Origin: Bacteroidales bacterium
GTDB taxonomy: Bacteria; Bacteroidota; Bacteroidia; Bacteroidales; F082
Assembly (NCBI GenBank): GCA_017530365.1
Contig: JAFXMK010000013.1
Location: 1-63,211, forward strand
Length of the DNA: 63,211 nt
Reading direction: 5' to 3'
Positions 1-63,211 of this stretch are shown here, one piece after another. The notes beneath the pieces were generated by a model. The model was not told the origin of the DNA. It ran no database searches and saw only the letters and a program-made list of their open reading frames with translations. The position numbers and the translations under genes were made by a program. The first letter of the stretch is position 1; each line of letters begins with the position of its first letter.

Positions 1-1
1 C

Positions 2-847
2 GGTCCCACCGGCGTCGGCAAGACCTATCTCGCCAAGGTGCTCGCCAAATATCTGTTCGACTCCGAGGAGGCCTTGATCCGCATCGACATGAGCGAATAC
101 ATGGAGAAGTTCGCCGTATCCCGTCTGGTGGGCGCGCCTCCAGGATACGTCGGCTACGAAGAAGGCGGACAGCTCACCGAGAAAGTGCGCCGCAAACCCT
201 ACTCCATCGTCTTGCTCGACGAGATCGAGAAGGCCCATCCCGATGTGTTCAACATCTTACTGCAGGTGCTCGACGACGGCCAGCTGACCGACAGTCTGGG
301 TCGAAAGGTGGATTTCAAGAACACTATCATCATCATGACTTCCAACATCGGAAGCCGACAACTCAAGGACTTCGGTCAAGGCGTGGGCTTCGGCACCGAA
401 GCCAAGCGCAACTCGGCCAACGAGTATTCGCACAGCGTCATCGAGAATGCGCTCAAACGCACCTTCGCCCCTGAATTCCTCAACCGTATCGACGACGTGG
501 TCATGTTCAACGCGTTGAAGCGTGAGGATATCCACAGAATCATCGACATCGAGCTGCGCAACATCTTCAAACGCATCGAAGAGATGGGCTACACCCTGGA
601 ACTCACAGAGAAAGCCAAGGACTTCATCGCCGACAAGGGCTGGGACGACCAGTTCGGCGCCCGTCCGCTGAAACGCGCCATCCAGAAATACGTGGAAGAT
701 GCGTTGGCGGAAGAGCTGATATTGCATCCTATGGCTCCAGGCAGCAAGATCAACATCGATCTAGAGGAAGAATCACAGGAAATCAAAGTCAACCTCATCC
801 CCACAGAGACAAAAGAAATAGAACCCGCCGACTCACCAGCTGTTTAA
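2..847 (+). CDS. clpC: ATP-dependent Clp protease ATP-binding subunit ClpC, C-terminal part (5' truncated)
   Basis: The window opens inside the second AAA+ module of a Hsp100 unfoldase; the reading frame is open from base 2. Visible are the Walker A motif GPTGVGKT at the very start, the pore-loop segment [13 protein letters not shown], Walker [13 protein letters not shown], sensor-1 TSNIGS, the arginine-bearing PEFLNRIDD and the small C-terminal domain [11 protein letters not shown]. ClpC hexamers unfold substrates for ClpP or act in protein quality control in the cytosol. The acidic tail after the D2 small domain is typical of Bacteroidetes ClpC. The stop overlaps the next start (TAATG), so it is probably cotranscribed with the nucleotidyltransferase and miaA. 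ClpB is the alternative, but no ClpB-type coiled-coil middle domain can be checked because the first half is missing. Confidence 0.9.
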
Positions 848-2322
848 TGGAATTTGACTTCAAAAAACATATTGACAACCCCTTGTTTCGAATGATATCC
901 AGGTCCTGCAAGGAACTTGGCGTCAAAGGCTATGTGATCGGCGGATACGTCCGCGACATGCTGCTTTGCCGAAAGTCAAACGACATCGACATCGTGACGG
1001 TGGGCAGCGGCATCGAGCTAGCCAAGAAAGTGGCTTCGCATCTGCCCGGAAATAAAGAAGTCAAGTACTATGGCGCCTTCGGGACGGCCATGATCAGATA
1101 CAAAGGCATCGAAATTGAGTTCGTCGGCGCCCGTAGGGAGTCCTACGACCGCAACAGCAGGAAACCCGTCGTGGAAAACGGCACCCTCGAAGACGACCAG
1201 AACCGGCGTGACTTCACCATCAACGCCATGGCCATCAGCCTCAACGAGGACGACTTCGGGACCTTCCTTGACCCTTTCAACGGCATGGAAGACCTCGAGG
1301 AGCTGACCATCAGGACGCCCTTGGATCCTGACATCACCTACTCCGACGACCCCCTGCGCATGATGCGGGCCATCCGTTTCGCCACTCAGCTGCATTTCTA
1401 CATCGAGCCCGAGTCGTTCTACTCCATCTCGCGCAACGCGGAACGCATCAAGATCGTCTCCATGGAACGCATCACGGAGGAGCTGAACAAGATCATGATG
1501 TCGTCGAGACCTTCCATCGGCTTCGAGCTGCTGGATGAATGCGGGCTGCTGAAGTACATCCTGCCTCAGCTTACCTTGCTGAAAGGCGTGGAGGTCATTC
1601 GAGGACAAGGCCACAAGGACAACTTCTTCCACACCATGCAGGTGCTCGACCAGGTGGCCGAGACGAGCGACAACCTCTGGCTGCGCTGGGCCGCCCTGTT
1701 GCACGACATCGCCAAGCCCCAGACAAAACGCTGGGAAGACGGCATCGGCTGGACCTTCCACGGGCATGAGTTCAAAGGCTCCAAGATGGTTCCCAAGATC
1801 TTCGCCCAGCTGAAGCTGCCGCTGAACGAGAAGATGAAATATGTGGAGAAGCTGGTACTGCTCCACCTCCGCCCCATCGTGCTGGCGGAGGATATCGTCA
1901 CCGACTCCGCCGTGAGAAGGCTGCTGTTCGATGCTGGCGACGACATTGACGACTTGATGTTGCTCTGCCATGCCGACATCACTTCGAAAAACGAAGAGAA
2001 AATCAAGAAATACCACCATAATTTCGAGATCGTTGAACAAAAACTCAAAGAGATCGAAGCCAAGGACCATCTCCGCAACTGGCAACCTCCTATCGACGGC
2101 AAGTCCATCATGGAAGCCTTCGGCATCGGCGAGGGCCGCGAGGTGGGCATCATCAAGAACGCCATCCGTGAAGCAGTGCTGGACGGCGTTATCGACAACA
2201 GCTTTGAAGAGGCATACGCTTTCATGAAGAAAATCGGCGCCGAGCAAGGCTTGACCATCGTCAAAGAAATCGAGGCACCCGTGGTGGTAAATAATCAAGG
2301 ACCCGTGCCCAATAAAGTCTAA
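847..2322 (+). CDS. CCA tRNA nucleotidyltransferase / poly(A) polymerase family protein with HD domain
   Basis: A 491-residue class II nucleotidyltransferase. The N-terminal head has the GGYVRDML motif and the DIDIV metal-binding aspartates, followed by RRDFTINAMA and the DPLRMMRAIRFA motif of tRNA nucleotidyltransferases. A C-terminal HD phosphohydrolase domain follows, with FFHTMQVLD and LLHDIAKP. This domain order is usual for Bacteroidetes CCA-adding enzymes, which build or repair the 3' CCA of tRNAs. In this window one tRNA-Leu encodes CCA and the other does not, so an adding activity is needed. The start codon shares its A with the clpC stop, and miaA starts directly after the stop, so tRNA maturation genes are grouped. 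A poly(A) polymerase cannot be excluded from motifs alone. Confidence 0.92.
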   Translation: MEFDFKKHIDNPLFRMISRSCKELGVKGYVIGGYVRDMLLCRKSNDIDIVTVGSGIELAKKVASHLPGNKEVKYYGAFGTAMIRYKGIEIEFVGARRESYDRNSRKPVVENGTLEDDQNRRDFTINAMAISLNEDDFGTFLDPFNGMEDLEELTIRTPLDPDITYSDDPLRMMRAIRFATQLHFYIEPESFYSISRNAERIKIVSMERITEELNKIMMSSRPSIGFELLDECGLLKYILPQLTLLKGVEVIRGQGHKDNFFHTMQVLDQVAETSDNLWLRWAALLHDIAKPQTKRWEDGIGWTFHGHEFKGSKMVPKIFAQLKLPLNEKMKYVEKLVLLHLRPIVLAEDIVTDSAVRRLLFDAGDDIDDLMLLCHADITSKNEEKIKKYHHNFEIVEQKLKEIEAKDHLRNWQPPIDGKSIMEAFGIGEGREVGIIKNAIREAVLDGVIDNSFEEAYAFMKKIGAEQGLTIVKEIEAPVVVNNQGPVPNKV

Positions 2323-3225
2323 ATGAAAACGCTCATCGTCATCGCTGGCCCCACCGCTTCAGGCAAAACTGCCGCCGCCATCAAGGTCGCCAAGGCCTTG
2401 AACACGGTGATCATCAACGCCGACAGCCGTCAGTTTTACAAGGAAATGAGCATCGGCACTGCCGCTCCGACACCTAAAGAATTACAAGAAGTAAAACATT
2501 ATTTCGTTCATCATATCAGCATTTTAGATGATTATGATGTAGCTCAATACGAGCAAGATGTCATCAAGCTTCTGAAGAAATTGTTCCAGGATCATGACCA
2601 TGTGATTCTCACAGGAGGCTCTGGACTTTTCATCAACGCCGTCTGCAAAGGCATCGACGCCATGCCCAACATTGAGGAAAGCACCAGAAATAAAGTGGAA
2701 CGGTTGTATAAAGAAGGCGGCATTAACGCTTTGCAGGAGGAAGTTAATCGTTTGGATCCCGATTATTGGGCCATCGTCGATCAGAAGAACCCTCGTCGTT
2801 TGCAACGTGCCTTGGAGGTGTGCTACCAGACGGGAAAGACTTTCACATCGTTCCGCACCAACACTGGTGTCAAGCGCGAGTTTAGCATTGTGAAATACGC
2901 CCTGTTGTGGGACAAGCAGGAACTCTACAACCGCATCAACAAACGAGTGGAGATCATGCTTTCGCAAGGCTTGGTGGACGAAGCCAGGAGGCTCTACCCC
3001 TACCGTCGCCGCAACGCGCTTAATGCCGTGGGTTACAAAGAATTATTTGATTATTTCGATGGGAAATGTAGCCTGGTAGAAGCCGTCGAACAAATCAAGC
3101 TCAACACCAGACATTACGCTAAACGGCAAATGACCTGGTTACGGAAAGATAAAGACTATCAGTGGGTGACAGCCGAAGAGATAACGGCGAATTACTCGAA
3201 TCAAACGAACGGCGAAGTAAACTAA
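2323..3225 (+). CDS. miaA: tRNA dimethylallyltransferase MiaA
   Basis: A 300-residue P-loop enzyme that transfers a dimethylallyl group to N6 of A37 in tRNAs reading UNN codons. The N-terminal P-loop reads AGPTASGKT (residues 8-16), followed by the substrate-binding INADSRQFYKEM segment and LTGGSGLFI. RRNALNAVGYKEL and the C-terminal RHYAKRQMTWLRK stretch are also conserved in the family. It begins at the base after the preceding stop. The last ~14 residues are unusual: they are encoded by copies of a 13-bp repeat that continues past the stop codon (see repeat feature), so the extreme C-terminus is likely dispensable. Confidence 0.96.
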   Translation: MKTLIVIAGPTASGKTAAAIKVAKALNTVIINADSRQFYKEMSIGTAAPTPKELQEVKHYFVHHISILDDYDVAQYEQDVIKLLKKLFQDHDHVILTGGSGLFINAVCKGIDAMPNIEESTRNKVERLYKEGGINALQEEVNRLDPDYWAIVDQKNPRRLQRALEVCYQTGKTFTSFRTNTGVKREFSIVKYALLWDKQELYNRINKRVEIMLSQGLVDEARRLYPYRRRNALNAVGYKELFDYFDGKCSLVEAVEQIKLNTRHYAKRQMTWLRKDKDYQWVTAEEITANYSNQTNGEVN

Positions 3226-3256
3226 CGGCGAATTAAGCGAATTAACCGAATTTACT
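3182..3256. repeat. Degenerate short tandem repeat covering the miaA 3' end
   Basis: The 13-mer TAACGGCGAATTA occurs exactly at 3182-3194 (inside miaA) and at 3223-3235 (over its stop), with a related copy near 3209 and shorter AAGCGAATT / AACCGAATT units up to 3256. The reverse complement of 12 of the 13 bases is found at 36748-36759, at the end of another gene. Confidence 0.7.
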
Positions 3257-4088
3257 GGTAATATTTAATAAGGCCTTCCATGGGGGATTTCATCAAGATG
3301 CCTAATCTCAAATCCTTTGTTTCTAGGCACTCCTTCAGCAACTCCTGAAAACAAAACGCCACGGATCCGACAAAGCTGATGGGCAACGTGTGGCAGCCCT
3401 GATAACGCAATACAAAATGCTGGATAAACTCCTCAAAACACTCTTTCACCAATTGACGCATATAAGGATGTTGCTGGTGTTCACCGGCGAATTTTGCGAA
3501 CTGCGCCAAGTATCTTGAAGCCCCATTTTCATGATATACATTATGAATGAAATCCTTGATTTCCAAATGATAAATCTGTTCGAATGAAAGTTTTAGTTCA
3601 AGTGGCATCAGATCATAGAAATAGGCTCTGGCGACCTTTCTGCCGATATAGCAACCGCTTCCTTCGTCGCCTACCAGATAGCCCAAGGACACGCCTTGAC
3701 CAATAATCTCATTGCCGTCATAGAGGCAGGAGTTGGCGCCTGTACCCAAAATGCATGCGATGCCTTTCTCCCGTCCAAGCAAGGCATGACACACCGCCAT
3801 TAGGTCATGTGTCACCCTCACCTCTTGGGCTTCCTCGAAACGCACTCTCAGATATTGTGCAACGTCTTCCCTATTGGCTTCCGATCCACAGCCAGAACCA
3901 TAATAATACACGGCATCCACCGCCGGGAAATCCTTAGGCAAGTCTTTATAAAGAAGGTCCATCAGAACCACACCATCATTGTAATTGGGATTAAAACCGC
4001 CTAAGGTGAAACGGCTCACCACCCTTTCACCATCCAAAACGACCCATTCGGTCTTGGTCGATCCCGCATCAACGATCAGCCTTCTCAC
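3252..4088 (-). CDS. BadF/BadG-type ATPase, N-acetylglucosamine kinase-like
   Basis: A 278-residue ASKHA-fold protein. The N-terminal phosphate-1 motif VDAGSTKTEW (residues 5-14) and the phosphate-2 region CILGTGANSC, followed by LGYLVGDEGSG, match the BadF/BadG/BcrA/BcrD family, whose members include the eukaryotic-type N-acetylglucosamine kinases. It probably phosphorylates an amino sugar during cell-wall recycling; the substrate is inference. It lies 17 nt downstream of tssF on the same strand, so it could be read from the end of the T6SS transcript, and it converges with miaA. Nothing in it suggests a T6SS function. Confidence 0.85.
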   Translation of the reverse strand: MRRLIVDAGSTKTEWVVLDGERVVSRFTLGGFNPNYNDGVVLMDLLYKDLPKDFPAVDAVYYYGSGCGSEANREDVAQYLRVRFEEAQEVRVTHDLMAVCHALLGREKGIACILGTGANSCLYDGNEIIGQGVSLGYLVGDEGSGCYIGRKVARAYFYDLMPLELKLSFEQIYHLEIKDFIHNVYHENGASRYLAQFAKFAGEHQQHPYMRQLVKECFEEFIQHFVLRYQGCHTLPISFVGSVAFCFQELLKECLETKDLRLGILMKSPMEGLIKYYQ

Positions 4089-4105
4089 CTCTAACCTTTA
4101 ACCTC

Positions 4106-5860
4106 TCAGCTCACCACCGCCAAATAATCCACCACGATGGGAATCACATTTGCACTACGCACTTCGATCAGCTTACGAAGACGTTCAACAAGCATTGGAA
4201 CATCCTCGCGATCGCGCACGAAGTCGTTTTTCAGTTGGATGGTGACATGCTGTTTAGCCATGCCGTTTTCCTGACGTTCAATCACGCTGATCACATCGAG
4301 CAAGGCATCAGCGATGCCGTTCTGGGCAAAATAACGGTAACAGAAGGCTTTCAGGTCGGCGCGTGTCACGATGCGATCGTTGGTACGGGCATAGTACTTG
4401 GCCAGCATATTCTTCTCATCCTTGTCAACCACTTCGTCACGGCCGCCGAAGGTCTTGAACAGCATTCGGGTTTCCTTTTTGTCGAAAGACTTCGGCCCCG
4501 ACACATCACTAAAGATATCTATGTCGTTGGCATAAGCGCCATCGGTGAACAAGCCTGTAAGGTGAATCGGAGTAGGATTGCCATCGCCTTTTCCATGTTT
4601 CAAAATGGCATACACTCCGCTCCGCGGCTCTTTGTTGTTCAGGATCACTCCGAACACATCCTTCAGAACGATGTCGAGTCTGCGGATCTTGTCAGTGTTC
4701 TGCATCTTGTGCACTTTCTGGAACGCATAGAAATCGGATTCATAACGTTTGCTCAGCTCGTCGGCAAGTTGCACCAAAGCATTGAGGTTGAACCGCTCAC
4801 AGCCGAACCTGCGAATGCTGAACCGATCCAGATCGTCGATTGATGAATCGGGATTCATGACCAGATTCAGGAAGAAGTCCTCATGGTTGTTATCATCGTA
4901 CGAGGAGCGGACTCCTTTGACGGCATCTGTATCCTCGTCGCTGTAGTCCGTTTCATTGGTTAGTTTGAGAATGGGCTCGTTACTAGAGAGCTGGAAGTCC
5001 TTTTTCATGACATTGACTGCCGGGAAGCAGTTGAACATCAGGTTTTCGGTTTCGAAGTTGAACGGTTTGGACATTCCTGAGAACTCGAACACGAAGTTGA
5101 TCATATCTGAGTCGAGCGGACGACGGAAGGTGGGTGCCACCATATAATAGTTCACGTTCATTTGTGCCCACAAATCATGCCACTTGCTTTCACCGCCAAA
5201 GAGCATCGACTTGTTGAACACGATGTTGGCATCATTGAACCAAGCCATCTTGGGGAAGCGGTCGAACTCCCAGGGACGGATCAGTGGCAGCTTCTCGTTG
5301 TTCCAATAGACGTTCACGTCGCTATAGCGCAAACCGGTGACCAAAAAGCCAAAGTTCGAGAGATCGGCCTTCTGGTCAGCCACGTCGATGTTGACATTCC
5401 ATTTGTCGCTGGCAATCTTCGTGATACCATTCACAGTCATTCCGATAATCTTTGTCCTGAACAAAGGATGGAACGGGAACATCTCCTTGACACGTAGCGA
5501 TTCCTTCTTGACCAGGAAGGCGGTGGAGTCGTCGCAATACACGTCACCTGGCTCTTCGGAATTCTTGGCGGTTTGGATGAGAGTCATGGCGGGCATGGCC
5601 TGGGTGATATGGTATGGCAAGATGCTGTTTTGGAAATCACTCACCACATTCCTTTCCAGATTCTGGATATCGTTTTTCAAACCGTTGGTTTGATACACGA
5701 AGGCAGTAATCAAAATACGGAGCAAGGGATCCTTCTCGAAGCCATAGAAAGGCGAATTGGGGTTGTTGCCGTCCCACTTGCCCTCTCGTTTCCAAGTCTC
5801 CAGGACTTTTTGCATCAGGCTGTCCACCTGCACCTGAATATCATATTCTTCTTGTGTCAT
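4106..5860 (-). CDS. tssF: Type VI secretion baseplate subunit TssF
   Basis: A 584-residue cytoplasmic protein matching TssF/VasA. It has the N-terminal segment with FYGFEKDPLLRILITAFVY, a long beta-rich middle part, and the family signature NCFPAVN at residues 277-283. TssF forms, with TssG, TssE and TssK, the baseplate on which the contractile sheath is built. It is the last tss gene of the 27-kb minus-strand run and follows tssE by 15 nt. Length is in the usual TssF range. The assignment rests on the motif and on linkage to tssE, tssK and tssG. Confidence 0.88.
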   Translation of the reverse strand: MTQEEYDIQVQVDSLMQKVLETWKREGKWDGNNPNSPFYGFEKDPLLRILITAFVYQTNGLKNDIQNLERNVVSDFQNSILPYHITQAMPAMTLIQTAKNSEEPGDVYCDDSTAFLVKKESLRVKEMFPFHPLFRTKIIGMTVNGITKIASDKWNVNIDVADQKADLSNFGFLVTGLRYSDVNVYWNNEKLPLIRPWEFDRFPKMAWFNDANIVFNKSMLFGGESKWHDLWAQMNVNYYMVAPTFRRPLDSDMINFVFEFSGMSKPFNFETENLMFNCFPAVNVMKKDFQLSSNEPILKLTNETDYSDEDTDAVKGVRSSYDDNNHEDFFLNLVMNPDSSIDDLDRFSIRRFGCERFNLNALVQLADELSKRYESDFYAFQKVHKMQNTDKIRRLDIVLKDVFGVILNNKEPRSGVYAILKHGKGDGNPTPIHLTGLFTDGAYANDIDIFSDVSGPKSFDKKETRMLFKTFGGRDEVVDKDEKNMLAKYYARTNDRIVTRADLKAFCYRYFAQNGIADALLDVISVIERQENGMAKQHVTIQLKNDFVRDREDVPMLVERLRKLIEVRSANVIPIVVDYLAVVS

Positions 5861-5875
5861 AATCTTTCTGTGTTG

Positions 5876-6355
5876 TTACCAAACATCAATATTGAACTCG
5901 TTATAATAAATCGTATTGGCAGCATTGTTGATCTTCCCAGTCACGATGATATGGATGATGTTGCCGTTTTTCTGGAAGTCCATGGACACTTGCACATCGC
6001 GCAGGCGCCGTTCATAACGTTCGATAGACTTTTTCAATTCGCGGGCAAACGTGTCGGCGTTCTTGCTGGTACCGACGAGTCTTTTGTCATACAGGGAATT
6101 GCGAATTTCCGCCAGTTCGGTGTTCTCGGACTTGTCAAGTGTGACGCTCTTACGTTGGAGGAACTCGGCCCGATCGAGGCTGAACCCTTCGAAACGGAAG
6201 TCCTCCAGACAGAATCCAAATTCCTCGTCGGCGATGCTGTCGTATTTGTTGGAGGCGATCAGCAGCCGCAGGAAAGCATCGATAGAAGCCTTTATTTGGC
6301 TGTCATCGAGATTCACGATGGGATAACGCAGTTGCAATGGGTTTCTGATGAACAT
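5876..6355 (-). CDS. tssE: Type VI secretion baseplate subunit TssE (GPW/gp25 family)
   Basis: A 159-residue gp25-like baseplate wedge protein. The C-terminal half carries the gp25 hallmark, an amphipathic helix followed by YERRLRDVQVSMDF near residue 115, then a beta hairpin ending YYNEFNIDVW. TssE initiates sheath polymerisation at the baseplate. It sits 18 nt after tssK and 15 nt before tssF, as expected for a baseplate sub-operon. Confidence 0.85.
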   Translation of the reverse strand: MFIRNPLQLRYPIVNLDDSQIKASIDAFLRLLIASNKYDSIADEEFGFCLEDFRFEGFSLDRAEFLQRKSVTLDKSENTELAEIRNSLYDKRLVGTSKNADTFARELKKSIERYERRLRDVQVSMDFQKNGNIIHIIVTGKINNAANTIYYNEFNIDVW

Positions 6356-6373
6356 GGCAAAGGACGTTAAGGG

Positions 6374-7255
6374 TTAAATCATCGGCATCCACTCCTCCGG
6401 CTCGGGTTCCGGCTCGGGTTCGGGTTCTTTGGTCACCACTACCTTGGGCTGCAAGTCGTTCATGGCTACAGCAATATCTTCCAAAAACTGCTGGAATGCA
6501 TTCAAGTAAAGCTCCACGTCCATCAGGTTGGGAGTTGGCAACTCCACTTTGTGTTTCATGACCGAATAGCTCAAGGCGGTGGCAATGCGTTTACAGAGCA
6601 GCACCAGATCGCGTGAGGAGTCATCGGCTGAGAAACTCACCAGCTGATCGATAAGCAACATCACCAGCACGGGATCCTCCATGAACTCGGCGTTCTCGTG
6701 TTTGACGATTTTGTCGGCAGACTGTTTCAACGCGTCGAGTTTCTCAAGGAGCGGCACGGAAGTACGAACCGTCATGACCGGAGGCACGTAGGACTCATAC
6801 GCCGTCCAGGTCTCGTTGTTGCGGATCAGCTTAAGCAGCGGCTGTTGGGTCCTGATATCGGAGAGCGCCTTGAAGTCGAACATATATTCATTGACAACAT
6901 GGGGAACGCCATCTTTCTCAAATGTAACCAGATGGTCGCCCACCTCCAGCGTGAGGTAGAGCTCCGTGGTCTCCTTGTCGGGGATGTCCAGCGTGAAAGG
7001 CATCTTGGTCTCCACTACGGCGACCTGTCCCGTAGGAAGCAGCACATCGCAAATGATTTGTTTGATGAGGAGGCTGGCACCATTCAGCTCATAGCTGATG
7101 GAAAACTTCGTCCTGGGAATGATCCCGAACGACTTGGCGGCAATCATCTTGCGCACCAGCAAGCGGTTCTCGGAGATGTTGTTCTCCATATCGATAAAGG
7201 TCTGGGGCGTGATCTCCATGCCCGAACGCCAGTCGATTCTGATATCTGTATTCAT
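6374..7255 (-). CDS. tssK: Type VI secretion baseplate subunit TssK (short T6SSiii form)
   Basis: A 293-residue protein whose N-terminus (IDWRSGMEITPQTF) matches the TssK opening I-W-x-x-G-M-x-L-x-P-Q, followed by beta strands including LYLTLEV and a helical domain around residues 170-260. TssK links the baseplate to the envelope complex. It is shorter than the ~440-residue proteobacterial TssK, and its last ~20 residues are an acidic proline-glutamate repeat (EPEPEPEPEPEE) encoded by a near-perfect hexanucleotide repeat. The neighbours tssG and tssE support the call. The altered C-terminus, the part that contacts the membrane complex in classical systems, fits the absence of TssJ/L/M here. 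Confidence 0.75.
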   Translation of the reverse strand: MNTDIRIDWRSGMEITPQTFIDMENNISENRLLVRKMIAAKSFGIIPRTKFSISYELNGASLLIKQIICDVLLPTGQVAVVETKMPFTLDIPDKETTELYLTLEVGDHLVTFEKDGVPHVVNEYMFDFKALSDIRTQQPLLKLIRNNETWTAYESYVPPVMTVRTSVPLLEKLDALKQSADKIVKHENAEFMEDPVLVMLLIDQLVSFSADDSSRDLVLLCKRIATALSYSVMKHKVELPTPNLMDVELYLNAFQQFLEDIAVAMNDLQPKVVVTKEPEPEPEPEPEEWMPMI

Positions 7256-7282
7256 CTTTTATCTTGGTTCTAAAAACATTTC

Positions 7283-8056
7283 TTAAAAATGGGTGTTATA
7301 GTCAAGCACCAAAGGCCGTTCATCGGAATGCACAAAAGGCTGCTGATAATCCTTGACCTTGTAAAGGCAATCCATCTCCATGGGGACGAACCACTCCTGG
7401 ACAAAGCCGAACAACGGTTTGAGCAACTCCTTGAAAGCAGCGTATTCACTACTGCTAAGGTTGTGTTTGTGAACAGTGAATATCACCTTGTCCTGTTGGG
7501 GCATTTTATAGTCCACGGGACAGCCGATAACGGCCGAAAGCATCGTCGCCAGCCGGTCGAAGTCGAAACGAAGCTCGGTCACTTGCAGCAACATCGGCGC
7601 AAGCAGACGGATGTAGGGGTTTTTCTCGGCGTGAAGGTCATAGTCGAACAACAGCTTCAGCAACATCTCTGTCTTGTCGTCCACCATCCTATTGACATTC
7701 ATGCGGACATTCAGAGAACGGTTGAAGAAGAAAGAGTCGAACGGCAGGAAATACTTCTGGATATTCCGTTCCTCCTCATAGAGTTCGGCAACCCGTTGAG
7801 CGAAGGCACGGCTTTCCTTGTTCCTGAGCTCATTGGGGTCGAAAAACATCTTTTCCGGCAACACGTCGTATATGCCGTTCCTCGCCAACGAGACCTTCTT
7901 CATCTCTCGGTCCACCGACTTCAAATCACCCGAATAATTCCGAGTGAAGAAACTGCCGTAATTGACCGCCCAATCCTTGACATCAGGATAGAAGGCCGAA
8001 AGCAACATTTCCGCCGAGAGCTCTTGTTGAAGGATGTCTTGATCAAAATAGGACAT
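7283..8056 (-). CDS. tssG: Type VI secretion baseplate subunit TssG
   Basis: A 257-residue protein assigned to the TssG/VasB family by its size, the FNRSLNVRMNVNRMVDD region, the C-terminal strand LVLDYNTHF and its place between the E1-like gene and tssK in a baseplate cluster. TssG forms the wedge with TssF. It begins 9 nt after the end of the E1-like gene, which ties the ubiquitin-like cassette to the baseplate genes. Sequence similarity recognisable by eye is limited, so context carries part of the weight. Confidence 0.68.
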   Translation of the reverse strand: MSYFDQDILQQELSAEMLLSAFYPDVKDWAVNYGSFFTRNYSGDLKSVDREMKKVSLARNGIYDVLPEKMFFDPNELRNKESRAFAQRVAELYEEERNIQKYFLPFDSFFFNRSLNVRMNVNRMVDDKTEMLLKLLFDYDLHAEKNPYIRLLAPMLLQVTELRFDFDRLATMLSAVIGCPVDYKMPQQDKVIFTVHKHNLSSSEYAAFKELLKPLFGFVQEWFVPMEMDCLYKVKDYQQPFVHSDERPLVLDYNTHF

Positions 8057-8065
8057 AACATATGT

Positions 8066-9274
8066 TTATTTTACAATGATGGGATAGCGTTCCTCATCGC
8101 CACTGAGTTCAACATGAAACACTCCTTTTTCAGTGGTAATCTCTATCACATCATAATAAGGGATACCTATTTCACGAAGCGTCAACCGCTGATATGGGAA
8201 TCCCTTGTCAATGTTCTCAAATGCATTTTGGTTCAGGTCAGACCTGGACCTTGTATAAAGATCATAATTGTTATCAATGTAATCCGAAATCTTCGACTCG
8301 GGAAGCATGGGCGTAAAGCGCTGATTGTCGTTTTTCGATACGATGATATCCACGAACTTGTCGTTGCGGAGATTGATTTCCACATCTTCTACCCCCAGGG
8401 TCTCCTGAATAAGTGTGAAAGCATCGTTGACGCGGGTGTCGGCGCTCAGCGACGGCATCTTGACGATGTCGTTCCAGCACTCATGCGACGGACAGTCGTC
8501 GAAGAAAGCGACAGAGTCATAGACAGAGACGTGGTTATGCATGCCTTCGTAATGGAACCATTTGCCAAGCAACGTGGAGAACACCCCTGACTGCACTTCG
8601 TCTTTATGGATCAACTTCATGGCTTCCTGCACTTCCACCGCTCCGATGATGGAAGCGATGACTGGCGTAGTGGGAATCCTACCCTGCTTCTCATTGCGAT
8701 GTGCAACGCCAGCGCACGAGAGTTGCTGGAAGATGTTCTGCTTGGCATTCTCAGTCAAGCCGCATTCGTAGCAGTTCTCCCCCTGTTTGAAGATACGAAC
8801 GTTACCCGTGAGGTTCTCCATGCCGCCTTCCACCCATGGCACATTGGCACGCATGCAAAGCCTGTTGAGCTGCAATCGGGCCAGACGGCTGTCGAGGCAT
8901 CCTATCACCACATCCATCTTGCGGTACAAGCCCAAACCGACATCCGTATTGAGCTTGCCGCAGATACACTGCACATTGATGTTGGGGTTGATTTCCCTTG
9001 CCTTTCTGCATGCCACCTCTGCTTTGAAATAGCCTTTGTCGGCGTCTTCCTCACGGAAGAGCACAGAACGGGTCAGGTTCGAGTATTCAATGGTGTCAAA
9101 ATCGACAATGTAAATGTTACCAACGCCAAACAAGGCAAGGTTTTTAATCACCTCGTTGCCCAAAGCGCCTGCACCTACCACAAGTACTTTGGCGTTCTTG
9201 ACGACGTCCATCTTGTACCATGACAGCAGGTCGAAGACCTCCTTACCCCATTCCTTGATTTCCAGTTCTTCCAT
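8066..9274 (-). CDS. E1-like ubiquitin-activating enzyme (ThiF/MoeB/UBA family) of the T6SS-linked Ubl cassette
   Basis: A 402-residue protein with a full ThiF/E1 adenylation domain (residues ~15-245). It has the nucleotide-binding GAGALG (34-39), acidic residues D58 and D60, the NLTR arginine (R69), K84 and the magnesium-site region GCLDS (D128). A CxxC pair (C168, C171) and a second CPSHEC pair (C261, C266) can form the structural zinc site of E1/MoeB proteins. C187 in LSCAG, 15 residues before the conserved TTPVIASIIGAVEVQEA helix, is the candidate thioester cysteine. The last ~130 residues form an extra domain ending in strands around LTLREIGIPYYDVIEI, possibly a beta-grasp fold like the E1 ubiquitin-fold domain that docks E2 (inference). 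Expected role: adenylate the Gly-ending Ubl (17120-17434) and pass it to the E2. A MoeB/ThiF biosynthetic role is unlikely, since no thiamin or molybdopterin genes are nearby. Confidence 0.93.
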   Translation of the reverse strand: MEELEIKEWGKEVFDLLSWYKMDVVKNAKVLVVGAGALGNEVIKNLALFGVGNIYIVDFDTIEYSNLTRSVLFREEDADKGYFKAEVACRKAREINPNINVQCICGKLNTDVGLGLYRKMDVVIGCLDSRLARLQLNRLCMRANVPWVEGGMENLTGNVRIFKQGENCYECGLTENAKQNIFQQLSCAGVAHRNEKQGRIPTTPVIASIIGAVEVQEAMKLIHKDEVQSGVFSTLLGKWFHYEGMHNHVSVYDSVAFFDDCPSHECWNDIVKMPSLSADTRVNDAFTLIQETLGVEDVEINLRNDKFVDIIVSKNDNQRFTPMLPESKISDYIDNNYDLYTRSRSDLNQNAFENIDKGFPYQRLTLREIGIPYYDVIEITTEKGVFHVELSGDEERYPIIVK

Positions 9275-9283
9275 AGCGAAGTC

Positions 9284-10591
9284 TTATTTTAGATTGTAAA
9301 CCAGTCCAAGTTCCACACTCGGTATAATGGCCTTTCCTCCTTGGCTGAGCACGGCGGCGTGTGTACCTGGGATGAAATCCTCAGAGGTGGCTGCTTCACC
9401 CAAAGCGGTGAGCGGGATGTCAAGCTTCAGGCCAGCGTTGAAGGCAATGGGGGAATTCTTGAACGGAACGCAAGCACCGAGTGCCACATTGCCCCAAAGC
9501 ACGAACGACTTCAATGCAGGCTCGTAGCCATCATAACAAGGCAGGTTCTCACCATAGCCTAGCTCACTGACATCATCCAAGGTGACATCCCATTGCTGGT
9601 AATAACCCTCCAAGTCGTATTTTCCCTCGCCTGTAAATGACGAAGCTATCTTCAGCGACGGCGTCAGGCCAAGCTTGGCATACACCACTACCCTGTCCTT
9701 GAGCGGTTGTCCGAAGCATAACCGCACCGGTATGTCGAGGTAAGTCAGCGTGAGACGTTCCGAAAGATCACGGAAAGTATAGATGGCTTGTGAGGCATCA
9801 CCGTCGGCATCGACGACCTTCATCGTCATGGACGACTCGGCCAGTCCTGCCGACATGTTGAAGTTACGAATGCCCACACCGGCTTCCACCGAGAGCGGGA
9901 ACGACTCCGTCAGGTTAGCCGTACCGAAATACACATCAAACATCTTGGCCCAATTCACATCTTTTGCCCAAGGCTCGGGAGCGTTTTTGCCGATGAAGGC
10001 AGGTCCCATGCCCACCTCGAGGCCGATGACCGGACTCGCCGGAGGCCTGGCGATACCCTTTAGGATTTTGACCTCCTGGTTCAGCTGGTCGATCTTCACA
10101 TTGCAAGCCGCTACCACTCCGTCCATCTCATTCAAAGCCCTTTCCTTGTCGGCTAGCGTAGCCTTATAACGGGCAATCTCTGCAGTGTCCACATTCGCTC
10201 CTATCCTCAGTTGGTCAATCTCTAAGTTCAAATCCGTAATATCCTTGTTCAAGTCACTGATTTGTTTCCGCATGGCTTTTGACTCCTTCTCAAAATCAGT
10301 CACTTTCTTGCGGAGTCGCTTCAACTCATCATTGTCGGAAGCGTCACCCAACCGCTTGACCTCCTTGTTGGCATCATCCAACTCAGCCTTGAGTTGCTTC
10401 ACTCTAGCTTGCAGTTCATCTAAGCCCTCGTAGCTGATCGACTGGATCACATCTTCGACGTTACCCTTGTAATATTCGATTTTGACTCGCTTTCCGTCCT
10501 TGGTCTTGCCACGAATCGTGGAAAGCTGCGTCTGGGCATACGTGGTCGCCGCCATCGCTATCATCAAGAATAAGAACAATAGTTTTTTCAT
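9284..10591 (-). CDS. Outer-membrane beta-barrel protein with N-terminal periplasmic coiled coil
   Basis: A 435-residue exported protein. A signal peptide ends at TTYAQ (about residue 20). A long heptad-patterned coiled coil follows at residues ~55-175, rich in Leu, Lys, Glu and Asp. The C-terminal ~250 residues read as alternating amphipathic strands typical of PorT/OmpA-type Bacteroidetes barrels, ending in the barrel-like strand SVELGLVYNLK. The coiled coil would reach into the periplasm from an outer-membrane barrel. It is 9 nt upstream of the E1 gene and 15 nt downstream of the RING-protein gene. A T6SS without TssJ/L/M needs another outer-membrane exit or anchor, and this is the best candidate in the locus; that role is inference. 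Confidence 0.72.
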   Translation of the reverse strand: MKKLLFLFLMIAMAATTYAQTQLSTIRGKTKDGKRVKIEYYKGNVEDVIQSISYEGLDELQARVKQLKAELDDANKEVKRLGDASDNDELKRLRKKVTDFEKESKAMRKQISDLNKDITDLNLEIDQLRIGANVDTAEIARYKATLADKERALNEMDGVVAACNVKIDQLNQEVKILKGIARPPASPVIGLEVGMGPAFIGKNAPEPWAKDVNWAKMFDVYFGTANLTESFPLSVEAGVGIRNFNMSAGLAESSMTMKVVDADGDASQAIYTFRDLSERLTLTYLDIPVRLCFGQPLKDRVVVYAKLGLTPSLKIASSFTGEGKYDLEGYYQQWDVTLDDVSELGYGENLPCYDGYEPALKSFVLWGNVALGACVPFKNSPIAFNAGLKLDIPLTALGEAATSEDFIPGTHAAVLSQGGKAIIPSVELGLVYNLK

Positions 10592-10606
10592 ATCAATAGC
10601 TTTTGA

Positions 10607-12958
10607 TTACTTATCTTTCTCAATATAGGTAAACTTCGTATTGCCGATAGTGAAGCAGCTACCATGCGACAACAGGATGGAGTCGCCTTCTTTCAGCACA
10701 CGTTGTTCGTTACCATAAGTAGTTCCATCCGTCAAAGCATGGCAATACGGATGGTCGTTGTCGATATAAAGCTCAACCTGCTTGTCATGGATCTGATCGC
10801 TGGGATCCCAGCTCATTTGGATAACACAGTTGGGAGAGCTGCCGATGGTGACATGGTTGGATCCGCCAGCTACGTTCATCCACTTGTAAATGGCAATGTC
10901 GCGCTCCTTGGTCGGGCCTTCGATATGCAGGTAATAGTTCTCGGAGGTGTAATGCACCACGGCGATGGAAGCGCCCAGACCGGCAGCATAGATCATAAAG
11001 GCCAACACACCCACGACAGGCAGCGAAGACCCTAATCCGTAAACGACAACAAAGCTCAACACCGCTGAAATCAACCCGCCAAGGAAGGCTTCCTTGAACT
11101 CAATATCCGATTTCTTGGCAAGCAACCATGTGATGCTAATGCCGAAGAACAGCCACGGCACCCAGTCGATCCACCAGCAATTGCTAGGTTTTCCAAGTGC
11201 GATGATCACAATGGCACCGAGAAGGAAGGCAATGCAACCGATGATGGCATTGCCAACGGACCTGGCTAAGATAACCAACATGTTCTTCCATGTCTTCTTG
11301 CGGAACTCGATCAGATAACTAAAGAGGAAGGTGATGACAAATCCCATGATCAAGCCACACATCAACAAAGGAACGATCTTCTGGACATATTGCATCTCCA
11401 CAAGAGGAGCATTCTCGCCTTCAAACAAACCGACAATCCATTTTACCAAGTCCCAGAAAAAGCGGAAACCACGTATCAGCTTGAATAGTAGCCACGAAAT
11501 GAGGCCACCTGCCAAGCCATACAGCAGCCAAGAAGTGAAATATGGCGAATTGCGTTCATCAAACAGGTGTTTCTTGTTGTAGAAATAGATGCCGTCCTTA
11601 CAGCTGTTCAATCCATATTCCGGACAGCGGTCATGGTTCTCCTCCCAGCATTCCCAGTGGACGGTATGCTTGCACTTGGTGACAATCAAGTCGCCTTCCT
11701 GGAAATTGTCCTTGCAGTAATAGCACTGTTGCAGCACCACCTCTTCGCCGTCGTCCTTGACATCGGACGGTTTGAACTTCTTGACATACTTCATCCGGAA
11801 CCACTTGTATTGCAGCCATGGCACCAAAAGTTGCATGATGAGATAAGTCAGGATGATGACACCCAAGCCGATCAAAAAGCCGATCAGCATCGAGACATAC
11901 CTACCCTTTTTAGAAGGCTGTTCAGTGGGTGAAAGCACAAAAGGCCTAAGGGCAGATCCGATGGAATAGCTCTTTTCACCATGTGCCTTGGCCTTGTTGA
12001 TGTCCAGGCAAAGGGTCAAAGGTTGTCCATTGTAGGTCGTCTTCTCCTCCACCGAGTAATACATACGGTAGTCCATGGCGATGGAGTCGATGGCACCCAG
12101 CAACACATACTTCAGGGAATCCACTGAATACTGAGGATAGAAACGTCCTTCAGGAGTACGATGGCACATGAACTTGAACTCATTCTCCATGTCCTGGTCC
12201 AGCTCATCGCCAAAATACACACAATAAATGGCTTTCAAATGCTCAGGAATCTCAAGGTAGTCGGGGTTGTTGAACAGCAGTTTGTCACGGAAGAAATCCT
12301 CATCCTCATCCTGCTCCACCTTGCCCGAAAGGATAAACAGCATCTTGTCGGACAGCGTGTCGGAGCTCAGTTCCTTGTTGTGCATGATGTCAGGATAGAA
12401 ACAATCCTCTTCATCCAAGTTGGCGATTTCCTGAATCTTTGAGATGATGGAAGCATAGATGGACTTCTCTTCTTCTGACTTCTCTGCCATCTCGTCACGG
12501 CGGACGTAAGAGCGGATGCTCTCACCTGGATAGACTCGCTCCGTCTCGGTGACATCGGAACCCATCATGGTGATATAGACCTTGACGTATTCAGGCAGCG
12601 CGTCAACAAAGGTAACGATGGCTTCCTTCACCTTCATGTAATCTTCCTCGCTCAGCATTACGCCTTGGTCGGCAAGGATGACGATGGTCAAGTTGTTGGA
12701 AACCAACTTGCGGCTGGAAATGTCAACGAGGCTGTCGATATGCAGCTTAATGGTATCGGAATTGTCCAACTCATAACAACGGCCGTCAGTGGGTTTCAGA
12801 CCGTAAAATGGAACTTTCTTGCCGTCACGCATCAGCTTGAAATCGATAAAACGGCCCGTCCTTCTCCATTCAATCGAGCCAAATTCAATGTCCACTTGGG
12901 CTACGGCCGGCAAGATAAGACATGCGATAAAAAACAATAATAATGCTATTCGTTTCAT
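10607..12958 (-). CDS. Polytopic membrane protein with vWA-like periplasmic domain, RING-H2-like finger and C-terminal FHA domain (candidate E3)
   Basis: 783 residues from the chosen start (MKRIAL); a start 33 nt earlier would overlap the JAMM gene. Numbering below is from that earlier start. Order: signal peptide ending PAVAQ (~32); periplasmic region with a vWA-like core (strand LTIVILADQG at 101-110, MIDAS-type residues missing); first membrane span ~366-390; a cytosolic zinc finger C423-x2-C426, C440-x-H442-x2-H445-x2-C448, C456-x7-C464; about six further spans between 486 and 680; and a C-terminal FHA-type domain (~685-794) with VTIGSS and a GNTKFTYI end strand. The first six ligands match RING-H2; the last pair is spaced unusually widely. 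Beside E1, E2, Ubl and JAMM genes, a role as membrane-bound ubiquitin-ligase-like E3 is the natural reading. FHA would add recognition of phosphothreonine. It may also stand in for TssN/TssR. It could instead be a structural zinc protein without ligase activity. Confidence 0.85.
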   Translation of the reverse strand: MKRIALLLFFIACLILPAVAQVDIEFGSIEWRRTGRFIDFKLMRDGKKVPFYGLKPTDGRCYELDNSDTIKLHIDSLVDISSRKLVSNNLTIVILADQGVMLSEEDYMKVKEAIVTFVDALPEYVKVYITMMGSDVTETERVYPGESIRSYVRRDEMAEKSEEEKSIYASIISKIQEIANLDEEDCFYPDIMHNKELSSDTLSDKMLFILSGKVEQDEDEDFFRDKLLFNNPDYLEIPEHLKAIYCVYFGDELDQDMENEFKFMCHRTPEGRFYPQYSVDSLKYVLLGAIDSIAMDYRMYYSVEEKTTYNGQPLTLCLDINKAKAHGEKSYSIGSALRPFVLSPTEQPSKKGRYVSMLIGFLIGLGVIILTYLIMQLLVPWLQYKWFRMKYVKKFKPSDVKDDGEEVVLQQCYYCKDNFQEGDLIVTKCKHTVHWECWEENHDRCPEYGLNSCKDGIYFYNKKHLFDERNSPYFTSWLLYGLAGGLISWLLFKLIRGFRFFWDLVKWIVGLFEGENAPLVEMQYVQKIVPLLMCGLIMGFVITFLFSYLIEFRKKTWKNMLVILARSVGNAIIGCIAFLLGAIVIIALGKPSNCWWIDWVPWLFFGISITWLLAKKSDIEFKEAFLGGLISAVLSFVVVYGLGSSLPVVGVLAFMIYAAGLGASIAVVHYTSENYYLHIEGPTKERDIAIYKWMNVAGGSNHVTIGSSPNCVIQMSWDPSDQIHDKQVELYIDNDHPYCHALTDGTTYGNEQRVLKEGDSILLSHGSCFTIGNTKFTYIEKDK

Positions 12959-12966
12959 AACTATAC

Positions 12967-14550
12967 TTATACTCTCTTTCTTCGAATCCATTCTTTCATT
13001 TGTGTCAACGAGGTGTTGCCAACCGGTGACATAGAACCTTGCTCATTTCTGATCCATACCTGAAGCTGGTCGTCGGCAATACATTGCACCAAAAAACGGC
13101 ATCCCGTCAATTCACTTGCGTACTTTGCCAAAGACGTTGCATCCAGATCGCCATCGTTGACAAGGCACGCCAATTTCTCTTCGTTATCGTATGGCAGGCA
13201 GCAACCAACCTGAATGTAGCCGCCCTGCTCCTCACCAAACAGATAGCCTGCAACGCCCTTTGAATTGGAATACAAGGCATTTTCGATCTGGTTGATGGCA
13301 TGGGCGGCAAAGCCCAGATGATGCACGCCTTCATCGTTCAACAGCATGGTGAAACAATCAGGGTCTTCCTTGAACTCTTCCAACAGGTTTGGTCTCGGAC
13401 CGGCATTACGGTTTTGTTCGCGGCTTTGGCGATAAATCTCCTCGAAGGAGAACCATTGCTTCACTTCCTCCTGGTTGTTCATCTTGCCATCAGTCTTAGG
13501 CGTGAAGAATCCCAGCTTGAAATCAGGGGTGTTGGTGTCGATCACAAGCGCCAGCAATCTTTTGCGGTGATCGGAATAGGCCAGTTGCTGCTGGACGATG
13601 AGGTCTTGGTGGGACAAAAACAAGCCCAAGCCAGGATGTGAGTGCATCCAGCATGTCAGCACATAGTCGCGTTTCGACTTCTGGCCAAGGGTGTCGATCA
13701 CCGATGCCATGTTGATGCCAATCTTCTTGCCGAAGTTGAGGCTGTATTCCCCAAAATCGGCATCGTCGCCCGGCTCCACCATATACTCAAGACTGATGTC
13801 ATAGTGACCCTTGTTTCCTTTCACTTGATCCCAACATCCCAAGATGAAGCATCCCGTTTCGTTGGTACGTCCACCCTCTTCCAAGGAACCGTTGAAAAAG
13901 TCATACAGCTTCTTGACAAGGTCGGTATTGAGATACACCTTGTCAATGGCAGTATCTTCAAATACTTGATTCATGTCAAACGCCAAGTACTCTTTTTCAC
14001 GCCTAAGCACATGTTCCAAGCCTTTGTCATAAACCACCGACTCGTCAGTGATCATGGAAAGCACATTCGGACCCTTTTGTTCTTTCGGGCTCTCGACGGG
14101 TCTCTTTCTCCGTTTCAGGAAGAAGAACACCCCAACCAGCAAGAGCAGCAGCACCAAGCCGATAATGAGCCAGATGTTGACACCCGACCCGTTTTTCGAA
14201 GCAGGTTCTGGCTTCGCGGTTTGTTGTTGGGTCGTCATCTCCACTTTGATGGTGATGGGCTCGCCGTCGAACTGTCCCGACAGCGTCACGTTATCCTCCA
14301 TGTTCAAGCCTACCGGCTTCAGATAATATGGCTCCGGACTTGACATGAAAACACAGGTCTCACGCCCACCCCATTCGATGCATTCACGGATGGCGTCGTT
14401 GGTGATGGAAGCCTTTTCCAGCTCCAGGTGTCCCGAAGGAACGACGACCTTAAGACTTTTGCCGTCGTATGTCATCGTGGGCACCTGTCCCATCGCCATG
14501 GTGGAAAGGAACAAGATGACGGCACAAATCCATCTTATGTTGTGTTTCAT
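12967..14550 (-). CDS. Inner-membrane-anchored JAMM/MPN metallopeptidase (deubiquitinase-like)
   Basis: 527 residues from MKHN; a start 9 nt earlier overlaps the previous gene (numbering below is from it). It has a signal peptide ending MAMGQ (~25), a ~95-residue periplasmic beta domain, a span at 129-148 (LIIGLVLLLLLVGVFFF) followed by basic stop-transfer residues, then a cytosolic JAB1/MPN domain. All JAMM zinc ligands are present: E234 in the ETGCFILG strand, and the motif H306-S-H308-P...S316-x2-D319. The last ~135 residues contain a strand pattern like a second MPN fold (GVAGYLFGEEQGG) but no ligands. Expected role: cleave isopeptide bonds between the cassette's Ubl and its targets at the membrane. 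Since the Ubl already ends in Gly, precursor processing seems unnecessary. The neighbour is the RING protein, 8 nt downstream. Confidence 0.92.
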   Translation of the reverse strand: MKHNIRWICAVILFLSTMAMGQVPTMTYDGKSLKVVVPSGHLELEKASITNDAIRECIEWGGRETCVFMSSPEPYYLKPVGLNMEDNVTLSGQFDGEPITIKVEMTTQQQTAKPEPASKNGSGVNIWLIIGLVLLLLLVGVFFFLKRRKRPVESPKEQKGPNVLSMITDESVVYDKGLEHVLRREKEYLAFDMNQVFEDTAIDKVYLNTDLVKKLYDFFNGSLEEGGRTNETGCFILGCWDQVKGNKGHYDISLEYMVEPGDDADFGEYSLNFGKKIGINMASVIDTLGQKSKRDYVLTCWMHSHPGLGLFLSHQDLIVQQQLAYSDHRKRLLALVIDTNTPDFKLGFFTPKTDGKMNNQEEVKQWFSFEEIYRQSREQNRNAGPRPNLLEEFKEDPDCFTMLLNDEGVHHLGFAAHAINQIENALYSNSKGVAGYLFGEEQGGYIQVGCCLPYDNEEKLACLVNDGDLDATSLAKYASELTGCRFLVQCIADDQLQVWIRNEQGSMSPVGNTSLTQMKEWIRRKRV

Positions 14551-14555
14551 AGTGA

Positions 14556-15332
14556 TCATATTGACGGAATGTCTTCTTCTTTGTCTTTCTTTGGTTTCTT
14601 TTCCTTCTTCGGCTTCATCGCTTTAGCGGCTTTGACCTTGGAGCTGATCATGGTGATGATAAGTACTACAGCGGCAACGATACCTACGATCTCAAGGATC
14701 AAGGTAATGTCGATGGGGCTCTTAATCACCTCCATGATGGAAATCCTGGTATAGGTCTCCTTGACCGACCTCCAAAGCTTTGAAAGGTCTTCGTTATCTT
14801 CGATGAAATCACGGTTTGCGCCGTATTCCACCGTTGCCTCCTCCACATAGCAGTCCTCAGCCAGCTTTTTGACGATACGGAGCGAGTCGATACGTTTGTT
14901 GGCAACATAACGGCTACCTTCAGCCTCCAGCTCTGCAAGCCGGTCTAGATACCGGTTCAGCTTCACCGTCAGCTTTTCGACACGCTCCTGATTGGCTTGT
15001 TCTTCCCTCAACTCCTCGATGCGTTTGCCAATCTGTTGGTGTAAATCCGTGTAATTCTCGTAGATGGCGAACAACTTCTTGTCGTAACGGATGATCTCGC
15101 TATAGTCGGCATAGCACGACTCTACCAGCTTGATATGGTTTTTGTAGCGGTTTTCCAGACGCTCGGCATCCTCGGCAGTCTCAATCTGTTTGTCGAGTTT
15201 CACCAGCTCCTTGTAATAGGAATCCAGCTCCTCCTTGACCAAGTCCGTCAGCTCATCTTGAGCGAAGAATCTCGCAGGCAGGAAAAGTGCCAGCAGCGCA
15301 ACCAGAAAATATCTACAGAAAGCTTTTTTCAT
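14556..15332 (-). CDS. Single-span membrane protein with periplasmic coiled coil, Ubl/T6SS cassette
   Basis: 258 residues. A signal peptide ends ARFFAQ (~25). Residues ~30-190 are almost entirely helical and rich in Glu, Lys, Leu and Arg, a likely coiled coil in the periplasm. One membrane span (LEIVGIVAAVVLIITMI) lies near residues 216-232, followed by a very basic and acidic cytosolic tail with KPKKEKKPKKDKEE. No family was recognised. It is 6 nt from the periplasmic-protein gene and 5 nt from the JAMM gene. The lysine-rich tail faces the cytosol, where the E1, E2 and RING would act, so it is a conceivable Ubl acceptor (inference). Topologically it could replace TssO or TssL-type envelope parts. 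Confidence 0.7.
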   Translation of the reverse strand: MKKAFCRYFLVALLALFLPARFFAQDELTDLVKEELDSYYKELVKLDKQIETAEDAERLENRYKNHIKLVESCYADYSEIIRYDKKLFAIYENYTDLHQQIGKRIEELREEQANQERVEKLTVKLNRYLDRLAELEAEGSRYVANKRIDSLRIVKKLAEDCYVEEATVEYGANRDFIEDNEDLSKLWRSVKETYTRISIMEVIKSPIDITLILEIVGIVAAVVLIITMISSKVKAAKAMKPKKEKKPKKDKEEDIPSI

Positions 15333-15338
15333 CGGGTA

Positions 15339-16472
15339 TTATTTGACGAGTTTCTTTACAAATTCGTAATTCTTCAGAAGCTTTTGGTCCAGTTTGCCAC
15401 GGCATCCTGACGGCAGGTTGTTCAGTTTGTCGTCGAACTTCTTCACTACAGCATCAAAAGCAGCCTTTTTCTCTGCTTTGGCAGCGGCACTGCCAGCCAG
15501 TGACCAGTCGTTGACAAGGTTGTTCAGGTTACTGGTAGTGGTTTTGATCTCGTTGTTCAGAGTTTTTACATCGCAATCACTATTATTGATTGGTGGTGGA
15601 GGTGGCGTGCCTTTATCTATTTGGTCAATGATATCCTGCAAATTCCTGAAGCTGTTTTGGACTTCTTCGCAGTCAGCGTCCCTGAAACGAGAGGTCTCTA
15701 TGACAGCATACTCCCTCATGATGAAGTCTCTATAAGCTTTCTGGTTACTAGGATTACGCTTCAGTTCGTTCACTTTGTCAAGTGCTACTTGGAAGAGTGC
15801 TTCATACTCCTGGATGGTTTGGATCATCTGCTCGGCATCTTTGCAACGCTCGAGTTTGATGTTGATCTCCACATCCCTGCCCATAAAGCCAAGGATGCCT
15901 TTTCTGCCACTACGATCCAAGGCGATGGGGTTGCGAAGCTTCAGCACTATACGACTGACACCTTTGAACACTTTGAATTTCAGATCCAGTTCCATCTCGC
16001 CATCCAAAGGAACCATTTGGTGATCCAGCTGTCTCTTCACCCTCCTGGGCGACTTAAGGTCATACACGCCAGTGAATGACATACCTGTGCATTGGATGGA
16101 GGCGTTTACCTTTTTCTCGGCCAAGTTCAGGAAGTTCTCCTGATCAATAAAGCTGTTGGATCTGACCATCTTGACACCACGGTCCTTCATATAAGAGCCC
16201 AGGTCATCATACGGAATGTCGTGCTGAGGCAGCCAAATCTTGTCGTATTGCGGCTTCTCGTAGGAGCTTCCCATACGAACCAACAGCGTCTCTGAATCCT
16301 GGTCGAACTCGAACTTCATGCTCATGACAGCCGCGGGGATACGGTCGTTATAGCCAGGAATGGTCACCTTAAGGTCGGTTGTTTCACCAGTGACCACAGT
16401 AACATCGAATTGGGCGAAAAGCATCGCCGGTGCAAATAGCACTAAAAGCAGGAAAAATGATATTCTTTTCAT
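15339..16472 (-). CDS. Periplasmic protein of unknown function, Ubl/T6SS cassette
   Basis: 377 residues, with a signal peptide ending AMLFAQ (~21). The first ~200 mature residues look beta-rich. A helical stretch follows (residues ~210-285), then a PPPPP linker near 292, and a basic helical C-terminal part with two cysteines that could pair. No transmembrane segment follows the signal peptide, so it is probably periplasmic or attached to the barrel or vWA domains. No family was recognised. It lies between the E2 gene (6 nt) and the coiled-coil membrane gene (6 nt), so it almost certainly works with the cassette. Confidence 0.65.
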   Translation of the reverse strand: MKRISFFLLLVLFAPAMLFAQFDVTVVTGETTDLKVTIPGYNDRIPAAVMSMKFEFDQDSETLLVRMGSSYEKPQYDKIWLPQHDIPYDDLGSYMKDRGVKMVRSNSFIDQENFLNLAEKKVNASIQCTGMSFTGVYDLKSPRRVKRQLDHQMVPLDGEMELDLKFKVFKGVSRIVLKLRNPIALDRSGRKGILGFMGRDVEINIKLERCKDAEQMIQTIQEYEALFQVALDKVNELKRNPSNQKAYRDFIMREYAVIETSRFRDADCEEVQNSFRNLQDIIDQIDKGTPPPPPINNSDCDVKTLNNEIKTTTSNLNNLVNDWSLAGSAAAKAEKKAAFDAVVKKFDDKLNNLPSGCRGKLDQKLLKNYEFVKKLVK

Positions 16473-16478
16473 AGCAGT

Positions 16479-17096
16479 TTAATTTTCGTTTCTAAGTTTT
16501 TCAATCCAGCCGTTCGGTTCGGCTTGTTCCAAAACCCATTCAGCCACCTTGTTATCCTCTGGGAATGGAGGCGTGTTCTGGGCATGATATTTCTCGTATT
16601 TGAGGTATAACATCACACGGTCAACATACCAGGCAAGATCGGTAAAGGTACCACAGGCGGGCGTGTTGAGACATACCCTGCCGGCGAAATCACCGAAGAA
16701 GCGGATATTGGGATGCCAGGGATGAGGGATCTCCTTTCCCTGTTCATCGCGGGTGATGAATTTGAACTCCAGCTTGCTATCGACAGCCGGATAGTTGTTC
16801 GGGATGGTTATATGCATCCTGAACGTGTCGGCACAGACGGGCAAGCACAGTCCGTTGGCATCAGGTTCCTGCACGTTGCAGAAGGATTTTACCTTGAAGA
16901 CAATCTCATACTGGATGGGAAGGTTGTCAGGGTTCCGTTTCCTGATGATGTAGGTGATGTCAGGGTCGTCCTTGAAACGCTGATCGATGGCCGACCATTC
17001 GTGCATCAGGCGGCGGTTCCGTCCCACATAACGGTTTTGCTTGTATTGATCGATCTCTCTGGGTTGATTGACTTCGTACATCGGTTCCATATCCAT
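16479..17096 (-). CDS. E2-like ubiquitin-conjugating enzyme (UBC fold)
   Basis: A 205-residue protein with a clear UBC fold. It has the strand-turn NNYP (residues 100-103), the HPN triad H128-P129-N130 followed by I131, and the catalytic cysteine C142 in GRVCLN. The downstream TDLAWYVDRVMLYL helix with W156 corresponds to the canonical tryptophan-helix after the active site in eukaryotic E2s. The HPN-to-Cys spacing is a few residues longer than in UbcH5-type enzymes because of an insert (RFFGDFAG). About 60 residues precede the first E2 strand. No signal peptide or span is present, so it is cytosolic. It should take the Ubl from the E1 (8066-9274) and work with the membrane RING protein. The Ubl gene is 23 nt upstream. 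Confidence in the fold is high; the substrate is unknown. Confidence 0.93.
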   Translation of the reverse strand: MDMEPMYEVNQPREIDQYKQNRYVGRNRRLMHEWSAIDQRFKDDPDITYIIRKRNPDNLPIQYEIVFKVKSFCNVQEPDANGLCLPVCADTFRMHITIPNNYPAVDSKLEFKFITRDEQGKEIPHPWHPNIRFFGDFAGRVCLNTPACGTFTDLAWYVDRVMLYLKYEKYHAQNTPPFPEDNKVAEWVLEQAEPNGWIEKLRNEN

Positions 17097-17119
17097 GTTG
17101 TGTTAGCTATTATACAGGA

Positions 17120-17434
17120 TCATCCCGCAATGGGATCAGAGATCACTTCGAGGGTGTCTCCGGGTTTGACGTTGTAATCGAGCAAGGTCTTCTTGGTCTT
17201 TCCGACCTTGGGCTGCAAAATGATGTCGCGTCCCGTCACCTCGTCTTTCTTACCGAAGAAATACTCCGTGGGGACGTAGTCGATCATCTCGGGAAGGTCG
17301 AAGATACGGGTACCCGTGTTGTCAACGGCCTTACGCAAGTTGTTCATCAGCACTTCGAGATCCGTGTTGGGATCAGTGATCTTGAATTTGATCGTCTTGT
17401 TTTTGTACCTTAAAAATAAAAAGAAATCTTCCAT
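17120..17434 (-). CDS. Ubiquitin-like protein ending in glycine
   Basis: A 104-residue beta-grasp protein. The C-terminal segment LLDYNVKPGDTLEVISDPIAG aligns without gaps to the end of ubiquitin, sharing L-x-DYN-[IV] and the TL of the last strand, and the chain stops at Gly104. The N-terminal hairpin has KTIKFKI at a place equivalent to the ubiquitin beta-2 strand. An insert of ~20 residues (around residues 45-70) makes it longer than ubiquitin. The free C-terminal Gly is what an E1 adenylates, and no processing tail is present. It is 23 nt from the E2 gene. Only one Gly (AG rather than GG) is seen. A TGS or YukD-type non-conjugated domain is the alternative, but E1, E2, JAMM and RING in the same operon argue for conjugation. 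Confidence 0.87.
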   Translation of the reverse strand: MEDFFLFLRYKNKTIKFKITDPNTDLEVLMNNLRKAVDNTGTRIFDLPEMIDYVPTEYFFGKKDEVTGRDIILQPKVGKTKKTLLDYNVKPGDTLEVISDPIAG

Positions 17435-17470
17435 GATAATGAGTTTTTATGTTAATCCTATTTCATTTTA

Positions 17471-18547
17471 TCATTGAACTACTAGTTTTTGCACGGTATG
17501 GTTGCCACTTGCATCACTGAAATGGCAGAAATACAATCCTTGTGGCAGACGGATGCTGAGTTCGTTCATTCCACTACCCACCTGCTGGCTATACAAGAGC
17601 TTGCCCTCCAAGCCAAAGATGCTCAGCATCGCCTCCTGTTCGCTTTCGTTGTTGACAGTCACGACTTCAGAAATCGATGACGGGTTTGGATAGATGGAGA
17701 ACATCTCCTTGCTGTTGCGAACCGCATAGACAGCGCTGAAGGCGCCGCAGAACAATTGGCCTTGTGCGTCGGCGTTGAACGATAGATAGACCTGGTATTC
17801 ACCATCGGCAAGGCCTTCTTTAGGATAGTAATACTGTCCGTTGGCACCGGCGATCTTCTGACCGTCCTTGTACCATTGGTATCTGTAAGTGTCTTTTGGA
17901 TTCGGATATATCAAGATATAATCCTTCCCGTTGTGTTTCTTGGCCACGATGGTATTCAAATCGGAAGGATTGATAAAGCTCGTCACTCTGATGGTAACAA
18001 TGTTGCTCAGCACCCTACTCGATCCGTTGGAGGCCCAATAGCAAAGCTTCCAACCGTCATACGAGACTTCCAACGGCTGACCGGTATAGGGAATTGCCAT
18101 CTGGAAGAATGTATCGGAACACAACAGCCAGCCTTGTTCGGACGCATTCTGCACATGAGGAGGAGTCAGCGACAGCGACTCCCCAGCACAGATGGCGGCA
18201 GGTGCAACGATGTCACCGACAATCACTGGAAGATCATCCACAAAGGAAGCGGTCACTATCACATCGAAATCAGGCATCACAAAATGGTCATCAACGAGTT
18301 CAACAGTCTCTTCTGGAACCTGAATATTATATACCGTAATGGACTCCAATACATAGTTCGGATCCGGAACAGCTGACACCCTCACTCTGGTTCCCGTCTG
18401 GACTTCCCCTGTCGGTCTGACGTTCAAGGTGCCATGCACAATGTCAGGATCGACCTCAACGAAGTGCCAGTAGAGTGTATCATTGCTTTGTGCCATCACC
18501 GCGATGGAGCCAAGCAGGAGAAGGACAAATGCAAATATTTTTTTCAT
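17471..18547 (-). CDS. Secreted protein with T9SS type A sorting domain, inside the T6SS run
   Basis: 358 residues with a signal peptide ending AVMAQ (~20). Residues ~25-105 resemble an InlB-B-type repeat region (GTLNVRPTGEVQTGTRVRVSAVPDPNY is its typical turn-strand pattern). The C-terminal ~75 residues are a type IX secretion sorting domain, with FSIYPNPSS, a hydrophobic strand with LSIFGLEGKLLYSQ and LPQGLYFCHF. It would be exported by T9SS and fixed at the surface. It sits on the same strand between the Ubl gene (36 nt) and a small unknown gene (12 nt). Why a T9SS cargo is found here is unclear; it may be a surface component of the same machine or an unrelated insertion. Confidence 0.85.
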   Translation of the reverse strand: MKKIFAFVLLLLGSIAVMAQSNDTLYWHFVEVDPDIVHGTLNVRPTGEVQTGTRVRVSAVPDPNYVLESITVYNIQVPEETVELVDDHFVMPDFDVIVTASFVDDLPVIVGDIVAPAAICAGESLSLTPPHVQNASEQGWLLCSDTFFQMAIPYTGQPLEVSYDGWKLCYWASNGSSRVLSNIVTIRVTSFINPSDLNTIVAKKHNGKDYILIYPNPKDTYRYQWYKDGQKIAGANGQYYYPKEGLADGEYQVYLSFNADAQGQLFCGAFSAVYAVRNSKEMFSIYPNPSSISEVVTVNNESEQEAMLSIFGLEGKLLYSQQVGSGMNELSIRLPQGLYFCHFSDASGNHTVQKLVVQ

Positions 18548-18559
18548 GGTTTATATAGT

Positions 18560-19048
18560 TTAATTAATTTTCGTCAAATATAGTAATTCTCTTCCATTCA
18601 GCGCATCAATATCGAGAATAAATAATGCAATAAATGCATCTTTGAGAAGATTGTCGTGTCCATAAAGAGGCAAGCCATAACCCAGCGATGAGGCCACTTT
18701 GGTACGGAAAGCATCCTGTTCATTCTCATTATCAAAGCCTTGCTTCTTGATCAAGCTGTCAAGGAATCTCCAAAAGTCAGGGTTATGAAGTTGGCTTTGC
18801 ACGTCATTTTCGAGTTCCTCGTAAAACTTCTCGTCGAACTCCTCCCCGATCTCCGGATAGACATAGACGTGTTTCAAGTCGTGTTGATCAACAATACGGT
18901 TATAAACCTTTAGGATCATGTTCTGCACTTGTTGCTTGACCACGTTTTGCTCGTGGTAACCCATCTCGAAATCCAGCCTCATCCGCATCATCGGGAGATG
19001 TGGAAAGTAGTCGTAGAACATGTATTTTTTGGTGAATATCGAGCTCAT
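18560..19048 (-). CDS. Hypothetical protein, T6SS accessory
   Basis: 162 residues, no signal peptide and no span. The sequence is acidic and helical, with aromatic residues near the N-terminus (MFYDYFPHLPMMRMRL) and a hydrophobic C-terminal part ending LNGRELLYLTKIN. No family was recognised. It follows the 178-residue unknown gene by 16 nt. Small cytosolic proteins next to VgrG/PAAR and effector-like genes are often adaptors, chaperones or immunity proteins; nothing in the sequence decides between these. Confidence 0.6.
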   Translation of the reverse strand: MSSIFTKKYMFYDYFPHLPMMRMRLDFEMGYHEQNVVKQQVQNMILKVYNRIVDQHDLKHVYVYPEIGEEFDEKFYEELENDVQSQLHNPDFWRFLDSLIKKQGFDNENEQDAFRTKVASSLGYGLPLYGHDNLLKDAFIALFILDIDALNGRELLYLTKIN

Positions 19049-19064
19049 CTTTATATTGTTAGGT

Positions 19065-19580
19065 TTAAATCACTTCAATAGCAGTTTGTTTTCGTACGAT
19101 CAAGTCGCCCGTCTCAGCATCAAAGAAAGCCGTATCGAGAGTGCCTGGTTCTGACCTTAGGGTAAGGAACCAGCCATAGCGTCCGGTGGTCTGCTCCTGG
19201 ACACGGCGCAGCAGACGGATGTCGGTGATTCGGATGCCGTTGGCCAGGAAGCAACCACGCATCTCTTGCCAACCGATCGGGTAGTGTTCGTCATGGGCGA
19301 CTTCATCAATTACTTCACCATTGCGGTTATATTTCTTCCAAACGCCGATCTTGATGTCCCATCCCTTGAGGAAACGGCCTTCTCCGCTCACAGTCAGCGT
19401 GTCGGCAAAATAGCTGGTTTGGATAGCCACCGTCTCGGGATCGGGTGGAATCACTTGCTTGACATATTCTCCCTCTGTTTCGGACATATAGACCATGTTG
19501 CCGTCCTCTTTCAGAACGCTGAGACCGTTGACATAGTGGGTCTCATAGGTAAATACATCGAATAAATCGCTTTTCTCCAT
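19065..19580 (-). CDS. Hypothetical protein, T6SS accessory
   Basis: 171 residues from the start chosen here (MEKSDLF); an alternative ATG at 19601 gives 178 residues and a 17-nt overlap with the gene before. It is beta-rich, with repeated aromatic turns (DIKIGVWKKYNRNGEVIDEVAH resembles a MORN/WG-type hairpin). No signal peptide and no family recognised. It is tightly coupled to the 637-residue effector-like gene upstream, which suggests they act as a pair, for example effector and partner or immunity protein (inference). Confidence 0.6.
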   Translation of the reverse strand: MEKSDLFDVFTYETHYVNGLSVLKEDGNMVYMSETEGEYVKQVIPPDPETVAIQTSYFADTLTVSGEGRFLKGWDIKIGVWKKYNRNGEVIDEVAHDEHYPIGWQEMRGCFLANGIRITDIRLLRRVQEQTTGRYGWFLTLRSEPGTLDTAFFDAETGDLIVRKQTAIEVI

Positions 19581-19584
19581 ATCC

Positions 19585-21498
19585 TCACCTCTTTTCTCCA
19601 TAGTTCTTATTTACTTCCTTATTGGCCTGCTTCGCCGCTGCCTCCAACTGTTTTCCAAGCTGTTCGGCCACCATCCTAAGAATGATCCACTGGTCCTTCG
19701 ATAGCGTATATCGGTATTCGGAACAGTCCGCCACATTGGTTGTGGTGCCTTTCTCCAACTCCGTCTTGACTGCTTGGAATTTGTCGAAATCCAACAGAAG
19801 GCTCAATCCCATGTTGCGAAGGATTGCATGTGCTAAAGGGTTGCTCTCCTTGGCATTCCCAGCTTCGATGGACTTCTTATACATCACCAACGGCATGGAG
19901 ATGGGCTTTCCCGAAGGCAATTGATGGGTGATGAAACGCTTTCTGCCCGCCGGATCCCGCTCCACCTTGTACTGATCGAAAATATAAACCCGATAATGGC
20001 CGGCATATTCGGGATGCGCGCCCAGAAACCGTTCGTCAAGAATGGCGTTTAGGTCGATACCGGCATCATCCATCACATCGTCCATCAGCTCCGGATCCCA
20101 TTTTCGCGGAACATCCACCAAATCCATACTGGATTCGACAATATCGTCGAATACAATGCCTGCTTGCCCCAAGATTTCTAGGTAATGGTCGTCTTGATGA
20201 CTCCACAGGGAAGACCCTGCATGATGTAGCGACAAAGTCTGGTAGCCCACCTTGACAAAGCAGATCTTCAAGTGGATTGGTTCCATTACGAAAATGTTCA
20301 AACGACCCGTTTCCGTTTTGTTGCCGTCATACGTTTTGAACAGATACGGTCCAGGATACATCCCGGTCGAGAACAGGCGAAGGATATCCGACGTTTGCTG
20401 GATGGAACCGAGTTGCACCGTTGACTTCTGCTCCACCGCTTCCAACTCAAGAAGCAATTGCGGACAAGGACCAATGGTCCGCAACTCCAGTTCCACCTTG
20501 TGATTGGCAAGGCCGTTCTTTTTATCGAAATAATCATAGTTCACCAAAAACACCGAAGGGATCGGACAGAAGACCTTTTTCCCTTGGAAATCCCTTGTAA
20601 TCAAAGACTGGGAAAGGAAATCGCACCAAATCGGCACAAGATGCTCTTCGAATTGTTGCTGTTCGGCATCGAACGCCACCTCCGTATAAACCATGGTTCC
20701 GTTTTCCATCCCAGTGGGCAGGCTTGCCTTGCCCCCAATCACCTTCAACATGTCAAAGGGACGCGAAACGATTTCGTTTCGCTCCGGATCGCCAAAGTAG
20801 ATCTCACTTTCAATTTTCTCTACTTGAAGGATGCATTTCACGCTGCGGGCGTTCTGCATGTTAATCTCGATACGACTAATCCCTTCATCCAAAGGATGAA
20901 TCTGTTCCACTTGACAGTAAAAGGCATTCTTAAGTAGCTCCTCGATTACCTTTAGACCAGACGCATGGACTTGGTTGACAATCTCTTCGCTTGAACCTTT
21001 GAACTCCGTTTCCTGATCCTGCGGATCTTTGTAGGCAAGGCCACAGCACCTTCCCGCCTGGTATTGGTAGGTCACCTGATGCCCGTCGAAATAACGGACC
21101 AGGATCTGGCTCGCACCTTCCATGGAGGGCACTGGAAAATAGAAATAATACGCATCGTCTTGGTGAATGACATACCATTTTTGATGGCTTTGGCCATGTT
21201 GGAGATAATATCGGGCGGTTTCCGTATCCGATCGGGTAAGTGTCTGGAACTCATCTTGATCATATTCCAGCTTTTGGGAATAGGCAGCCAGCCCTTCCTC
21301 CGTGTACTCCCCGATCAACTTCACCGAACAAGGATGGAGAGGCTGTCGCGCGCAGACATTGTCAAAGTTGAGAGAAGCCTTGTCGCCCTTGGCATTGATG
21401 ACTTCCCCTAGACAATCACACCAACGGAACTGGTCAAAGCCATATTCGCCTTTCCAGCCTTTCTGAGGATAAAAGAATGTCAAACCTTCAGCTTCCAT
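19585..21498 (-). CDS. Large unknown protein with degenerate metzincin-like C-terminal domain
   Basis: 637 residues, no signal peptide. No known family covers the N-terminal ~440 residues, which are beta-rich and aromatic. Residues ~500-610 follow the layout of Bacteroidetes zinc metallopeptidases: strand HYRVYIF, then LAHAILRNMGLSLLL (555-569) where HExxHxxGxxH would be, then TTTNVADCSEYRYTLSKDQW (585-604) matching the usual TT-N-x-MDY...QW segment. The catalytic Glu, the second and third His and the Met-turn Met are all replaced, so zinc protease activity is unlikely. Its place in the VgrG-PAAR-effector section makes it a T6SS cargo or adaptor candidate. It is 3 nt from the Cys-rich gene. 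Confidence 0.62.
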   Translation of the reverse strand: MEAEGLTFFYPQKGWKGEYGFDQFRWCDCLGEVINAKGDKASLNFDNVCARQPLHPCSVKLIGEYTEEGLAAYSQKLEYDQDEFQTLTRSDTETARYYLQHGQSHQKWYVIHQDDAYYFYFPVPSMEGASQILVRYFDGHQVTYQYQAGRCCGLAYKDPQDQETEFKGSSEEIVNQVHASGLKVIEELLKNAFYCQVEQIHPLDEGISRIEINMQNARSVKCILQVEKIESEIYFGDPERNEIVSRPFDMLKVIGGKASLPTGMENGTMVYTEVAFDAEQQQFEEHLVPIWCDFLSQSLITRDFQGKKVFCPIPSVFLVNYDYFDKKNGLANHKVELELRTIGPCPQLLLELEAVEQKSTVQLGSIQQTSDILRLFSTGMYPGPYLFKTYDGNKTETGRLNIFVMEPIHLKICFVKVGYQTLSLHHAGSSLWSHQDDHYLEILGQAGIVFDDIVESSMDLVDVPRKWDPELMDDVMDDAGIDLNAILDERFLGAHPEYAGHYRVYIFDQYKVERDPAGRKRFITHQLPSGKPISMPLVMYKKSIEAGNAKESNPLAHAILRNMGLSLLLDFDKFQAVKTELEKGTTTNVADCSEYRYTLSKDQWIILRMVAEQLGKQLEAAAKQANKEVNKNYGEKR

Positions 21499-21501
21499 CG
21501 T

Positions 21502-22599
21502 TTAAATAGGATTAAAATGACACGATTGGTATTCTGGACAGGGTATTCCCTTGCAACTGGCAATCAATCCGTCGAAAACGGCTTCTGCCAACAAATCAGG
21601 ATTTATCTTGGAAACATCTCCAGGATGCGTCAAATAAAGATAATTGATTTGGATGGCATGGTCCGCCAACGGGTTGGACTGGTTAAGGAAAAGATTGCTT
21701 GTCGTACGGCGCACGCCCAGGCATTTCAGGCCTGTGAGTTTGGCAACGATATGGCTGATGCGACAGGCATAACAGAGCGTTTTCCTTTCTTGTTCGTTGA
21801 GGCCACGAGCGTAATCCGAACTGGGAAAGACCTGACAGTCGTCTTTGCCGTCTTTGCTGGCAATGTAGGTACAAACCCCTTCCGTATAGGCGTGATCGGA
21901 CGGAATCGCCTCATATTGTTCACAGGGGGCCATCAAACCTTGCAGCGTGCATGCTCCCTCATGGTGTAGGCTGGCAGCGTTGGAACACAGGCCTTCGTTA
22001 CAAAAGCGGCATGGCGCCGCACTGAATCGGTGAGCCAAGAGCACCAACGTGTCTTTCTTGTTCGTGGCATCGAATTTTTCCATCAAGTCGGTGCATTTTC
22101 CATCACGGCGACGATAGCATTGGCTGAAACTCTGCTCGTGAAAAGGACAGTCGATATAATAGTCATCGTCCGGGAGGCAGACCAAGGGGCTATCGTTGGG
22201 GTTGACGTTCCGTTGACACACCGATCCTTCTCCTCGATAGGGACAGGGATCGTCATTGCGCCGGCAATCGTGATTGCAGTCAAGCATCTTTTCCATCAAA
22301 GCCTTGGTGTTGCTCTTTTTCAGGATACGAACACATTGGGGTTCCGTCATCGTCATGGTACGCACACACTTGCGCAAACCGCTGCGATCGATGGCCCCTT
22401 CCATTTTTTCGATCACCTGCTGTGCCAAATCAGCCTCCCGAAGCAGAATCGGAGGGTCGCCAGCCAGAACGTCGAAACCACGGTCAGTGCATCCATATCG
22501 TCCACAATACTTGCATTTCTCTTCCTCGGAATGGGCAAGCATCGTGCAGTTGACGATTGACAACCTATAAACCGATTTCTCTATGGGTTTCCAATTCAT
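21502..22599 (-). CDS. Cysteine-rich hypothetical protein in the T6SS effector section
   Basis: 365 residues with 27 cysteines, many in pairs such as CKYC, CRFC, CYAC and CNHDC, and several His, suggesting multiple metal-binding treble clefs or clusters. No signal peptide, so a reduced cytosolic location and metal binding are more likely than disulfides. A second ATG at 22542 (MLAHSEEE) sits just before the first CxxC; the 19 residues ahead of it look like translated leader, so that start may be the real one. No family was recognised. It lies between the PAAR-like gene (22 nt) and the large unknown gene (3 nt), so a cargo or adaptor role is plausible. Confidence 0.62.
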   Translation of the reverse strand: MNWKPIEKSVYRLSIVNCTMLAHSEEEKCKYCGRYGCTDRGFDVLAGDPPILLREADLAQQVIEKMEGAIDRSGLRKCVRTMTMTEPQCVRILKKSNTKALMEKMLDCNHDCRRNDDPCPYRGEGSVCQRNVNPNDSPLVCLPDDDYYIDCPFHEQSFSQCYRRRDGKCTDLMEKFDATNKKDTLVLLAHRFSAAPCRFCNEGLCSNAASLHHEGACTLQGLMAPCEQYEAIPSDHAYTEGVCTYIASKDGKDDCQVFPSSDYARGLNEQERKTLCYACRISHIVAKLTGLKCLGVRRTTSNLFLNQSNPLADHAIQINYLYLTHPGDVSKINPDLLAEAVFDGLIASCKGIPCPEYQSCHFNPI

Positions 22600-22621
22600 G
22601 GCTTCTATCTTTTATTATCTC

Positions 22622-23881
22622 CTAATAGTAATCCACACTGTCTCCAAAAATATCCGTATCATTGTAATAGGAATCATCCAAAGCTTTCAAAGAAATACCT
22701 GATCCAAGGGATTCTCCAGCTCCAACAACAGCTTCCACTCCCGCCGCAGGCAACTCCAACACGACACTTTTTACGGCAACCCCCACCCCACCTAATACGA
22801 TAGCGCCTGGTTCACCAAACACCTCACCGCCTGTCGCGCTCAACGTATCGGTAAGCAGATCGCCAAAACCTCGAATAACATCACCGCTTTTCTCCAGATT
22901 CCCCAGTACGCCGTCGTCCTTAGAGACGTTTTTCCAGTACTGCGATGCCTTTTCTCCCAATTGATCGAAATTGCGCGGAGTTTGGAGAAATTGCCCACTC
23001 CAAAAATGCGACCAAAGGTCCATGAAAATGCCCACAACCGGTCCAAAAGCTTTATTTCCGCCTGCGTTCTTGAACATCTTCAACTGCTTGAGCAATGCTT
23101 GAAGAGTGGCATCTCTTACTTCTTCTAGCGCTTGGTCTGCAACATTGGCGCCCATGTTTGAGGGAGTGGGGATAAACAACAATCTTCCACCTCTTGCACA
23201 CTGCAGCGTATCGGTACTGACCAAGGCAGGAGCGTTTTCAATCAATACATTGGTTTTTCCAGGCATCCAAGGGGGAATGGAAATCGAAAGACAGGGCAAA
23301 GGAACGGGACCACTGTTGGGGCACAAACCCATGATGGGATAATTGGTGAAAAAAACCACATCGGTGACATTACCCATTTGTTTGCCACCCATCCAAACGG
23401 TACGCTTGGGGTTGGCGACAAAGGTAGGTTTGCTACCAGGAATTGCAACGGAGCACAACATAGCTTGGCCCGTACACACATAAAACTGTCCAGGGGGTGT
23501 AGGTACCACGGGAGGTAACGGCGGACTGTTAGGATTGGAGCTGTTGATGTTATTTCGGTTATACTCAATATCGCTTTGCAGGGCTGCCAGCCTCCGGTCG
23601 ATCTCATCGATTCTTTCAAATGCATCTTCTTGGCCGAAGGCAGGACGATACTGCATGAGTTCCATCAACTTGGCCCGTTTGGCCTGCAACTGCTGCATGC
23701 GCTTCATGTCCGTCTCATAGGCTTGTTTGGCCTGTTGGACAAACTCGTCCTTGGACATGCCGGAACCATCCATCCTACGCTTCCCATCGGGTGTATCGCC
23801 CGCCATGTGTTTGTTGAAGTAGTCACGGTTATCCGTTGACCAACTGTTGACGACTTCTCCCGGTGGAATGATCCTTGTCAT
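22622..23881 (-). CDS. PAAR-like (DUF4280-type) spike-tip protein with C-terminal extension
   Basis: 419 residues. Residues 1-125 are a helical N-terminal domain with a proline-rich linker (PNSPPLPPVVPTPP). Residues ~128-245 form a DUF4280/PAAR-like domain beginning FYVCTGQAMLCSVA, with NVTDVVFFTNYPIMGLCP and repeated Cys at strand turns, as in proteins that cap VgrG trimers. The remaining ~175 residues include a helical part and a Gly/Ala/Val-rich hydrophobic stretch (GAIVLGGVGVAVKSVVLELPAAGVEAVVG is the type of composition), and could be a fused toxin or membrane-insertion domain. It follows vgrG by 11 nt. The domain call is good; the activity of the C-terminal part is unknown. Confidence 0.8.
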   Translation of the reverse strand: MTRIIPPGEVVNSWSTDNRDYFNKHMAGDTPDGKRRMDGSGMSKDEFVQQAKQAYETDMKRMQQLQAKRAKLMELMQYRPAFGQEDAFERIDEIDRRLAALQSDIEYNRNNINSSNPNSPPLPPVVPTPPGQFYVCTGQAMLCSVAIPGSKPTFVANPKRTVWMGGKQMGNVTDVVFFTNYPIMGLCPNSGPVPLPCLSISIPPWMPGKTNVLIENAPALVSTDTLQCARGGRLLFIPTPSNMGANVADQALEEVRDATLQALLKQLKMFKNAGGNKAFGPVVGIFMDLWSHFWSGQFLQTPRNFDQLGEKASQYWKNVSKDDGVLGNLEKSGDVIRGFGDLLTDTLSATGGEVFGEPGAIVLGGVGVAVKSVVLELPAAGVEAVVGAGESLGSGISLKALDDSYYNDTDIFGDSVDYY

Positions 23882-23892
23882 GGCTGATCCTA

Positions 23893-26217
23893 TTAATTAA
23901 TCTTTACTACCTTTCCCGTAACCGTAGTGAGATTTCCACCTTGCAAAAGGAGCATTTGATCGCTGTTGATCGTTATAGGTGCCTTGGAGGTGAACAAACT
24001 TTGCTTATCACCGCTTAGCATCAGGTTTCCTGACGATGAAAGGACGATGCCCATTATATCCATGCCAATGCGATGATTGTGTTCTTTCTCATGTAGTGTA
24101 ATTTGATTTGTGTTAACAATGATTGTAGATCCGTTCCCAAATAGATAAAGATTATCCCTGCTGATGATTTCAAAGCCCTTTTCCGCTTGATCTTCGATGG
24201 TTTGTTTTGCTTCTCTCTTGATGTCATCGGCATAGGTTCTATGTAATTTGGTCAACATATCAATTCTGCTTTTTTTAGCAGTTAAATCGATATAATCTTT
24301 CACAGCCTCCAAATTCATTCGGTTTTCAGCAGTGACTTTGATATCATTGCCGGCATGCATTACGATGTCTTCCTTGGCTTCCAGTTCGATATTGCCCGCC
24401 GATTCAAGACGGATGAGGGCCCGATCCGCATCCAGTGTCAAGACATAGTTGCGCGTTACTTCATCGAAGATCTTGATATAGCCATGCTTCTTTTTGTCGC
24501 GGATCTCAATGGTATGGCCATTGCGGGTTCGGAACGTCTTGTATTCGTTGTTTTCAGCCACTTTCTCATCCGTATAGTTTTTCACCGGCGGACAAGTGAA
24601 TGGGTTATGCACCGAAGCCAAGACATAGGGGCGTTCCGCATTGTTTTCCTCAAAACCGACAATCACCTCGTCATCGATCTCGGGTACGAGGTGGCAACCG
24701 CGTTCAAACCCAGCATAAGCATGGGCAACCCGGATCCAAGGCGTAGCCCTGACCCCGCCTTCAAAATGGGGCATGCCAACCTGTTCGGCCAAGTCCTGCC
24801 AGCTCAACACCACACGAACCCGACCCAAATGCATGGGATCCTTGTTGTCATAGACAATGCCATGTTGGGGACCACAATGCGGAAAGATGTCAAAATCACC
24901 ATAGGTAAGGATGCCGTCTTGGTCTCGTTCCAAATAAGGTGGCATGGGAGCTTTCTGGGGAACGGCTTGGAATTCGTTGATCATCCGTAGGTTCTCTTCC
25001 TCCTCCCAACGATAGGTTAAGTCAATCACCTTCAAAGGCTCGTGTTCGATGATATCTGATTTCTCCCCCGTGTTGGTTTCATCCTCAATAACAATGATAC
25101 TACCCAATCTCAGGTCGATACGGCGGGCGACACCATGGCACAACACAGTATCGGCTACCAAGTATTTCTCCAAAACGGCACGCATCTCACGCGTTTCGAA
25201 CAGGTTATCCGTAGTGTCCAATTTTTGGGGTTCAGAGCCGGACATCTGTTCGCCCATACTTTTTGAATTGTCCTCATCCACGATACGGGCAGATCGGGCG
25301 CTAAAAATACGATCGCTGCACCTATTGAAATATTGCGATGCATGATCGTAAACCGATTTGGACATTTCGTGCATCGAAACCAGATTGTGCTTCCATGTCG
25401 AGTGAGGATTAAAATCGGAACCACCAAGAAAGTCCATATCGGCAAGGTAGTCATGCTCACAGAGTGCAATACCCAAGTTGCCATTCATGTTGAGGTTGTA
25501 GTCGTATTGTTCCAGATCGACGCCCGACCGTAGGTTCAGGGTTTCCAACTCCACCATGTCGCCAAAGATCACTTTCCCGTTTTCATGATAGAAGTATTGG
25601 CCATACCGTTTTGCCAAACGCTTGAGAAAATCGTAGTCAGACTCGTCGTATTGAACCGTGTATGGCACGAGGAAATCCTCGAAGTCCTCGTTGATGTTGA
25701 CCTTAACCAAATCCCAAATGGGCTTTCGGTCGTCATAGTTTTTATTGCCCGTGTTGTAAGGACCAACCGTATCAGAATAGAACGTGATGATCTCTTCAAC
25801 GATGTTTTTCAACGTATTGCTTAAATAGGAATCGCAATGGGGCGCTCCCTTAAAACGCACATCCGCACTAAAGGCCGTGCAACGAACCGCCATGGCTGAC
25901 TTGTTGCCTTTGCGTTCCAGTTTGATATGATGAATGTAGCCCCTGAAGAAATCACTCACCTCACAGACCTGGCAATCGCCTTCAAGATCATAGTGATACG
26001 CCGATACCGAGCATTCCACTAATGCACCTAATAGTTGCTCCCGAAGCTCAAACTTGATGTCATCTTGGGTGAGTGACATGTCCTCCTTACGGAAGACAAA
26101 GTCGAAACGATTAGGCTCCAATAATCGTTTGGTCAACGTAAAGCCCAAACAACGAAAGCCTTTCAGCTCCTCCCCATTGATTTTGATAATCGGATTGCTT
26201 GCTAACTGTATTGCCAT
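23893..26217 (-). CDS. tssI: Type VI secretion spike protein VgrG
   Basis: 774 residues. The N-terminal gp27-like part holds the family signature QYDESDYDFLKRLAKRYGQYFYHE (shown here as one motif around residue 190-210, key residues YDESD..FL.R...RYG.YF.H). The gp5-like OB fold follows, with PHCGPQHGIV, DPMHLGRVRV and ERPYVLASVHNP near residues 460-560, then a beta-helix-type needle of repeated short strands with no effector fusion. It trimerises to pierce the target envelope with PAAR on its tip. It follows the smaller tssD by 36 nt and precedes the PAAR-like gene by 11 nt. Confidence 0.95.
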   Translation of the reverse strand: MAIQLASNPIIKINGEELKGFRCLGFTLTKRLLEPNRFDFVFRKEDMSLTQDDIKFELREQLLGALVECSVSAYHYDLEGDCQVCEVSDFFRGYIHHIKLERKGNKSAMAVRCTAFSADVRFKGAPHCDSYLSNTLKNIVEEIITFYSDTVGPYNTGNKNYDDRKPIWDLVKVNINEDFEDFLVPYTVQYDESDYDFLKRLAKRYGQYFYHENGKVIFGDMVELETLNLRSGVDLEQYDYNLNMNGNLGIALCEHDYLADMDFLGGSDFNPHSTWKHNLVSMHEMSKSVYDHASQYFNRCSDRIFSARSARIVDEDNSKSMGEQMSGSEPQKLDTTDNLFETREMRAVLEKYLVADTVLCHGVARRIDLRLGSIIVIEDETNTGEKSDIIEHEPLKVIDLTYRWEEEENLRMINEFQAVPQKAPMPPYLERDQDGILTYGDFDIFPHCGPQHGIVYDNKDPMHLGRVRVVLSWQDLAEQVGMPHFEGGVRATPWIRVAHAYAGFERGCHLVPEIDDEVIVGFEENNAERPYVLASVHNPFTCPPVKNYTDEKVAENNEYKTFRTRNGHTIEIRDKKKHGYIKIFDEVTRNYVLTLDADRALIRLESAGNIELEAKEDIVMHAGNDIKVTAENRMNLEAVKDYIDLTAKKSRIDMLTKLHRTYADDIKREAKQTIEDQAEKGFEIISRDNLYLFGNGSTIIVNTNQITLHEKEHNHRIGMDIMGIVLSSSGNLMLSGDKQSLFTSKAPITINSDQMLLLQGGNLTTVTGKVVKIN

Positions 26218-26253
26218 GTCCTATAAATATAATGTTAGGTAAAATCAAACTCA

Positions 26254-26769
26254 TCAAAACATACGGCCGACTTGGCCAAAAGCCGCGTCTTTGGCCATCT
26301 TCAGTTTTTCCTTAATGTTGTCCATCGACGACATCTGGCCTTCAATCATCTTCTTAGTGATGTTGTCAATACCGATGCCTTGTCCCGTTGTGTCGCAGAA
26401 CAGGATTTTCCTCGCCTGGATGGCCAAACGGGTCGTCATCATGCTTTTGTCGTTCCCATTGAAATACTCGAACAAATCGGTGCAAAACGCCTCCTCAAAA
26501 CGAATGGAACGGGTCGCCGGCAAGGTCTTGCTATTGACGTTGGCCACGAATGATATGGTACCATCCTTTTTCATGAAGTCGTTCACCATCCACTCATACA
26601 AAGTAAATCCTTTGGTTGGTGTAATGATGGTGGCGATGATCAAGCCACCACAGACTCCTCCGTTGGGAACGCCGTCAACGTTGACTTTTTGTGTCAGCCG
26701 GTATTCACACTCCTGCAAAGTGAACACTTCGTTGGTTCCATCAATCGACAAAGTTCCTTTGATTGCCAT
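26254..26769 (-). CDS. tssD: Hcp-family tube protein TssD, paralog with C-terminal extension
   Basis: 171 residues. Residues 1-130 align by pattern with the Bacteroidetes TssD/Hcp fold and with the neighbouring paralog: VFTLQECEYRLTQKVNVDGVPNGGVCGG matches the MMVTYSFNQAVDTEGQMSGIPRGG region (key features: tyrosine strand, V/D, G-x-P-x-GG). It ends in a ~35-residue helical extension containing DNIKEKLKMAKDAAF that the other copy lacks. Such variant Hcps can carry cargo or sit at the tube tip. It is 60 nt from the first tssD and 36 nt from vgrG. Confidence 0.85.
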   Translation of the reverse strand: MAIKGTLSIDGTNEVFTLQECEYRLTQKVNVDGVPNGGVCGGLIIATIITPTKGFTLYEWMVNDFMKKDGTISFVANVNSKTLPATRSIRFEEAFCTDLFEYFNGNDKSMMTTRLAIQARKILFCDTTGQGIGIDNITKKMIEGQMSSMDNIKEKLKMAKDAAFGQVGRMF

Positions 26770-26829
26770 AATTCTTAATTTTAAGATAGGCGGCGGAGCG
26801 CACTCCGCCGCCCATGTTGTACAATAGGG

Positions 26830-27222
26830 TTACGCCCAGTCGTTGGTGTAGGTCACCGGGCCGTTCTTGATCTCACGGCAGGAGATCACGATCTCCTCGT
26901 AGTGACCCAACTTGTCTTCCCACATCTCCACGAAGTTGATGCAGTAGCCATCCGTGAACTCAATCTTCTTCATCAGATTGCCTGACTTGGTCTCATTGAA
27001 TTCAATGGCGCCGTTCTTGGCGAGGTTCGGGGCAATCATCCAGTCCAACAGGTCCGGATTGCCGTCGTTCAAAGCTTTCACACGGAGAGTGATCTGGCCA
27101 CCTCTCGGAATGCCAGACATCTGTCCCTCGGTATCGACAGCTTGGTTAAAGGAATAAGTGACCATCATGACCTCGCGCTCGGTGAGGCCGTCAACTTTCA
27201 ATGTTACAGGTGTTTTTGCCAT
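26830..27222 (-). CDS. tssD: Hcp-family tube protein TssD (main copy)
   Basis: 130 residues, the standard length for Bacteroidetes TssD. It has a start strand PVTLKVDGLTEREVMMVTYSF, the GIPRGGQITLRVK turn, and the end segment EEIVISCREIKNGPVTYTNDW. Hexamers stack to form the inner tube propelled by the TssB/TssC sheath. No signal peptide, as expected for Hcp. It lies 59 nt downstream of tssC, with a short tandem-repeat spacer between, and upstream of the second tssD. Confidence 0.92.
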   Translation of the reverse strand: MAKTPVTLKVDGLTEREVMMVTYSFNQAVDTEGQMSGIPRGGQITLRVKALNDGNPDLLDWMIAPNLAKNGAIEFNETKSGNLMKKIEFTDGYCINFVEMWEDKLGHYEEIVISCREIKNGPVTYTNDWA

Positions 27223-27281
27223 TTTAATTTGTTATTTAAGGGTTAATAATAGTTTGCAGTTTGCAGTTTATAGTTTTCAGT

Positions 27282-28652
27282 TTATTCCGCTGAGGTCTCG
27301 GCGCCCATGTAGTCCTTGTTGTCGGCTTCGAGCTTGATGACGAAGTTCTTGGCAGCGAAGAACGGAGTGATGGAGATATCGACCGAAACGATCTTGGTCT
27401 TGGGATCCTGTTTCGGATCGCCAAGTTTGTACTTCGAGAAGAAGTTCTGGTAGCCCTGATAATGGTTCAAGAAGTCCTGGATCTTGTCTTTCAGCTTCTT
27501 GGGTGAGGTGTAAGGATCCCAGTTCTCAAGGGCGATTTCATGCACATAGTTCATCAGCACTTTCTTGATCCAGTCGAACACACGCACGATGGGATATTCC
27601 ATCATGGCGTCGAGGTCGCCGTTGTACAAGGTGTTGTTGTTGAATGCCATGACGCGGCCTTCGGAGAAGACCATCGGCACGACATGGTCGTCCATCAGAG
27701 AAGCGATCTCTGACTTGAGGAGGTCGAGTTTCACGCCTTTCACATCCGACACGGTGCCATACTTCTTACCGGCACGGCCTTGTGAGATCGGGGTGGCTTC
27801 GTCGTACATCATACCTGCCAAAGCACCGGCGGGCGAGATGTAGAAAGCGTCTTCATACTGCTCGTCGTAGCTGAGTTTCTCACTCTGACGGCCAACGAGC
27901 CAGTTGCAGGCCATGACCACGTTCTGCAGGGCAGCGTCGCTGTCAACAAAACCACTGGTGACCTCTTTCAGGTCTTCGAGTGAGTTCTCATCTTCCAAAG
28001 CGGTGTCGGTCACCAGAATCGTTCTGTACTTGTGTGCCACCTTAGCCCAACGGAGCAACTCTGTCCTGTCTTTGAACACGCCGCCAGGAATGACGATGAA
28101 GCTGTAACTGTCCTTCAGGCTCAGACGGTCGAAGGCATGCTTCAGGAGGTCATCGACTTGATCCTTGAAGCTGGAATCGGCATCGGTGATGGCGTCCTTG
28201 GCCACATTGACGATTTTGATCTTATCGACTTTCTCGGTGCCTGAGTTCTTGAAGAACATGTCGAGAGCCCGATAGGAACGCTCCAGATTCTTGGAAGCGT
28301 CGAGAGCATCAGTGATACCTTGGGTCAACACCTTGAGGTGTTTTTCTTCCTGGGCTTTGCAGCTGTCAACGAGATCGGTAGCGGATGACTTACCCTCTCC
28401 GAGGATGGCCAGCCAAGCTTCCAGTTCCGTTGCCAAAGCCTTGCGCTTGGCTGCCTTGCGGCTGTCCTTCAAGAAGGAATCCTTAATGGCTTTCTTGGTC
28501 GGATTCATGTCCTCAGCAGTGGGGATAATGCCCTTGATAGCGGAGAAACCGCCGAACTGCTGCAAGAGTTCGGTGACTTCTTTCTTGGACTGCTGTTGTC
28601 CTTGCTGTTCTACTTTTACTTCAGTAGCTTTCTGTAATTGAGGATCTGCCAT
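27282..28652 (-). CDS. tssC: Type VI secretion contractile sheath large subunit TssC
   Basis: 456 residues, T6SSiii-type TssC. The C-terminal half has the sheath-core pattern including CNWLVGRQSEKLSYDEQYEDAFYISPAG (key residues CNWLVGRQ and AFYISPAG) and the late strand VSVDISITPFFAAKNFVIKLEA that forms the interdomain handshake. The N-terminal ~110 residues are helical and charged. It forms the contractile outer sheath with TssB, 24 nt upstream, and is disassembled by TssH. Length fits the Bacteroidetes family. Confidence 0.93.
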   Translation of the reverse strand: MADPQLQKATEVKVEQQGQQQSKKEVTELLQQFGGFSAIKGIIPTAEDMNPTKKAIKDSFLKDSRKAAKRKALATELEAWLAILGEGKSSATDLVDSCKAQEEKHLKVLTQGITDALDASKNLERSYRALDMFFKNSGTEKVDKIKIVNVAKDAITDADSSFKDQVDDLLKHAFDRLSLKDSYSFIVIPGGVFKDRTELLRWAKVAHKYRTILVTDTALEDENSLEDLKEVTSGFVDSDAALQNVVMACNWLVGRQSEKLSYDEQYEDAFYISPAGALAGMMYDEATPISQGRAGKKYGTVSDVKGVKLDLLKSEIASLMDDHVVPMVFSEGRVMAFNNNTLYNGDLDAMMEYPIVRVFDWIKKVLMNYVHEIALENWDPYTSPKKLKDKIQDFLNHYQGYQNFFSKYKLGDPKQDPKTKIVSVDISITPFFAAKNFVIKLEADNKDYMGAETSAE

Positions 28653-28676
28653 AATATCTAAATTCTAAATTCTTAA

Positions 28677-29138
28677 TTATTCATTCTCTTTCAGTTCATT
28701 CAACAGATATTCCAAATAATCCTTGAGTTCTTCCTTGCTCTTGGGATCCTTGAGGATGTCGCGGAGTTTCTTGTTCTGCTCGATTTGCTTCCTTACCTTG
28801 GCATAGCTGTCCATCTGAGCTTTCTGGCCAGAGAGGAACTCACTATTGGCTACCAGGTTGCCACGGCCGCCGTCAGCCTCGAAGTCCTTGATCTCGTTGA
28901 AGTGCAGCGTCTCTGACACGATACCGCCGTCTTCACCGCTGAACTGGACCTCTACGTTCGGTTTGAAGTGATCGAACACGTCGCTGATGGTCTTGGCATC
29001 CTCGAACAGCTCAGGATCCTCGCCCTGGGCGTCAGTAGTGTACTGGTCGATGAACAGGGTCTTGTTAGTGTCAAGGGCACTTACCTGACTCCCTGATTCT
29101 TCATCAGTTGCTTTTGAAATGAAATTTTTCTCTTCCAT
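28677..29138 (-). CDS. tssB: Type VI secretion contractile sheath small subunit TssB
   Basis: 153 residues. The middle contains the sheath small-subunit pattern DVFDHFKPNVEVQF followed by LHFNEIKDFEADG, and a charged helical C-terminus (QIEQNKKLRDILKD). It pairs with TssC to build the sheath. The N-terminal ~45 residues are acidic and probably flexible. The spacer to tssH is a (GATTTAA)-like repeat. Confidence 0.9.
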   Translation of the reverse strand: MEEKNFISKATDEESGSQVSALDTNKTLFIDQYTTDAQGEDPELFEDAKTISDVFDHFKPNVEVQFSGEDGGIVSETLHFNEIKDFEADGGRGNLVANSEFLSGQKAQMDSYAKVRKQIEQNKKLRDILKDPKSKEELKDYLEYLLNELKENE

Positions 29139-29139
29139 A

Positions 29140-29182
29140 CAGTTAGATTTAAAGATTTATGATTTAATGATTTAACGATTCA
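29140..29182. repeat. Short AT-rich tandem repeat between tssH and tssB
   Basis: The tssH-tssB gap is built from degenerate copies of GATTTAA (starting near 29147, 29162 and 29169, with a variant near 29155). Similar but different micro-repeats occupy the tssB-tssC gap (CTAAATT units, 28656-28675) and the tssC-tssD gap (GTTTGCA / GTTTATA units, 27248-27282). Confidence 0.55.
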
Positions 29183-31675
29183 ATTCAAGGCATATTCGGT
29201 TTTGGTACCGTTGACATAGAAGGCCACCTTCCCTTCTTCCATTTTGACCTCCACGGTGTCGCCACTCTTGAGCTTGCCGGAGATGATCATCTTGGAAAGC
29301 GGACGGCGCAACTCCTTGCGGATGGTGCCGATGATGGGACGGGCGCCGAACTGTGGACTAAAGTCCATCATGGCAATGGCCTGCTTGGTCTCGTCGTCGA
29401 TCTTGAAGTCTATATTCTGCTCGGTAAGCAGCTTGACCAATCCCTTAAGGTGGATGCTGAAGATACGCGTCACGGTTGCAGGGGTGATCGGTGAGAATGG
29501 CACAATCTCGGTCAAACGGCCTAGGAACTCAGGACGGAAGTAATCCTGCATGATGGTCATCAGGTCGCTGTTCTTGGGGATGACACCTTTCTCAAAGGAA
29601 TCCACGATGAACTTGCTACCGATGTTGGAAGTGAACAGGATCAAGGCATTCGAGAAGTCGCCGACACGGCCCAAACGGTCGTGGAGCTTGCCTTCGTCGA
29701 GGATCTGGAGGAACAGGTCGAACACCGACTTGTGCGCCTTCTCGATCTCATCGAACAACACCACGGAATAAGGCTTCTGACGGATCTTGTTGACCAGCAG
29801 ACCGCCTTCTTCGTAGCCGACATATCCTGGAGGCGCTCCATACAGCAAAGCCACGGAGTGCTCTTCCTTGAACTCAGACATATCGAAACGGATCAACGAG
29901 GACTCCTCCTGGAAGAGGAACTCAGCCAAAGCCTTGGAGAGCTCAGTCTTACCAGTACCTGTGGGTCCCAGGAAGAAGAAGGAGCCCATGGGCTGACCTT
30001 TCTTGTTCAAACCGGAACGCGACTCGTAAATCGAGTCGAGGATGATCTTGATGGCGTGGTCCTGACCAACGACCCTGCGCTTGAGGATCTCTTCAGCATT
30101 GACCAGCTTCTCCCTTTCCTTCGACTGCACCTTGCCCATCGGAATGCCGGTTTGCTTGGCGACAACGGCGAGCAGGTCGGTGTCAAGCACCTTGGTGCGT
30201 TTCTCGAGAGTCAGCGGTTTCAGCTTGGCGATCATCTGGTCGAGATATTCAAAGCGCTGTTCCTTGGTGGGGATCTTCAGGAAGTCGGTGTCGTCGTCAA
30301 GTTGTGCGACAAGCAGCACGTTGATCTTGTTGAACAACTCGTAGTGCAGCCAGTTCTGCTCCACCATGAGGCGTTTGTCGTCAAGACCCTCCGGATTCTC
30401 CTTGAGGCGGTTGACCTTCTCCTCCACCGAGGCAAGGTCTTTCTCCGACACGTCGTTCATGGTCTTGATCAGAGCCATGGTACGGTCGATGAGGTCGAAC
30501 ACCGAGTCGGGCATAGCCTTCTCGGTCATATAGCGTTTGGACAGGCGTATGGCCTCGTTGATGACGTTGTCGTCCATATCCAGTCCATGGTATTTCTCGT
30601 AGGTAGTCACGGCACCCTTCACGATACGGAAGCAGGTGTCAAGATCGGGTTCATCGATGCTGATCTTCTCGAACTTGCGCACCAGCTCCTTGTCGGTCTC
30701 GATGTTCTTGGTGAAGCCATCGATGGTAGAGGTGCACACCACCAGCAGGTCGCCCTTGTTGAGTTCCTGCTTGAGGATATCGCCAGTGCCGTGCAGCGCA
30801 CCCATCTTGTCCATCATCTTGTCGAGGCCTTCAATGACGAGCACAGCATTGCCGAAAGCCTTCAACTCGGCGATAACACTCTTGAAGCGGTCTTCTGTCT
30901 CCATGTTGTTGACAGCGCCCGAGGCCAATGCGGCAAGGTCAAGCTCATAGACGGGAGCTCCTTGCAGGAAGGCCGGAACCGCGCCGTAGAGCAGGCGGTT
31001 CACGAAGCCGTTAATAAGCGAGGTCTTTCCCACGCCTGACTCGCCAGTGATGAGAAGGTTCGACTTTGTCTTGCGGCCAAGCACCTCGAAGAACACGGCA
31101 ATCTCACGCTCGAAGCCGATCACTGGAGTAGTTTGGCCAGAGGCAACCTGTTCGTTCTTGTTGATGCAATACTTCGACAGCACCTTCTTGGCGTTCTGCG
31201 AGAGCTGCACGGTGGGTTGGACAGAGGCTCCATCTGCGAGGGCTGGCTTGCCCATGGCGTCAATCACTTCGTTGACCGTCAAAGGCAAGTTCTTCATCTG
31301 GTTGAAGTTGAATCCGACACCTGGAGTGACCAAAGCTGCCAAGAGGCAGTGGTTGTCGGGTTCCTCCAAACCGAACTTGGCGCGATAGTCATCCGCCATG
31401 TCGAACACAGCGACTGACTCATCCGAGAGATTGAGGTCGCTGTTCGGACGAGATGACTTTGGAGTCATCGAGATCTCCACATCGGCCCATTCCACCAAAT
31501 AGTAGTAGTCTTTGTCGAGGTCGTTCTCAAGGAAAGGAACCATACCCATGTCCTTGTGTAACAACGCTTTGAAGAGATGACAGGGATACACTGCGTCATT
31601 CGCGTTATCCACAGCGTAACTCATTGCCTTCTTCAAGAGCTCCTCGTAAGCGGAAAGAATGGTTTTTCTACTCAT
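29180..31675 (-). CDS. tssH: Type VI secretion ATPase TssH (ClpV)
   Basis: 831 residues from the ATG at 31675. A Clp-N-type domain (1-145) is followed by two AAA+ modules. D1 has Walker A GESGVGKT (211-218), but its Walker B reads VIEGLD (280-285) instead of the usual [IV]DE, so D1 hydrolysis may be weakened. D2 has a standard Walker A GPTGTGKT, pore segment [14 protein letters not shown], Walker B VVLFDEIEKAH and PEFLGRLTE. TssH recycles contracted TssB/TssC sheaths. It is the first gene of the long minus-strand run, with a promoter box about 36 nt ahead. A ClpB chaperone is unlikely, given linkage and the missing long coiled-coil middle domain. Confidence 0.93.
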   Translation of the reverse strand: MSRKTILSAYEELLKKAMSYAVDNANDAVYPCHLFKALLHKDMGMVPFLENDLDKDYYYLVEWADVEISMTPKSSRPNSDLNLSDESVAVFDMADDYRAKFGLEEPDNHCLLAALVTPGVGFNFNQMKNLPLTVNEVIDAMGKPALADGASVQPTVQLSQNAKKVLSKYCINKNEQVASGQTTPVIGFEREIAVFFEVLGRKTKSNLLITGESGVGKTSLINGFVNRLLYGAVPAFLQGAPVYELDLAALASGAVNNMETEDRFKSVIAELKAFGNAVLVIEGLDKMMDKMGALHGTGDILKQELNKGDLLVVCTSTIDGFTKNIETDKELVRKFEKISIDEPDLDTCFRIVKGAVTTYEKYHGLDMDDNVINEAIRLSKRYMTEKAMPDSVFDLIDRTMALIKTMNDVSEKDLASVEEKVNRLKENPEGLDDKRLMVEQNWLHYELFNKINVLLVAQLDDDTDFLKIPTKEQRFEYLDQMIAKLKPLTLEKRTKVLDTDLLAVVAKQTGIPMGKVQSKEREKLVNAEEILKRRVVGQDHAIKIILDSIYESRSGLNKKGQPMGSFFFLGPTGTGKTELSKALAEFLFQEESSLIRFDMSEFKEEHSVALLYGAPPGYVGYEEGGLLVNKIRQKPYSVVLFDEIEKAHKSVFDLFLQILDEGKLHDRLGRVGDFSNALILFTSNIGSKFIVDSFEKGVIPKNSDLMTIMQDYFRPEFLGRLTEIVPFSPITPATVTRIFSIHLKGLVKLLTEQNIDFKIDDETKQAIAMMDFSPQFGARPIIGTIRKELRRPLSKMIISGKLKSGDTVEVKMEEGKVAFYVNGTKTEYALN

Positions 31676-31710
31676 ATACTTCAAGTGTTAATTATAAATC
31701 CGTTAAAAGG

Positions 31711-31718
31711 CAAAAATA
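31711..31718 (-). promoter_or_regulatory. Bacteroidetes -7 box for the T6SS run
   Basis: Minus-strand TATTTTTG fits TAnnTTTG and lies ~36 nt upstream of the tssH ATG. No clear -33 TTG was found. It is back to back with the speA box, so the two transcripts diverge from a ~95-nt region. Confidence 0.5.
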
Positions 31719-31731
31719 ATAAAAAAAACCT

Positions 31732-31739
31732 TATATTTG
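31732..31739 (+). promoter_or_regulatory. Bacteroidetes -7 box for speA
   Basis: TATATTTG fits TAnnTTTG, 30 nt before the speA ATG. Confidence 0.55.
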
Positions 31740-31769
31740 CAAGCATTTTTAACAAAAAAAAATATTGAA

Positions 31770-33659
31770 ATGAGAAAATGGCGCATCGAAGACTCCGAGG
31801 ACCTTTACAACGTGAAAGGCTGGGGTGGTAATTATTTCTCCATCAACGAAAAAGGCCACATGACGGTAACACCGAAAGAAGGCTGTGCCTCAGTGGATCT
31901 TCCCGAACTGGTTGACGAACTGGCACTCAGGGATGTTGCTGCCCCCATGCTGATCCGCTTCCCCGACATCCTCGACGACCGTATCAACAGGATCGATTCT
32001 TGTTTCAAAGAGGCCGCCAAGGAGTATGAGTTCCACGGACAGAACTTCGTTGTGATGCCCATCAAGGTGAACCAGATGCGCCCCGTGGTCGAAGAGATCG
32101 TCAGCCACGGCAAGAAATGCAACATCGGTCTGGAAGCCGGCTCCAAGCCAGAGCTCCATGCCATCATCGCACTCGGCACCGACTCAGATTCACTGATTAT
32201 CTGCAACGGCTATAAAGATGAGGAGTTCATCGAGTTGGCCTTGCTTGCCCAAAAGATGGGCCGTAAGATCATCATCGTGATCGAGAAGCTGAACGAGTTG
32301 AAGATCACCGCAAAGATAGCCAAGCGCCTGAGAGTCACGCCTAACCTTGGCGTCCGCATCAAACTGGCCAGCTCCGGTGCAGGAAAATGGGAAGAATCGG
32401 GCGGCGATGGCAGCAAGTTCGGCCTTACCTCCTCAGAGCTTTTGGAAGCACTCGACTATCTGGAAGAACATGACATGATGGACTGCCTGAAGCTGGTGCA
32501 TTACCACATCGGCAGCCAGGTCAGCAAGATCAAGAAGATCAACGTGGCACTGCGCGAAGCGGCACAGTTCTATGTCCAGCTGTACAAGATGGGCTATCAT
32601 ATCGAATATGTGGATATGGGCGGCGGCCTCGGTGTCGATTATGACGGCACCAGCTCCAGCAGCGCCAGCTCAGTGAACTACAGCATCCAGGAATACGCTA
32701 ACAACGCTGTCTATACCATCGTCGATGCCTGTGACAAGAACGAGCTTCCCCATCCCAACATCATCTGTGAGTCGGGACGTGCCTTGACCGCACATCACTC
32801 GGTGCTCATCTTCGAAGTGTTGGAGAAGACCTCCCTCCCAGAATGGGACGACGACGAGGAGCCGGAAGAAAGCGACCATGAGCTGATCAAAGAGCTCTAC
32901 GATTCATGGGACGAGTTGAACAAAAGTTCCTCATTGGAAATCTGGCACGATGCCCAGGAGATCCGCGAGGAGGCCCTTAACCTGTTCAGCCTCGGTCTGC
33001 TCGACCTCAAGTCGCGCGCCAAGATCGAACGTCTGTTCTGGAGCATCGCCCGTGAGGTGAACCACATCGCCAACAGCCTGAAACGTGTTCCTGAGGACTT
33101 CACCTCCCTTCCTAAACTGCTGGCCGACAAATACTTCTGCAACTTCTCTCTGTTCCAATCCCTGCCCGACCTTTGGGCCATCGACCAGCTCTTCCCCATC
33201 ATCCCGATCCAACGCTTGGACGAGAACCCAACCCATCTGGCCACCTTGCAGGATATAACCTGCGACAGCGATGGCAAGATCACCAACTTCGTTGCCAAAT
33301 CGACCCAACACACCATCCCATTGCATAGCTTCACCGACAAAGAACATTACTACATCGGCGTGTTCCTAGTCGGCGCTTACCAAGAGATCCTTGGCGACCT
33401 CCACAACCTGTTCGGCGATACCAATGCGGTGCACGTCTCTGTGGACGAGAAAGGCTACTACATCGATCAAGTCATCGACGGTGAAACGGTTGCCGACGTG
33501 CTCGAATATGTCCAGTACAGTCCCAAGAAACTCGTCCGCACGGTGGAGACTTGGGTTACCAAGTGTGTCAAGGAAGGCAAGATCAGCGTTGAAGAAGGCA
33601 AGGAATTCCTCTCCAACTACAGGTCTGGGCTTTATGGCTATACCTATCTGGAAAACTAA
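31770..33659 (+). CDS. speA: Biosynthetic arginine decarboxylase SpeA
   Basis: 629 residues; the start MRKWRIEDSEDLYN is the conserved N-terminus of Bacteroidetes SpeA, and the ATG follows an A-rich leader. The fold-III PLP barrel has VMPIKVNQ with the PLP-binding lysine, the glycine-rich GAGKWEESGG and YHIGSQ segments, DMGGGLGVDYDG and CESGRAL. The C-terminal part holds the FCNFSLFQSLPDLWAIDQLFPI pattern of the beta domain (key DLWAIDQ). It makes agmatine from arginine for polyamine synthesis. Its stop directly abuts the stop of the convergent phosphatase gene. Confidence 0.96.
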   Translation: MRKWRIEDSEDLYNVKGWGGNYFSINEKGHMTVTPKEGCASVDLPELVDELALRDVAAPMLIRFPDILDDRINRIDSCFKEAAKEYEFHGQNFVVMPIKVNQMRPVVEEIVSHGKKCNIGLEAGSKPELHAIIALGTDSDSLIICNGYKDEEFIELALLAQKMGRKIIIVIEKLNELKITAKIAKRLRVTPNLGVRIKLASSGAGKWEESGGDGSKFGLTSSELLEALDYLEEHDMMDCLKLVHYHIGSQVSKIKKINVALREAAQFYVQLYKMGYHIEYVDMGGGLGVDYDGTSSSSASSVNYSIQEYANNAVYTIVDACDKNELPHPNIICESGRALTAHHSVLIFEVLEKTSLPEWDDDEEPEESDHELIKELYDSWDELNKSSSLEIWHDAQEIREEALNLFSLGLLDLKSRAKIERLFWSIAREVNHIANSLKRVPEDFTSLPKLLADKYFCNFSLFQSLPDLWAIDQLFPIIPIQRLDENPTHLATLQDITCDSDGKITNFVAKSTQHTIPLHSFTDKEHYYIGVFLVGAYQEILGDLHNLFGDTNAVHVSVDEKGYYIDQVIDGETVADVLEYVQYSPKKLVRTVETWVTKCVKEGKISVEEGKEFLSNYRSGLYGYTYLEN

Positions 33660-34820
33660 TCAATCGGGTTTCGAATCGAAGTTGCCCTTCACTGGGGCGA
33701 TATCTTGATCCTCTTCCGAAGTAACTACGGCAGTGTTTTCAATGCCGCAGGCTTTCAATATCTTCGCCTTCACCTCGTTGTTCTGCATCCAACCAGTAAA
33801 GAGCTCTGCACCTGGACCGTAAGCATAGATCATGACGGGCAGGCAGGTATGGCTACGCGTTGAATAGCTGAATGACACGTTGGAATAATGGCCTTGAGGG
33901 TCAATCATGGTTAGGCCTCCTGTTTCATGGTCAGCCGTAACCACCACCAAAGTGTTGTCGTGTGTTTTGGCATAATCCAGTGCCACCTGAACGGCATTGC
34001 TGAAGTCAACCGTCTCGTCAACCATCCAGGCAGAATCACCAGCATGGCAGGCAAAGTCGATCTGCGATCCTTCTACCATGAGGAAGAAGCCGTCCTCGTC
34101 CTGTTCCAAGGTCTTCAAGGCCGTCTTTACCCCTTCCGGAAGGAAGTCGCCCCGCTCCTCATACTTCGGCATGTGGCCACGGTTGGCCAACACCGCATAT
34201 TTCATGCAAGTGGTATCAATGTCTGCTAGTGTGTCATAGACTTTCCATCCCAACTCGTTCTCCATGCGTGCAAGCAGATCGAGGCTGTCCTTACGTTGGT
34301 TGAAATGTTTGCGACCGCCGGCGATCATCACATTGAGTTTGTCAGACTCAGCCATCTGAATGGCGATGTCCTCATACATGCTACGTTTCGGCACCTTGGC
34401 GTAGAAATCAGCCGGCGTGGCATGACCCGAATAGCAGGTTACCACGATGCCCGTGCTCTTACCTTGGTCGGCAAGGACTTCAAGGATGGTTTCCATGGCC
34501 AGGGTATCCACGTCCATGCCTACCATGCCGTTCTTGGTTTTCTTGTCACAGGCCAGGGCCGTGCCACCTGCAGCCGAGTCGGTGATGTCGTTACTTGCAG
34601 AACGGGTATCGACAACGCCAATATAGGGAAACTGGCAGAAGGCTAGGTCTTCCCCAGTGGCAAGCATCGTGGCAAACACCTGAGGCAAGGCCATTCCATC
34701 ACCGATCATGTAGATGACATTGACTGCATTTGGTTCTTCAATAACATTTTCTTTCTTTTCACACGAAAAGAACAAATGTATCATCAATAATACCGAAACT
34801 ATTACAAACACTCTCTTCAT
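33660..34820 (-). CDS. Alkaline phosphatase family lipoprotein
   Basis: 386 residues with a lipoprotein signal peptide (lipidated Cys at residue 20 in LFFSC). The PhoA-type superfamily motifs are visible: metal aspartate D41 in MIGDGMA, the nucleophile S82 in ITDSAAGGTALA, VEGSQIDFACH and the metal histidine in VTADHETGG. It likely releases phosphate from monoesters at the cell surface or in the periplasm. No T9SS domain is present. It is the likely last gene of a minus-strand group with the transketolase genes, separated by a short AACTTTAA tandem repeat. Confidence 0.92.
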   Translation of the reverse strand: MKRVFVIVSVLLMIHLFFSCEKKENVIEEPNAVNVIYMIGDGMALPQVFATMLATGEDLAFCQFPYIGVVDTRSASNDITDSAAGGTALACDKKTKNGMVGMDVDTLAMETILEVLADQGKSTGIVVTCYSGHATPADFYAKVPKRSMYEDIAIQMAESDKLNVMIAGGRKHFNQRKDSLDLLARMENELGWKVYDTLADIDTTCMKYAVLANRGHMPKYEERGDFLPEGVKTALKTLEQDEDGFFLMVEGSQIDFACHAGDSAWMVDETVDFSNAVQVALDYAKTHDNTLVVVTADHETGGLTMIDPQGHYSNVSFSYSTRSHTCLPVMIYAYGPGAELFTGWMQNNEVKAKILKACGIENTAVVTSEEDQDIAPVKGNFDSKPD

Positions 34821-34825
34821 ATCAC

Positions 34826-34866
34826 TTCCAACTTTAAACTTTAAACTTTAAACTTTCAGCTTTAAG
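34826..34866. repeat. AACTTTAA tandem repeat
   Basis: Three to four consecutive units of AACTTTAA with decaying copies (CAGCTTTAAGCT) fill the 41-nt gap between the phosphatase and transketolase C-subunit genes. Confidence 0.7.
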
Positions 34867-35806
34867 CTCTCCCCCTCACCTTCCTTACCGCCTCTACGAT
34901 ATCTGGCGTATCCAAATGATAGGCCTTCATCAGTTCGTCGGGGGTGCCGCTTTGTCCGAATACATCATTGACAGCCACCATTTCGATGGGCGCTGGGTTG
35001 TTCAGAGCCAATACTTGGGCGATACTGTCGCCAAGGCCTCCGTTACGTTGATGTTCTTCTGCCGTCACCACGCAGCGTGTCTTGGCCACCGACTTCAGCA
35101 CTGCTTCCACATCCAGCGGCTTAATAGTGTGGATGTTGATCAGCTCGGCCTCGATGCCCATCTCTTTGAGGATCGGAAGGGCTTGCATAGCTTTCCACAC
35201 AAGGTGTCCGCAAGCGAAGATGGTGACATCCTTGCCTTCCTGCAAAAGTTGGGCTTTTCCGATCTCGAACTTCTCGTCAGCTGGCGTGAAGTTCGGCACT
35301 TTCGGACGACCGAAACGAAGATAGACTGGACCTTCATATTCAGCGGCAGCGATGGTGGCATTCTTGGTTTGGTTGTAGTCGCAAGGCACGATAACCGTCA
35401 TGTTGGGCAGCATTTTCATCAGTCCGATATCTTCCAAAATCTGATGTGTGGCACCATCTTCTCCCAAGGTAACTCCAGCGTGGGACGCAGCAATCTTTAC
35501 ATTTTTGTTGGAGTAAGCCACACATTGGCGGATCTGGTCATATACACGACCTGTTGCGAAAGCTGCAAAGGTACCGGTGAAAGGCACAAAACCACTCAGC
35601 GCCATACCGGCAGCCATGTTGGTCATATTGGCCTCAGCGATGCCCGTCTGGAAGAAACGTTCTGGAAATTCTTTGGCGAAGTCGCCCATTTTGAGCGATC
35701 CAGTGAGGTCGGCGCAGAAGGCGACCACTTTGGGGTTACGACGGCCCGCTTCCAGCAAGCCAGCACCGAATCCTGATCTAGTATCTTTTTTTTCTAATTC
35801 GTTCAT
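34862..35806 (-). CDS. Transketolase, C-terminal subunit
   Basis: 314 residues covering the pyrimidine-binding and C-terminal domains of transketolase. Motifs include [18 protein letters not shown]-type E/G-I-A-E-A-N-M around the catalytic Glu, [21 protein letters not shown] (key G-x-DG-x-TH), and a C-terminal domain with [14 protein letters not shown]. It works with the product of the gene 38 nt upstream as a split transketolase in the pentose phosphate pathway. Split transketolases are common in Bacteroidetes and are not a frameshift, since each half has its own start. Confidence 0.93.
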
Positions 35807-35844
35807 GGTTATTAAGTATTTTATAATGTCAAAGTGATCGCGAG

Positions 35845-36687
35845 TCAGTAATCACCCAAAGTCTCCTCTAGTTGTGAAAGCGCATTGGCGGCCTGTTCGT
35901 CGTTGGGCGGCGTGCCATGCCATTTGTGGGTACCCATCATGAAATCAACGCCCATGCCCATCTCGGTGTGTGCCAAGAGCAACTGCGGCTGTCCCTGCCC
36001 TGCTCCTTTACGGGCGTTGTTGAGCGCATCTACTACCTGTTGCATGTCGTTGCCGTTTAGTTCTATGACCTTCCATCCGAAAGCCTCGTATTTGGCACGC
36101 ATGTCGCCGAGGTTCATCACCTCATCGGTGGGGCCATCGATCTGTTTCTTATTGTAATCAAGGATGCCTACGAGGTTGTCTATCTTCTTGGCACCGGCAT
36201 ACATGGCGGCCTCCCAAATCTGGCCTTCGTCCTGCTCGCCATCGCCCATGAGGACAAACACAAGATGTTGGTCACCATTGAGACGTTTGGCCTGTGCGGC
36301 ACCTACGGCCACGGAAAGACCTTGCCCAAGAGAGCCGGAGGCAATACGCACACCTGGCAGACTTTCAGCAGTGGTGGGATGTCCCTGAAGCCGAGTACCC
36401 AGCTTGCGGAAGGTAGCTAACTCGCTCACAGGAAAAAAGCCTCGACGGGCCAAAATGCTGTAAAACATCGGGCTGATGTGACCGTTGGAGAGGAAGAACA
36501 TGTCCTCACCAACACCGTCCATGCGGAAGTTGGCAGGGTCAATTTGCATCTGGTCGAAATAGAGGGCGGTGACCAAATCGGTTGCTCCGAGCGAACCGCC
36601 AGGGTGCCCCGATTGACAACCATGGACCATGCGGATGATATCGCGACGCACTTGCGATGCAATCCGTTTTAATTCTTTGATTTCCAT
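35845..36687 (-). CDS. Transketolase, N-terminal (TPP-binding) subunit
   Basis: 280 residues. [13 protein letters not shown] near residue 27 and the thiamine diphosphate motif [19 protein letters not shown] (key GDG...N/D, residues ~150-168) identify the pyrophosphate domain; [14 protein letters not shown] is also typical. Together with the downstream gene it makes one complete enzyme of ~594 residues, close to single-chain transketolases in motif order. Confidence 0.94.
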
Positions 36688-36720
36688 ATATCTAAATAAC
36701 GTTAATTTTAGTAAATATTT

Positions 36721-36760
36721 AATTCGTTAAATTCGTTAAATTCGTTAAATTCGCCGTTAC
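36721..36760. repeat. 9-bp tandem repeat (AATTCGTTA)
   Basis: Three exact copies of AATTCGTTA (36721-36747), then AATTCGCCGTTA (36748-36759) reaching the stop of the next gene. The last 12-mer is the reverse complement of the miaA-end repeat core. Confidence 0.8.
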
Positions 36761-38796
36761 TTTTTCGCAAACTTCATCGTTCTACCTGCAACATTGACAG
36801 CATAGATACCCGGAACAAGGTTGCTGAGGTCGAGCTGACTTTCATAACGTTGTTCGATCACCATACGACCCGTGTTGTCAAATAAGCGGACCATCTCGCC
36901 TTCCACGCCTTCCAGGTGAAGCGTATTGCTCGCTGGATTCGGCCAAAGGGCGAGGCGCTCTGTTTGCTCAGCAATCCCCGTGGGGTTTGTCACACGATAC
37001 TCGATGGTATAGACCCGATAATCATGGTATGACGGTGAACCAAGATCGAATACAGAATTATCTCCGTCAAAATACACCATTGGGTGTTCATCGAAGACAA
37101 AACCATCTTTTGGAGACAGCAAAACATATAGATAATAGGCTACATCTTCAAGGTTGAAGTAGTCATCCTGTTCAACGACCACATCCCCATTGTCGTTATA
37201 GCGGTGCCATTCAATTTCCGCCATGGTATAAGGAGCGTCAGGATCCACTTCAAGTTCGCAATCGGGATGCATGCCCCAGACTGGAGCAGTGAAGCCCAAA
37301 ATGAAAATCTCGTTGATCACGGTAGGTTCAGGCTCAACTTCAAAAGTGACTGAAGTCCAATTGCCTTCATCGCAGTCGGACTGGATCTCCAAGACATACT
37401 CTCCATAGGCGAGATCCAAAAGGTAGTAGATGTTTTCTGTAATACCGGGAACGGTAATCCATTCGCTGTCCGAGACGAGTTTGAAGCGTAAGGTATAGCT
37501 AGCGGCATTGCCGTTCCAACTGATGGTGGCATCAGTTAAATTCATTGCCACTGTAAGGTTAGTCGGAGCCATGCATGGCGAGCCTGTGGCAAACATGATG
37601 TTATCCACTGCAAAGTAGTCGCCCTCAGGATTCACATTGGCATCTTTTGCGTATTCCCATTTAAAAACATGAGTGCCGGCTGTCACTTCGAAGGTATAGG
37701 AATTCCACACCGATCCATTGGCTCCATACTCGAATTGCAGGGTTTCGTCAATGTAGAAACGGCATTTGTCATGCAGCGTGCCTGTTCCTTCTCCTCTGCA
37801 TTTACCATCGAAATAAATAAAACCGGATTCCGGGAAATTGCAGGTAGCCTCAATGGAGGAGGTCGTTGAGTGTTGTTCCCTGTTGCCACTCCTCATACAA
37901 AGGTTGCCGCTTCCCTCTTCGAAGATCTGCCAGGGAATATCGAAGCTGTTGTCGAATGGGAACTGGCTGAAATCTCCGGTTTCGAAGTCAATGACCTCAC
38001 TGGAAGCTTGAGGAACAAATGGCTCGGGGATCATGAACAGGCCTGTTAGTTGAGCACCATTTACGCCTATCTCGCCCAGGGCCGTAGCATCACCAGTTTG
38101 CGTATTCACTTGGTAAAAGCCATGGTCATTGCTTGTGGAGAGTTGAGCCCAGTAAAGGGTGCCGTTGTCAAGGTCGAATGCCATGCTTTGATTGTACCAC
38201 ACATCTTTGCCTGTAGGTCCAACCAAGGTAGTCGTGGCATTAGTGAGGTTGATCTGGTACAGTCCTCCACCTTCGTATGCAACGCCGTAGGCCTGTCCTT
38301 GACCATTGATGGCAAGTGTCCAAAGTCTCACACTAAAATCTCCGACGGACTCAACCTGTGAAGGTGCAGCCAGACTTACGCACTTTAAGGAGGCGTTGTA
38401 CTGACTGTCTTGGCACAAGAAATACAACTTGCCATCCATGGGATTGTATGCCATGTCAACAAACAAACGGTATTGGTCCAAAACCTGCATCACTGTTTCG
38501 TAATTACCAATAGTTTGTGTTTCCTCGTTAAACGGTGCTTTACAGAGATTTCTGGTCGAGGTCACGAACCAGACATACCCATCCACGTAGGTGGCGGCAT
38601 GGATCTGTGGCAGCGATCCCGAAACCGTTTGAACCGAATTAGGGGTCTGCGTATCGAAACTGATAAACTTATTCGTCCACGAATCGTTTCCGAAACTGCC
38701 GTAGGCGTAGCCGTACCATTGGGTGTTTTGCGCTTGTACAACGCCGAAGAATGCGATCAGTAAGGTCGTCAAAAACAAGTGTAAAGACTTTTTCAT
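36757..38796 (-). CDS. Large secreted protein with T9SS type A sorting domain
   Basis: 679 residues from MKKSLHLF; upstream codons are not a signal sequence. The signal peptide ends VVQAQ (~22). Residues ~25-265 look like a beta-propeller-type region with repeated YGVAYEGGGLYQI-style blades. A carbohydrate-binding/jelly-roll-like part follows (IDFETGDFSQFPF, FAVDNIMF), then a fibronectin-like segment (APTNLTVAMNLTDATISWNG), and a C-terminal T9SS domain with LALWPNPASNTLHLEG and LVPGIYAVNV. It is probably surface-attached by T9SS. No catalytic motif was recognised. Confidence 0.88.
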   Translation of the reverse strand: MKKSLHLFLTTLLIAFFGVVQAQNTQWYGYAYGSFGNDSWTNKFISFDTQTPNSVQTVSGSLPQIHAATYVDGYVWFVTSTRNLCKAPFNEETQTIGNYETVMQVLDQYRLFVDMAYNPMDGKLYFLCQDSQYNASLKCVSLAAPSQVESVGDFSVRLWTLAINGQGQAYGVAYEGGGLYQINLTNATTTLVGPTGKDVWYNQSMAFDLDNGTLYWAQLSTSNDHGFYQVNTQTGDATALGEIGVNGAQLTGLFMIPEPFVPQASSEVIDFETGDFSQFPFDNSFDIPWQIFEEGSGNLCMRSGNREQHSTTSSIEATCNFPESGFIYFDGKCRGEGTGTLHDKCRFYIDETLQFEYGANGSVWNSYTFEVTAGTHVFKWEYAKDANVNPEGDYFAVDNIMFATGSPCMAPTNLTVAMNLTDATISWNGNAASYTLRFKLVSDSEWITVPGITENIYYLLDLAYGEYVLEIQSDCDEGNWTSVTFEVEPEPTVINEIFILGFTAPVWGMHPDCELEVDPDAPYTMAEIEWHRYNDNGDVVVEQDDYFNLEDVAYYLYVLLSPKDGFVFDEHPMVYFDGDNSVFDLGSPSYHDYRVYTIEYRVTNPTGIAEQTERLALWPNPASNTLHLEGVEGEMVRLFDNTGRMVIEQRYESQLDLSNLVPGIYAVNVAGRTMKFAKK

Positions 38797-38826
38797 ATCG
38801 CTAGAAGCAACAACGTTTTCTTTCAG

Positions 38827-38834
38827 CAAAAATA
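38827..38834 (-). promoter_or_regulatory. Bacteroidetes -7 box for the T9SS cargo gene
   Basis: Minus-strand TATTTTTG (TAnnTTTG), 30 nt upstream of the ATG at 38796. Confidence 0.5.
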
Positions 38835-38843
38835 AAAAAAACT

Positions 38844-38879
38844 TTTATCTCTTATCTTTTATCTCTTATCTTTTATCTA
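38844..38879. repeat. TCTTTTATCTCTTA tandem repeat
   Basis: A 14-bp unit (CTTTTATCTCTTAT) is repeated about 2.5 times in the gap between the T9SS cargo gene and the pseudouridine synthase gene. Confidence 0.7.
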
Positions 38880-39769
38880 GAAAACGGCTTCTCGAAAACC
38901 TTAGGGAACGGCGTCTCAAACTCATGTTCCTTGCCCGTGGTTGGATGGATGAAGCAAAGCTTGTAGGCATGCAGGCAGAGGCGGCCTAACGAGTTGTCAT
39001 GGCTACCATATTTCTCGTCGCCAACGATGGGGTGTCCGAGGTCTTGGGCATGGACGCGGATCTGGTTTTTGCGGCCCGTATCTAGATGGAAGTCCACCAT
39101 CGAATAGTTCTTGTTGCTCACCAGCACCTCGTAATGGGTAACAGCCAGCTTGCCGCCATTGTCGGTGGGGCTGGAATAGGTAACAAACATCTTGTTGTCC
39201 TTAAGCCACGATTTCACGGTACCTTCGCGAGGTTCCACCCTACCCTCGCACACGGCCACGTAACGGCGGTCGTAGACTTTCTCTTTCCAGTTCTCTTCGA
39301 ACGACATGGCAATCTTCTTGTCCTTGGCGAAGAGCATCAGTCCTGAAGTGTCGCGATCGAGTCGATGGATGGTATGAGCCCGGCAGCGTTGCTGTGAAAC
39401 GGTAAAATATTGGTTGAGGATGCTTTGGGCGGTTTCCTGTTCCTTGCCAGGGCTGTTGGTGAGCAGTCCTTCTTTCTTGTCGATGACCACCAGCCATTTG
39501 TCTTCGTAGACAATCTTGAGCCATTTGTTGTGGAAGCGTTCTTTTGCGGTGGGTTTGCCGATCTCCACGGTCATTCCGGGTTGCAGTTCAAAGTCAAACT
39601 GGGAAGTGCATTCTCCATCGACACTGACGGTGCCCTTAGCGAGGATATGCTTCACCTTGGTACGGCTGATGCCGTCCATTTTCTTCATGATGAACTCCAT
39701 GAGCTTTGAGGGCTCATTCACCTTAAAGGTCAAAGGGTTGTTCTTGGAATGAGGCTTACGTTCGTTCAT
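38873..39769 (-). CDS. RluA-family pseudouridine synthase
   Basis: 298 residues. An N-terminal S4-like RNA-binding domain (FIMKKMDGISRTKVKHILAKGTVSVDG pattern; key residues SRTKVK..L..G.V.VDG) is followed by the catalytic domain with the signature HRLDRDTSGLMLFA, whose Asp is the nucleophile, and GRKNQIRVHAQDLGHPIVGD. It isomerises uridine to pseudouridine in rRNA or tRNA; the target position cannot be told from sequence. Confidence 0.94.
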   Translation of the reverse strand: MNERKPHSKNNPLTFKVNEPSKLMEFIMKKMDGISRTKVKHILAKGTVSVDGECTSQFDFELQPGMTVEIGKPTAKERFHNKWLKIVYEDKWLVVIDKKEGLLTNSPGKEQETAQSILNQYFTVSQQRCRAHTIHRLDRDTSGLMLFAKDKKIAMSFEENWKEKVYDRRYVAVCEGRVEPREGTVKSWLKDNKMFVTYSSPTDNGGKLAVTHYEVLVSNKNYSMVDFHLDTGRKNQIRVHAQDLGHPIVGDEKYGSHDNSLGRLCLHAYKLCFIHPTTGKEHEFETPFPKVFEKPFSR

Positions 39770-39803
39770 AAGCGTAAAGAAACATTAACAAATAAAAGAT
39801 TCA

Positions 39804-39811
39804 CAAAGTTA
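39804..39811 (-). promoter_or_regulatory. Bacteroidetes -7 box for the pseudouridine synthase gene
   Basis: Minus-strand TAACTTTG, 34 nt ahead of the ATG at 39769. Confidence 0.5.
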
Positions 39812-39911
39812 AAACTTTTTTTGCAATGGTGTCCGTCACTGCGCATTAAAATTACCCGACGCTATACGATAAGAGGGATGGTATGCCGATGATACATTTC
39901 AGAAAAAACGT

Positions 39912-39919
39912 TACATTTG
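39912..39919 (+). promoter_or_regulatory. Bacteroidetes -7 box upstream of a small membrane protein
   Basis: TACATTTG fits TAnnTTTG. The ~110 nt between it and the ATG at 40032 shows no further recognisable element. The whole 39770-40031 gap holds only this and the divergent box. Confidence 0.5.
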
Positions 39920-40031
39920 CAGCAAGAATAGTTTTAGGGCTTTAAGCTCGGGAACTTCTAACAACTAAATCTTGATAATTTAAACACAGAATGATATAGC
40001 CAAACTGTTGGTTATCATATATTTAAGTAAT

Positions 40032-40226
40032 ATGAGACTCTCAAAGAAACAGAAATTCAGGCTAGTTCTGGCAGCATTGTTTTTCGTACTACTTCTGCTG
40101 GCCATTTTCAGCCATTATAATCATCTCTGGGTTAAACTACTTGCCATTCTTGCAAATGTCTTATTGATGGCCAGCATGCTAATCTCCTTTTTTGACGTCA
40201 AGAAGCATCCCGAGAAGGATAAATGA
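40032..40226 (+). CDS. Small membrane protein, unknown
   Basis: 64 residues from ATG (MRLSKKQKF). It starts basic, has two hydrophobic segments (LVLAALFFVLLLLAIF and LLAILANVLLMASMLISFF) and a charged end (DVKKHPEKDK), so two membrane spans with both ends in the cytosol are likely. A TTG start 24 nt earlier is possible. No family recognised. A promoter box precedes it by ~110 nt, and the tRNA terminator follows. Confidence 0.6.
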   Translation: MRLSKKQKFRLVLAALFFVLLLLAIFSHYNHLWVKLLAILANVLLMASMLISFFDVKKHPEKDK

Positions 40227-40238
40227 CCTTTATCGTAT

Positions 40239-40275
40239 ACAAAAAACCCTAACTCGCTTTATCGTTGAGTTAGGG
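40239..40275 (-). terminator. Rho-independent terminator after the tRNA-Leu pair
   Basis: A 9-bp stem CCCTAACTC / GAGTTAGGG (40245-40253 and 40267-40275) is followed on the minus strand by a run of six T. Confidence 0.8.
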
Positions 40276-40289
40276 ATCTGAGTTTATTG

Positions 40290-40371
40290 TGCCCCGAACA
40301 GGAGTCGAACCTGCACTCCTCTCGAAATACGCACCTGAAACGTACGCGTCTACCAATTCCGCCATCGGGGC
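40290..40371 (-). tRNA. tRNA-Leu (anticodon CAG)
   Basis: An 82-nt cloverleaf with acceptor GCCCCGA/TCGGGGC, D-arm GCGG..GGTAGACGC, anticodon stem TACGT/GCGTA with loop TTCAGGT, a long variable arm as in Leu tRNAs, and T-loop GTTCGACTC. CCA is not encoded. It reads CUG. Confidence 0.93.
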
Positions 40372-40394
40372 AAAGGAGTCTTTGGGTTTTTCAA

Positions 40395-40481
40395 TGGTGC
40401 CCAGGACAAGAGTCGAACTTGCATGCCGTAATCGGCACTACCCCCTCAAAGTAGCGTGTCTACCAATTTCACCACCTGGGC
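40395..40481 (-). tRNA. tRNA-Leu (anticodon GAG)
   Basis: A type II tRNA with acceptor GCCCAGG/CCTGGGC, anticodon loop TTGAGGG (GAG), long variable arm, T-loop GTTCGACTC and an encoded 3' CCA (40395-40397). It reads CUU/CUC. It lies 23 nt upstream of the CAG isoacceptor and is probably cotranscribed with it. Confidence 0.93.
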
Positions 40482-40547
40482 TGTTTTTCGGCTGCAAAGG
40501 TACTACTATTTTTGAAACTAGCAAGTGTTTTTTCAACTTTTTTCAAA

Positions 40548-40576
40548 TAAAAAAACGCGGTCCGAAGACCGCGTTT
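40548..40576 (-). terminator. Terminator of the thrS-infC-rpmI-rplT operon
   Basis: A perfect stem ACGCGGTC / GACCGCGT (extended by A-T pairs) closes a tetraloop read TTCG on the minus strand, followed by T7. It is 22 nt after the rplT stop. Confidence 0.88.
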
Positions 40577-40597
40577 CCTATGGTAAACAAATCCAGC

Positions 40598-40942
40598 TTA
40601 CTTCACTTTCTCGACGATGGCCTTGAAAGCTTCAGGATTGTTCAAAGCGAGGTCGGCCAACACTTTACGGTTGATCTCGATACCAGCTTTGTTCAGCTTG
40701 TCCATGAACACGCTGTAAGACATGTCGTATTCGCGGACGGCTGCGTTGATACGGACGATCCACAGGGATCTGAAGTCACGCTTCTTGTTCCTTCTGTCGC
40801 GGTAAGCGTAGGTTTGTCCTTTCTCGTAAGAGTTTTTCGCCACAGTCCAGACATTCTTTCTGGTTCTGAACTGACCTTTGGTCTTCTTGAGGATTTTCTT
40901 GCGCCTGGCTCTTGAGGCCACGGCATTGACTGATCTTGTCAT
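40598..40942 (-). CDS. rplT: 50S ribosomal protein L20
   Basis: 114 residues, standard L20 length. It has the basic N-terminus [22 protein letters not shown] (key R[15 protein letters not shown]), [19 protein letters not shown] and [17 protein letters not shown]. It binds 23S rRNA early in 50S assembly. It is the last gene of the thrS-infC-rpmI-rplT operon, with a strong terminator 22 nt downstream. Confidence 0.97.
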
Positions 40943-41018
40943 TTCTTGTAAGTTTTTCGTTCAGCGCCCCGCCCCATTGCGGGATCTTTTCTGCTGAGAC
41001 AAAGGTTAAACAATTAAT

Positions 41019-41213
41019 TTACTTGAGAAGCATTTGTTTGACGACTTTCTCATCTGCTCTCTCGACGATAGCAGTATGATCCAGATTGCGTTTTCTCTTC
41101 TGGCTCTTCTTGGTCAGAATGTGGCCATGATAGGCATGCTTCCTCTTGATTCTGCCGGTACCCGTCAATTCGAAACGTTTCTTAGCACCGGACTTGGTCT
41201 TCATTTTCGGCAT
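41019..41213 (-). CDS. rpmI: 50S ribosomal protein L35
   Basis: 64 residues with the L35 pattern [19 protein letters not shown] and [16 protein letters not shown]. It lies between infC and rplT as in most bacteria. The 76-nt gap to rplT is GC-rich (GCGCCCCGCCCC) and may hold a structured leader. Confidence 0.97.
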
Positions 41214-41253
41214 TTTACTATATAGTTAACAGTTTGTAGTTTACGGTTTGCAA

Positions 41254-41820
41254 TTATTTCTTGGTGCTTTTAGGAGCGATCATCATCATCATCCGCTTCC
41301 CTTCCAGCTTGGGCATCATCTCCACCTTGCCCATCTCCTCAAGCTCCTGAGCAAAGCGCAGCAGCATGATTTCACCCTGGTCCTTATAGACAATGGATCG
41401 GCCTCTGAAGAGCACTTCCACCCTCACTTTGTTGCCATCTTGCAGGAAACGCTTGGCGTGGTTGAGCTTGAACTCGAAGTCGTGGTCGTCCGTTTGAGGT
41501 CCGAGGCGGATTTCCTTGACCACCGTCTTGGTAGCGTTCGACTTGATTTCCTTCTGTTTCTTCTTCTGGTCGAAGAGGAATTTTTTGTAGTCCATGGCCT
41601 TACAGACCGGTGGATTGGCATCCGGAGAAATCTCCACCAGATCCACTCCCAGACTTTCGGCAATCCTGAGTGCCTCTTTCACGGGATAGATATTGGTTTC
41701 AATGCCTTCACCGACCAATCTCACCATCGGAGCCTTGATCTCTTCGTTGATCCGATGTTGGTCCTCGCCCTTCTTGTTGTTCCTGGGCTGATAGTTTCCT
41801 TTGTTAGGGAGCTGTGCTAT
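41254..41820 (-). CDS. infC: Translation initiation factor IF-3 (probable non-AUG start)
   Basis: 188 residues if started at the ATA codon at 41820. The first ATG, at 41727, would give only 157 residues and lose the conserved N-terminal HRINEEI segment, so the real start lies upstream. The open frame runs back to a TAG and contains two near-start codons, ATT (41829) and ATA (41820). An AGGAG sits at 41834-41830, 9 nt before ATA and directly against ATT, so ATA is preferred. IF-3 binds the 30S subunit and discriminates against non-AUG starts; a rare start in infC is the known basis of autoregulation in E. coli (AUU). The C-terminal domain ends KLEGKRMMMMIAP as usual. thrS is 49 nt upstream. 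Confidence 0.9.
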   Translation of the reverse strand: MAQLPNKGNYQPRNNKKGEDQHRINEEIKAPMVRLVGEGIETNIYPVKEALRIAESLGVDLVEISPDANPPVCKAMDYKKFLFDQKKKQKEIKSNATKTVVKEIRLGPQTDDHDFEFKLNHAKRFLQDGNKVRVEVLFRGRSIVYKDQGEIMLLRFAQELEEMGKVEMMPKLEGKRMMMMIAPKSTKK

Positions 41821-41829
41821 TGTTTTAAT

Positions 41830-41834
41830 CTCCT
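41830..41834 (-). promoter_or_regulatory. Shine-Dalgarno AGGAG before infC
   Basis: Minus-strand AGGAG lies 9 nt before the ATA codon taken as the infC start. Strong Shine-Dalgarno sites are rare in this window, which makes this one informative. Confidence 0.65.
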
Positions 41835-41869
41835 ATTCGTTTGTTAAACACCTTATATTAATTATAACA

Positions 41870-43816
41870 TCATCTGATGCTTTGTTCTTCTTTCACTTTT
41901 TCGTTGATCATCTTGGCGAAGTCTTCGAGACCCATCGTACCCATATCCACTTGGCCGTGTGCTCTTACCGAAACGGCATTGTCGGCCTCTTCCTTCTCAC
42001 CCACGATGACCATGTAGGGGTATTTCTTCATTTCGGCGTCACGGATCTTACGGCCGATCTTCTCGTTGCGTTCGTCAATGAGGCTGCGAATATCGGATTT
42101 TTTCAGATATGTTTGGACTTTTTGTGCATAATCCAGGTATTTTTCGCTCACTGGCAGGATGATCAACTGGTCGGGAGCCAGCCAAAGTGGGAACTCGCCG
42201 GCGCAGTGCTCGAGCAGCACTGCCACGAAACGTTCCATGGAGCCAAAGGGAGCTCTGTGGACCATCACGGGACGGTGTTTCTCGTTGTCGGCACCGATGT
42301 AAGTCAGGTCGAAACGCTCAGGCAGGTTGTAGTCCACCTGAATGGTACCCAGCTGCCATTTACGGCCGAGGGCATCCTTCACCATGAAGTCGAGCTTAGG
42401 ACCATAGAAAGCGGCTTCGCCGTACTCCACATGAGCCGGCAGGCCCTTCTCGGCGCAAGCCTCCTGGATGGCGGCCTCAGCCTTTGCCCAGTTCTCGTCG
42501 GTGCCCACATACTTCTCATGGTCGTTGGGGTCGCGGAGAGATATTTGCGCTTCAAAGTTGTCGAATTTCAACGCCTTGAAGATGATTTCAATGATTTCCA
42601 TCACGCGAATAAACTCTTCCTTCACCTGGTCGAAACGGCAGAAGATATGGGCGTCGTCTTGGGTGAATGAACGCACACGGGTCAAACCGTGGAGCTCGCC
42701 GCTTTGTTCATAACGATACACAGTACCGAATTCAGCGCAGCGGAACGGCAGGTCTTTATAAGAACGAGGTTTGTTCTTGAAGATCATGCAGTGATGGGGG
42801 CAGTTCATAGGCTTCAGCAGGTACTCCTCGCCTTCTTCCGGTGTGGTAATCGGGCGGAAGCTGTCGGCACCGTAATGATCCCAGTGACCTGAGGTGACAT
42901 AGAGTTGTTTGCCACCGATATGAGGGGTGATCACCTGTTCGTAACCATATTCCTTCTGGATCTTGGTCAGGTACTCCTGAAGACGCAGACGAAGTTCCGT
43001 GCCTTTAGGCAGCCAGATCGGAAGGCCTTTGCCCACCATGTCGCTGAACATGAAGAGTTCCAGTTCACGGCCGAGCTTTCGGTGATCGCGTTTCTTGGCT
43101 TCTTCGAGCAATACGAGATACTCATCGAGTTCCTTCTGCTTCGGGAAGGTGATGCCATAGACGCGGGTGAGTTGTTTGCGCTTCTCGTCACCACGCCAGT
43201 AGGCACCTGCCAATGAAGTCAGCTTCACGGCTTTGATGAAGCTCGTGTTCGGGATATGTGGACCGCGGCAAAGATCCGTGAAGGTACCGTTACGATAATA
43301 GGTAATGGTACCGTCTTCCAAGTCGTTGATCAACTCCACCTTATAAGGATCACCTTTTTCGGTGAAATATTTCAGAGCATCGGCTTTGCTAACTTCCACA
43401 CGCTCGAAGGTTTCCTTCTCACGGGCAAGTTCCAGCATCTTCTTCTCGATGTTGGCAAGGTCTGCCTCGGTCAAGGTGATGTCACCAGTGTCAATATCAT
43501 AGTAGAAGCCATTGTCCACTGACGGTCCGATACCGAACTTCACACCAGGATACAGTGCCTCAATGGCGGCAGCCATCAAGTGGGCTGACGAGTGCCACAT
43601 AGCAGCTTTACCCTCGGGGTCATTCCATGTGAACAACTGGATGGTGGCATCTTCATTGATGGGACGAGTAGCATCCCACTTCATTCCGTTGACATTGGCT
43701 GCAAGTACATTACGGGCCAGGCCTTCGCTTAAGCTCATCGCGATGTCGAGCGGAGTGACGCCGGATTCATACTGTCTGACACTTTGGTCAGGGAAGGTTA
43801 TATTGATCATTTCCAT
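41870..43816 (-). CDS. thrS: Threonine-tRNA ligase
   Basis: 648 residues with the full ThrRS layout: N-terminal TGS domain ([19 protein letters not shown], key I-F-P-D), the editing/SAD domain with the [10 protein letters not shown] motif and later DLCRGPH, the class II core with MNCPHHC (zinc Cys) and [23 protein letters not shown] (motif 2), motif 3 [11 protein letters not shown], and an anticodon domain. It charges tRNA-Thr. First gene of the thrS-infC-rpmI-rplT operon. Confidence 0.97.
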
Positions 43817-43835
43817 ATCCTTTTAAAAAAGCGTG

Positions 43836-43843
43836 CAAAAATA
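43836..43843 (-). promoter_or_regulatory. Bacteroidetes -7 box for the thrS operon
   Basis: Minus-strand TATTTTTG, 19 nt ahead of the thrS ATG. Confidence 0.5.
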
Positions 43844-43884
43844 CAATTTTTTTTCATTCAATTCACATTGATAACGAAAAAATG

Positions 43885-43892
43885 TAACTTTG
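43885..43892 (+). promoter_or_regulatory. Bacteroidetes -7 box for the C10 peptidase gene
   Basis: TAACTTTG fits TAnnTTTG, 22 nt before the ATG at 43915, and diverges from the thrS box. Confidence 0.5.
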
Positions 43893-43914
43893 CCAGCGAT
43901 TATTGTTTTTAACT

Positions 43915-46500
43915 ATGAAAAAACTGGCACTTCTATTCTCTCTTTTGCTTGCCATTTCGGCTCAAGCTCAGCGATCCGCTCTGGCTGTCAACGAATCCAT
44001 GGCACGCCAAACTGCACAAGCTTTCGCCGATTCCAAACTCAACACAAAAGGCGATGCCGTCTCTTTGGCCTCAGCCAGGGGTATATACATTTACAACATC
44101 GGCGACCATGGTTTTGTCATCGTTTCAGGCAACACTGTGCTGCCGCCAATATTGGGCTATTCCGACCACGAAGCATTCCCTTCTATGGAAGACGCACCCG
44201 AGAACTTCACCGCATGGATCCAACATTACAGCGAAATGATTGACTTTGCCATTGAGAATGGTGTCCTGCCAGAGCCCGAAATCGAGCAGCAATGGGACGA
44301 AGCCTTGAAGGGTCAGTTCCCATCGAAAGGAATGAGCACCGTGACACCGTTGATTACAACACACTGGAACCAAGACTGCTACTATAACGAATATTGCCCC
44401 TCTACCGGTGGAGGCTGGTGGGGAGGTCCTTGTGGCCACGTGTATGCTGGATGTGTAGCTTGCGCCATGGCACAGGTGATGAAATACTGGAATCATCCCG
44501 AGATCGGCTTCGGTTCTCACAGTTATGTACATGGCACATACGGTGAACAAACCGCCAACTTCGCAGCCACCACATATCATTGGGACAACATGCCAGAACA
44601 GATCTACAGCCACAATGACGCAGTGGCAACCTTGATGTACCATTGCGGCGTCAGTGTCAACATGAATTATGCTCCCGATGGAAGCGGTGCACAATCGAAA
44701 GACGTGGAGACCGCCTTGCGCTCTTATTTTGGCTACTGCGGATCAAAATACCGTGAGAAAAACAAATACGACAACAATGTCTGGATTGCCATGCTGAAAT
44801 CTGAGCTCGATCTCTCCCATCCTATCTATTACTCAGGTTCTAGCGGCAGTGCCGGTCATGCCTTTGTGTGCGACGGTTATGACAGTAACGACCTGTTCCA
44901 TTTCAACTTTGGCTGGAGCGGATCTGGCGATGATTATTACTCCCTCTATGATGTAAACGGATACAACAGTTCCCAGGCTGCTGTGATGAACATAGTCCCC
45001 ATGGACATTCGTGCCGATGACAATGGCATCATTTACGTCAGTGCTGACGGTGAAGGCAACGGTTCTTCTTGGAGCAACGCCACCTCAAAATTGGAATACG
45101 CAAGCTGCCTCTCCAGTGGCGGCAACATAAGGGTATGGGTCAAAAAAGGCACTTATTATGGTGACGAAACCGATCCCGAAAACGCTTTCTCCATCACCCC
45201 CTCCAATATGGTTTACGGAGGTTTCAATGGCGATGAAGGACCCGACTTCAGCCTTAATGACAGGGATCTTGACAACAACCGCACCATTTTGGACGGTCAA
45301 GGTGCCAAGCGCGTCTTGAATCAATCCGATTTTTTTAGCTCTGGAACAAGAGCGGTATGGGATGGCTTCGTCATACAAAATGGATTGGCAGGAGCTGGCG
45401 CCGGAGTCTATCTGAACGATTACGTGACCATATCACACTGCTTGATCCACAACAACGTCTCCAATGGCTTTGGCGGCGGCGTTTACATCAATTCATCCAC
45501 CGGCACCAGTCAAACGACGCTGAACAACTGTATCATCACTGGCAACACGGCCTCTATGGGCGGTGGTGTTTGCGACCGCAACAGCTCTATTATAATCAAT
45601 TGTCGCATCAGCAATAACACGGCAACGACCAAAGGCGGCGGCATCTACCTCTATAACACCGACAAGCCAATACTGCGCGGGTGCGTCGTCAGTAACAACA
45701 CTGCCGCAAACGCTGGTGGCATATACGCCCGTGGCAGATGCCAACTGAACAATTGCAACATTGTAATGAACGAAGCATCCGACACCTACGGAGGCATTTA
45801 CATCGAAGACCGAAACAGCAAATACACCAGCTGCATCATTTGGGGTAACGTTGCCAACGACGAGGCTAGTCAAATCTATGGCAACGCCACCTTCGAATAC
45901 TGTGCCATCCAAGGCGGCATGCCAGGTGAATGCAACATCAACTTGCCTGCTGAGAACGATGGTGAGGAGCCTGGTGTTTTCGTGAGATTTGTCAGACCGG
46001 CTGAAGGTGTTGGTGCCGAATTCACTGATGCAGATTGGAACATCCTTCCGACCAGCATCTGCCTTAACGCCGGTAAACCTGGAACTGCCGGCTACCCATT
46101 CGACATTGCGGGCAACCAACGTCTTCAACATGGCATCTTGGAAATCGGAGCCTATGAGTTAAATGTTGCTTTCACTCCTATTGAGGATTATCTTGTTGAA
46201 GGGGAACCATACTCCTTCAACGGCAGATTGCTGTACGAGCCAGGTTACTACACTACCGTGTATCCCATGCCAACATGCGACAGTGTCGTAGGATTGACTC
46301 TTAGCATCGGGGCCGGAATTCCAGCGTTCATCGAAAGCCAAGAGGTGCTACATGTCGAGATCTTCTCCATCTTGGGTCAAAGGATGGGACAAGTTGGCAG
46401 GCTGGATGCCATTGACAACTTGTCGTTAAGCCCTGGTTGCTATATACTCAGGGTCCACACCACTGAAGGCATCCTCAGTAAAAAGGTCATCATTAAATAA
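43915..46500 (+). CDS. C10-family cysteine peptidase fused to a parallel beta-helix and a T9SS-type C-terminus
   Basis: 861 residues from MKKLALL; signal peptide ends SAQAQ (~19). A Spi-like propeptide (about 20-135) precedes a streptopain/C10 peptidase domain with catalytic Cys180 in GCVACAMAQVMKYW and His315 in GHAFVCDGY, then FNFGWSGSGDDYY. From ~370 a right-handed beta-helix follows, with Asn- and Gly-rich coils of the NNCIITGNTASMGGGV type. The last ~80 residues resemble a T9SS type A domain (VEIFSILGQRMGQ, LSPGCYILRV). It is probably a surface protease bound to a substrate or matrix. The motif spacing suggests the peptidase is intact. Confidence 0.9.
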   Translation: MKKLALLFSLLLAISAQAQRSALAVNESMARQTAQAFADSKLNTKGDAVSLASARGIYIYNIGDHGFVIVSGNTVLPPILGYSDHEAFPSMEDAPENFTAWIQHYSEMIDFAIENGVLPEPEIEQQWDEALKGQFPSKGMSTVTPLITTHWNQDCYYNEYCPSTGGGWWGGPCGHVYAGCVACAMAQVMKYWNHPEIGFGSHSYVHGTYGEQTANFAATTYHWDNMPEQIYSHNDAVATLMYHCGVSVNMNYAPDGSGAQSKDVETALRSYFGYCGSKYREKNKYDNNVWIAMLKSELDLSHPIYYSGSSGSAGHAFVCDGYDSNDLFHFNFGWSGSGDDYYSLYDVNGYNSSQAAVMNIVPMDIRADDNGIIYVSADGEGNGSSWSNATSKLEYASCLSSGGNIRVWVKKGTYYGDETDPENAFSITPSNMVYGGFNGDEGPDFSLNDRDLDNNRTILDGQGAKRVLNQSDFFSSGTRAVWDGFVIQNGLAGAGAGVYLNDYVTISHCLIHNNVSNGFGGGVYINSSTGTSQTTLNNCIITGNTASMGGGVCDRNSSIIINCRISNNTATTKGGGIYLYNTDKPILRGCVVSNNTAANAGGIYARGRCQLNNCNIVMNEASDTYGGIYIEDRNSKYTSCIIWGNVANDEASQIYGNATFEYCAIQGGMPGECNINLPAENDGEEPGVFVRFVRPAEGVGAEFTDADWNILPTSICLNAGKPGTAGYPFDIAGNQRLQHGILEIGAYELNVAFTPIEDYLVEGEPYSFNGRLLYEPGYYTTVYPMPTCDSVVGLTLSIGAGIPAFIESQEVLHVEIFSILGQRMGQVGRLDAIDNLSLSPGCYILRVHTTEGILSKKVIIK

Positions 46501-46502
46501 AA

Positions 46503-46546
46503 AGACCGTCCCACCTGAAAACAGACGGGACGGTAAAACTTTTTCG
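46503..46546. terminator. Bidirectional terminator
   Basis: Stem ACCGTCCC / GGGACGGT (46505-46512, 46527-46534) with inner CTG/CAG. T-runs follow on the plus strand (AAAACTTTTT) and directly on the minus strand (TTTTT). It sits between convergent genes. Confidence 0.8.
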
Positions 46547-46573
46547 ACTCACCAGAGTCAACTTCACAGAAGC

Positions 46574-46942
46574 TTATTCAACTTCCTCTTCGACAGGTTC
46601 GTCAAGCGGGACGTCATCTTCATCAAGATCGAAGAAACTGTCTTTGCAGCCCAGTTCAGCTTTCTTGCCTTCCATGAGTTTGTTCATCTCCTCTGACAAC
46701 TTGTCGAGTTCGGCTTGTTCCTCTGCGGAGAGGGCGTCAATGCCTTCAATGCCAAGCATACCAAGGATACCAAAAGCAGCCATGTCAACATCGTCGCAAG
46801 TCTTAGCTTTCTTAATGTTGTCGCCAATGTTGTCAATAATCTTCTTAGCCTTATTGAAAGCGGTTGAATGATTATTGCCACCGCAGGAAGCCATGCCAAT
46901 CATGATAACGCTCATGATCAAAACGAGTAAGGATTTCTTCAT
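46574..46942 (-). CDS. Small acidic lipoprotein, unknown
   Basis: 122 residues from MKKSLLVL. The lipoprotein signal ends at Cys in GMASC. The mature part is helical, with a hydrophobic AAFGILGMLGIEGID stretch and an extremely acidic tail (DEDDVPLDEPVEEEVE). No family recognised. Confidence 0.75.
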   Translation of the reverse strand: MKKSLLVLIMSVIMIGMASCGGNNHSTAFNKAKKIIDNIGDNIKKAKTCDDVDMAAFGILGMLGIEGIDALSAEEQAELDKLSEEMNKLMEGKKAELGCKDSFFDLDEDDVPLDEPVEEEVE

Positions 46943-46967
46943 AGTGATAAAAAGTTTAATTCCGCTA

Positions 46968-46975
46968 CAAAAATA
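46968..46975 (-). promoter_or_regulatory. Bacteroidetes -7 box for the small lipoprotein
   Basis: Minus-strand TATTTTTG, 25 nt before the ATG at 46942. Confidence 0.5.
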
Positions 46976-47095
46976 ATTACTTTTTTTAATAAACACCACA
47001 AAAAAGTTAAAAAAGCGAAAAAGTTATAAACAATTCATGTTGAATTCTTTCTGTTAAAAAGTCATCTTTTATGATCCCGATACCGCGGAAAATGG

Positions 47096-47103
47096 TATCT
47101 TTG
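47096..47103 (+). promoter_or_regulatory. Bacteroidetes -7 box for the TonB-dependent receptor
   Basis: TATCTTTG fits TAnnTTTG, 67 nt before the ATG at 47171. Confidence 0.5.
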
Positions 47104-47170
47104 CTTCTGAAAACGACAAGGAAAATCACAACTTAATATTAACCAAATTACTAACATTAATCCATTATCT

Positions 47171-50100
47171 ATGAAAAAGTTACTTACTTTTTTCTTGGCT
47201 ATGATTGCCTCCATCTCCATGATGGCACAGGTAACCACATCAAGCATTAGTGGTAAGATCACCGACGAGCAACGTCGCACGCTTCCCGGTGCCACTGTGG
47301 TTGCTACACACACGCCTTCAGGCACTCAGTACTACGCCGTTGCTGATGCCAACGGCACGTACCGTCTGCTCAACATCCGTCCTGGCGGTCCTTACAAGCT
47401 GGAGTTCCGCATGGTTGGATTTGGCACAACTGTTCAACAAGGTATCATCACCAACCTGGGTGAAACCAGAATTGTGAATGTCCAGATGAACGAAGAAGCT
47501 GTCGGATTGGGTGAAGTCACCATCGCTGCACAAGCCGTTTCAAATGGTATGGACAGCGACCGTGCCGGTGCCACTACAGCCATCAGCACCGAGCAGATTG
47601 ACAATCTGCCCACCATCACCCGCAGTTTGAACGATGTGCTGTCGCTCACCCCACAAGCTGCCACCCACGGCAACAACCTGTCAATCGGCGGCGGTAACTA
47701 CCGTGCTTCATACGTCACGGTTGACGGTGCTGCTTTCAACAACGCTTTTGGTATCGGCTCCAACCTGCCTGCCAACGGCAGCCCCATTTCCCTCGACGCT
47801 CTTGAAACCATGACGATCAACATCACGCCTTACGACGTGCGTCAAAGCGGCTTCACTGGCGGTGCTATTAACGCTGTAACCAAGAGCGGTACCAATGAAT
47901 GGCACGCCACCATTTATGATTACTTCCAAAACAACAACCTCAAGGGTTACATGGTAAAAGATACTGAGCTAAACAACTCTTATTCCTTAAACAACACCAC
48001 CGGATTCAGTGTCGGTGGCCCCATCGTCAAGGACAAGTTGTTCTTCTTCGCCAATGCTGAGTATTCCATGGATGACCTTCCAAACACCAGAATGGCCCGT
48101 ACAAAAGCCTCTGACGTTTTCGGCGACAATGTGATCTATAACCGTCCTTTGGTGTCGGAAATGGATGGCATCAAGTCCTTCCTTGCCAACCAATTTGGTT
48201 ACGATCCCGGCCGTTATCAAAACTACAGCCTCTCCACACCTGATTATAAGGTTTTAGCTCGTTTGGACTGGAACATCAATGAAAAGAACACCTTGGCTGT
48301 TCGTTTCAGCAATACCCACAACTCAACGGCCAACCAACCTTCCTCCTCCATGAGCCCGCTGGGTGGCACCAACACCTCATTTAATATTGACTCTGTTTCT
48401 TACAGCTTTAACAGATATAGTGCTGGTCGTCAAGCCCCCTACGCTCTGCCATTTGAAAGCGCCCGTTACTTCCAGGAGCAGAACTTCATGTCGGTTGCCG
48501 CTGAGTTGAACACCCGTATCAACAACCGCACAAACAACATGTTCCGTTTGACTTGGTCACACCAAGACGAGCCGCGTTCATACGTCAGCCAAGAAACCCC
48601 ATTCCCAACCGTCGATATCCTGAGTTCTGATGAAGTTACTGGCACTAACAGCACCGCTATCTTCACCACTTTCGGTCCTGACCCGTTCACTTTTGGCAAC
48701 TCCCGTGATGTCCAGACGGTCATCGCCACTGACGAATTCAGCTATATCACTGGCATCCACAGCATGACCGGAGGTCTCCAGTTCGAATGGAACCGCAGCA
48801 AGAACGGCTTCATGCAAGGTGGTAGAGGTTGGTATATCTATGATTCATGGCAGTCCTTCGTGGATGATGTTACAGATCCTTCCACCGCTTCCGGTCCCGT
48901 GCTCTACATGATCACTCACCCGAACGACAACGACGTCACGAAACAATTGTACCCCTCATTTGACTATTCACAACTCTCACTCTACTATCAAGACGAGATG
49001 AACCTCAGTGAGTACTTCAGAATGACCGCTGGCTTGCGTCTTGAAATGCCTTTCCTGGGCAACCCCAACAACAACTATAATGCTGACTTCGATGCTGTCG
49101 CCCAAGCAAATCCCGGCACCTCCTTCGAAGGTCTCAGCACTGCTGATCTGCCAAAGATGAGTCTGAACGTTTCACCTCGTTTGGGATTCAACTGGGACAT
49201 CCTCAAGGATCGTAGCCTCATCCTCCGTGGTGGCACTGGTATCTTCACCGGCCGTATCCCCTTCGTGTGGATCGTCTCCGCTATGGGTAACGCCAACGTA
49301 CTGCAATACCAGTACATTGCCAACCCCAACACCGGCAATGCCCCCATCCACTTCCACCAGAACGTCGCCGATCAGCTGAACGAACTCTATGGTGGTACCT
49401 TCCAAAGCCGAGATCTGGCTGCTCCTACCAGCGCTACCATTTTGGCCAAAGACCTCAAGATGCCTTCCGCTTGGAAGAGCTCCTTGGGCTTAGATGCCAA
49501 ACTGCCTGGCGGTATCAAGGCAACCTTTGAAGGTGTGTACAGCTACAACTTCAACGAGGTTTACGCCACCATTCTTGGTTATAAACAGGAAGGCACCCTC
49601 CACCTCGAAGGCGAACCTGAAGACCGTCTGCTCTATGTTAATGAAAACGTGACCAACATGGATGGTGGCAAGATGAACGGCTACTATCTCCACAACGAGA
49701 AAGGTCTCCACGGTTACTACTACTCCCTCACCGCACAGTTACAAAAGAATTTCGAATCCGGACTGAACCTCATGGCAGCCTACACCCATAGCGATGGCAG
49801 AGCCATCACCGACGGTGACAGCGACCAAATTTCCGGCTTCGAAAGCATGATCAACAAGAACGGCCCCAACGCTCCTGAACTGGGTTATGCCAGCTACCTC
49901 GCCCCCAACAGAGTGATTGCCAGTGTCGGCTTCGACCTCAAAGAGAGCGACAGGGTCACCGATAACTTCAGCTTGTTCTACGAAGGATTCAACATTGGTA
50001 TCGTCAACAAATACTCCTACACCAGACTCTCTTACCTCATGAAGACCATCAGTGGCATCAACAAAGCCGACCAGCTGATCTACATCCCGACCAATCAAGA

Positions 50101-50494
50101 TCTGGCTAACATGACCTTCGTCAGCGAAAGGAACAAGGAAGAGTTCAAGGAATTCATCGAAAACGACAGATATCTGAGCAAACACCGTGGCGAATATGAG
50201 AAGAGAAACGCCGCCATCGCTCCTTGGCTCAACAGAATTAACATCCACATCGCTCGTGAAATCACCTTTGACGTCTGTGGTAAAAAGAACGCCCTTGAAA
50301 TCGCTGCTGATGTCAAGAACGTCGCTAACTTACTCAACAGCCACTGGGGCTCCTACAAGAGCTTAAGCAGCAATGTGATTCTGGAGTACAACAAGGACTC
50401 ACATGAATACACATTCACCAAACCCACTTGGGATGACTGGGCTGACAACATCTCCACCTGGTCAGCCGTGTTGAGCTTCCGTTATAAGTTCTAA
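47171..50494 (+). CDS. Oar-like TonB-dependent receptor
   Basis: 1107 residues. A signal peptide ends SMMAQ (~20). A carboxypeptidase-regulatory-like domain follows (SSISGKITDEQRRTLPGATVVA; key G-x-I-x-D...LPGA), then the TonB plug with GGNYRASYVTVDGAAFNN and GGAINAVTKSGTN, and a long 22-strand barrel ending in a terminal Phe (SAVLSFRYKF). The plug and barrel resemble the Oar/OmpA-like receptors of Bacteroidetes rather than SusC, and no SusD partner gene is adjacent. The ligand is unknown. A hairpin terminator follows. Confidence 0.93.
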   Translation: MKKLLTFFLAMIASISMMAQVTTSSISGKITDEQRRTLPGATVVATHTPSGTQYYAVADANGTYRLLNIRPGGPYKLEFRMVGFGTTVQQGIITNLGETRIVNVQMNEEAVGLGEVTIAAQAVSNGMDSDRAGATTAISTEQIDNLPTITRSLNDVLSLTPQAATHGNNLSIGGGNYRASYVTVDGAAFNNAFGIGSNLPANGSPISLDALETMTINITPYDVRQSGFTGGAINAVTKSGTNEWHATIYDYFQNNNLKGYMVKDTELNNSYSLNNTTGFSVGGPIVKDKLFFFANAEYSMDDLPNTRMARTKASDVFGDNVIYNRPLVSEMDGIKSFLANQFGYDPGRYQNYSLSTPDYKVLARLDWNINEKNTLAVRFSNTHNSTANQPSSSMSPLGGTNTSFNIDSVSYSFNRYSAGRQAPYALPFESARYFQEQNFMSVAAELNTRINNRTNNMFRLTWSHQDEPRSYVSQETPFPTVDILSSDEVTGTNSTAIFTTFGPDPFTFGNSRDVQTVIATDEFSYITGIHSMTGGLQFEWNRSKNGFMQGGRGWYIYDSWQSFVDDVTDPSTASGPVLYMITHPNDNDVTKQLYPSFDYSQLSLYYQDEMNLSEYFRMTAGLRLEMPFLGNPNNNYNADFDAVAQANPGTSFEGLSTADLPKMSLNVSPRLGFNWDILKDRSLILRGGTGIFTGRIPFVWIVSAMGNANVLQYQYIANPNTGNAPIHFHQNVADQLNELYGGTFQSRDLAAPTSATILAKDLKMPSAWKSSLGLDAKLPGGIKATFEGVYSYNFNEVYATILGYKQEGTLHLEGEPEDRLLYVNENVTNMDGGKMNGYYLHNEKGLHGYYYSLTAQLQKNFESGLNLMAAYTHSDGRAITDGDSDQISGFESMINKNGPNAPELGYASYLAPNRVIASVGFDLKESDRVTDNFSLFYEGFNIGIVNKYSYTRLSYLMKTISGINKADQLIYIPTNQDLANMTFVSERNKEEFKEFIENDRYLSKHRGEYEKRNAAIAPWLNRINIHIAREITFDVCGKKNALEIAADVKNVANLLNSHWGSYKSLSSNVILEYNKDSHEYTFTKPTWDDWADNISTWSAVLSFRYKF

Positions 50495-50512
50495 TACGTA
50501 CTTACTATCAAC

Positions 50513-50544
50513 AAAAAAGCACCCCTCACAGGGTGCTTTTTTTT
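50513..50544. terminator. Bidirectional terminator
   Basis: Stem GCACCC / GGGTGC (50519-50524, 50531-50536) flanked by A6 before and T8 after, so it works on both strands for the convergent receptor and T9SS genes. Confidence 0.85.
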
Positions 50545-50551
50545 ATTGCTT

Positions 50552-51868
50552 TCAATCTACTAGGATTTTCCTGATCAGCTCGTCCTGATCGAATCGGCAA
50601 CGGGCAAAATAAATGCCCGGAGCCATAGACCCAAGGGGGAGCTCAACTTCTTTTGAAGCTTTCTGATATGACAAAACCAAATCTCCAGACATGCTATAGA
50701 TCTCAATCCCCTTCATCATACGATTCGAAGTAAAATGTATGAACTGTCTCGCCGGAACCGGGAAAATGCTGACCCCTCCCCGACTTTCAGCCACTTCCAC
50801 AGACGATTGAATGTTGATATCGAATCCATTGTCATCCGAAACCATAGGATAATTCGTGGTGACCAGACGAACACGGTAATGCTCACCCGCATAAATTCCC
50901 GAAGGTATCGTAACAGTAATATTTCCACTACTGTTTGTCGTAATGCGTCCCAATTCCGTAGGTGTGCTGAAGCTACCGTTTGCATTGGATAGCTGGGCGA
51001 TCACCTGATTGGCTTCCTTGTTAAGATTCTCAGCGCTCATCGTTCCCTCCAGAGTGAAAGGAATGGTGAGCGACTCACCCATCATGAAATGATCCTTTTC
51101 GATGGCTCCCATCCTCACAGAAGGATTGTAAATCAACAAGATGTCATCAACATACATGTCATCGGAAGTACCACCTTGTCCAGGTATCTCATTCGTGGTG
51201 ATCGTAAACAAGATATAGCGAGGATCGTGGCATGGGCCTTGCTCCACAAAAGGAATGGAGAGTCGACGCCAAGTGTAGCTACCTTCTGAGGTACTTGTAC
51301 GCTTGAACGAACGCGATGCCATGGCAACCAACTTGTCGGACGGATCGAAAGTACCGTTGGCGACTTCCCTGAAGTCGGCATCGCCATGGATGATAGCCCT
51401 TGCCCTGGCATTCTGGTCGGCACTGGCGGAACGGAAGCACACCCAAACAGCCAACGAGTCTGGGATCGTATTGATGGGGGTGTTGAAACGGCTATCAGAA
51501 CGTTGCGTGTAATTGTAGTTGCTGCTTCCCGACGCACTCATGCTGCCTGCATTCATCCTACCACAGGTCAGGTTGCCATTGGCCGTCACTCCCATGACCG
51601 ACTTGGGCCACATCCTCACACTCTTCGATCCTGAGGATCCAGGACGAACATGGGTCGAAGGCTCGATCTGCTTCGAGAGAAAGCCGCTAAAAGTGCCTGA
51701 AGCTGACATGCCAGAATGCCAATGCACCGGCTCGTTGGTGTCATTTCCTGAGCCGAAGTTGGCCCAACTCTCAAAGCCGCGGTTTTCGAATTGTTTGCCA
51801 TATTGGGCGTTACAGACGATGCTGACGAAGCATAAGCCTAAGGATAAAAGCAGGACTGGTCTTTTCAT
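50552..51868 (-). CDS. T9SS-sorted protein with PCMD-like carbohydrate domain
   Basis: 438 residues with a signal peptide ending VCNAQ (~22). The region ~25-245 has the layout of the putative carbohydrate metabolism domain of Bacteroidetes: FENRGFESW near the start and a late DDMYVDDILLIYN strand. A short beta domain follows, then a T9SS type A sorting domain (VSIFPVPARQFIHFTS, MAPGIYFARC). Function beyond surface glycan binding cannot be told. Confidence 0.85.
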   Translation of the reverse strand: MKRPVLLLSLGLCFVSIVCNAQYGKQFENRGFESWANFGSGNDTNEPVHWHSGMSASGTFSGFLSKQIEPSTHVRPGSSGSKSVRMWPKSVMGVTANGNLTCGRMNAGSMSASGSSNYNYTQRSDSRFNTPINTIPDSLAVWVCFRSASADQNARARAIIHGDADFREVANGTFDPSDKLVAMASRSFKRTSTSEGSYTWRRLSIPFVEQGPCHDPRYILFTITTNEIPGQGGTSDDMYVDDILLIYNPSVRMGAIEKDHFMMGESLTIPFTLEGTMSAENLNKEANQVIAQLSNANGSFSTPTELGRITTNSSGNITVTIPSGIYAGEHYRVRLVTTNYPMVSDDNGFDINIQSSVEVAESRGGVSIFPVPARQFIHFTSNRMMKGIEIYSMSGDLVLSYQKASKEVELPLGSMAPGIYFARCRFDQDELIRKILVD

Positions 51869-51894
51869 AGTTATTCTGTTTAATTATGAGACCA

Positions 51895-51902
51895 CAAAAA
51901 TA
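51895..51902 (-). promoter_or_regulatory. Bacteroidetes -7 box for the T9SS/PCMD gene
   Basis: Minus-strand TATTTTTG, 26 nt before the ATG at 51868; diverges from the glmS promoter. Confidence 0.5.
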
Positions 51903-51921
51903 GAAAATCACTTTATTTTCC

Positions 51922-51950
51922 TTGACATTTTTCAAAAAAATGTAAATTTG
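51922..51950 (+). promoter_or_regulatory. Promoter of glmS (-33 and -7 boxes)
   Basis: TTGAC at 51922 and TAAATTTG at 51943-51950 lie with the ~19-nt spacing of Bacteroides promoters, 23 nt before the ATG. This is the most complete promoter in the window. No room for a glmS ribozyme is left. Confidence 0.65.
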
Positions 51951-51973
51951 TAGTTTTTAATGAATACGAAAAC

Positions 51974-53818
51974 ATGTGTGGAATAGTAGCTTACGTAGGC
52001 CACCAAGATGCCTACCCAATACTCATTGAAGGACTACAACGCCTCGAATACCGCGGGTATGACAGCGCAGGCGTAGCTTTATTAAACTCATCGAACGAGC
52101 TGAACGTTTACAAAACCAAAGGGAAAGTCTCCGATTTGGAAGCTTTTGCTGCAGGTAAAGACACAAGCGGGCATATTGGCATCGCCCACACCCGTTGGGC
52201 CACCCACGGCGAGCCCAACCAAACCAACGCGCATCCTCATCTCTCCCAATCAGGCAACCTCGCATTGATCCATAATGGCATCATCGAGAATTACCTCAGT
52301 CTGAGAAAAGAGCTCGAAAAACGCGGCTTCACTTTCAAGTCATCTACCGACACCGAGGTGCTGACCAACCTCATCGAAGACGTGAAGCAAAGCGAACATG
52401 TGGATCTGTTCGAAGCCGTCCGTATCGCCTTGAACCATGTCATAGGCGCCTATGCCATCGCCATTGTGGAGAAAGGCCATCCCGACGAGCTGATTGCCGC
52501 CCGTAAGGGCAGCCCCATGGTCATCGGCATTGGCGACGGCGAGTATTACATCGCTTCCGACGCCACGCCTATCGTAGGTAGGACACAGAAGGTAGTCTAT
52601 CTCGAAGACGAGCAGGTGGTGCGCATCAAGCTGGGCGAAGAGCTCCACATCAAGACCATTCAAGACGTGGAGGCCATCCCCTACGTGCAGGAGCTCCAGA
52701 TGAACCTCGACTCCATCGAAAAGGCCGGCTTCGACCACTTCATGATGAAGGAGATCTACGAGCAGCCCACCATCGTGCGCGACACCATGCGCGGCCGTCT
52801 GCATCCAGAAGCCAACACCGTCCGCCTGGGCGGCATCCTTCAATATGAGAAACAGCTACTCTATGCTGACAACATCGTGTTTGTCGCTTGCGGCACCTCA
52901 TGGCATGCCAGTCTTGTGGGCAGCTACCTCATCGAGAAGTTGGCCAAGATCCGCGTCAAGGTGGAATACGCCTCCGAGTTCCGTTACCGCGACCCCGTCA
53001 TCACACCCCATGACGTGGTAATCGCCGTCTCACAGTCAGGTGAGACCGCCGACACCCTTGCCGCCATCCAGCTGGCAAAAGAGAAAGGTGCCATCGTTTT
53101 GGGTATCTGCAACGTCATTGGATCCTCCATCTCAAGAGCCACCGATGCCGGCATCTACACCCACGCTGGTCCAGAGATTGGCGTCGCCTCCACCAAAGCC
53201 TTCACCTCTCAAGTCACCGTGATGGCCATGCTGGCCTTGCGCCTGGCAGAGCTCAAAGGCTCCATGAAGGACGAGGAAAGGAAAGTCTTTATTGATGAGC
53301 TGGACCGCATCCCAGAAAAGATCCAGTGGACCCTCGACCACAGCGGCCACGTGAAGGACATCGCAGAGAAATACAAAGATGTGCGCAACATGCTCTATCT
53401 TGGCCGTCTCCAGAACTATCCCGTCGCCCTCGAAGGGGCCCTGAAACTCAAGGAAATCTCCTATATCCACGCTGAAGGCTATCCCGCCGCAGAAATGAAA
53501 CACGGTCCCATCGCCTTGATCGACAAGGACATGCCCGTGGTGTTCATCGCCACCAACCACAGCACCTACGAGAAGGTGCTCAGCAACATCCAAGAGGTAA
53601 AAGCCCGTGACGGCAAGATCATCGCCGTAGTGAGCGAGAAAGACGTGCTGGCCCGCAAGATGGCAGACTACGTCATCGAGATACCTGAGACGGAATGCCT
53701 CTACTCGCCCCTGCTGGCTACAGTGCCGCTGCAAATCCTCGCCTACCACATCGCCGTGATGCGTGGCTGCAACGTCGATCAGCCACGCAACCTGGCCAAA
53801 TCCGTAACTGTCGAATAA
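51974..53818 (+). CDS. glmS: Glutamine-fructose-6-phosphate aminotransferase GlmS
   Basis: 614 residues. The N-terminal glutaminase begins MCGIVAYVGHQ, where the Cys after Met is the nucleophile, with THGEPNQTNAHPH and HNGIIENY. Two SIS isomerase domains follow (CGTSWHASLVG, SQSGETADTLAA, GRLQNYPVALEGALKLKEISYIHAEGYPAAEMKHGP), and the end PRNLAKSVTVE is family-typical. It makes glucosamine-6-phosphate for peptidoglycan and LPS. A promoter with -33 and -7 boxes is 23 nt upstream. Confidence 0.97.
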   Translation: MCGIVAYVGHQDAYPILIEGLQRLEYRGYDSAGVALLNSSNELNVYKTKGKVSDLEAFAAGKDTSGHIGIAHTRWATHGEPNQTNAHPHLSQSGNLALIHNGIIENYLSLRKELEKRGFTFKSSTDTEVLTNLIEDVKQSEHVDLFEAVRIALNHVIGAYAIAIVEKGHPDELIAARKGSPMVIGIGDGEYYIASDATPIVGRTQKVVYLEDEQVVRIKLGEELHIKTIQDVEAIPYVQELQMNLDSIEKAGFDHFMMKEIYEQPTIVRDTMRGRLHPEANTVRLGGILQYEKQLLYADNIVFVACGTSWHASLVGSYLIEKLAKIRVKVEYASEFRYRDPVITPHDVVIAVSQSGETADTLAAIQLAKEKGAIVLGICNVIGSSISRATDAGIYTHAGPEIGVASTKAFTSQVTVMAMLALRLAELKGSMKDEERKVFIDELDRIPEKIQWTLDHSGHVKDIAEKYKDVRNMLYLGRLQNYPVALEGALKLKEISYIHAEGYPAAEMKHGPIALIDKDMPVVFIATNHSTYEKVLSNIQEVKARDGKIIAVVSEKDVLARKMADYVIEIPETECLYSPLLATVPLQILAYHIAVMRGCNVDQPRNLAKSVTVE

Positions 53819-53846
53819 TGAATTTCAACCAATAAAAATCAACAAC

Positions 53847-54398
53847 ATGGACATCAAACAATTCTTCTCATCCGTTGCCAGGACCATCAAAAGGGAAGTG
53901 ACATCGGAGATCAACAAGGCGAAGTACTCCCAACCGAGCACTTCACAAGCTCAACCCACTCCTTCCCAAAGCCAACCACAACACGCAGAACCTGCTTTCC
54001 GTAGAGAGCGCACAGACGCCGAATGGGTAGCCTATTTCAAGGAAATCCTCACCAAGGAGTTTCCACAATACACCATCCGCGAAAACGTCACCGTACAGGA
54101 ATTGGCCGGCAACCTCAACGAGGAGTTCCAACTCTACAAGAGCAGACCGCGTCAAGCCTATAAAGCCGAATGGGGCCAGCCCTATTCCTTTGTACTCTAT
54201 GAGGGCGGTATCGCCAGAGGCGTGGTCATGCTGGGCAAGGGTCACAGCCACGACAGCAACGTGAAGTATCTCATTGCCAGGAAGTACGCCAACAGGATCC
54301 AACTTCCGTACATCAACTTCTATACGCAGATGGACAACGAAAGAGACTATGTCATCGCACGCATCAAGAAACTGATGGACGACGCAGGATTCTTTTGA
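53847..54398 (+). CDS. Hypothetical protein between glmS and the reverse transcriptase module
   Basis: 183 residues, no signal peptide. A basic N-terminus (SSVARTIKREVTSEINKAK) and a Ser/Gln/Pro linker (residues ~28-48) precede a compact domain (55-183) with SFVLYEGGIARGVVMLG, then KYLIARKYANRIQLPYINFYTQMDNERDYVIARIKKLM. The strand-HSHDSNVK-helix-YINFY layout loosely recalls small nuclease-like or DUF2726-type folds, but no catalytic motif is firm. It lies 28 nt after glmS and ends 15 nt before the structured leader of the RT gene, so it may belong with either. Confidence 0.65.
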   Translation: MDIKQFFSSVARTIKREVTSEINKAKYSQPSTSQAQPTPSQSQPQHAEPAFRRERTDAEWVAYFKEILTKEFPQYTIRENVTVQELAGNLNEEFQLYKSRPRQAYKAEWGQPYSFVLYEGGIARGVVMLGKGHSHDSNVKYLIARKYANRIQLPYINFYTQMDNERDYVIARIKKLMDDAGFF

Positions 54399-54413
54399 TT
54401 ATTAAGATTAACG

Positions 54414-54551
54414 CGAAAAAGGGGATGCAGCACCGCTGCGCCTGCGACGGATGCAGCATGATCCAATGAGTTTACGGCTTTGCAGGCAGCCGGATCATGT
54501 ACCATCTCGTGATCCGCAATTTTGCGGATTCAAAATCTCTCCCCTTTTTCG
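54414..54551 (+). ncRNA. Candidate structured RNA (retron/DRT-type) upstream of the reverse transcriptase
   Basis: The region between the flanking genes is enclosed by a perfect 12-bp inverted repeat, CGAAAAAGGGGA (54414-54425) and TCCCCTTTTTCG (54540-54551). Inside are GCAGC/GCTGC (54427-54439), an 8-bp stem CATGATCC/GGATCATG (54457-54464, 54492-54499) enclosing GGCT/AGCC, and ATCCGCA/TGCGGAT with loop ATTT (54512-54529). Seven T follow. It lies 10 nt before the RT ATG. Long-range closing repeats around hairpins are the layout of retron msr-msd RNAs (a1/a2). An ordinary terminator or leader of the preceding gene is the alternative for the outer stem, but does not explain the nested stems. 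Confidence 0.6.
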
Positions 54552-54561
54552 TTTTTTTGCC

Positions 54562-55761
54562 ATGGACAGCATCATCACGCAACTTACCGACCAAGGAGTT
54601 TGGGAGGAATTTCTGGCCTATCGGCTGATGAAAGGCCGCTTCAATTGGCGTGAGTTCAATGCAGCTGACGATTTCGTCGGTCAGGAAGAATACCTACCGA
54701 TGGCATTACGCCTGATCAATGGCGAGAGTCTTGGTTTCCCGAAAAAAAAGAATGTCAATAAAATGGGCACCGGCAAGAAGCGGGTGGTCTATACTTACAA
54801 CCCTGAAGAGATGCAGGTGCTGAGCGTCATCTCCTATCTCCTCTATCGTTACGACAACTGCTTTGCCCCGAACTGCTATGCCTTTCGGCGTGGCTTGAGG
54901 CCTCAAGACGCCATCCTCAGGATCAACCGATCCATCCACGGCAGAGCAATGTGGGCCTATAAGCTCGACATTCACGACTATTTCAACTCCATCGACATCG
55001 ATCTGTTGCTTCCCATGTTGGCTGAGATCCTAAAAGACGACCAGCCACTCTACCACTTCTTTGAACGTATGCTCACCGATGACCACGCCATTTATAACGG
55101 ACAAGTCATCGAAGAGAAACATGGTATCATGGCAGGCACCCCTACGGCACCCTTCCTCGCGGATGTCTATCTCAATGCGGTGGATCATCATTTCTTTGAC
55201 GGAGGCGTCCTTTATGCCCGTTATTCCGACGACATCATCCTTTTTGCTCCCGACAAGGAGACCTTGGAACAGCACAAGGCTACGTTGCTACAATTTCTCC
55301 AGCGATACCATCTGGAGGTAAATCCCGACAAGGAAAAGGTCTATACTCCCGACGAGCCATACGAGTTCCTGGGATTCAGATGCCACAAAAACGAGATTGA
55401 CATCAGCGGAGCAACCATCAAAAAGATGAAAGGCAAAATCAGCCGTCAAGCCCGCTCCTTGATGCGTTGGCGCGACCGCAAAGACATTGCTGCCGAACCA
55501 GCCATCAAAGCCATGATCCGCTATTTCAACCAAAAGTTCTTCGAGGGTGAAGACCCCGAGACCCTCACTTGGTCGAGATGGTTCTTCCCTGTCATCAACA
55601 GAACGGAAGGTCTGAAGGAGATCGACCATTACTTGCAGCAGAATCTCCGCTATCTAAGCACTGGTAAACACGGTAAAACGAATTACCGCATGGATTATAA
55701 GACCTTGAAAAAGCTTGGATACCGTAGCCTCGTCAACGAATTCTACAAATCCCAAAAATAA
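54562..55761 (+). CDS. Stand-alone reverse transcriptase (RNA-directed DNA polymerase)
   Basis: 399 residues from ATG; upstream codons read through the structured leader. The RT core has motif A KLDIHDYFNSID (D136), motif B-like GIMAGTPTAPFLADVYL (188-204), the catalytic YSDD (221-224) in ARYSDDIILFA, and FLGF (269-272). The thumb-like C-terminus contains RWRDRKDIAAEPAIKAMIRYFN, LTWSRWFFPVIN and the end RYLSTGKHG...LKKLGYRSLVNEFYK, seen in a family of solitary bacterial RTs. No maturase HNH endonuclease or intron ends are visible, and no integrase, so neither a group II intron nor a retrotransposon is supported. With the RNA in front, a defence-type RT (retron or DRT) is the leading reading; an orphan group-II-like RT is the alternative. 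Confidence 0.9.
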   Translation: MDSIITQLTDQGVWEEFLAYRLMKGRFNWREFNAADDFVGQEEYLPMALRLINGESLGFPKKKNVNKMGTGKKRVVYTYNPEEMQVLSVISYLLYRYDNCFAPNCYAFRRGLRPQDAILRINRSIHGRAMWAYKLDIHDYFNSIDIDLLLPMLAEILKDDQPLYHFFERMLTDDHAIYNGQVIEEKHGIMAGTPTAPFLADVYLNAVDHHFFDGGVLYARYSDDIILFAPDKETLEQHKATLLQFLQRYHLEVNPDKEKVYTPDEPYEFLGFRCHKNEIDISGATIKKMKGKISRQARSLMRWRDRKDIAAEPAIKAMIRYFNQKFFEGEDPETLTWSRWFFPVINRTEGLKEIDHYLQQNLRYLSTGKHGKTNYRMDYKTLKKLGYRSLVNEFYKSQK

Positions 55762-56042
55762 AAGAAGCTGACCACCCGGCAAAACATCTCACGCCACCAC
55801 GACTGATGACGTTCCAGATCAACGTCCTTGGTCCGGCTGCGAAACACATGCAGGAAGTAAAACAGATTGTGGCTGCGCCATTCACAGATCAACGACTTCA
55901 TGCTACGCACCGCCACTGCCATGTCAGGGTCACATTGCTCACGTAAGGATGACAAAAAACGCTGCATATCCTTCTTGGTCCTAATCAAATAGGAATCAAA
56001 GATATGCGTGTTTTCGTACGTGAGTTTTACCCTATCATTCAT
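55743..56042 (-). CDS. Small conserved hypothetical protein
   Basis: 99 residues, basic and aromatic, with TYENTHIFDSYLIR at the N-terminus and CEWRSHNLFYFLHVFRSRTKDVDL in the second half. I recall similar short proteins in Bacteroides genomes, annotated only as hypothetical. Its start overlaps the end of the phosphoesterase gene by 8 nt, so the two are translationally coupled; its 3' end overlaps the convergent RT gene by 19 nt. Confidence 0.7.
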   Translation of the reverse strand: MNDRVKLTYENTHIFDSYLIRTKKDMQRFLSSLREQCDPDMAVAVRSMKSLICEWRSHNLFYFLHVFRSRTKDVDLERHQSWWREMFCRVVSFFYFWDL

Positions 56043-56946
56043 CGTTCAGTTCCCTGTACTCGTAAGTAATCTTATCGGCGCAATGTACCACCAAGTATGA
56101 AGCTTCCTCCTTGCTTTCGTTGAGGTTGTCGGTCATCACATATTTCACCCCACCAAAGGTCTTGGTATCGCGATAATGGAAATGGCCCATCACTACCATA
56201 TCGACGGCATTGTTGCTCATTAAATCCATGAAGGCGTATTGCTCGTCTTCAGGCAAATTAGCGGCCGGTGTAGTGGTATAGTTGTAGGTGGTTCTGAACA
56301 GCCAATTGTGGCTGATCACAAAGCAATAGCGATAATCGGTACGGTGACTGAGCTGTTCTTCAAGCCACTCGAGTTGACGGCGGCCGTGAGTGCCGTTGCC
56401 TGAATCCAGAAAAAGGAACAGATCCTGGTCTCCACTTCGTGTCTTCACAGTGACAGCGTAGGTGGAAGTATGGAAATACTGCTTGAAATATTGGGCGCAG
56501 TCGAAATACACGTCGTGGTTTCCAATGACCAGGAAGCAAGGTTTGTTGGCGACTTGTGTCGTTTCGTTGTAACGGAGCGCATCGTTTGTCATCCTAAAGC
56601 CAGCTTCTCCGCTCTCGTTAACCATGTCGCCGGCATGGATGGCAAAGATCGCATTGGGATCATTTCTCATGACCGTAATGTATTGATACAGACGGTCGTT
56701 CCCACCCTGTGGCATAATGCTGTCACGCTCCGAATAGTGCGAGTCGGAACAAGAATAGAAACAGTATTCATCGGGAACATCTTCGATGACTGGCATTCCG
56801 TTTTGGGCATTCCAGTCAAGCCAGTCGGCTACTCGTTCCTCGGTATCGCTGCGGTTGACCACCATGCCCAATACGTCAAGACGATTACAAGATGAGACCA
56901 ATATCAGACTGGCAACGACGAGGATGATATAAGTGAGTTTTTTCAT
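56035..56946 (-). CDS. Calcineurin-like metallophosphoesterase lipoprotein
   Basis: 303 residues with a lipoprotein signal ending SSC (residue ~20). Binuclear metal motifs are present: SDSHYSE, HAGDMVNESG, GNHDVY, VISHNW and GHFHYRD. It likely hydrolyses a phosphoester in the periplasm or at the surface. It is followed, overlapping by 8 nt, by the small conserved gene, and preceded by a barrel-like protein gene by 5 nt. Confidence 0.9.
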   Translation of the reverse strand: MKKLTYIILVVASLILVSSCNRLDVLGMVVNRSDTEERVADWLDWNAQNGMPVIEDVPDEYCFYSCSDSHYSERDSIMPQGGNDRLYQYITVMRNDPNAIFAIHAGDMVNESGEAGFRMTNDALRYNETTQVANKPCFLVIGNHDVYFDCAQYFKQYFHTSTYAVTVKTRSGDQDLFLFLDSGNGTHGRRQLEWLEEQLSHRTDYRYCFVISHNWLFRTTYNYTTTPAANLPEDEQYAFMDLMSNNAVDMVVMGHFHYRDTKTFGGVKYVMTDNLNESKEEASYLVVHCADKITYEYRELNDE

Positions 56947-56951
56947 GACAA

Positions 56952-57641
56952 TCAGTGATTATAAATGCAACCAAAATTGATAAAGAAACCGTTGTACTGT
57001 GAAGAAAGGTTGAGCACGCCTGCGGGATGCAGTCCGGCCTCGCCAGTCAAGCGCCATTCGTCGTTCAGGTCGTAATAACCATGAATGGTGTAATAGAACA
57101 AGGTGACGCGTTCGATGATGAACTCACGGTAATTGGAGATGCCGCCGCCGATGTTCCAAGGATGGTCTTGTGGAAACAGGTTACCTTCGATGTTGAACAC
57201 CACGTTCATCGGCTCGAAGACGACACCTTCTCCCCCGTTTTTCCTCAACGGGATCTCAGCGATATAGCGGTTGCAGAGGCCAAACTGGAAGTTCCAGTGG
57301 GTGTTTTTCCAACCAAAATCGAGCAAGGCATTGAATTCCTGCAGCTTATAGCTTGGGAAGATCCGATAGAGATAACGGTTTTCAAGGTAAAGCGTTCCTT
57401 TTGAAGCCTTTAACAAATCCAGCTGGTACGCCACATTCAGGGCACAACGGTTCTGAGTGCTCACCTGGACACCCAAGTCAAGATGCATGTTGTTGGCCAG
57501 CTGGAAGTCGTATGCGATGGCAAAATTACCTCTCGATCTTTCCGTGCGATTGTAGTCGAATTCTGTATAGGCTCTCAGATGCTGGGCATTGGCGAAGAAT
57601 GCCGACAAAACAAAGAAAGCCGCGATCAACAGTTTTTTCAT
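56952..57641 (-). CDS. Outer-membrane-type beta-barrel protein
   Basis: 229 residues from MKKLLIAA (MFKMKK at 57650 possible). A signal peptide ends FFANAQ (~19). The rest reads as alternating strands with aromatic girdles (TLYLENRYLYRIFPSYKLQEFNALLDFGWKN; key aromatic pairs) and ends NGFFINFGCIYNH. No specific family recognised. Confidence 0.75.
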   Translation of the reverse strand: MKKLLIAAFFVLSAFFANAQHLRAYTEFDYNRTERSRGNFAIAYDFQLANNMHLDLGVQVSTQNRCALNVAYQLDLLKASKGTLYLENRYLYRIFPSYKLQEFNALLDFGWKNTHWNFQFGLCNRYIAEIPLRKNGGEGVVFEPMNVVFNIEGNLFPQDHPWNIGGGISNYREFIIERVTLFYYTIHGYYDLNDEWRLTGEAGLHPAGVLNLSSQYNGFFINFGCIYNH

Positions 57642-57661
57642 TTTAAACATTTTTGTGGCGG

Positions 57662-57669
57662 CAAAGGTA
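57662..57669 (-). promoter_or_regulatory. Bacteroidetes -7 box for the beta-barrel/phosphoesterase genes
   Basis: Minus-strand TACCTTTG, 20 nt before the ATG at 57641; only 8 nt from the divergent nnr box. Confidence 0.55.
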
Positions 57670-57677
57670 GTGTTTTT

Positions 57678-57685
57678 TATCTTTG
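57678..57685 (+). promoter_or_regulatory. Bacteroidetes -7 box for nnr
   Basis: TATCTTTG fits TAnnTTTG, 17 nt before the ATG at 57703. Confidence 0.55.
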
Positions 57686-57702
57686 CAGAAAAAATCAGAG
57701 CC

Positions 57703-59232
57703 ATGAAAATCCTCAGCACTGAACAGATCCGCGAGGCGGACCGATACACTATTGAGCATGAACCCATTGCTTCCATTGACCTGATGGAGCGCGCCGTTGG
57801 TGCTTTGGCACCCTGGCTGATAGAACGGATCCAGAAAGATAGCAAGATGAGCATCTTCTGCGGGTTGGGCAACAACGGCGGTGACGGCTTGGCGCTGGCC
57901 AGACTACTCAGCGAAAAAGAACTAGTGCCCACCGTGTATCTCGTCCGTTATGCCGACAAGATGAGTTCCGACTGCGAGACCAACTATCAAAGGCTAAAAG
58001 AAGCAGGCAAGGTGCCGATTAAAGATGTACGTGGCTCCGAGGATTTCCCGCAACTGGAGCGAGGCGAGGTGGTCGTGGACGCCCTTTTTGGAACGGGCTT
58101 GAACCGTCCCCTCGAAGGGCTTGCCGCAGAGCTGGTGGATTATCTGAACCGTCAGGCAGTCATCCGTATTGCCATCGACATCGCCTCCGGCCTTCTGGCA
58201 GATGCTCCCACGGAATCGAAATCGGTCTTCAAAACAGATTACACCCTCACCTTCCAAGTACCCAAGCTGGCTTTCTTCATGCAGGAGAACGAACCATACG
58301 TGGGCTCCATCGAGGCCTTTGATATCGGATTGCATCCTGACTATCTGAACAACGTGAAGACGGATTACCACATCATGTTGAAACCCATCGCCGCCAATCT
58401 GGTTCATAACAGGCCCAGATTCTCTCATAAAGGAAACTATGGTCATGCCCTGCTAATCGCCGGTTCTGAAGGCAAGACTGGAGCTGCCATCCTGAGTGCC
58501 AAAGCGTGCATGAAAACCGGAGTGGGACTGCTGACCGTGCTGCTGCCCAAGTCGGCCTGGACCCCGTTACAAGTCGCCTTGCCGGAAACCATGTTGTATC
58601 TATTGGAAGACAACCGTGAAGACCGCAACCAGCACCGTTTCGACGACTTTGACCGTCTCCAATCCTTCAATGCCATCGGGATCGGACCTGGTCTGGGCAA
58701 GGCTGAAGTGACGGCACGGGCTTTAAAGCGGTTGATCCAGGACTGCCAAGTGCCCATGGTGATGGATGCCGACGCGCTAAACATCCTGGCTGAGAACCCG
58801 ACCTGGCTGTCATTCTTGCCTAAAGGAACGATCTTAACCCCTCATCCCAAGGAATTCGAGCGTCTATTCGGCCCTAGCGCAAATTCATTCGAGCGTATCA
58901 AGCTGCAACGGGAAATGGCCATGAAATACGGTGTCATCATCATCTATAAAGGCGGGTATCCCACCATTGCGTTCCCTGACGGAAGCATATTCTTTAACAC
59001 CAATGGCAACCCCGGCATGGCCACTGCAGGCAGCGGCGATACACTCACTGGCATGATCCTCTCACTCCTCGCCCAGCGTTACAGTCCCGAAGAAGCGGCC
59101 GTGCTTGGCGTTTATCTTCATGGATTGGCAGGGGATCTAGCCGCTGAAGAGATCGGCCAGGAAGCCATGATCGCATCGGATATCATAGAACATATTGGAC
59201 GAGCGTTTTCCTCAATAAACAAAGAAAAATGA
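57703..59232 (+). CDS. nnr: Bifunctional NAD(P)H-hydrate epimerase / ADP-dependent dehydratase
   Basis: 509 residues from MKILSTEQIREADRYT, the conserved YjeF_N opening. The N-terminal epimerase domain has CGLGNNGGDGLALARLL (53-69) and DALFGTGLNRPLEG. The C-terminal YjeF_C/CARKD dehydratase holds HKGNYGHALLIAGSEGKTGAA, GPGLGKA, MDADALN and NPGMATAGSGDTLTGM. It repairs damaged NAD(P)H hydrates. Its stop overlaps the rlmD start by 4 nt (ATGA). Confidence 0.95.
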   Translation: MKILSTEQIREADRYTIEHEPIASIDLMERAVGALAPWLIERIQKDSKMSIFCGLGNNGGDGLALARLLSEKELVPTVYLVRYADKMSSDCETNYQRLKEAGKVPIKDVRGSEDFPQLERGEVVVDALFGTGLNRPLEGLAAELVDYLNRQAVIRIAIDIASGLLADAPTESKSVFKTDYTLTFQVPKLAFFMQENEPYVGSIEAFDIGLHPDYLNNVKTDYHIMLKPIAANLVHNRPRFSHKGNYGHALLIAGSEGKTGAAILSAKACMKTGVGLLTVLLPKSAWTPLQVALPETMLYLLEDNREDRNQHRFDDFDRLQSFNAIGIGPGLGKAEVTARALKRLIQDCQVPMVMDADALNILAENPTWLSFLPKGTILTPHPKEFERLFGPSANSFERIKLQREMAMKYGVIIIYKGGYPTIAFPDGSIFFNTNGNPGMATAGSGDTLTGMILSLLAQRYSPEEAAVLGVYLHGLAGDLAAEEIGQEAMIASDIIEHIGRAFSSINKEK

Positions 59233-60656
59233 AAAAGAAAAAAGAACCCGAATATCTTAACGACGTTGAAATCGTCGATGCCGGCAGCGAAGGTATGTCG
59301 GTGGCCAAACCCGAAGGCCGTGTGATCTTCATCCCCTTTGGCGTGCCTGGCGATGTGGTGGATATTGAAGTCTTTAAAAAGAAGAAGAATTATTTCGAGG
59401 GACGCATCCTCAATATCAAGAAACCTTCCGACAAGCGTGTGGAACCTTTGTGCCAACACTTCGGCCTCTGCGGCGGGTGCAAATGGCAACAGCTTGAATA
59501 TCAATGGCAGATCTATTATAAACAAAAACAGGTCAAGGATAATTACGACCGCATCGGCAAACTAGATTATCCTGAAATCCGTCCCATTTTGGGCTGCGAG
59601 AAGCAATATTTCTACCGCAACAAGCTGGAATACGCCTTCTCAAACCGCAAATGGCTCACTGATGGCGCACCAGCGGGCACCTGCGATGAAGACGACTGCA
59701 AGGGACTCGGCTTCCATTTGCCCCAACTGTTCGACCGCGTCGTGGACATCGAGAAATGTCATCTTCAAACCGACCCATCCAACGACATCCGGCTGTTCGT
59801 CAGGCAGTTTACCTTAGACCACAAACTCTCTTACTATAGCGTCCGCCATCACGAAGGCCTAATGCGTAACCTAGTGATCCGTTGCAATTCCAAAGGTGAG
59901 TTCATGGTCATCATCGTCATTAGCGAAGAAAACGCCGTCATTCGTCATGAGCTGATTCCCGCACTGGAACAGCGTTTTCCACAAATCGTCTCCCTTCTGT
60001 TGGTCATCAACAACAAATGCAACGACGTCATCAACGACCTGCCCTTCGAGTGCTTGAAGGGCGATCCTTTCATCATGGAGACCATGGCTTCACCCCGACC
60101 TGGATTCCCCGATCTGAAGTTCCGCATTGGACCTGTTTCGTTCTTCCAAACCAATGTATATCAAGCGGAAAGGCTATACAAAGCCGCTTTCGACCTTGCC
60201 GAGGTCAATGGTAATGAGCTGATGTACGACCTTTACACGGGCACGGGAACCATTGCCCAATATTTCTCCCATTTCGTGAAGCGTGTAGTGGGCGTCGAAT
60301 ATGTGGAAGAAGCCATTGCCGATGCCAAGGTCAACGCATCCATTAATGGTATCAACAACTGCATCTTCTACGCCGGCGACATGGCCAAGATCTTCACTGA
60401 CGAATTCATCGAAACCAACGGCCGTCCCGACTTCATCGTAACAGATCCACCCCGCGCTGGCATGGCTGAAAAGGTAGTTGAACAATTACTTAAGATAAAA
60501 GCTCCTAAAATCGTGTATGTCAGCTGTAATCCGGCAACACAGGCAAGAGATTTACAACTGCTTTCATCCCTTTATGAGATAAAAGCGGTACAACCAGTGG
60601 ACATGTTCCCCCACACCCAGCACGTGGAGAATATCACTCTGTTGGAATTAAGGTAG
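59229..60656 (+). CDS. rlmD: 23S rRNA (uracil-5-)-methyltransferase RlmD/RumA family
   Basis: 475 residues. An N-terminal TRAM domain (VIFIPFGVPGDVVDIEV) and a 4Fe-4S cluster motif C-x5-C-x2-C (CQHFGLCGGC, fourth Cys further on in IEKCH) precede the SAM-binding methyltransferase core with DLYTGTGTI, TDPPRAGM and the catalytic Cys in VYVSCNPATQARD; the end is HVENITLLEL. It methylates C5 of a uridine in 23S rRNA. The last 23 nt overlap the end of the convergent aroK. Confidence 0.94.
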   Translation: MKKKKEPEYLNDVEIVDAGSEGMSVAKPEGRVIFIPFGVPGDVVDIEVFKKKKNYFEGRILNIKKPSDKRVEPLCQHFGLCGGCKWQQLEYQWQIYYKQKQVKDNYDRIGKLDYPEIRPILGCEKQYFYRNKLEYAFSNRKWLTDGAPAGTCDEDDCKGLGFHLPQLFDRVVDIEKCHLQTDPSNDIRLFVRQFTLDHKLSYYSVRHHEGLMRNLVIRCNSKGEFMVIIVISEENAVIRHELIPALEQRFPQIVSLLLVINNKCNDVINDLPFECLKGDPFIMETMASPRPGFPDLKFRIGPVSFFQTNVYQAERLYKAAFDLAEVNGNELMYDLYTGTGTIAQYFSHFVKRVVGVEYVEEAIADAKVNASINGINNCIFYAGDMAKIFTDEFIETNGRPDFIVTDPPRAGMAEKVVEQLLKIKAPKIVYVSCNPATQARDLQLLSSLYEIKAVQPVDMFPHTQHVENITLLELR

Positions 60657-61137
60657 CCAATTGCTCCACGTCGCAGTCCTCCCCTTTGAAGGTCAGCTGT
60701 GCCTGTTCATAGAACGGAAGACGCTCGGCGTAGTTCTTCATGATGAACTCCGCCAGCTCTTCTTGGGTTTTGTCAATAAGAATCGGTCGCTTCACCTTCG
60801 ACTGTGACAGCCTACTGATGGCTGATTGTGGGCTAACTTTCAGGAACACAGTGAATCCATGCTGATTCATCCATTCCATGTTGTTGTTGAAACAAGCCGT
60901 GCCGCCACCTGTCGCAATCACCGCATTGTCATACTGCAAAGTATCATGAAGGATCTGTGTTTCCAGTTTCCTGTACAGATCTGCGTCGTACTTATGAAAG
61001 AAATCATTGATAGAAATCTTGAACCGTTCCTCAAACAAACGGTCCGTGTCATACGCCTCCCACCCAAGCTTATTAGCCAGACGTTTCGAGGTCGTTGACT
61101 TGCCAGCCCCCATGTAACCGACGAGGTAAATCCGCAT
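60634..61137 (-). CDS. aroK: Shikimate kinase
   Basis: 167 residues with P-loop GYMGAGKST (7-15), the shikimate-binding DTDRLFEE and GGGTACFNN, and the lid arginine in SKVKRPIL. It phosphorylates shikimate in aromatic amino acid synthesis. Its 3' end overlaps rlmD by 23 nt tail to tail. Confidence 0.95.
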   Translation of the reverse strand: MRIYLVGYMGAGKSTTSKRLANKLGWEAYDTDRLFEERFKISINDFFHKYDADLYRKLETQILHDTLQYDNAVIATGGGTACFNNNMEWMNQHGFTVFLKVSPQSAISRLSQSKVKRPILIDKTQEELAEFIMKNYAERLPFYEQAQLTFKGEDCDVEQLATLIPTE

Positions 61138-61151
61138 GCCGATATAGAGTG

Positions 61152-61436
61152 TTATTTACACTTGCCGTAGTTGTCAAGCTCGTTTTGCAGCGAATCCAGT
61201 TCCCGGCGCATTCTTGCTGTCTCCCTGCCATATTCCGCAATGATCTCAGGAGAGCCATACACACACGACATCTCACGATCTTCTACAGCTGCCTTGAGCT
61301 TGGCTATACGTTCCTTCAATTCCTTTTTAGTCATCTTATTTGGATCATCGGTATTTCTATTAGAGCAACATGAACCAATCACAAGGGCAAATAAGGCAAG
61401 CATGCCAATCCATACTTTGTTGAATACTCTTTTCAT
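61152..61436 (-). CDS. Small coiled-coil lipoprotein, unknown
   Basis: 94 residues from MKRVFNK. A lipoprotein signal with Cys in VIGSC is followed by a charged helical body (KELKERIAKLKAAVEDREM and ETARMRRELDSLQNELD), a likely coiled coil. It is 14 nt upstream of aroK. Confidence 0.72.
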   Translation of the reverse strand: MKRVFNKVWIGMLALFALVIGSCCSNRNTDDPNKMTKKELKERIAKLKAAVEDREMSCVYGSPEIIAEYGRETARMRRELDSLQNELDNYGKCK

Positions 61437-61457
61437 TGTCTTTGTTGTTTGTTTTTG

Positions 61458-61465
61458 CAAAGATA
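61458..61465 (-). promoter_or_regulatory. Bacteroidetes -7 box for the lipoprotein-aroK pair
   Basis: Minus-strand TATCTTTG, 21 nt before the ATG at 61436. Confidence 0.55.
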
Positions 61466-61587
61466 AGTTTTTTTCTCAAATTATGGGTGTTCTCGTGTTT
61501 TTTATCAACAAATTATCAACACCATTATCAACATTTCGTGTTGATAAATCAAGCTTGTTCATGCTTTTTTAATATAGGTCAATTAGC

Positions 61588-61595
61588 TAATTTTG
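61588..61595 (+). promoter_or_regulatory. Bacteroidetes -7 box for the chitobiase-repeat protein
   Basis: TAATTTTG fits TAnnTTTG, 68 nt before the ATG at 61664. The rest of 61466-61663 is AT-rich, with a TTATCAACA motif repeated around 61501-61546 and nothing else recognised. Confidence 0.5.
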
Positions 61596-61663
61596 TCCAT
61601 TACAGCTTATGGGAAGCATAAAATAGCAAAATAATAAGTATCAACAAATTAAATAATTCCAAA

Positions 61664-63211
61664 ATGAAACGAAGATTTACCTTACTGACGGCAGCATTGA
61701 TGCTGTTGACGTTCCTCGCCCGACCTATCGGCGTGAGGGCACAGAACACTTTTGAAAAAGTGACCGCCGCGCCTAACGACTGGACCGGCGAATATCTTCT
61801 GGTTTATGAGGCGGATGCCGAAACGGCTTATTGCTGGAATGGCGCCGATTCAGTCAATTGTTTTCAAACAGCAACCATTAACAATGGAACCATCTCCATG
61901 GTGGGCTCCATCTCACCTGTTACTATTACGATAGCCTCTATGACTGATGGTTATTCCATCATGGTAAATGGTGGTTCTAATAATGGCATGTACATATTCA
62001 GCACAGAAAACCAAAACTCGCTCAAGTTCAATGGCACCCCGGCTTTAAACACTATCGAGTACAATAATGATGAAGGCTGTGTTATGATAACATCCAATAC
62101 ATGTACCATGAGGTTTAACGCTGCCAGCAATCAAAACCGATTCCGTTACTATAAGACAACCTCATACGCCAATCAGCAACCCGTGCAGCTTTACAAGAAG
62201 ACTGGCGGCAGCACCCAGCAAACCGTTGCCACGCCGACTTTCTCTCCTGCCGGAGGAACATACGGCGAGCCTCTAAGCGTGACCATCAGCTGCGCTACCG
62301 CAGGTGCCACCATCTACTACACGCTCGACGGCACCGCCCCCACTCCCAACAGCCCAGTTTATTCAGCTGCTATCTCCATCAGCGAGACCACCACGGTGAA
62401 GGCCATCGCCATCAAAGAAGGCATGAACAACAGCACTATTGCCTCGGCCACTTACACCATCCAACAGATGTCAACCATCAACACAATTGCTGATTTATGG
62501 GCTTTTGCTGAGCAAGTCGGCACCACAGCCACTTCTGTCAACGTAGCGTTCAACGACTGGTATGTTACGGGCGTCAAAGGCGGTCAAACCATCATTTCCG
62601 ATGGACAGTTTGGCTTCGTCATTTACCAACCAAACCACGGCTTCACGGCTGGAGACAAGCTGAACGGCACTGTGAGCTGCAATGCTTTGTTGTACCAGAA
62701 TCACTACGCTGAACTTACAGGCGTCACTGCGACAAAACTTACCGTTACCCATGGACAGGAAATGCCTGTTTTGACCACCACCATCGGTTCTCTTGAAATC
62801 AGAAATTATGGAACACCGATTGATTTAGGCACCCTAACTTTCAACAACGGACAATTCTATGACGAGACTGGCCTCAGCATCACTCCTTACAACAACTTCA
62901 ACCTCAACCCCAACCCCGTTTCCTCTCTGGAAACCGGCAAACAGTATCATGTCAAGGGTGTCTCTATCATCTTTTGGCCTAACTCTGGTGGACAGACCCA
63001 ACAAGTCGCCCCTCGCAGTGCTGCCGACTTCGAGGAAGTGACATCTCCCATGGCGACTGTCGCTACTCCCACCTTCTCTCCTGCCGCTGGCACCTACACT
63101 GAAACGCAGACCGTGACCATCGCCTGTGAGACCAACGGCGCCACCATTCGCTACACGCTCGATGGCAGCGATCCCACCCCGAACAGCGCAGTCTATTCAA
63201 CTGCCATCACC
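61664..63211 (+). CDS. Secreted multidomain protein with chitobiase/beta-hexosaminidase C-terminal-type repeats (3' truncated)
   Basis: 516 codons are visible and the frame is open at the window end. A signal peptide ends GVRAQ (~28). After a ~155-residue beta domain comes a CHB_HEX_C-type repeat (VATPTFSPAGGTYGEPLSVTI...GATIYYTLDGTAPTPNS), then a ~190-residue OB-like segment (YVTGVKGGQTIISDGQFGFVIY pattern; key GDKLNGTV), and the beginning of a second CHB_HEX_C repeat (VATPTFSPAAGTY...YTLDGSDPTPNS) cut by the end. Such repeats occur in Bacteroidetes surface proteins that end in T9SS domains; that end lies outside the window. Confidence 0.85.
   Translation, partial: MKRRFTLLTAALMLLTFLARPIGVRAQNTFEKVTAAPNDWTGEYLLVYEADAETAYCWNGADSVNCFQTATINNGTISMVGSISPVTITIASMTDGYSIMVNGGSNNGMYIFSTENQNSLKFNGTPALNTIEYNNDEGCVMITSNTCTMRFNAASNQNRFRYYKTTSYANQQPVQLYKKTGGSTQQTVATPTFSPAGGTYGEPLSVTISCATAGATIYYTLDGTAPTPNSPVYSAAISISETTTVKAIAIKEGMNNSTIASATYTIQQMSTINTIADLWAFAEQVGTTATSVNVAFNDWYVTGVKGGQTIISDGQFGFVIYQPNHGFTAGDKLNGTVSCNALLYQNHYAELTGVTATKLTVTHGQEMPVLTTTIGSLEIRNYGTPIDLGTLTFNNGQFYDETGLSITPYNNFNLNPNPVSSLETGKQYHVKGVSIIFWPNSGGQTQQVAPRSAADFEEVTSPMATVATPTFSPAAGTYTETQTVTIACETNGATIRYTLDGSDPTPNSAVYSTAIT

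What the first reader, a model, noticed from the sequence alone, without database searches (positions are those of the whole stretch)
8066..17434. Complete ubiquitin-like conjugation cassette embedded in a T6SSiii locus
Seen: a Gly-ending Ubl, an E2 with HPN and Cys142, an E1 with nucleotide site and Cys187, a full-ligand JAMM peptidase and a RING-like membrane protein, all on one strand with 5-23 nt gaps where cassette genes adjoin, and 9 nt from tssG. Known: bacterial E1-E2-Ubl-JAMM operons (Bil/Bub type) act in antiphage defence, where the Ubl is attached to a phage tail tip. Inference: here the same chemistry may act on the contractile T6SS tail (VgrG, PAAR, Hcp, sheath) or on its cargo, to gate assembly or mark components. 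I do not know a described system of this composition.
Basis: partly seen in the sequence, partly recalled or inferred. Interest (0 to 1): 0.97.

Follow-up and report, generated by a model that had tools for sequence, protein, structure and literature searches.

The report
Ubiquitin-like pathway built into a T6SS
In a lineage of gut and rumen bacteria, the genes for a harpoon-like weapon that stabs neighbouring cells include a complete miniature ubiquitin-tagging pathway as a standing part of the machine, which is not known from this kind of weapon and suggests that protein tagging helps to build it.

Summary
Ubl, E2, E1, RING membrane protein and JAMM peptidase lie on one strand inside a T6SS locus, with the expected catalytic residues. 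Relatives show more. Of 86 contexts read, all pair the E2 with a Ubl, 85 hold tss genes on the fetched stretch, 82 have E1 and 83 RING. Catalytic Cys, HPN and zinc ligands are invariant. Ubl, E2, E1, RING and two envelope proteins are core genes of a distinct Bacteroidales T6SS lineage; JAMM is optional (22 of 86). In 24 genomes compared, RING and TssN, the docking hub of the known Bacteroidota T6SS, never co-occur (11 and 7, overlap 0). Two genomes carry a second tandem module with its own Ubl, RING and baseplate genes but no E1 or E2 there. TssK and the membrane protein CC258 end in the same tag, P-x-[ILV] (66 of 68 and 76 of 79). Best explanation: Ubl is conjugated at the membrane-baseplate interface to assemble or dock the machine. 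Lineage and cassette are well supported; conjugation and its substrate are inferred. More distant cassettes occur without tss genes in the stretches read (3 genomes).

The parts
17120..17434 (-). Ubl, 104 aa, mature C-terminal Gly
16479..17096 (-). E2, HPN 128-130, Cys142
   Evidence: family profile matches E2-25K/UBE2K in PDB, E 1e-4
15339..16472 (-). DUF377: protein with signal-like N-terminus, probably periplasmic, two conserved Cys (210, 268)
   Evidence: (84 of 87 each); family found in 83 of 86 loci
14556..15332 (-). CC258: signal-like N-terminus, coiled coil, TM about 202-220, Lys-rich tail ending P-S-I
   Evidence: fused to RING in L054, L067 and the second module of G148
12967..14559 (-). 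JAMM peptidase: signal-like N-terminus, TM about 129-147, then the JAMM domain
   Evidence: optional, 22 of 86 loci
10607..12991 (-). RING protein: N-terminal vWA, TM, RING-like domain (421-464), further TM helices, C-terminal FHA-fold domain
9284..10591 (-). OMPcc: signal-like N-terminus, coiled coil, outer-membrane-like C-terminal half; optional
   Evidence: (19 of 86); the outer-membrane reading is from sequence character only
8066..9274 (-). E1: single adenylation domain, Cys187, Cys/His pairs 168/171 and 261/264, C-terminal domain
7283..8056 (-). TssG
   Evidence: family hhalign to TssN-type TssG 99.5%
6374..7255 (-). TssK, tail ends P-M-I
   Evidence: TIGR03353 E 3e-6, below cut-off; family hhalign 98.8%; tail
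5876..6355 (-). TssE (gp25)
   Evidence: PF04965 E 1.7e-6; family hhalign 98.6%
4106..5860 (-). TssF
   Evidence: position and similarity to TssF-like genes of other T6SS loci; no Pfam hit
17471..18547 (-). Por_Secre_tail protein next to Ubl; family in 19 of 86 loci
22622..31684 (-). PAAR-like (DUF4280), VgrG, Hcp x2, TssC, TssB, ClpV

Best explanation
The window holds a member of a distinct Bacteroidales T6SS lineage in which a Ubl conjugation pathway is core equipment. E1 charges Ubl on its terminal Gly and passes it to E2. The RING membrane protein, sitting in the inner membrane beside CC258, acts as E3 or scaffold and places Ubl at the membrane-baseplate interface. The likeliest acceptor is the Lys-rich tail of CC258; TssK, which ends in the same P-x-I tag, is the likeliest partner or second acceptor. 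The modification licenses or holds the docking of the baseplate on an envelope complex (RING, CC258, DUF377, in some loci OMPcc) that stands in for the TssN-based complex. Where JAMM exists it can take Ubl off. Shown: gene content, catalytic residues, conservation, absence of TssN and TssO by profile, tandem second module, shared tails, CC258-RING fusions, Ubl fold (model). Inferred: that conjugation happens, its target, topology of the membrane proteins, and the role in docking.
For: E2 with Ubl in 86 of 86 contexts; tss genes on the fetched stretch in 85 of 86; nearest baseplate gene on the same strand in 85 of 85, median distance 395 nt. Active-site residues invariant. RING and TssN mutually exclusive in 24 genomes, 11 versus 7, overlap 0. 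TssO over its cut-off in none of the 11 RING genomes. The tandem second module of G117 and G148 repeats Ubl, RING, CC258 and tssG, K, E, F but shows no E1 or E2, and each genome has one E2 match and two RING matches. The P-x-[ILV] tail is shared by TssK (66 of 68) and CC258 (76 of 79), is absent or single in the other 23 families tabled and absent in 10 of 10 TssK from non-Ubl T6SS loci. CC258-RING fusion ORFs in three places: L054, L067 and the second module of G148. On a tree of E1, E2 and RING the T6SS members are parted from three non-T6SS cassettes (SH-aLRT 100), and the branching among Ubl-type rows looks the same by eye as that of TssC. JAMM is missing from 64 of 86 loci and the Ubl gene ends at Gly, so neither processing nor removal seems needed for the core function. 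In T6SSiii TssN recruits TssK through its cytoplasmic domain, predicted there to be ubiquitin-like (PMC10781749, passages).
Against: No biochemical evidence of any conjugate. The RING domain has an unusual last ligand pair (C-x7-C) and scores below Pfam's cut-off. Sequence profiles find no relation of CC258, DUF377, RING, JAMM, OMPcc or Ubl to TssN or TssO (hhalign probability under 1%), so the replacement idea rests on context. A shared C-terminal tripeptide in 2 of the 25 families tabled could arise by chance (no test of this was run); the tag is absent from TssK of the Ubl-type genomes G532 and G194, and TssK of G134 ends in P-E-I (counted among the 66) with no CC258 recognised there. A Lys-rich stretch after a TM helix is expected from the positive-inside rule. 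The Ubl-type rows are not one clade of the TssC tree (AU p 1e-14), so cassette and sheath were not inherited together without loss or exchange. Three genomes hold a related cassette with no tss genes in the stretches read, so the chemistry is not bound to T6SS.
Confidence: 0.5

Rival explanations
1. Regulatory switch: Ubl conjugation on a T6SS component turns firing on or off after an envelope signal sensed by the vWA domain of the RING protein, in the place of the kinase/FHA switch of other T6SS.
For: The RING protein carries vWA and FHA-fold domains. Two T6SS without cassette or TssN (G089, G404) carry Ser/Thr kinase-FHA proteins beside TssF and pair with the Ubl-type G134/G532 in the TssC tree. 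JAMM in some loci would make it reversible.
Against: JAMM is absent from 64 of 86 loci. In the consensus the FHA-like domain seems to lack the usual phospho-Thr-binding residues (motif recalled, not tested). The tandem modules keep their own Ubl, which fits a structural role better.
Confidence: 0.22
2. Cargo tagging: Ubl is attached to effectors, PAAR, VgrG or Hcp to load, hold inactive or release cargo.
For: In the window-type loci Ubl follows the variable region between PAAR and the Por_Secre_tail gene.
Against: In 62 of 86 loci the baseplate genes lie upstream and Ubl-E2 follows tssF, away from PAAR. The cassette is stable while the region after PAAR varies between near relatives.
Confidence: 0.12
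3. A stand-alone defence module (Bil/Bub/CBASS-like) that only happens to lie in the T6SS locus.
For: Known bacterial E1-E2-JAB and Ubl operons include antiphage systems (CBASS: PMC10097602, title and one passage; Bil: PMC13373217, passage). The E1 matches PADLOC models named E1-E2 (E 2e-15; that these stand for CBASS is recalled).
Against: Tss genes on the fetched stretch in 85 of 86 contexts, in two gene orders; duplication of Ubl and RING with baseplate genes; no PADLOC match for E2, JAMM, Ubl or RING; no E2 relative in plasmid, phage or viral collections.
Confidence: 0.05
4. No covalent conjugation: Ubl is a non-covalent structural subunit or a sulfur carrier, and E1/E2 serve another chemistry.
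For: Ubl ends in a single Gly (AG or PG), not GG; beta-grasp domains serve as scaffolds (TssN, EccD; PMC10781749, passage).
Against: E2 Cys and HPN invariant in 90 of 90, hard to explain without thioester transfer; ThiS/MoaD-type systems have no E2 (recalled).
Confidence: 0.08

Closest known systems
Bacteroidota T6SSiii with the TssNQOPR membrane complex (PMC10781749)
   Same: Sheath and tube families PF17541 and PF17642; TssK, TssG and TssE families align by hhalign
   Different: TssN and TssO not found by profile; instead Ubl, E2, E1, RING, CC258, DUF377 as core genes
Bil (bacterial ISG15-like) system
   Same: Ubl, E1, E2 and JAMM peptidase in one operon (gene set partly recalled)
   Different: Bil E1 has two adenylation domains (PMC11354881, passage); here one ThiF domain, a RING membrane protein, T6SS context, JAMM optional
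Bub (bacterial ubiquitination-like) operons (PMC13373217, passages; PDB 9ea5 BubCD)
   Same: E1, E2, Ubl, peptidase logic (recalled); our E1 profile matches BubCD, E 2.9e-10
   Different: E1 here matches eukaryotic UBA7 and UBA2 better (E 2.5e-28, 3.2e-27); RING protein and T6SS genes present. Bub-associated regulators were not searched for
Type II CBASS Cap2/Cap3
   Same: E1, E2 and JAB chemistry
   Different: Cap2 holds E1 and E2 domains in one protein, in operons with a cGAS-like enzyme (PMC10097602, passage); here separate E1 and E2, and none of the 29 window proteins scanned matches such an enzyme
Uncharacterised Ubl-JAB-E1-E2 operons of Iyer et al. 2006, table row 6d (PMC1779556, passage)
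   Same: Ubl, JAB, E1-like and E2-like genes together, also in Bacteroides thetaiotaomicron
   Different: That E2-like protein lacks the conserved His of classical E2s; here HPN is invariant. The passages seen (whole-word search for secretion system, RING, Bacteroidetes, Bacteroides) name no T6SS
E1/E2/RING cascade of the archaeon Caldiarchaeum subterraneum (PMC5654768, listing only; PMC11354881, passage)
   Same: Ubl, E1, E2, RING-H2 and DUB in one operon
   Different: Here RING is in a membrane protein with vWA and FHA-like domains and belongs to a secretion machine

Membership tests
T6SSiii | Sheath, tube, ClpV, VgrG and baseplate genes of the Bacteroidota type | tested here: met
   (TssB and TssF by position and homologues)
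T6SSiii | TssN, membrane-complex hub that recruits TssK | tested here: not met
   PF17555: 0 of the 11 RING/E2 genomes; 7 of the other 13
T6SSiii | TssO | tested here: not met
   PF17561: none of the 11 over the cut-off; one sub-threshold hit in G106, E 4.8e-4, inside its CC258 gene, not borne out by hhalign
T6SSiii | TssP, TssQ, TssR | tested here: inconclusive
   hhalign of six cassette families against four rows of a second TssO-like protein that I labelled TssP and against single rows of two canonical envelope proteins that I did not identify: none above 1%; no such Pfam hit in the window proteins scanned
Ubiquitin-like protein for conjugation | beta-grasp fold with exposed C-terminal Gly | tested here: met
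   last-Gly column 91 of 92
E2 conjugating enzyme | HPN motif and catalytic Cys | tested here: met
   90 of 90; PF00179 E 0.0034, below cut-off; PDB E2s E 1e-4
E1 activating enzyme | Adenylation domain with nucleotide motif and catalytic Cys | tested here: met
   PF00899 E 5e-52; Cys187 in 84 of 85, one gap; that Cys187 is the thioester Cys is inferred from conservation
RING E3 ligase | Eight zinc ligands in cross-brace order, E2 binding | tested here: inconclusive
   C423-x2-C426, C440-x-H442, H445-x2-C448 and C456-x7-C464 in 89 of 89; last pair not C-x2-C; below Pfam cut-off; profile hits ZNRF1 E 0.0096
RING E3 ligase | Ligase activity | not testable with these tools
   needs biochemistry
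JAMM/MPN+ peptidase | E, H-x-H, S, D zinc site | tested here: met
   E234, H306, H308, S316, D319 in 26 of 26; no Pfam JAB hit for the window protein at E 1, but PF01398 for the related G164 protein
Bil antiphage system | E1 with two adenylation domains | tested here: not met
   one ThiF stretch in 402 aa
Type II CBASS | E1-E2 fusion beside a CD-NTase | tested here: not met
   separate E1 and E2; none of the 29 window proteins scanned between 38 and 33659 matches a CD-NTase
Bub operon | Bub gene set | tested here: inconclusive
   E1 relation only, E 2.9e-10; no Bub profile at hand

The most novel reading that the evidence does not exclude
A contractile injection machine that is built by ubiquitin-like conjugation: the free Ubl, attached by E1-E2-RING to the inner-membrane protein CC258 (or to TssK, which bears the same C-terminal tag), takes the place of the predicted ubiquitin-like TssK-recruiting domain that TssN carries built in. 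The built-in docking domain of one T6SS lineage would have a post-translationally added counterpart in the other.
Probability: 0.22. Interest if true: 0.96.

Novelty: new variant of a known kind. Interest (0 to 1): 0.9.

Why it matters
Bacterial Ubl conjugation as met in the papers seen here is tied to phage defence or stress; here it is a standing part of a secretion machine. It would give bacteria a ubiquitin-like modification used to assemble a large machine, and a further answer to how a T6SS tail is docked on the envelope. It runs against the statement that the TssN-type membrane complex, in whole or part, is found in all Bacteroidota T6SS (PMC10781749, section 11); that survey's main model required at least one of TssN, O, P, Q, R, while a second model allowed them to be absent (methods passages). 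Isolates whose only PF17541-type TssC is of this kind (five of six examined) make it directly testable, and the shared P-x-I tails name candidate substrates.

Tried and rejected
Sequence relation of cassette envelope proteins to TssN and TssO: rejected (all under 1%; positive controls on TssK, TssG and TssE 98-99%). The sub-threshold TssO hit in G106 CC258 is taken as a coiled-coil/TM chance match.

Bil and CBASS membership rejected, Bub left open, as tabled. Phage, plasmid or viral origin: no E2 relative (searches are tblastn with the window's E2 alone; a pattern scan with alignment A8, 14 stretches matched, none confirmed). One clade of all Ubl-type T6SS on the TssC tree: rejected (AU p 1e-14; long branches are flagged there). 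I had hoped to use in vivo TssD expression of Bacteroides mediterraneensis An793 (PMC11204068, passages) as evidence that this T6SS is made, but that genome holds two TssC, so it does not tell. A literature precedent for a Ubl cassette in a T6SS: none seen in the listings of searches, nor in passages of PMC3482391, PMC1779556, PMC4714493, PMC10781749 (open-licence PMC only; a 2011 survey of prokaryotic RING E3s that I recall could not be read).

Dropped rows and limits: G419 (TssC fragment at a contig end) was left out of the 24-genome comparison; G164 (E2 but no TssC) was added. Only the best 80 of 183 confirmed E2 relatives were returned, so contexts of 103 are unseen. L045 has no tss gene within its short flank. 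The TssC trees used one row per distinct sequence (37 and 38 rows); for the cassette tree 33 T6SS rows were picked by hand. Signal peptides and TM helices are from a hydropathy scan and by eye. The window beyond 33.7 kb was only ORF-listed. RNA families, repeats and promoters were not examined.

Full report
WHAT IS THERE. The minus strand from 31684 down to 4106 reads ClpV, TssB, TssC, Hcp, Hcp, VgrG, PAAR-like, four accessory genes (365, 637, 178, 162 aa), a Por_Secre_tail protein, Ubl, E2, DUF377, CC258, JAMM, RING, OMPcc, E1, TssG, TssK, TssE, TssF. The interval also holds three envelope proteins not named in the finding: DUF377 (signal-like N-terminus, probably periplasmic), CC258 (signal-like N-terminus, coiled coil, one TM helix, Lys-rich tail) and OMPcc (signal-like N-terminus, coiled coil, outer-membrane-like by sequence character). 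Topology is from a hydropathy scan and by eye.

IT IS A LINEAGE, NOT AN ACCIDENT. The E2 was sought in 149 genomes of the family (6 hits), 393 of the order (6 hits), 395 of the phylum (3 hits) and in the GTDB contig collection (183 confirmed relatives, best 80 kept, their titles naming Bacteroidales, groups within it, or Bacteroidia/Bacteroidetes). The window's genome is among the hits of the first three. Gene order was read in 86 contexts: those 80 loci, five genomes and the window. All 86 have a Ubl; RING 83, DUF377 83, tssG 83, tssK 83, E1 82, CC258 79, PAAR 70, tssE 69, tssF 69, JAMM 22, OMPcc 19. Many loci are cut by contig ends or the fetched flank, so these are lower bounds, except that JAMM is truly missing from its place wherever CC258 and RING adjoin. 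At least one tss gene is on the fetched stretch in 85 of 86, and the nearest baseplate gene is on the same strand in 85 of 85. Two gene orders recur. In 23 loci the baseplate genes lie downstream of E2, as in the window (Ubl E2 DUF377 CC258 JAMM RING OMPcc E1 G K E F), 21 of them with JAMM. In 62 they lie upstream (E1 G K E F Ubl E2 DUF377 CC258 RING), none with JAMM. L045, with JAMM, could not be placed.

IT DOES NOT COEXIST WITH TssN. TssC (PF17541) is found in 7 of 149 family genomes and 18 of 393 order genomes; six of the seven and five of the eighteen also have the E2 (the window's genome is in both samples). I compared 24 genomes: 23 with TssC (one fragment, G419, left out) and G164, which has the E2 without TssC. 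RING protein in 11, the same 11 as E2; TssN in 7; both in none; neither in 6 (G089, G385, G393, G404, G416, G476). TssO was sought in these 24 and six more: over the cut-off in 8 of the 24, none of them a RING genome, and in An793, which has two TssC. Profile comparison finds no relation between cassette proteins and TssN, TssO or a second TssO-like protein (under 1%), while TssK, TssG and TssE of the two lineages align at 98.8, 99.5 and 98.6%. So the baseplate is shared and the envelope part is different. Section 11 of PMC10781749 (read) states that the membrane complex or part of it is found in all Bacteroidota T6SS; its methods passages show a main model that required one of its five genes and a second one that did not.

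CLUES TO FUNCTION. (1) Two genomes, G117 and G148, carry a second module just downstream with its own VgrG, PAAR, Ubl, CC258, RING, tssG, K, E and F but no E1 or E2 in the stretch; the E2 search finds one E2 and the RING search two RINGs in each. Each baseplate set thus has its own Ubl and RING and seems to share one E1-E2. (2) TssK and CC258 end in P-x-[ILV]: 66 of 68 and 76 of 79 complete proteins. The other families of the locus show 0 of 69 (TssF, TssE), 82 (TssG, RING), 86 (E2), 87 (Ubl), 83 (DUF377), 70 (PAAR), with single cases in E1 (1 of 82) and ClpV (1 of 12). The misses are two TssK ending in PMM, two CC258 fused to RING and one CC258 ending in SIEI. Of 64 loci with both proteins complete, 60 have the tag in both. 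Ten TssK from T6SS without the cassette (six TssN-type, G089, G404, G393, G476) lack it. Two divergent Ubl-type TssK (G532, G194) lack it too, and TssK of G134, counted among the 66, ends in PEI although no CC258 was recognised there. In both tandem modules the tags of CC258 and TssK end in Leu instead of Ile (PVL and PIL). (3) In L054, L067 and the second module of G148, CC258 and RING form one reading frame (1109, 1089 and 1020 aa) with the tag inside. (4) JAMM is optional and the Ubl ends at its Gly, so the core reaction needs no maturation and, in most loci, has no dedicated reversal at the locus (JAMM elsewhere in those genomes was not sought).

RELATIVES WITHOUT THE CASSETTE, AND THE CASSETTE WITHOUT T6SS. 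G089 and G404, close in TssC to the Ubl-type G134 and G532, have neither cassette nor TssN but Ser/Thr kinase-FHA proteins beside TssF. More distant cassettes (E1, YukD-like Ubl, E2, JAMM, RING) occur with no tss genes in the stretches read: in G164 beside SrfB and a PF10139 (Virul_Fac) protein, and in G600 and G694 beside genes that in G600, the one scanned, are an nSTAND protein, a PAAR protein and a 1766-aa protein with an eCIS core domain; the G694 neighbours look alike by their first residues. TssC was sought and not found in G164 but not sought in G600 and G694. On a tree of E1, E2 and RING the T6SS members are parted from these three (SH-aLRT 100, quick method). Branching order there (G194; G134+G532; G388 and kin; the rest) looks the same as among Ubl-type rows of the TssC tree, judged by eye. 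On the TssC tree Ubl-type rows need two changes and one clade is rejected; one gain with later loss or exchange in the G089/G404 line would fit, but the root is not known.

READING. I take E1-E2-Ubl-RING as core parts of a T6SS lineage, with conjugation at the membrane-baseplate interface. Composition, conservation and exclusivity with TssN (in the genomes compared) are shown; conjugation follows from invariant active sites; the substrate (CC258, TssK) and the docking role are inference from shared tails, fusions and the tandem modules. The boldest form, that Ubl replaces the predicted ubiquitin-like domain with which TssN recruits TssK, fits the paper's finding that TssK is recruited by TssN alone but has no sequence support. 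Against it stand the odd RING ligand spacing, the chance of tail convergence, cassettes without T6SS, and the want of any experiment.

MATERIAL FOR TESTS. Five isolates have one PF17541 TssC each, of the low-scoring type seen in Ubl loci (336-353 bits): Xylanibacter ruminicola D31d, Millionella massiliensis, Mediterranea massiliensis, Caecibacteroides pullorum and Prevotella sp. ne3005; B. mediterraneensis An793 has two.

Noticed in passing
L164 (G117:C51) 1446-14717; L165 (G148:C79): A second tandem T6SS module with its own Ubl, RING, CC258 and baseplate genes but without E1 and E2.
   Followed up: partly
L152 (G089), L153 (G404): T6SS with neither TssN nor the Ubl cassette, with Ser/Thr kinase-FHA proteins (and in G089 an FHA/zinc-ribbon protein) beside TssF: a possible third envelope or control type.
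   Followed up: partly
L154 (G393), L155 (G476): T6SS on its own branch within the TssN-type part of the TssC tree, with no TssN or TssO found by profile.
   Followed up: no
L156/L168 (G164); L182/L183 (G600); L184/L185 (G694): Related E1-Ubl-E2-JAMM-RING cassettes with no tss genes nearby, beside SrfB and a Virul_Fac protein, or (G600) beside nSTAND, PAAR and a long protein with an eCIS core domain.
   Followed up: partly
window 6374-7255 and 14556-15332 and homologues: TssK and CC258 share the extreme C-terminal motif P-x-[ILV].
   Followed up: yes
L054:5648-8977, L067:11803-15072, L165:3982-7044: CC258 and RING fused in one reading frame.
   Followed up: partly
window 18560-22599: Accessory genes between PAAR and the Por_Secre_tail gene differ strongly between near relatives; no Pfam match at E 0.1; possible effector and immunity region.
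   Followed up: no
window 3252-4088: BadF/BcrA-type ATPase gene (below Pfam cut-off) next to tssF, also found after the second tssF of G117 (L164).
   Followed up: no
L019:2114-3383 (G134): Two Ubl genes in tandem, one with a long C-terminal extension and no terminal Gly.
   Followed up: no
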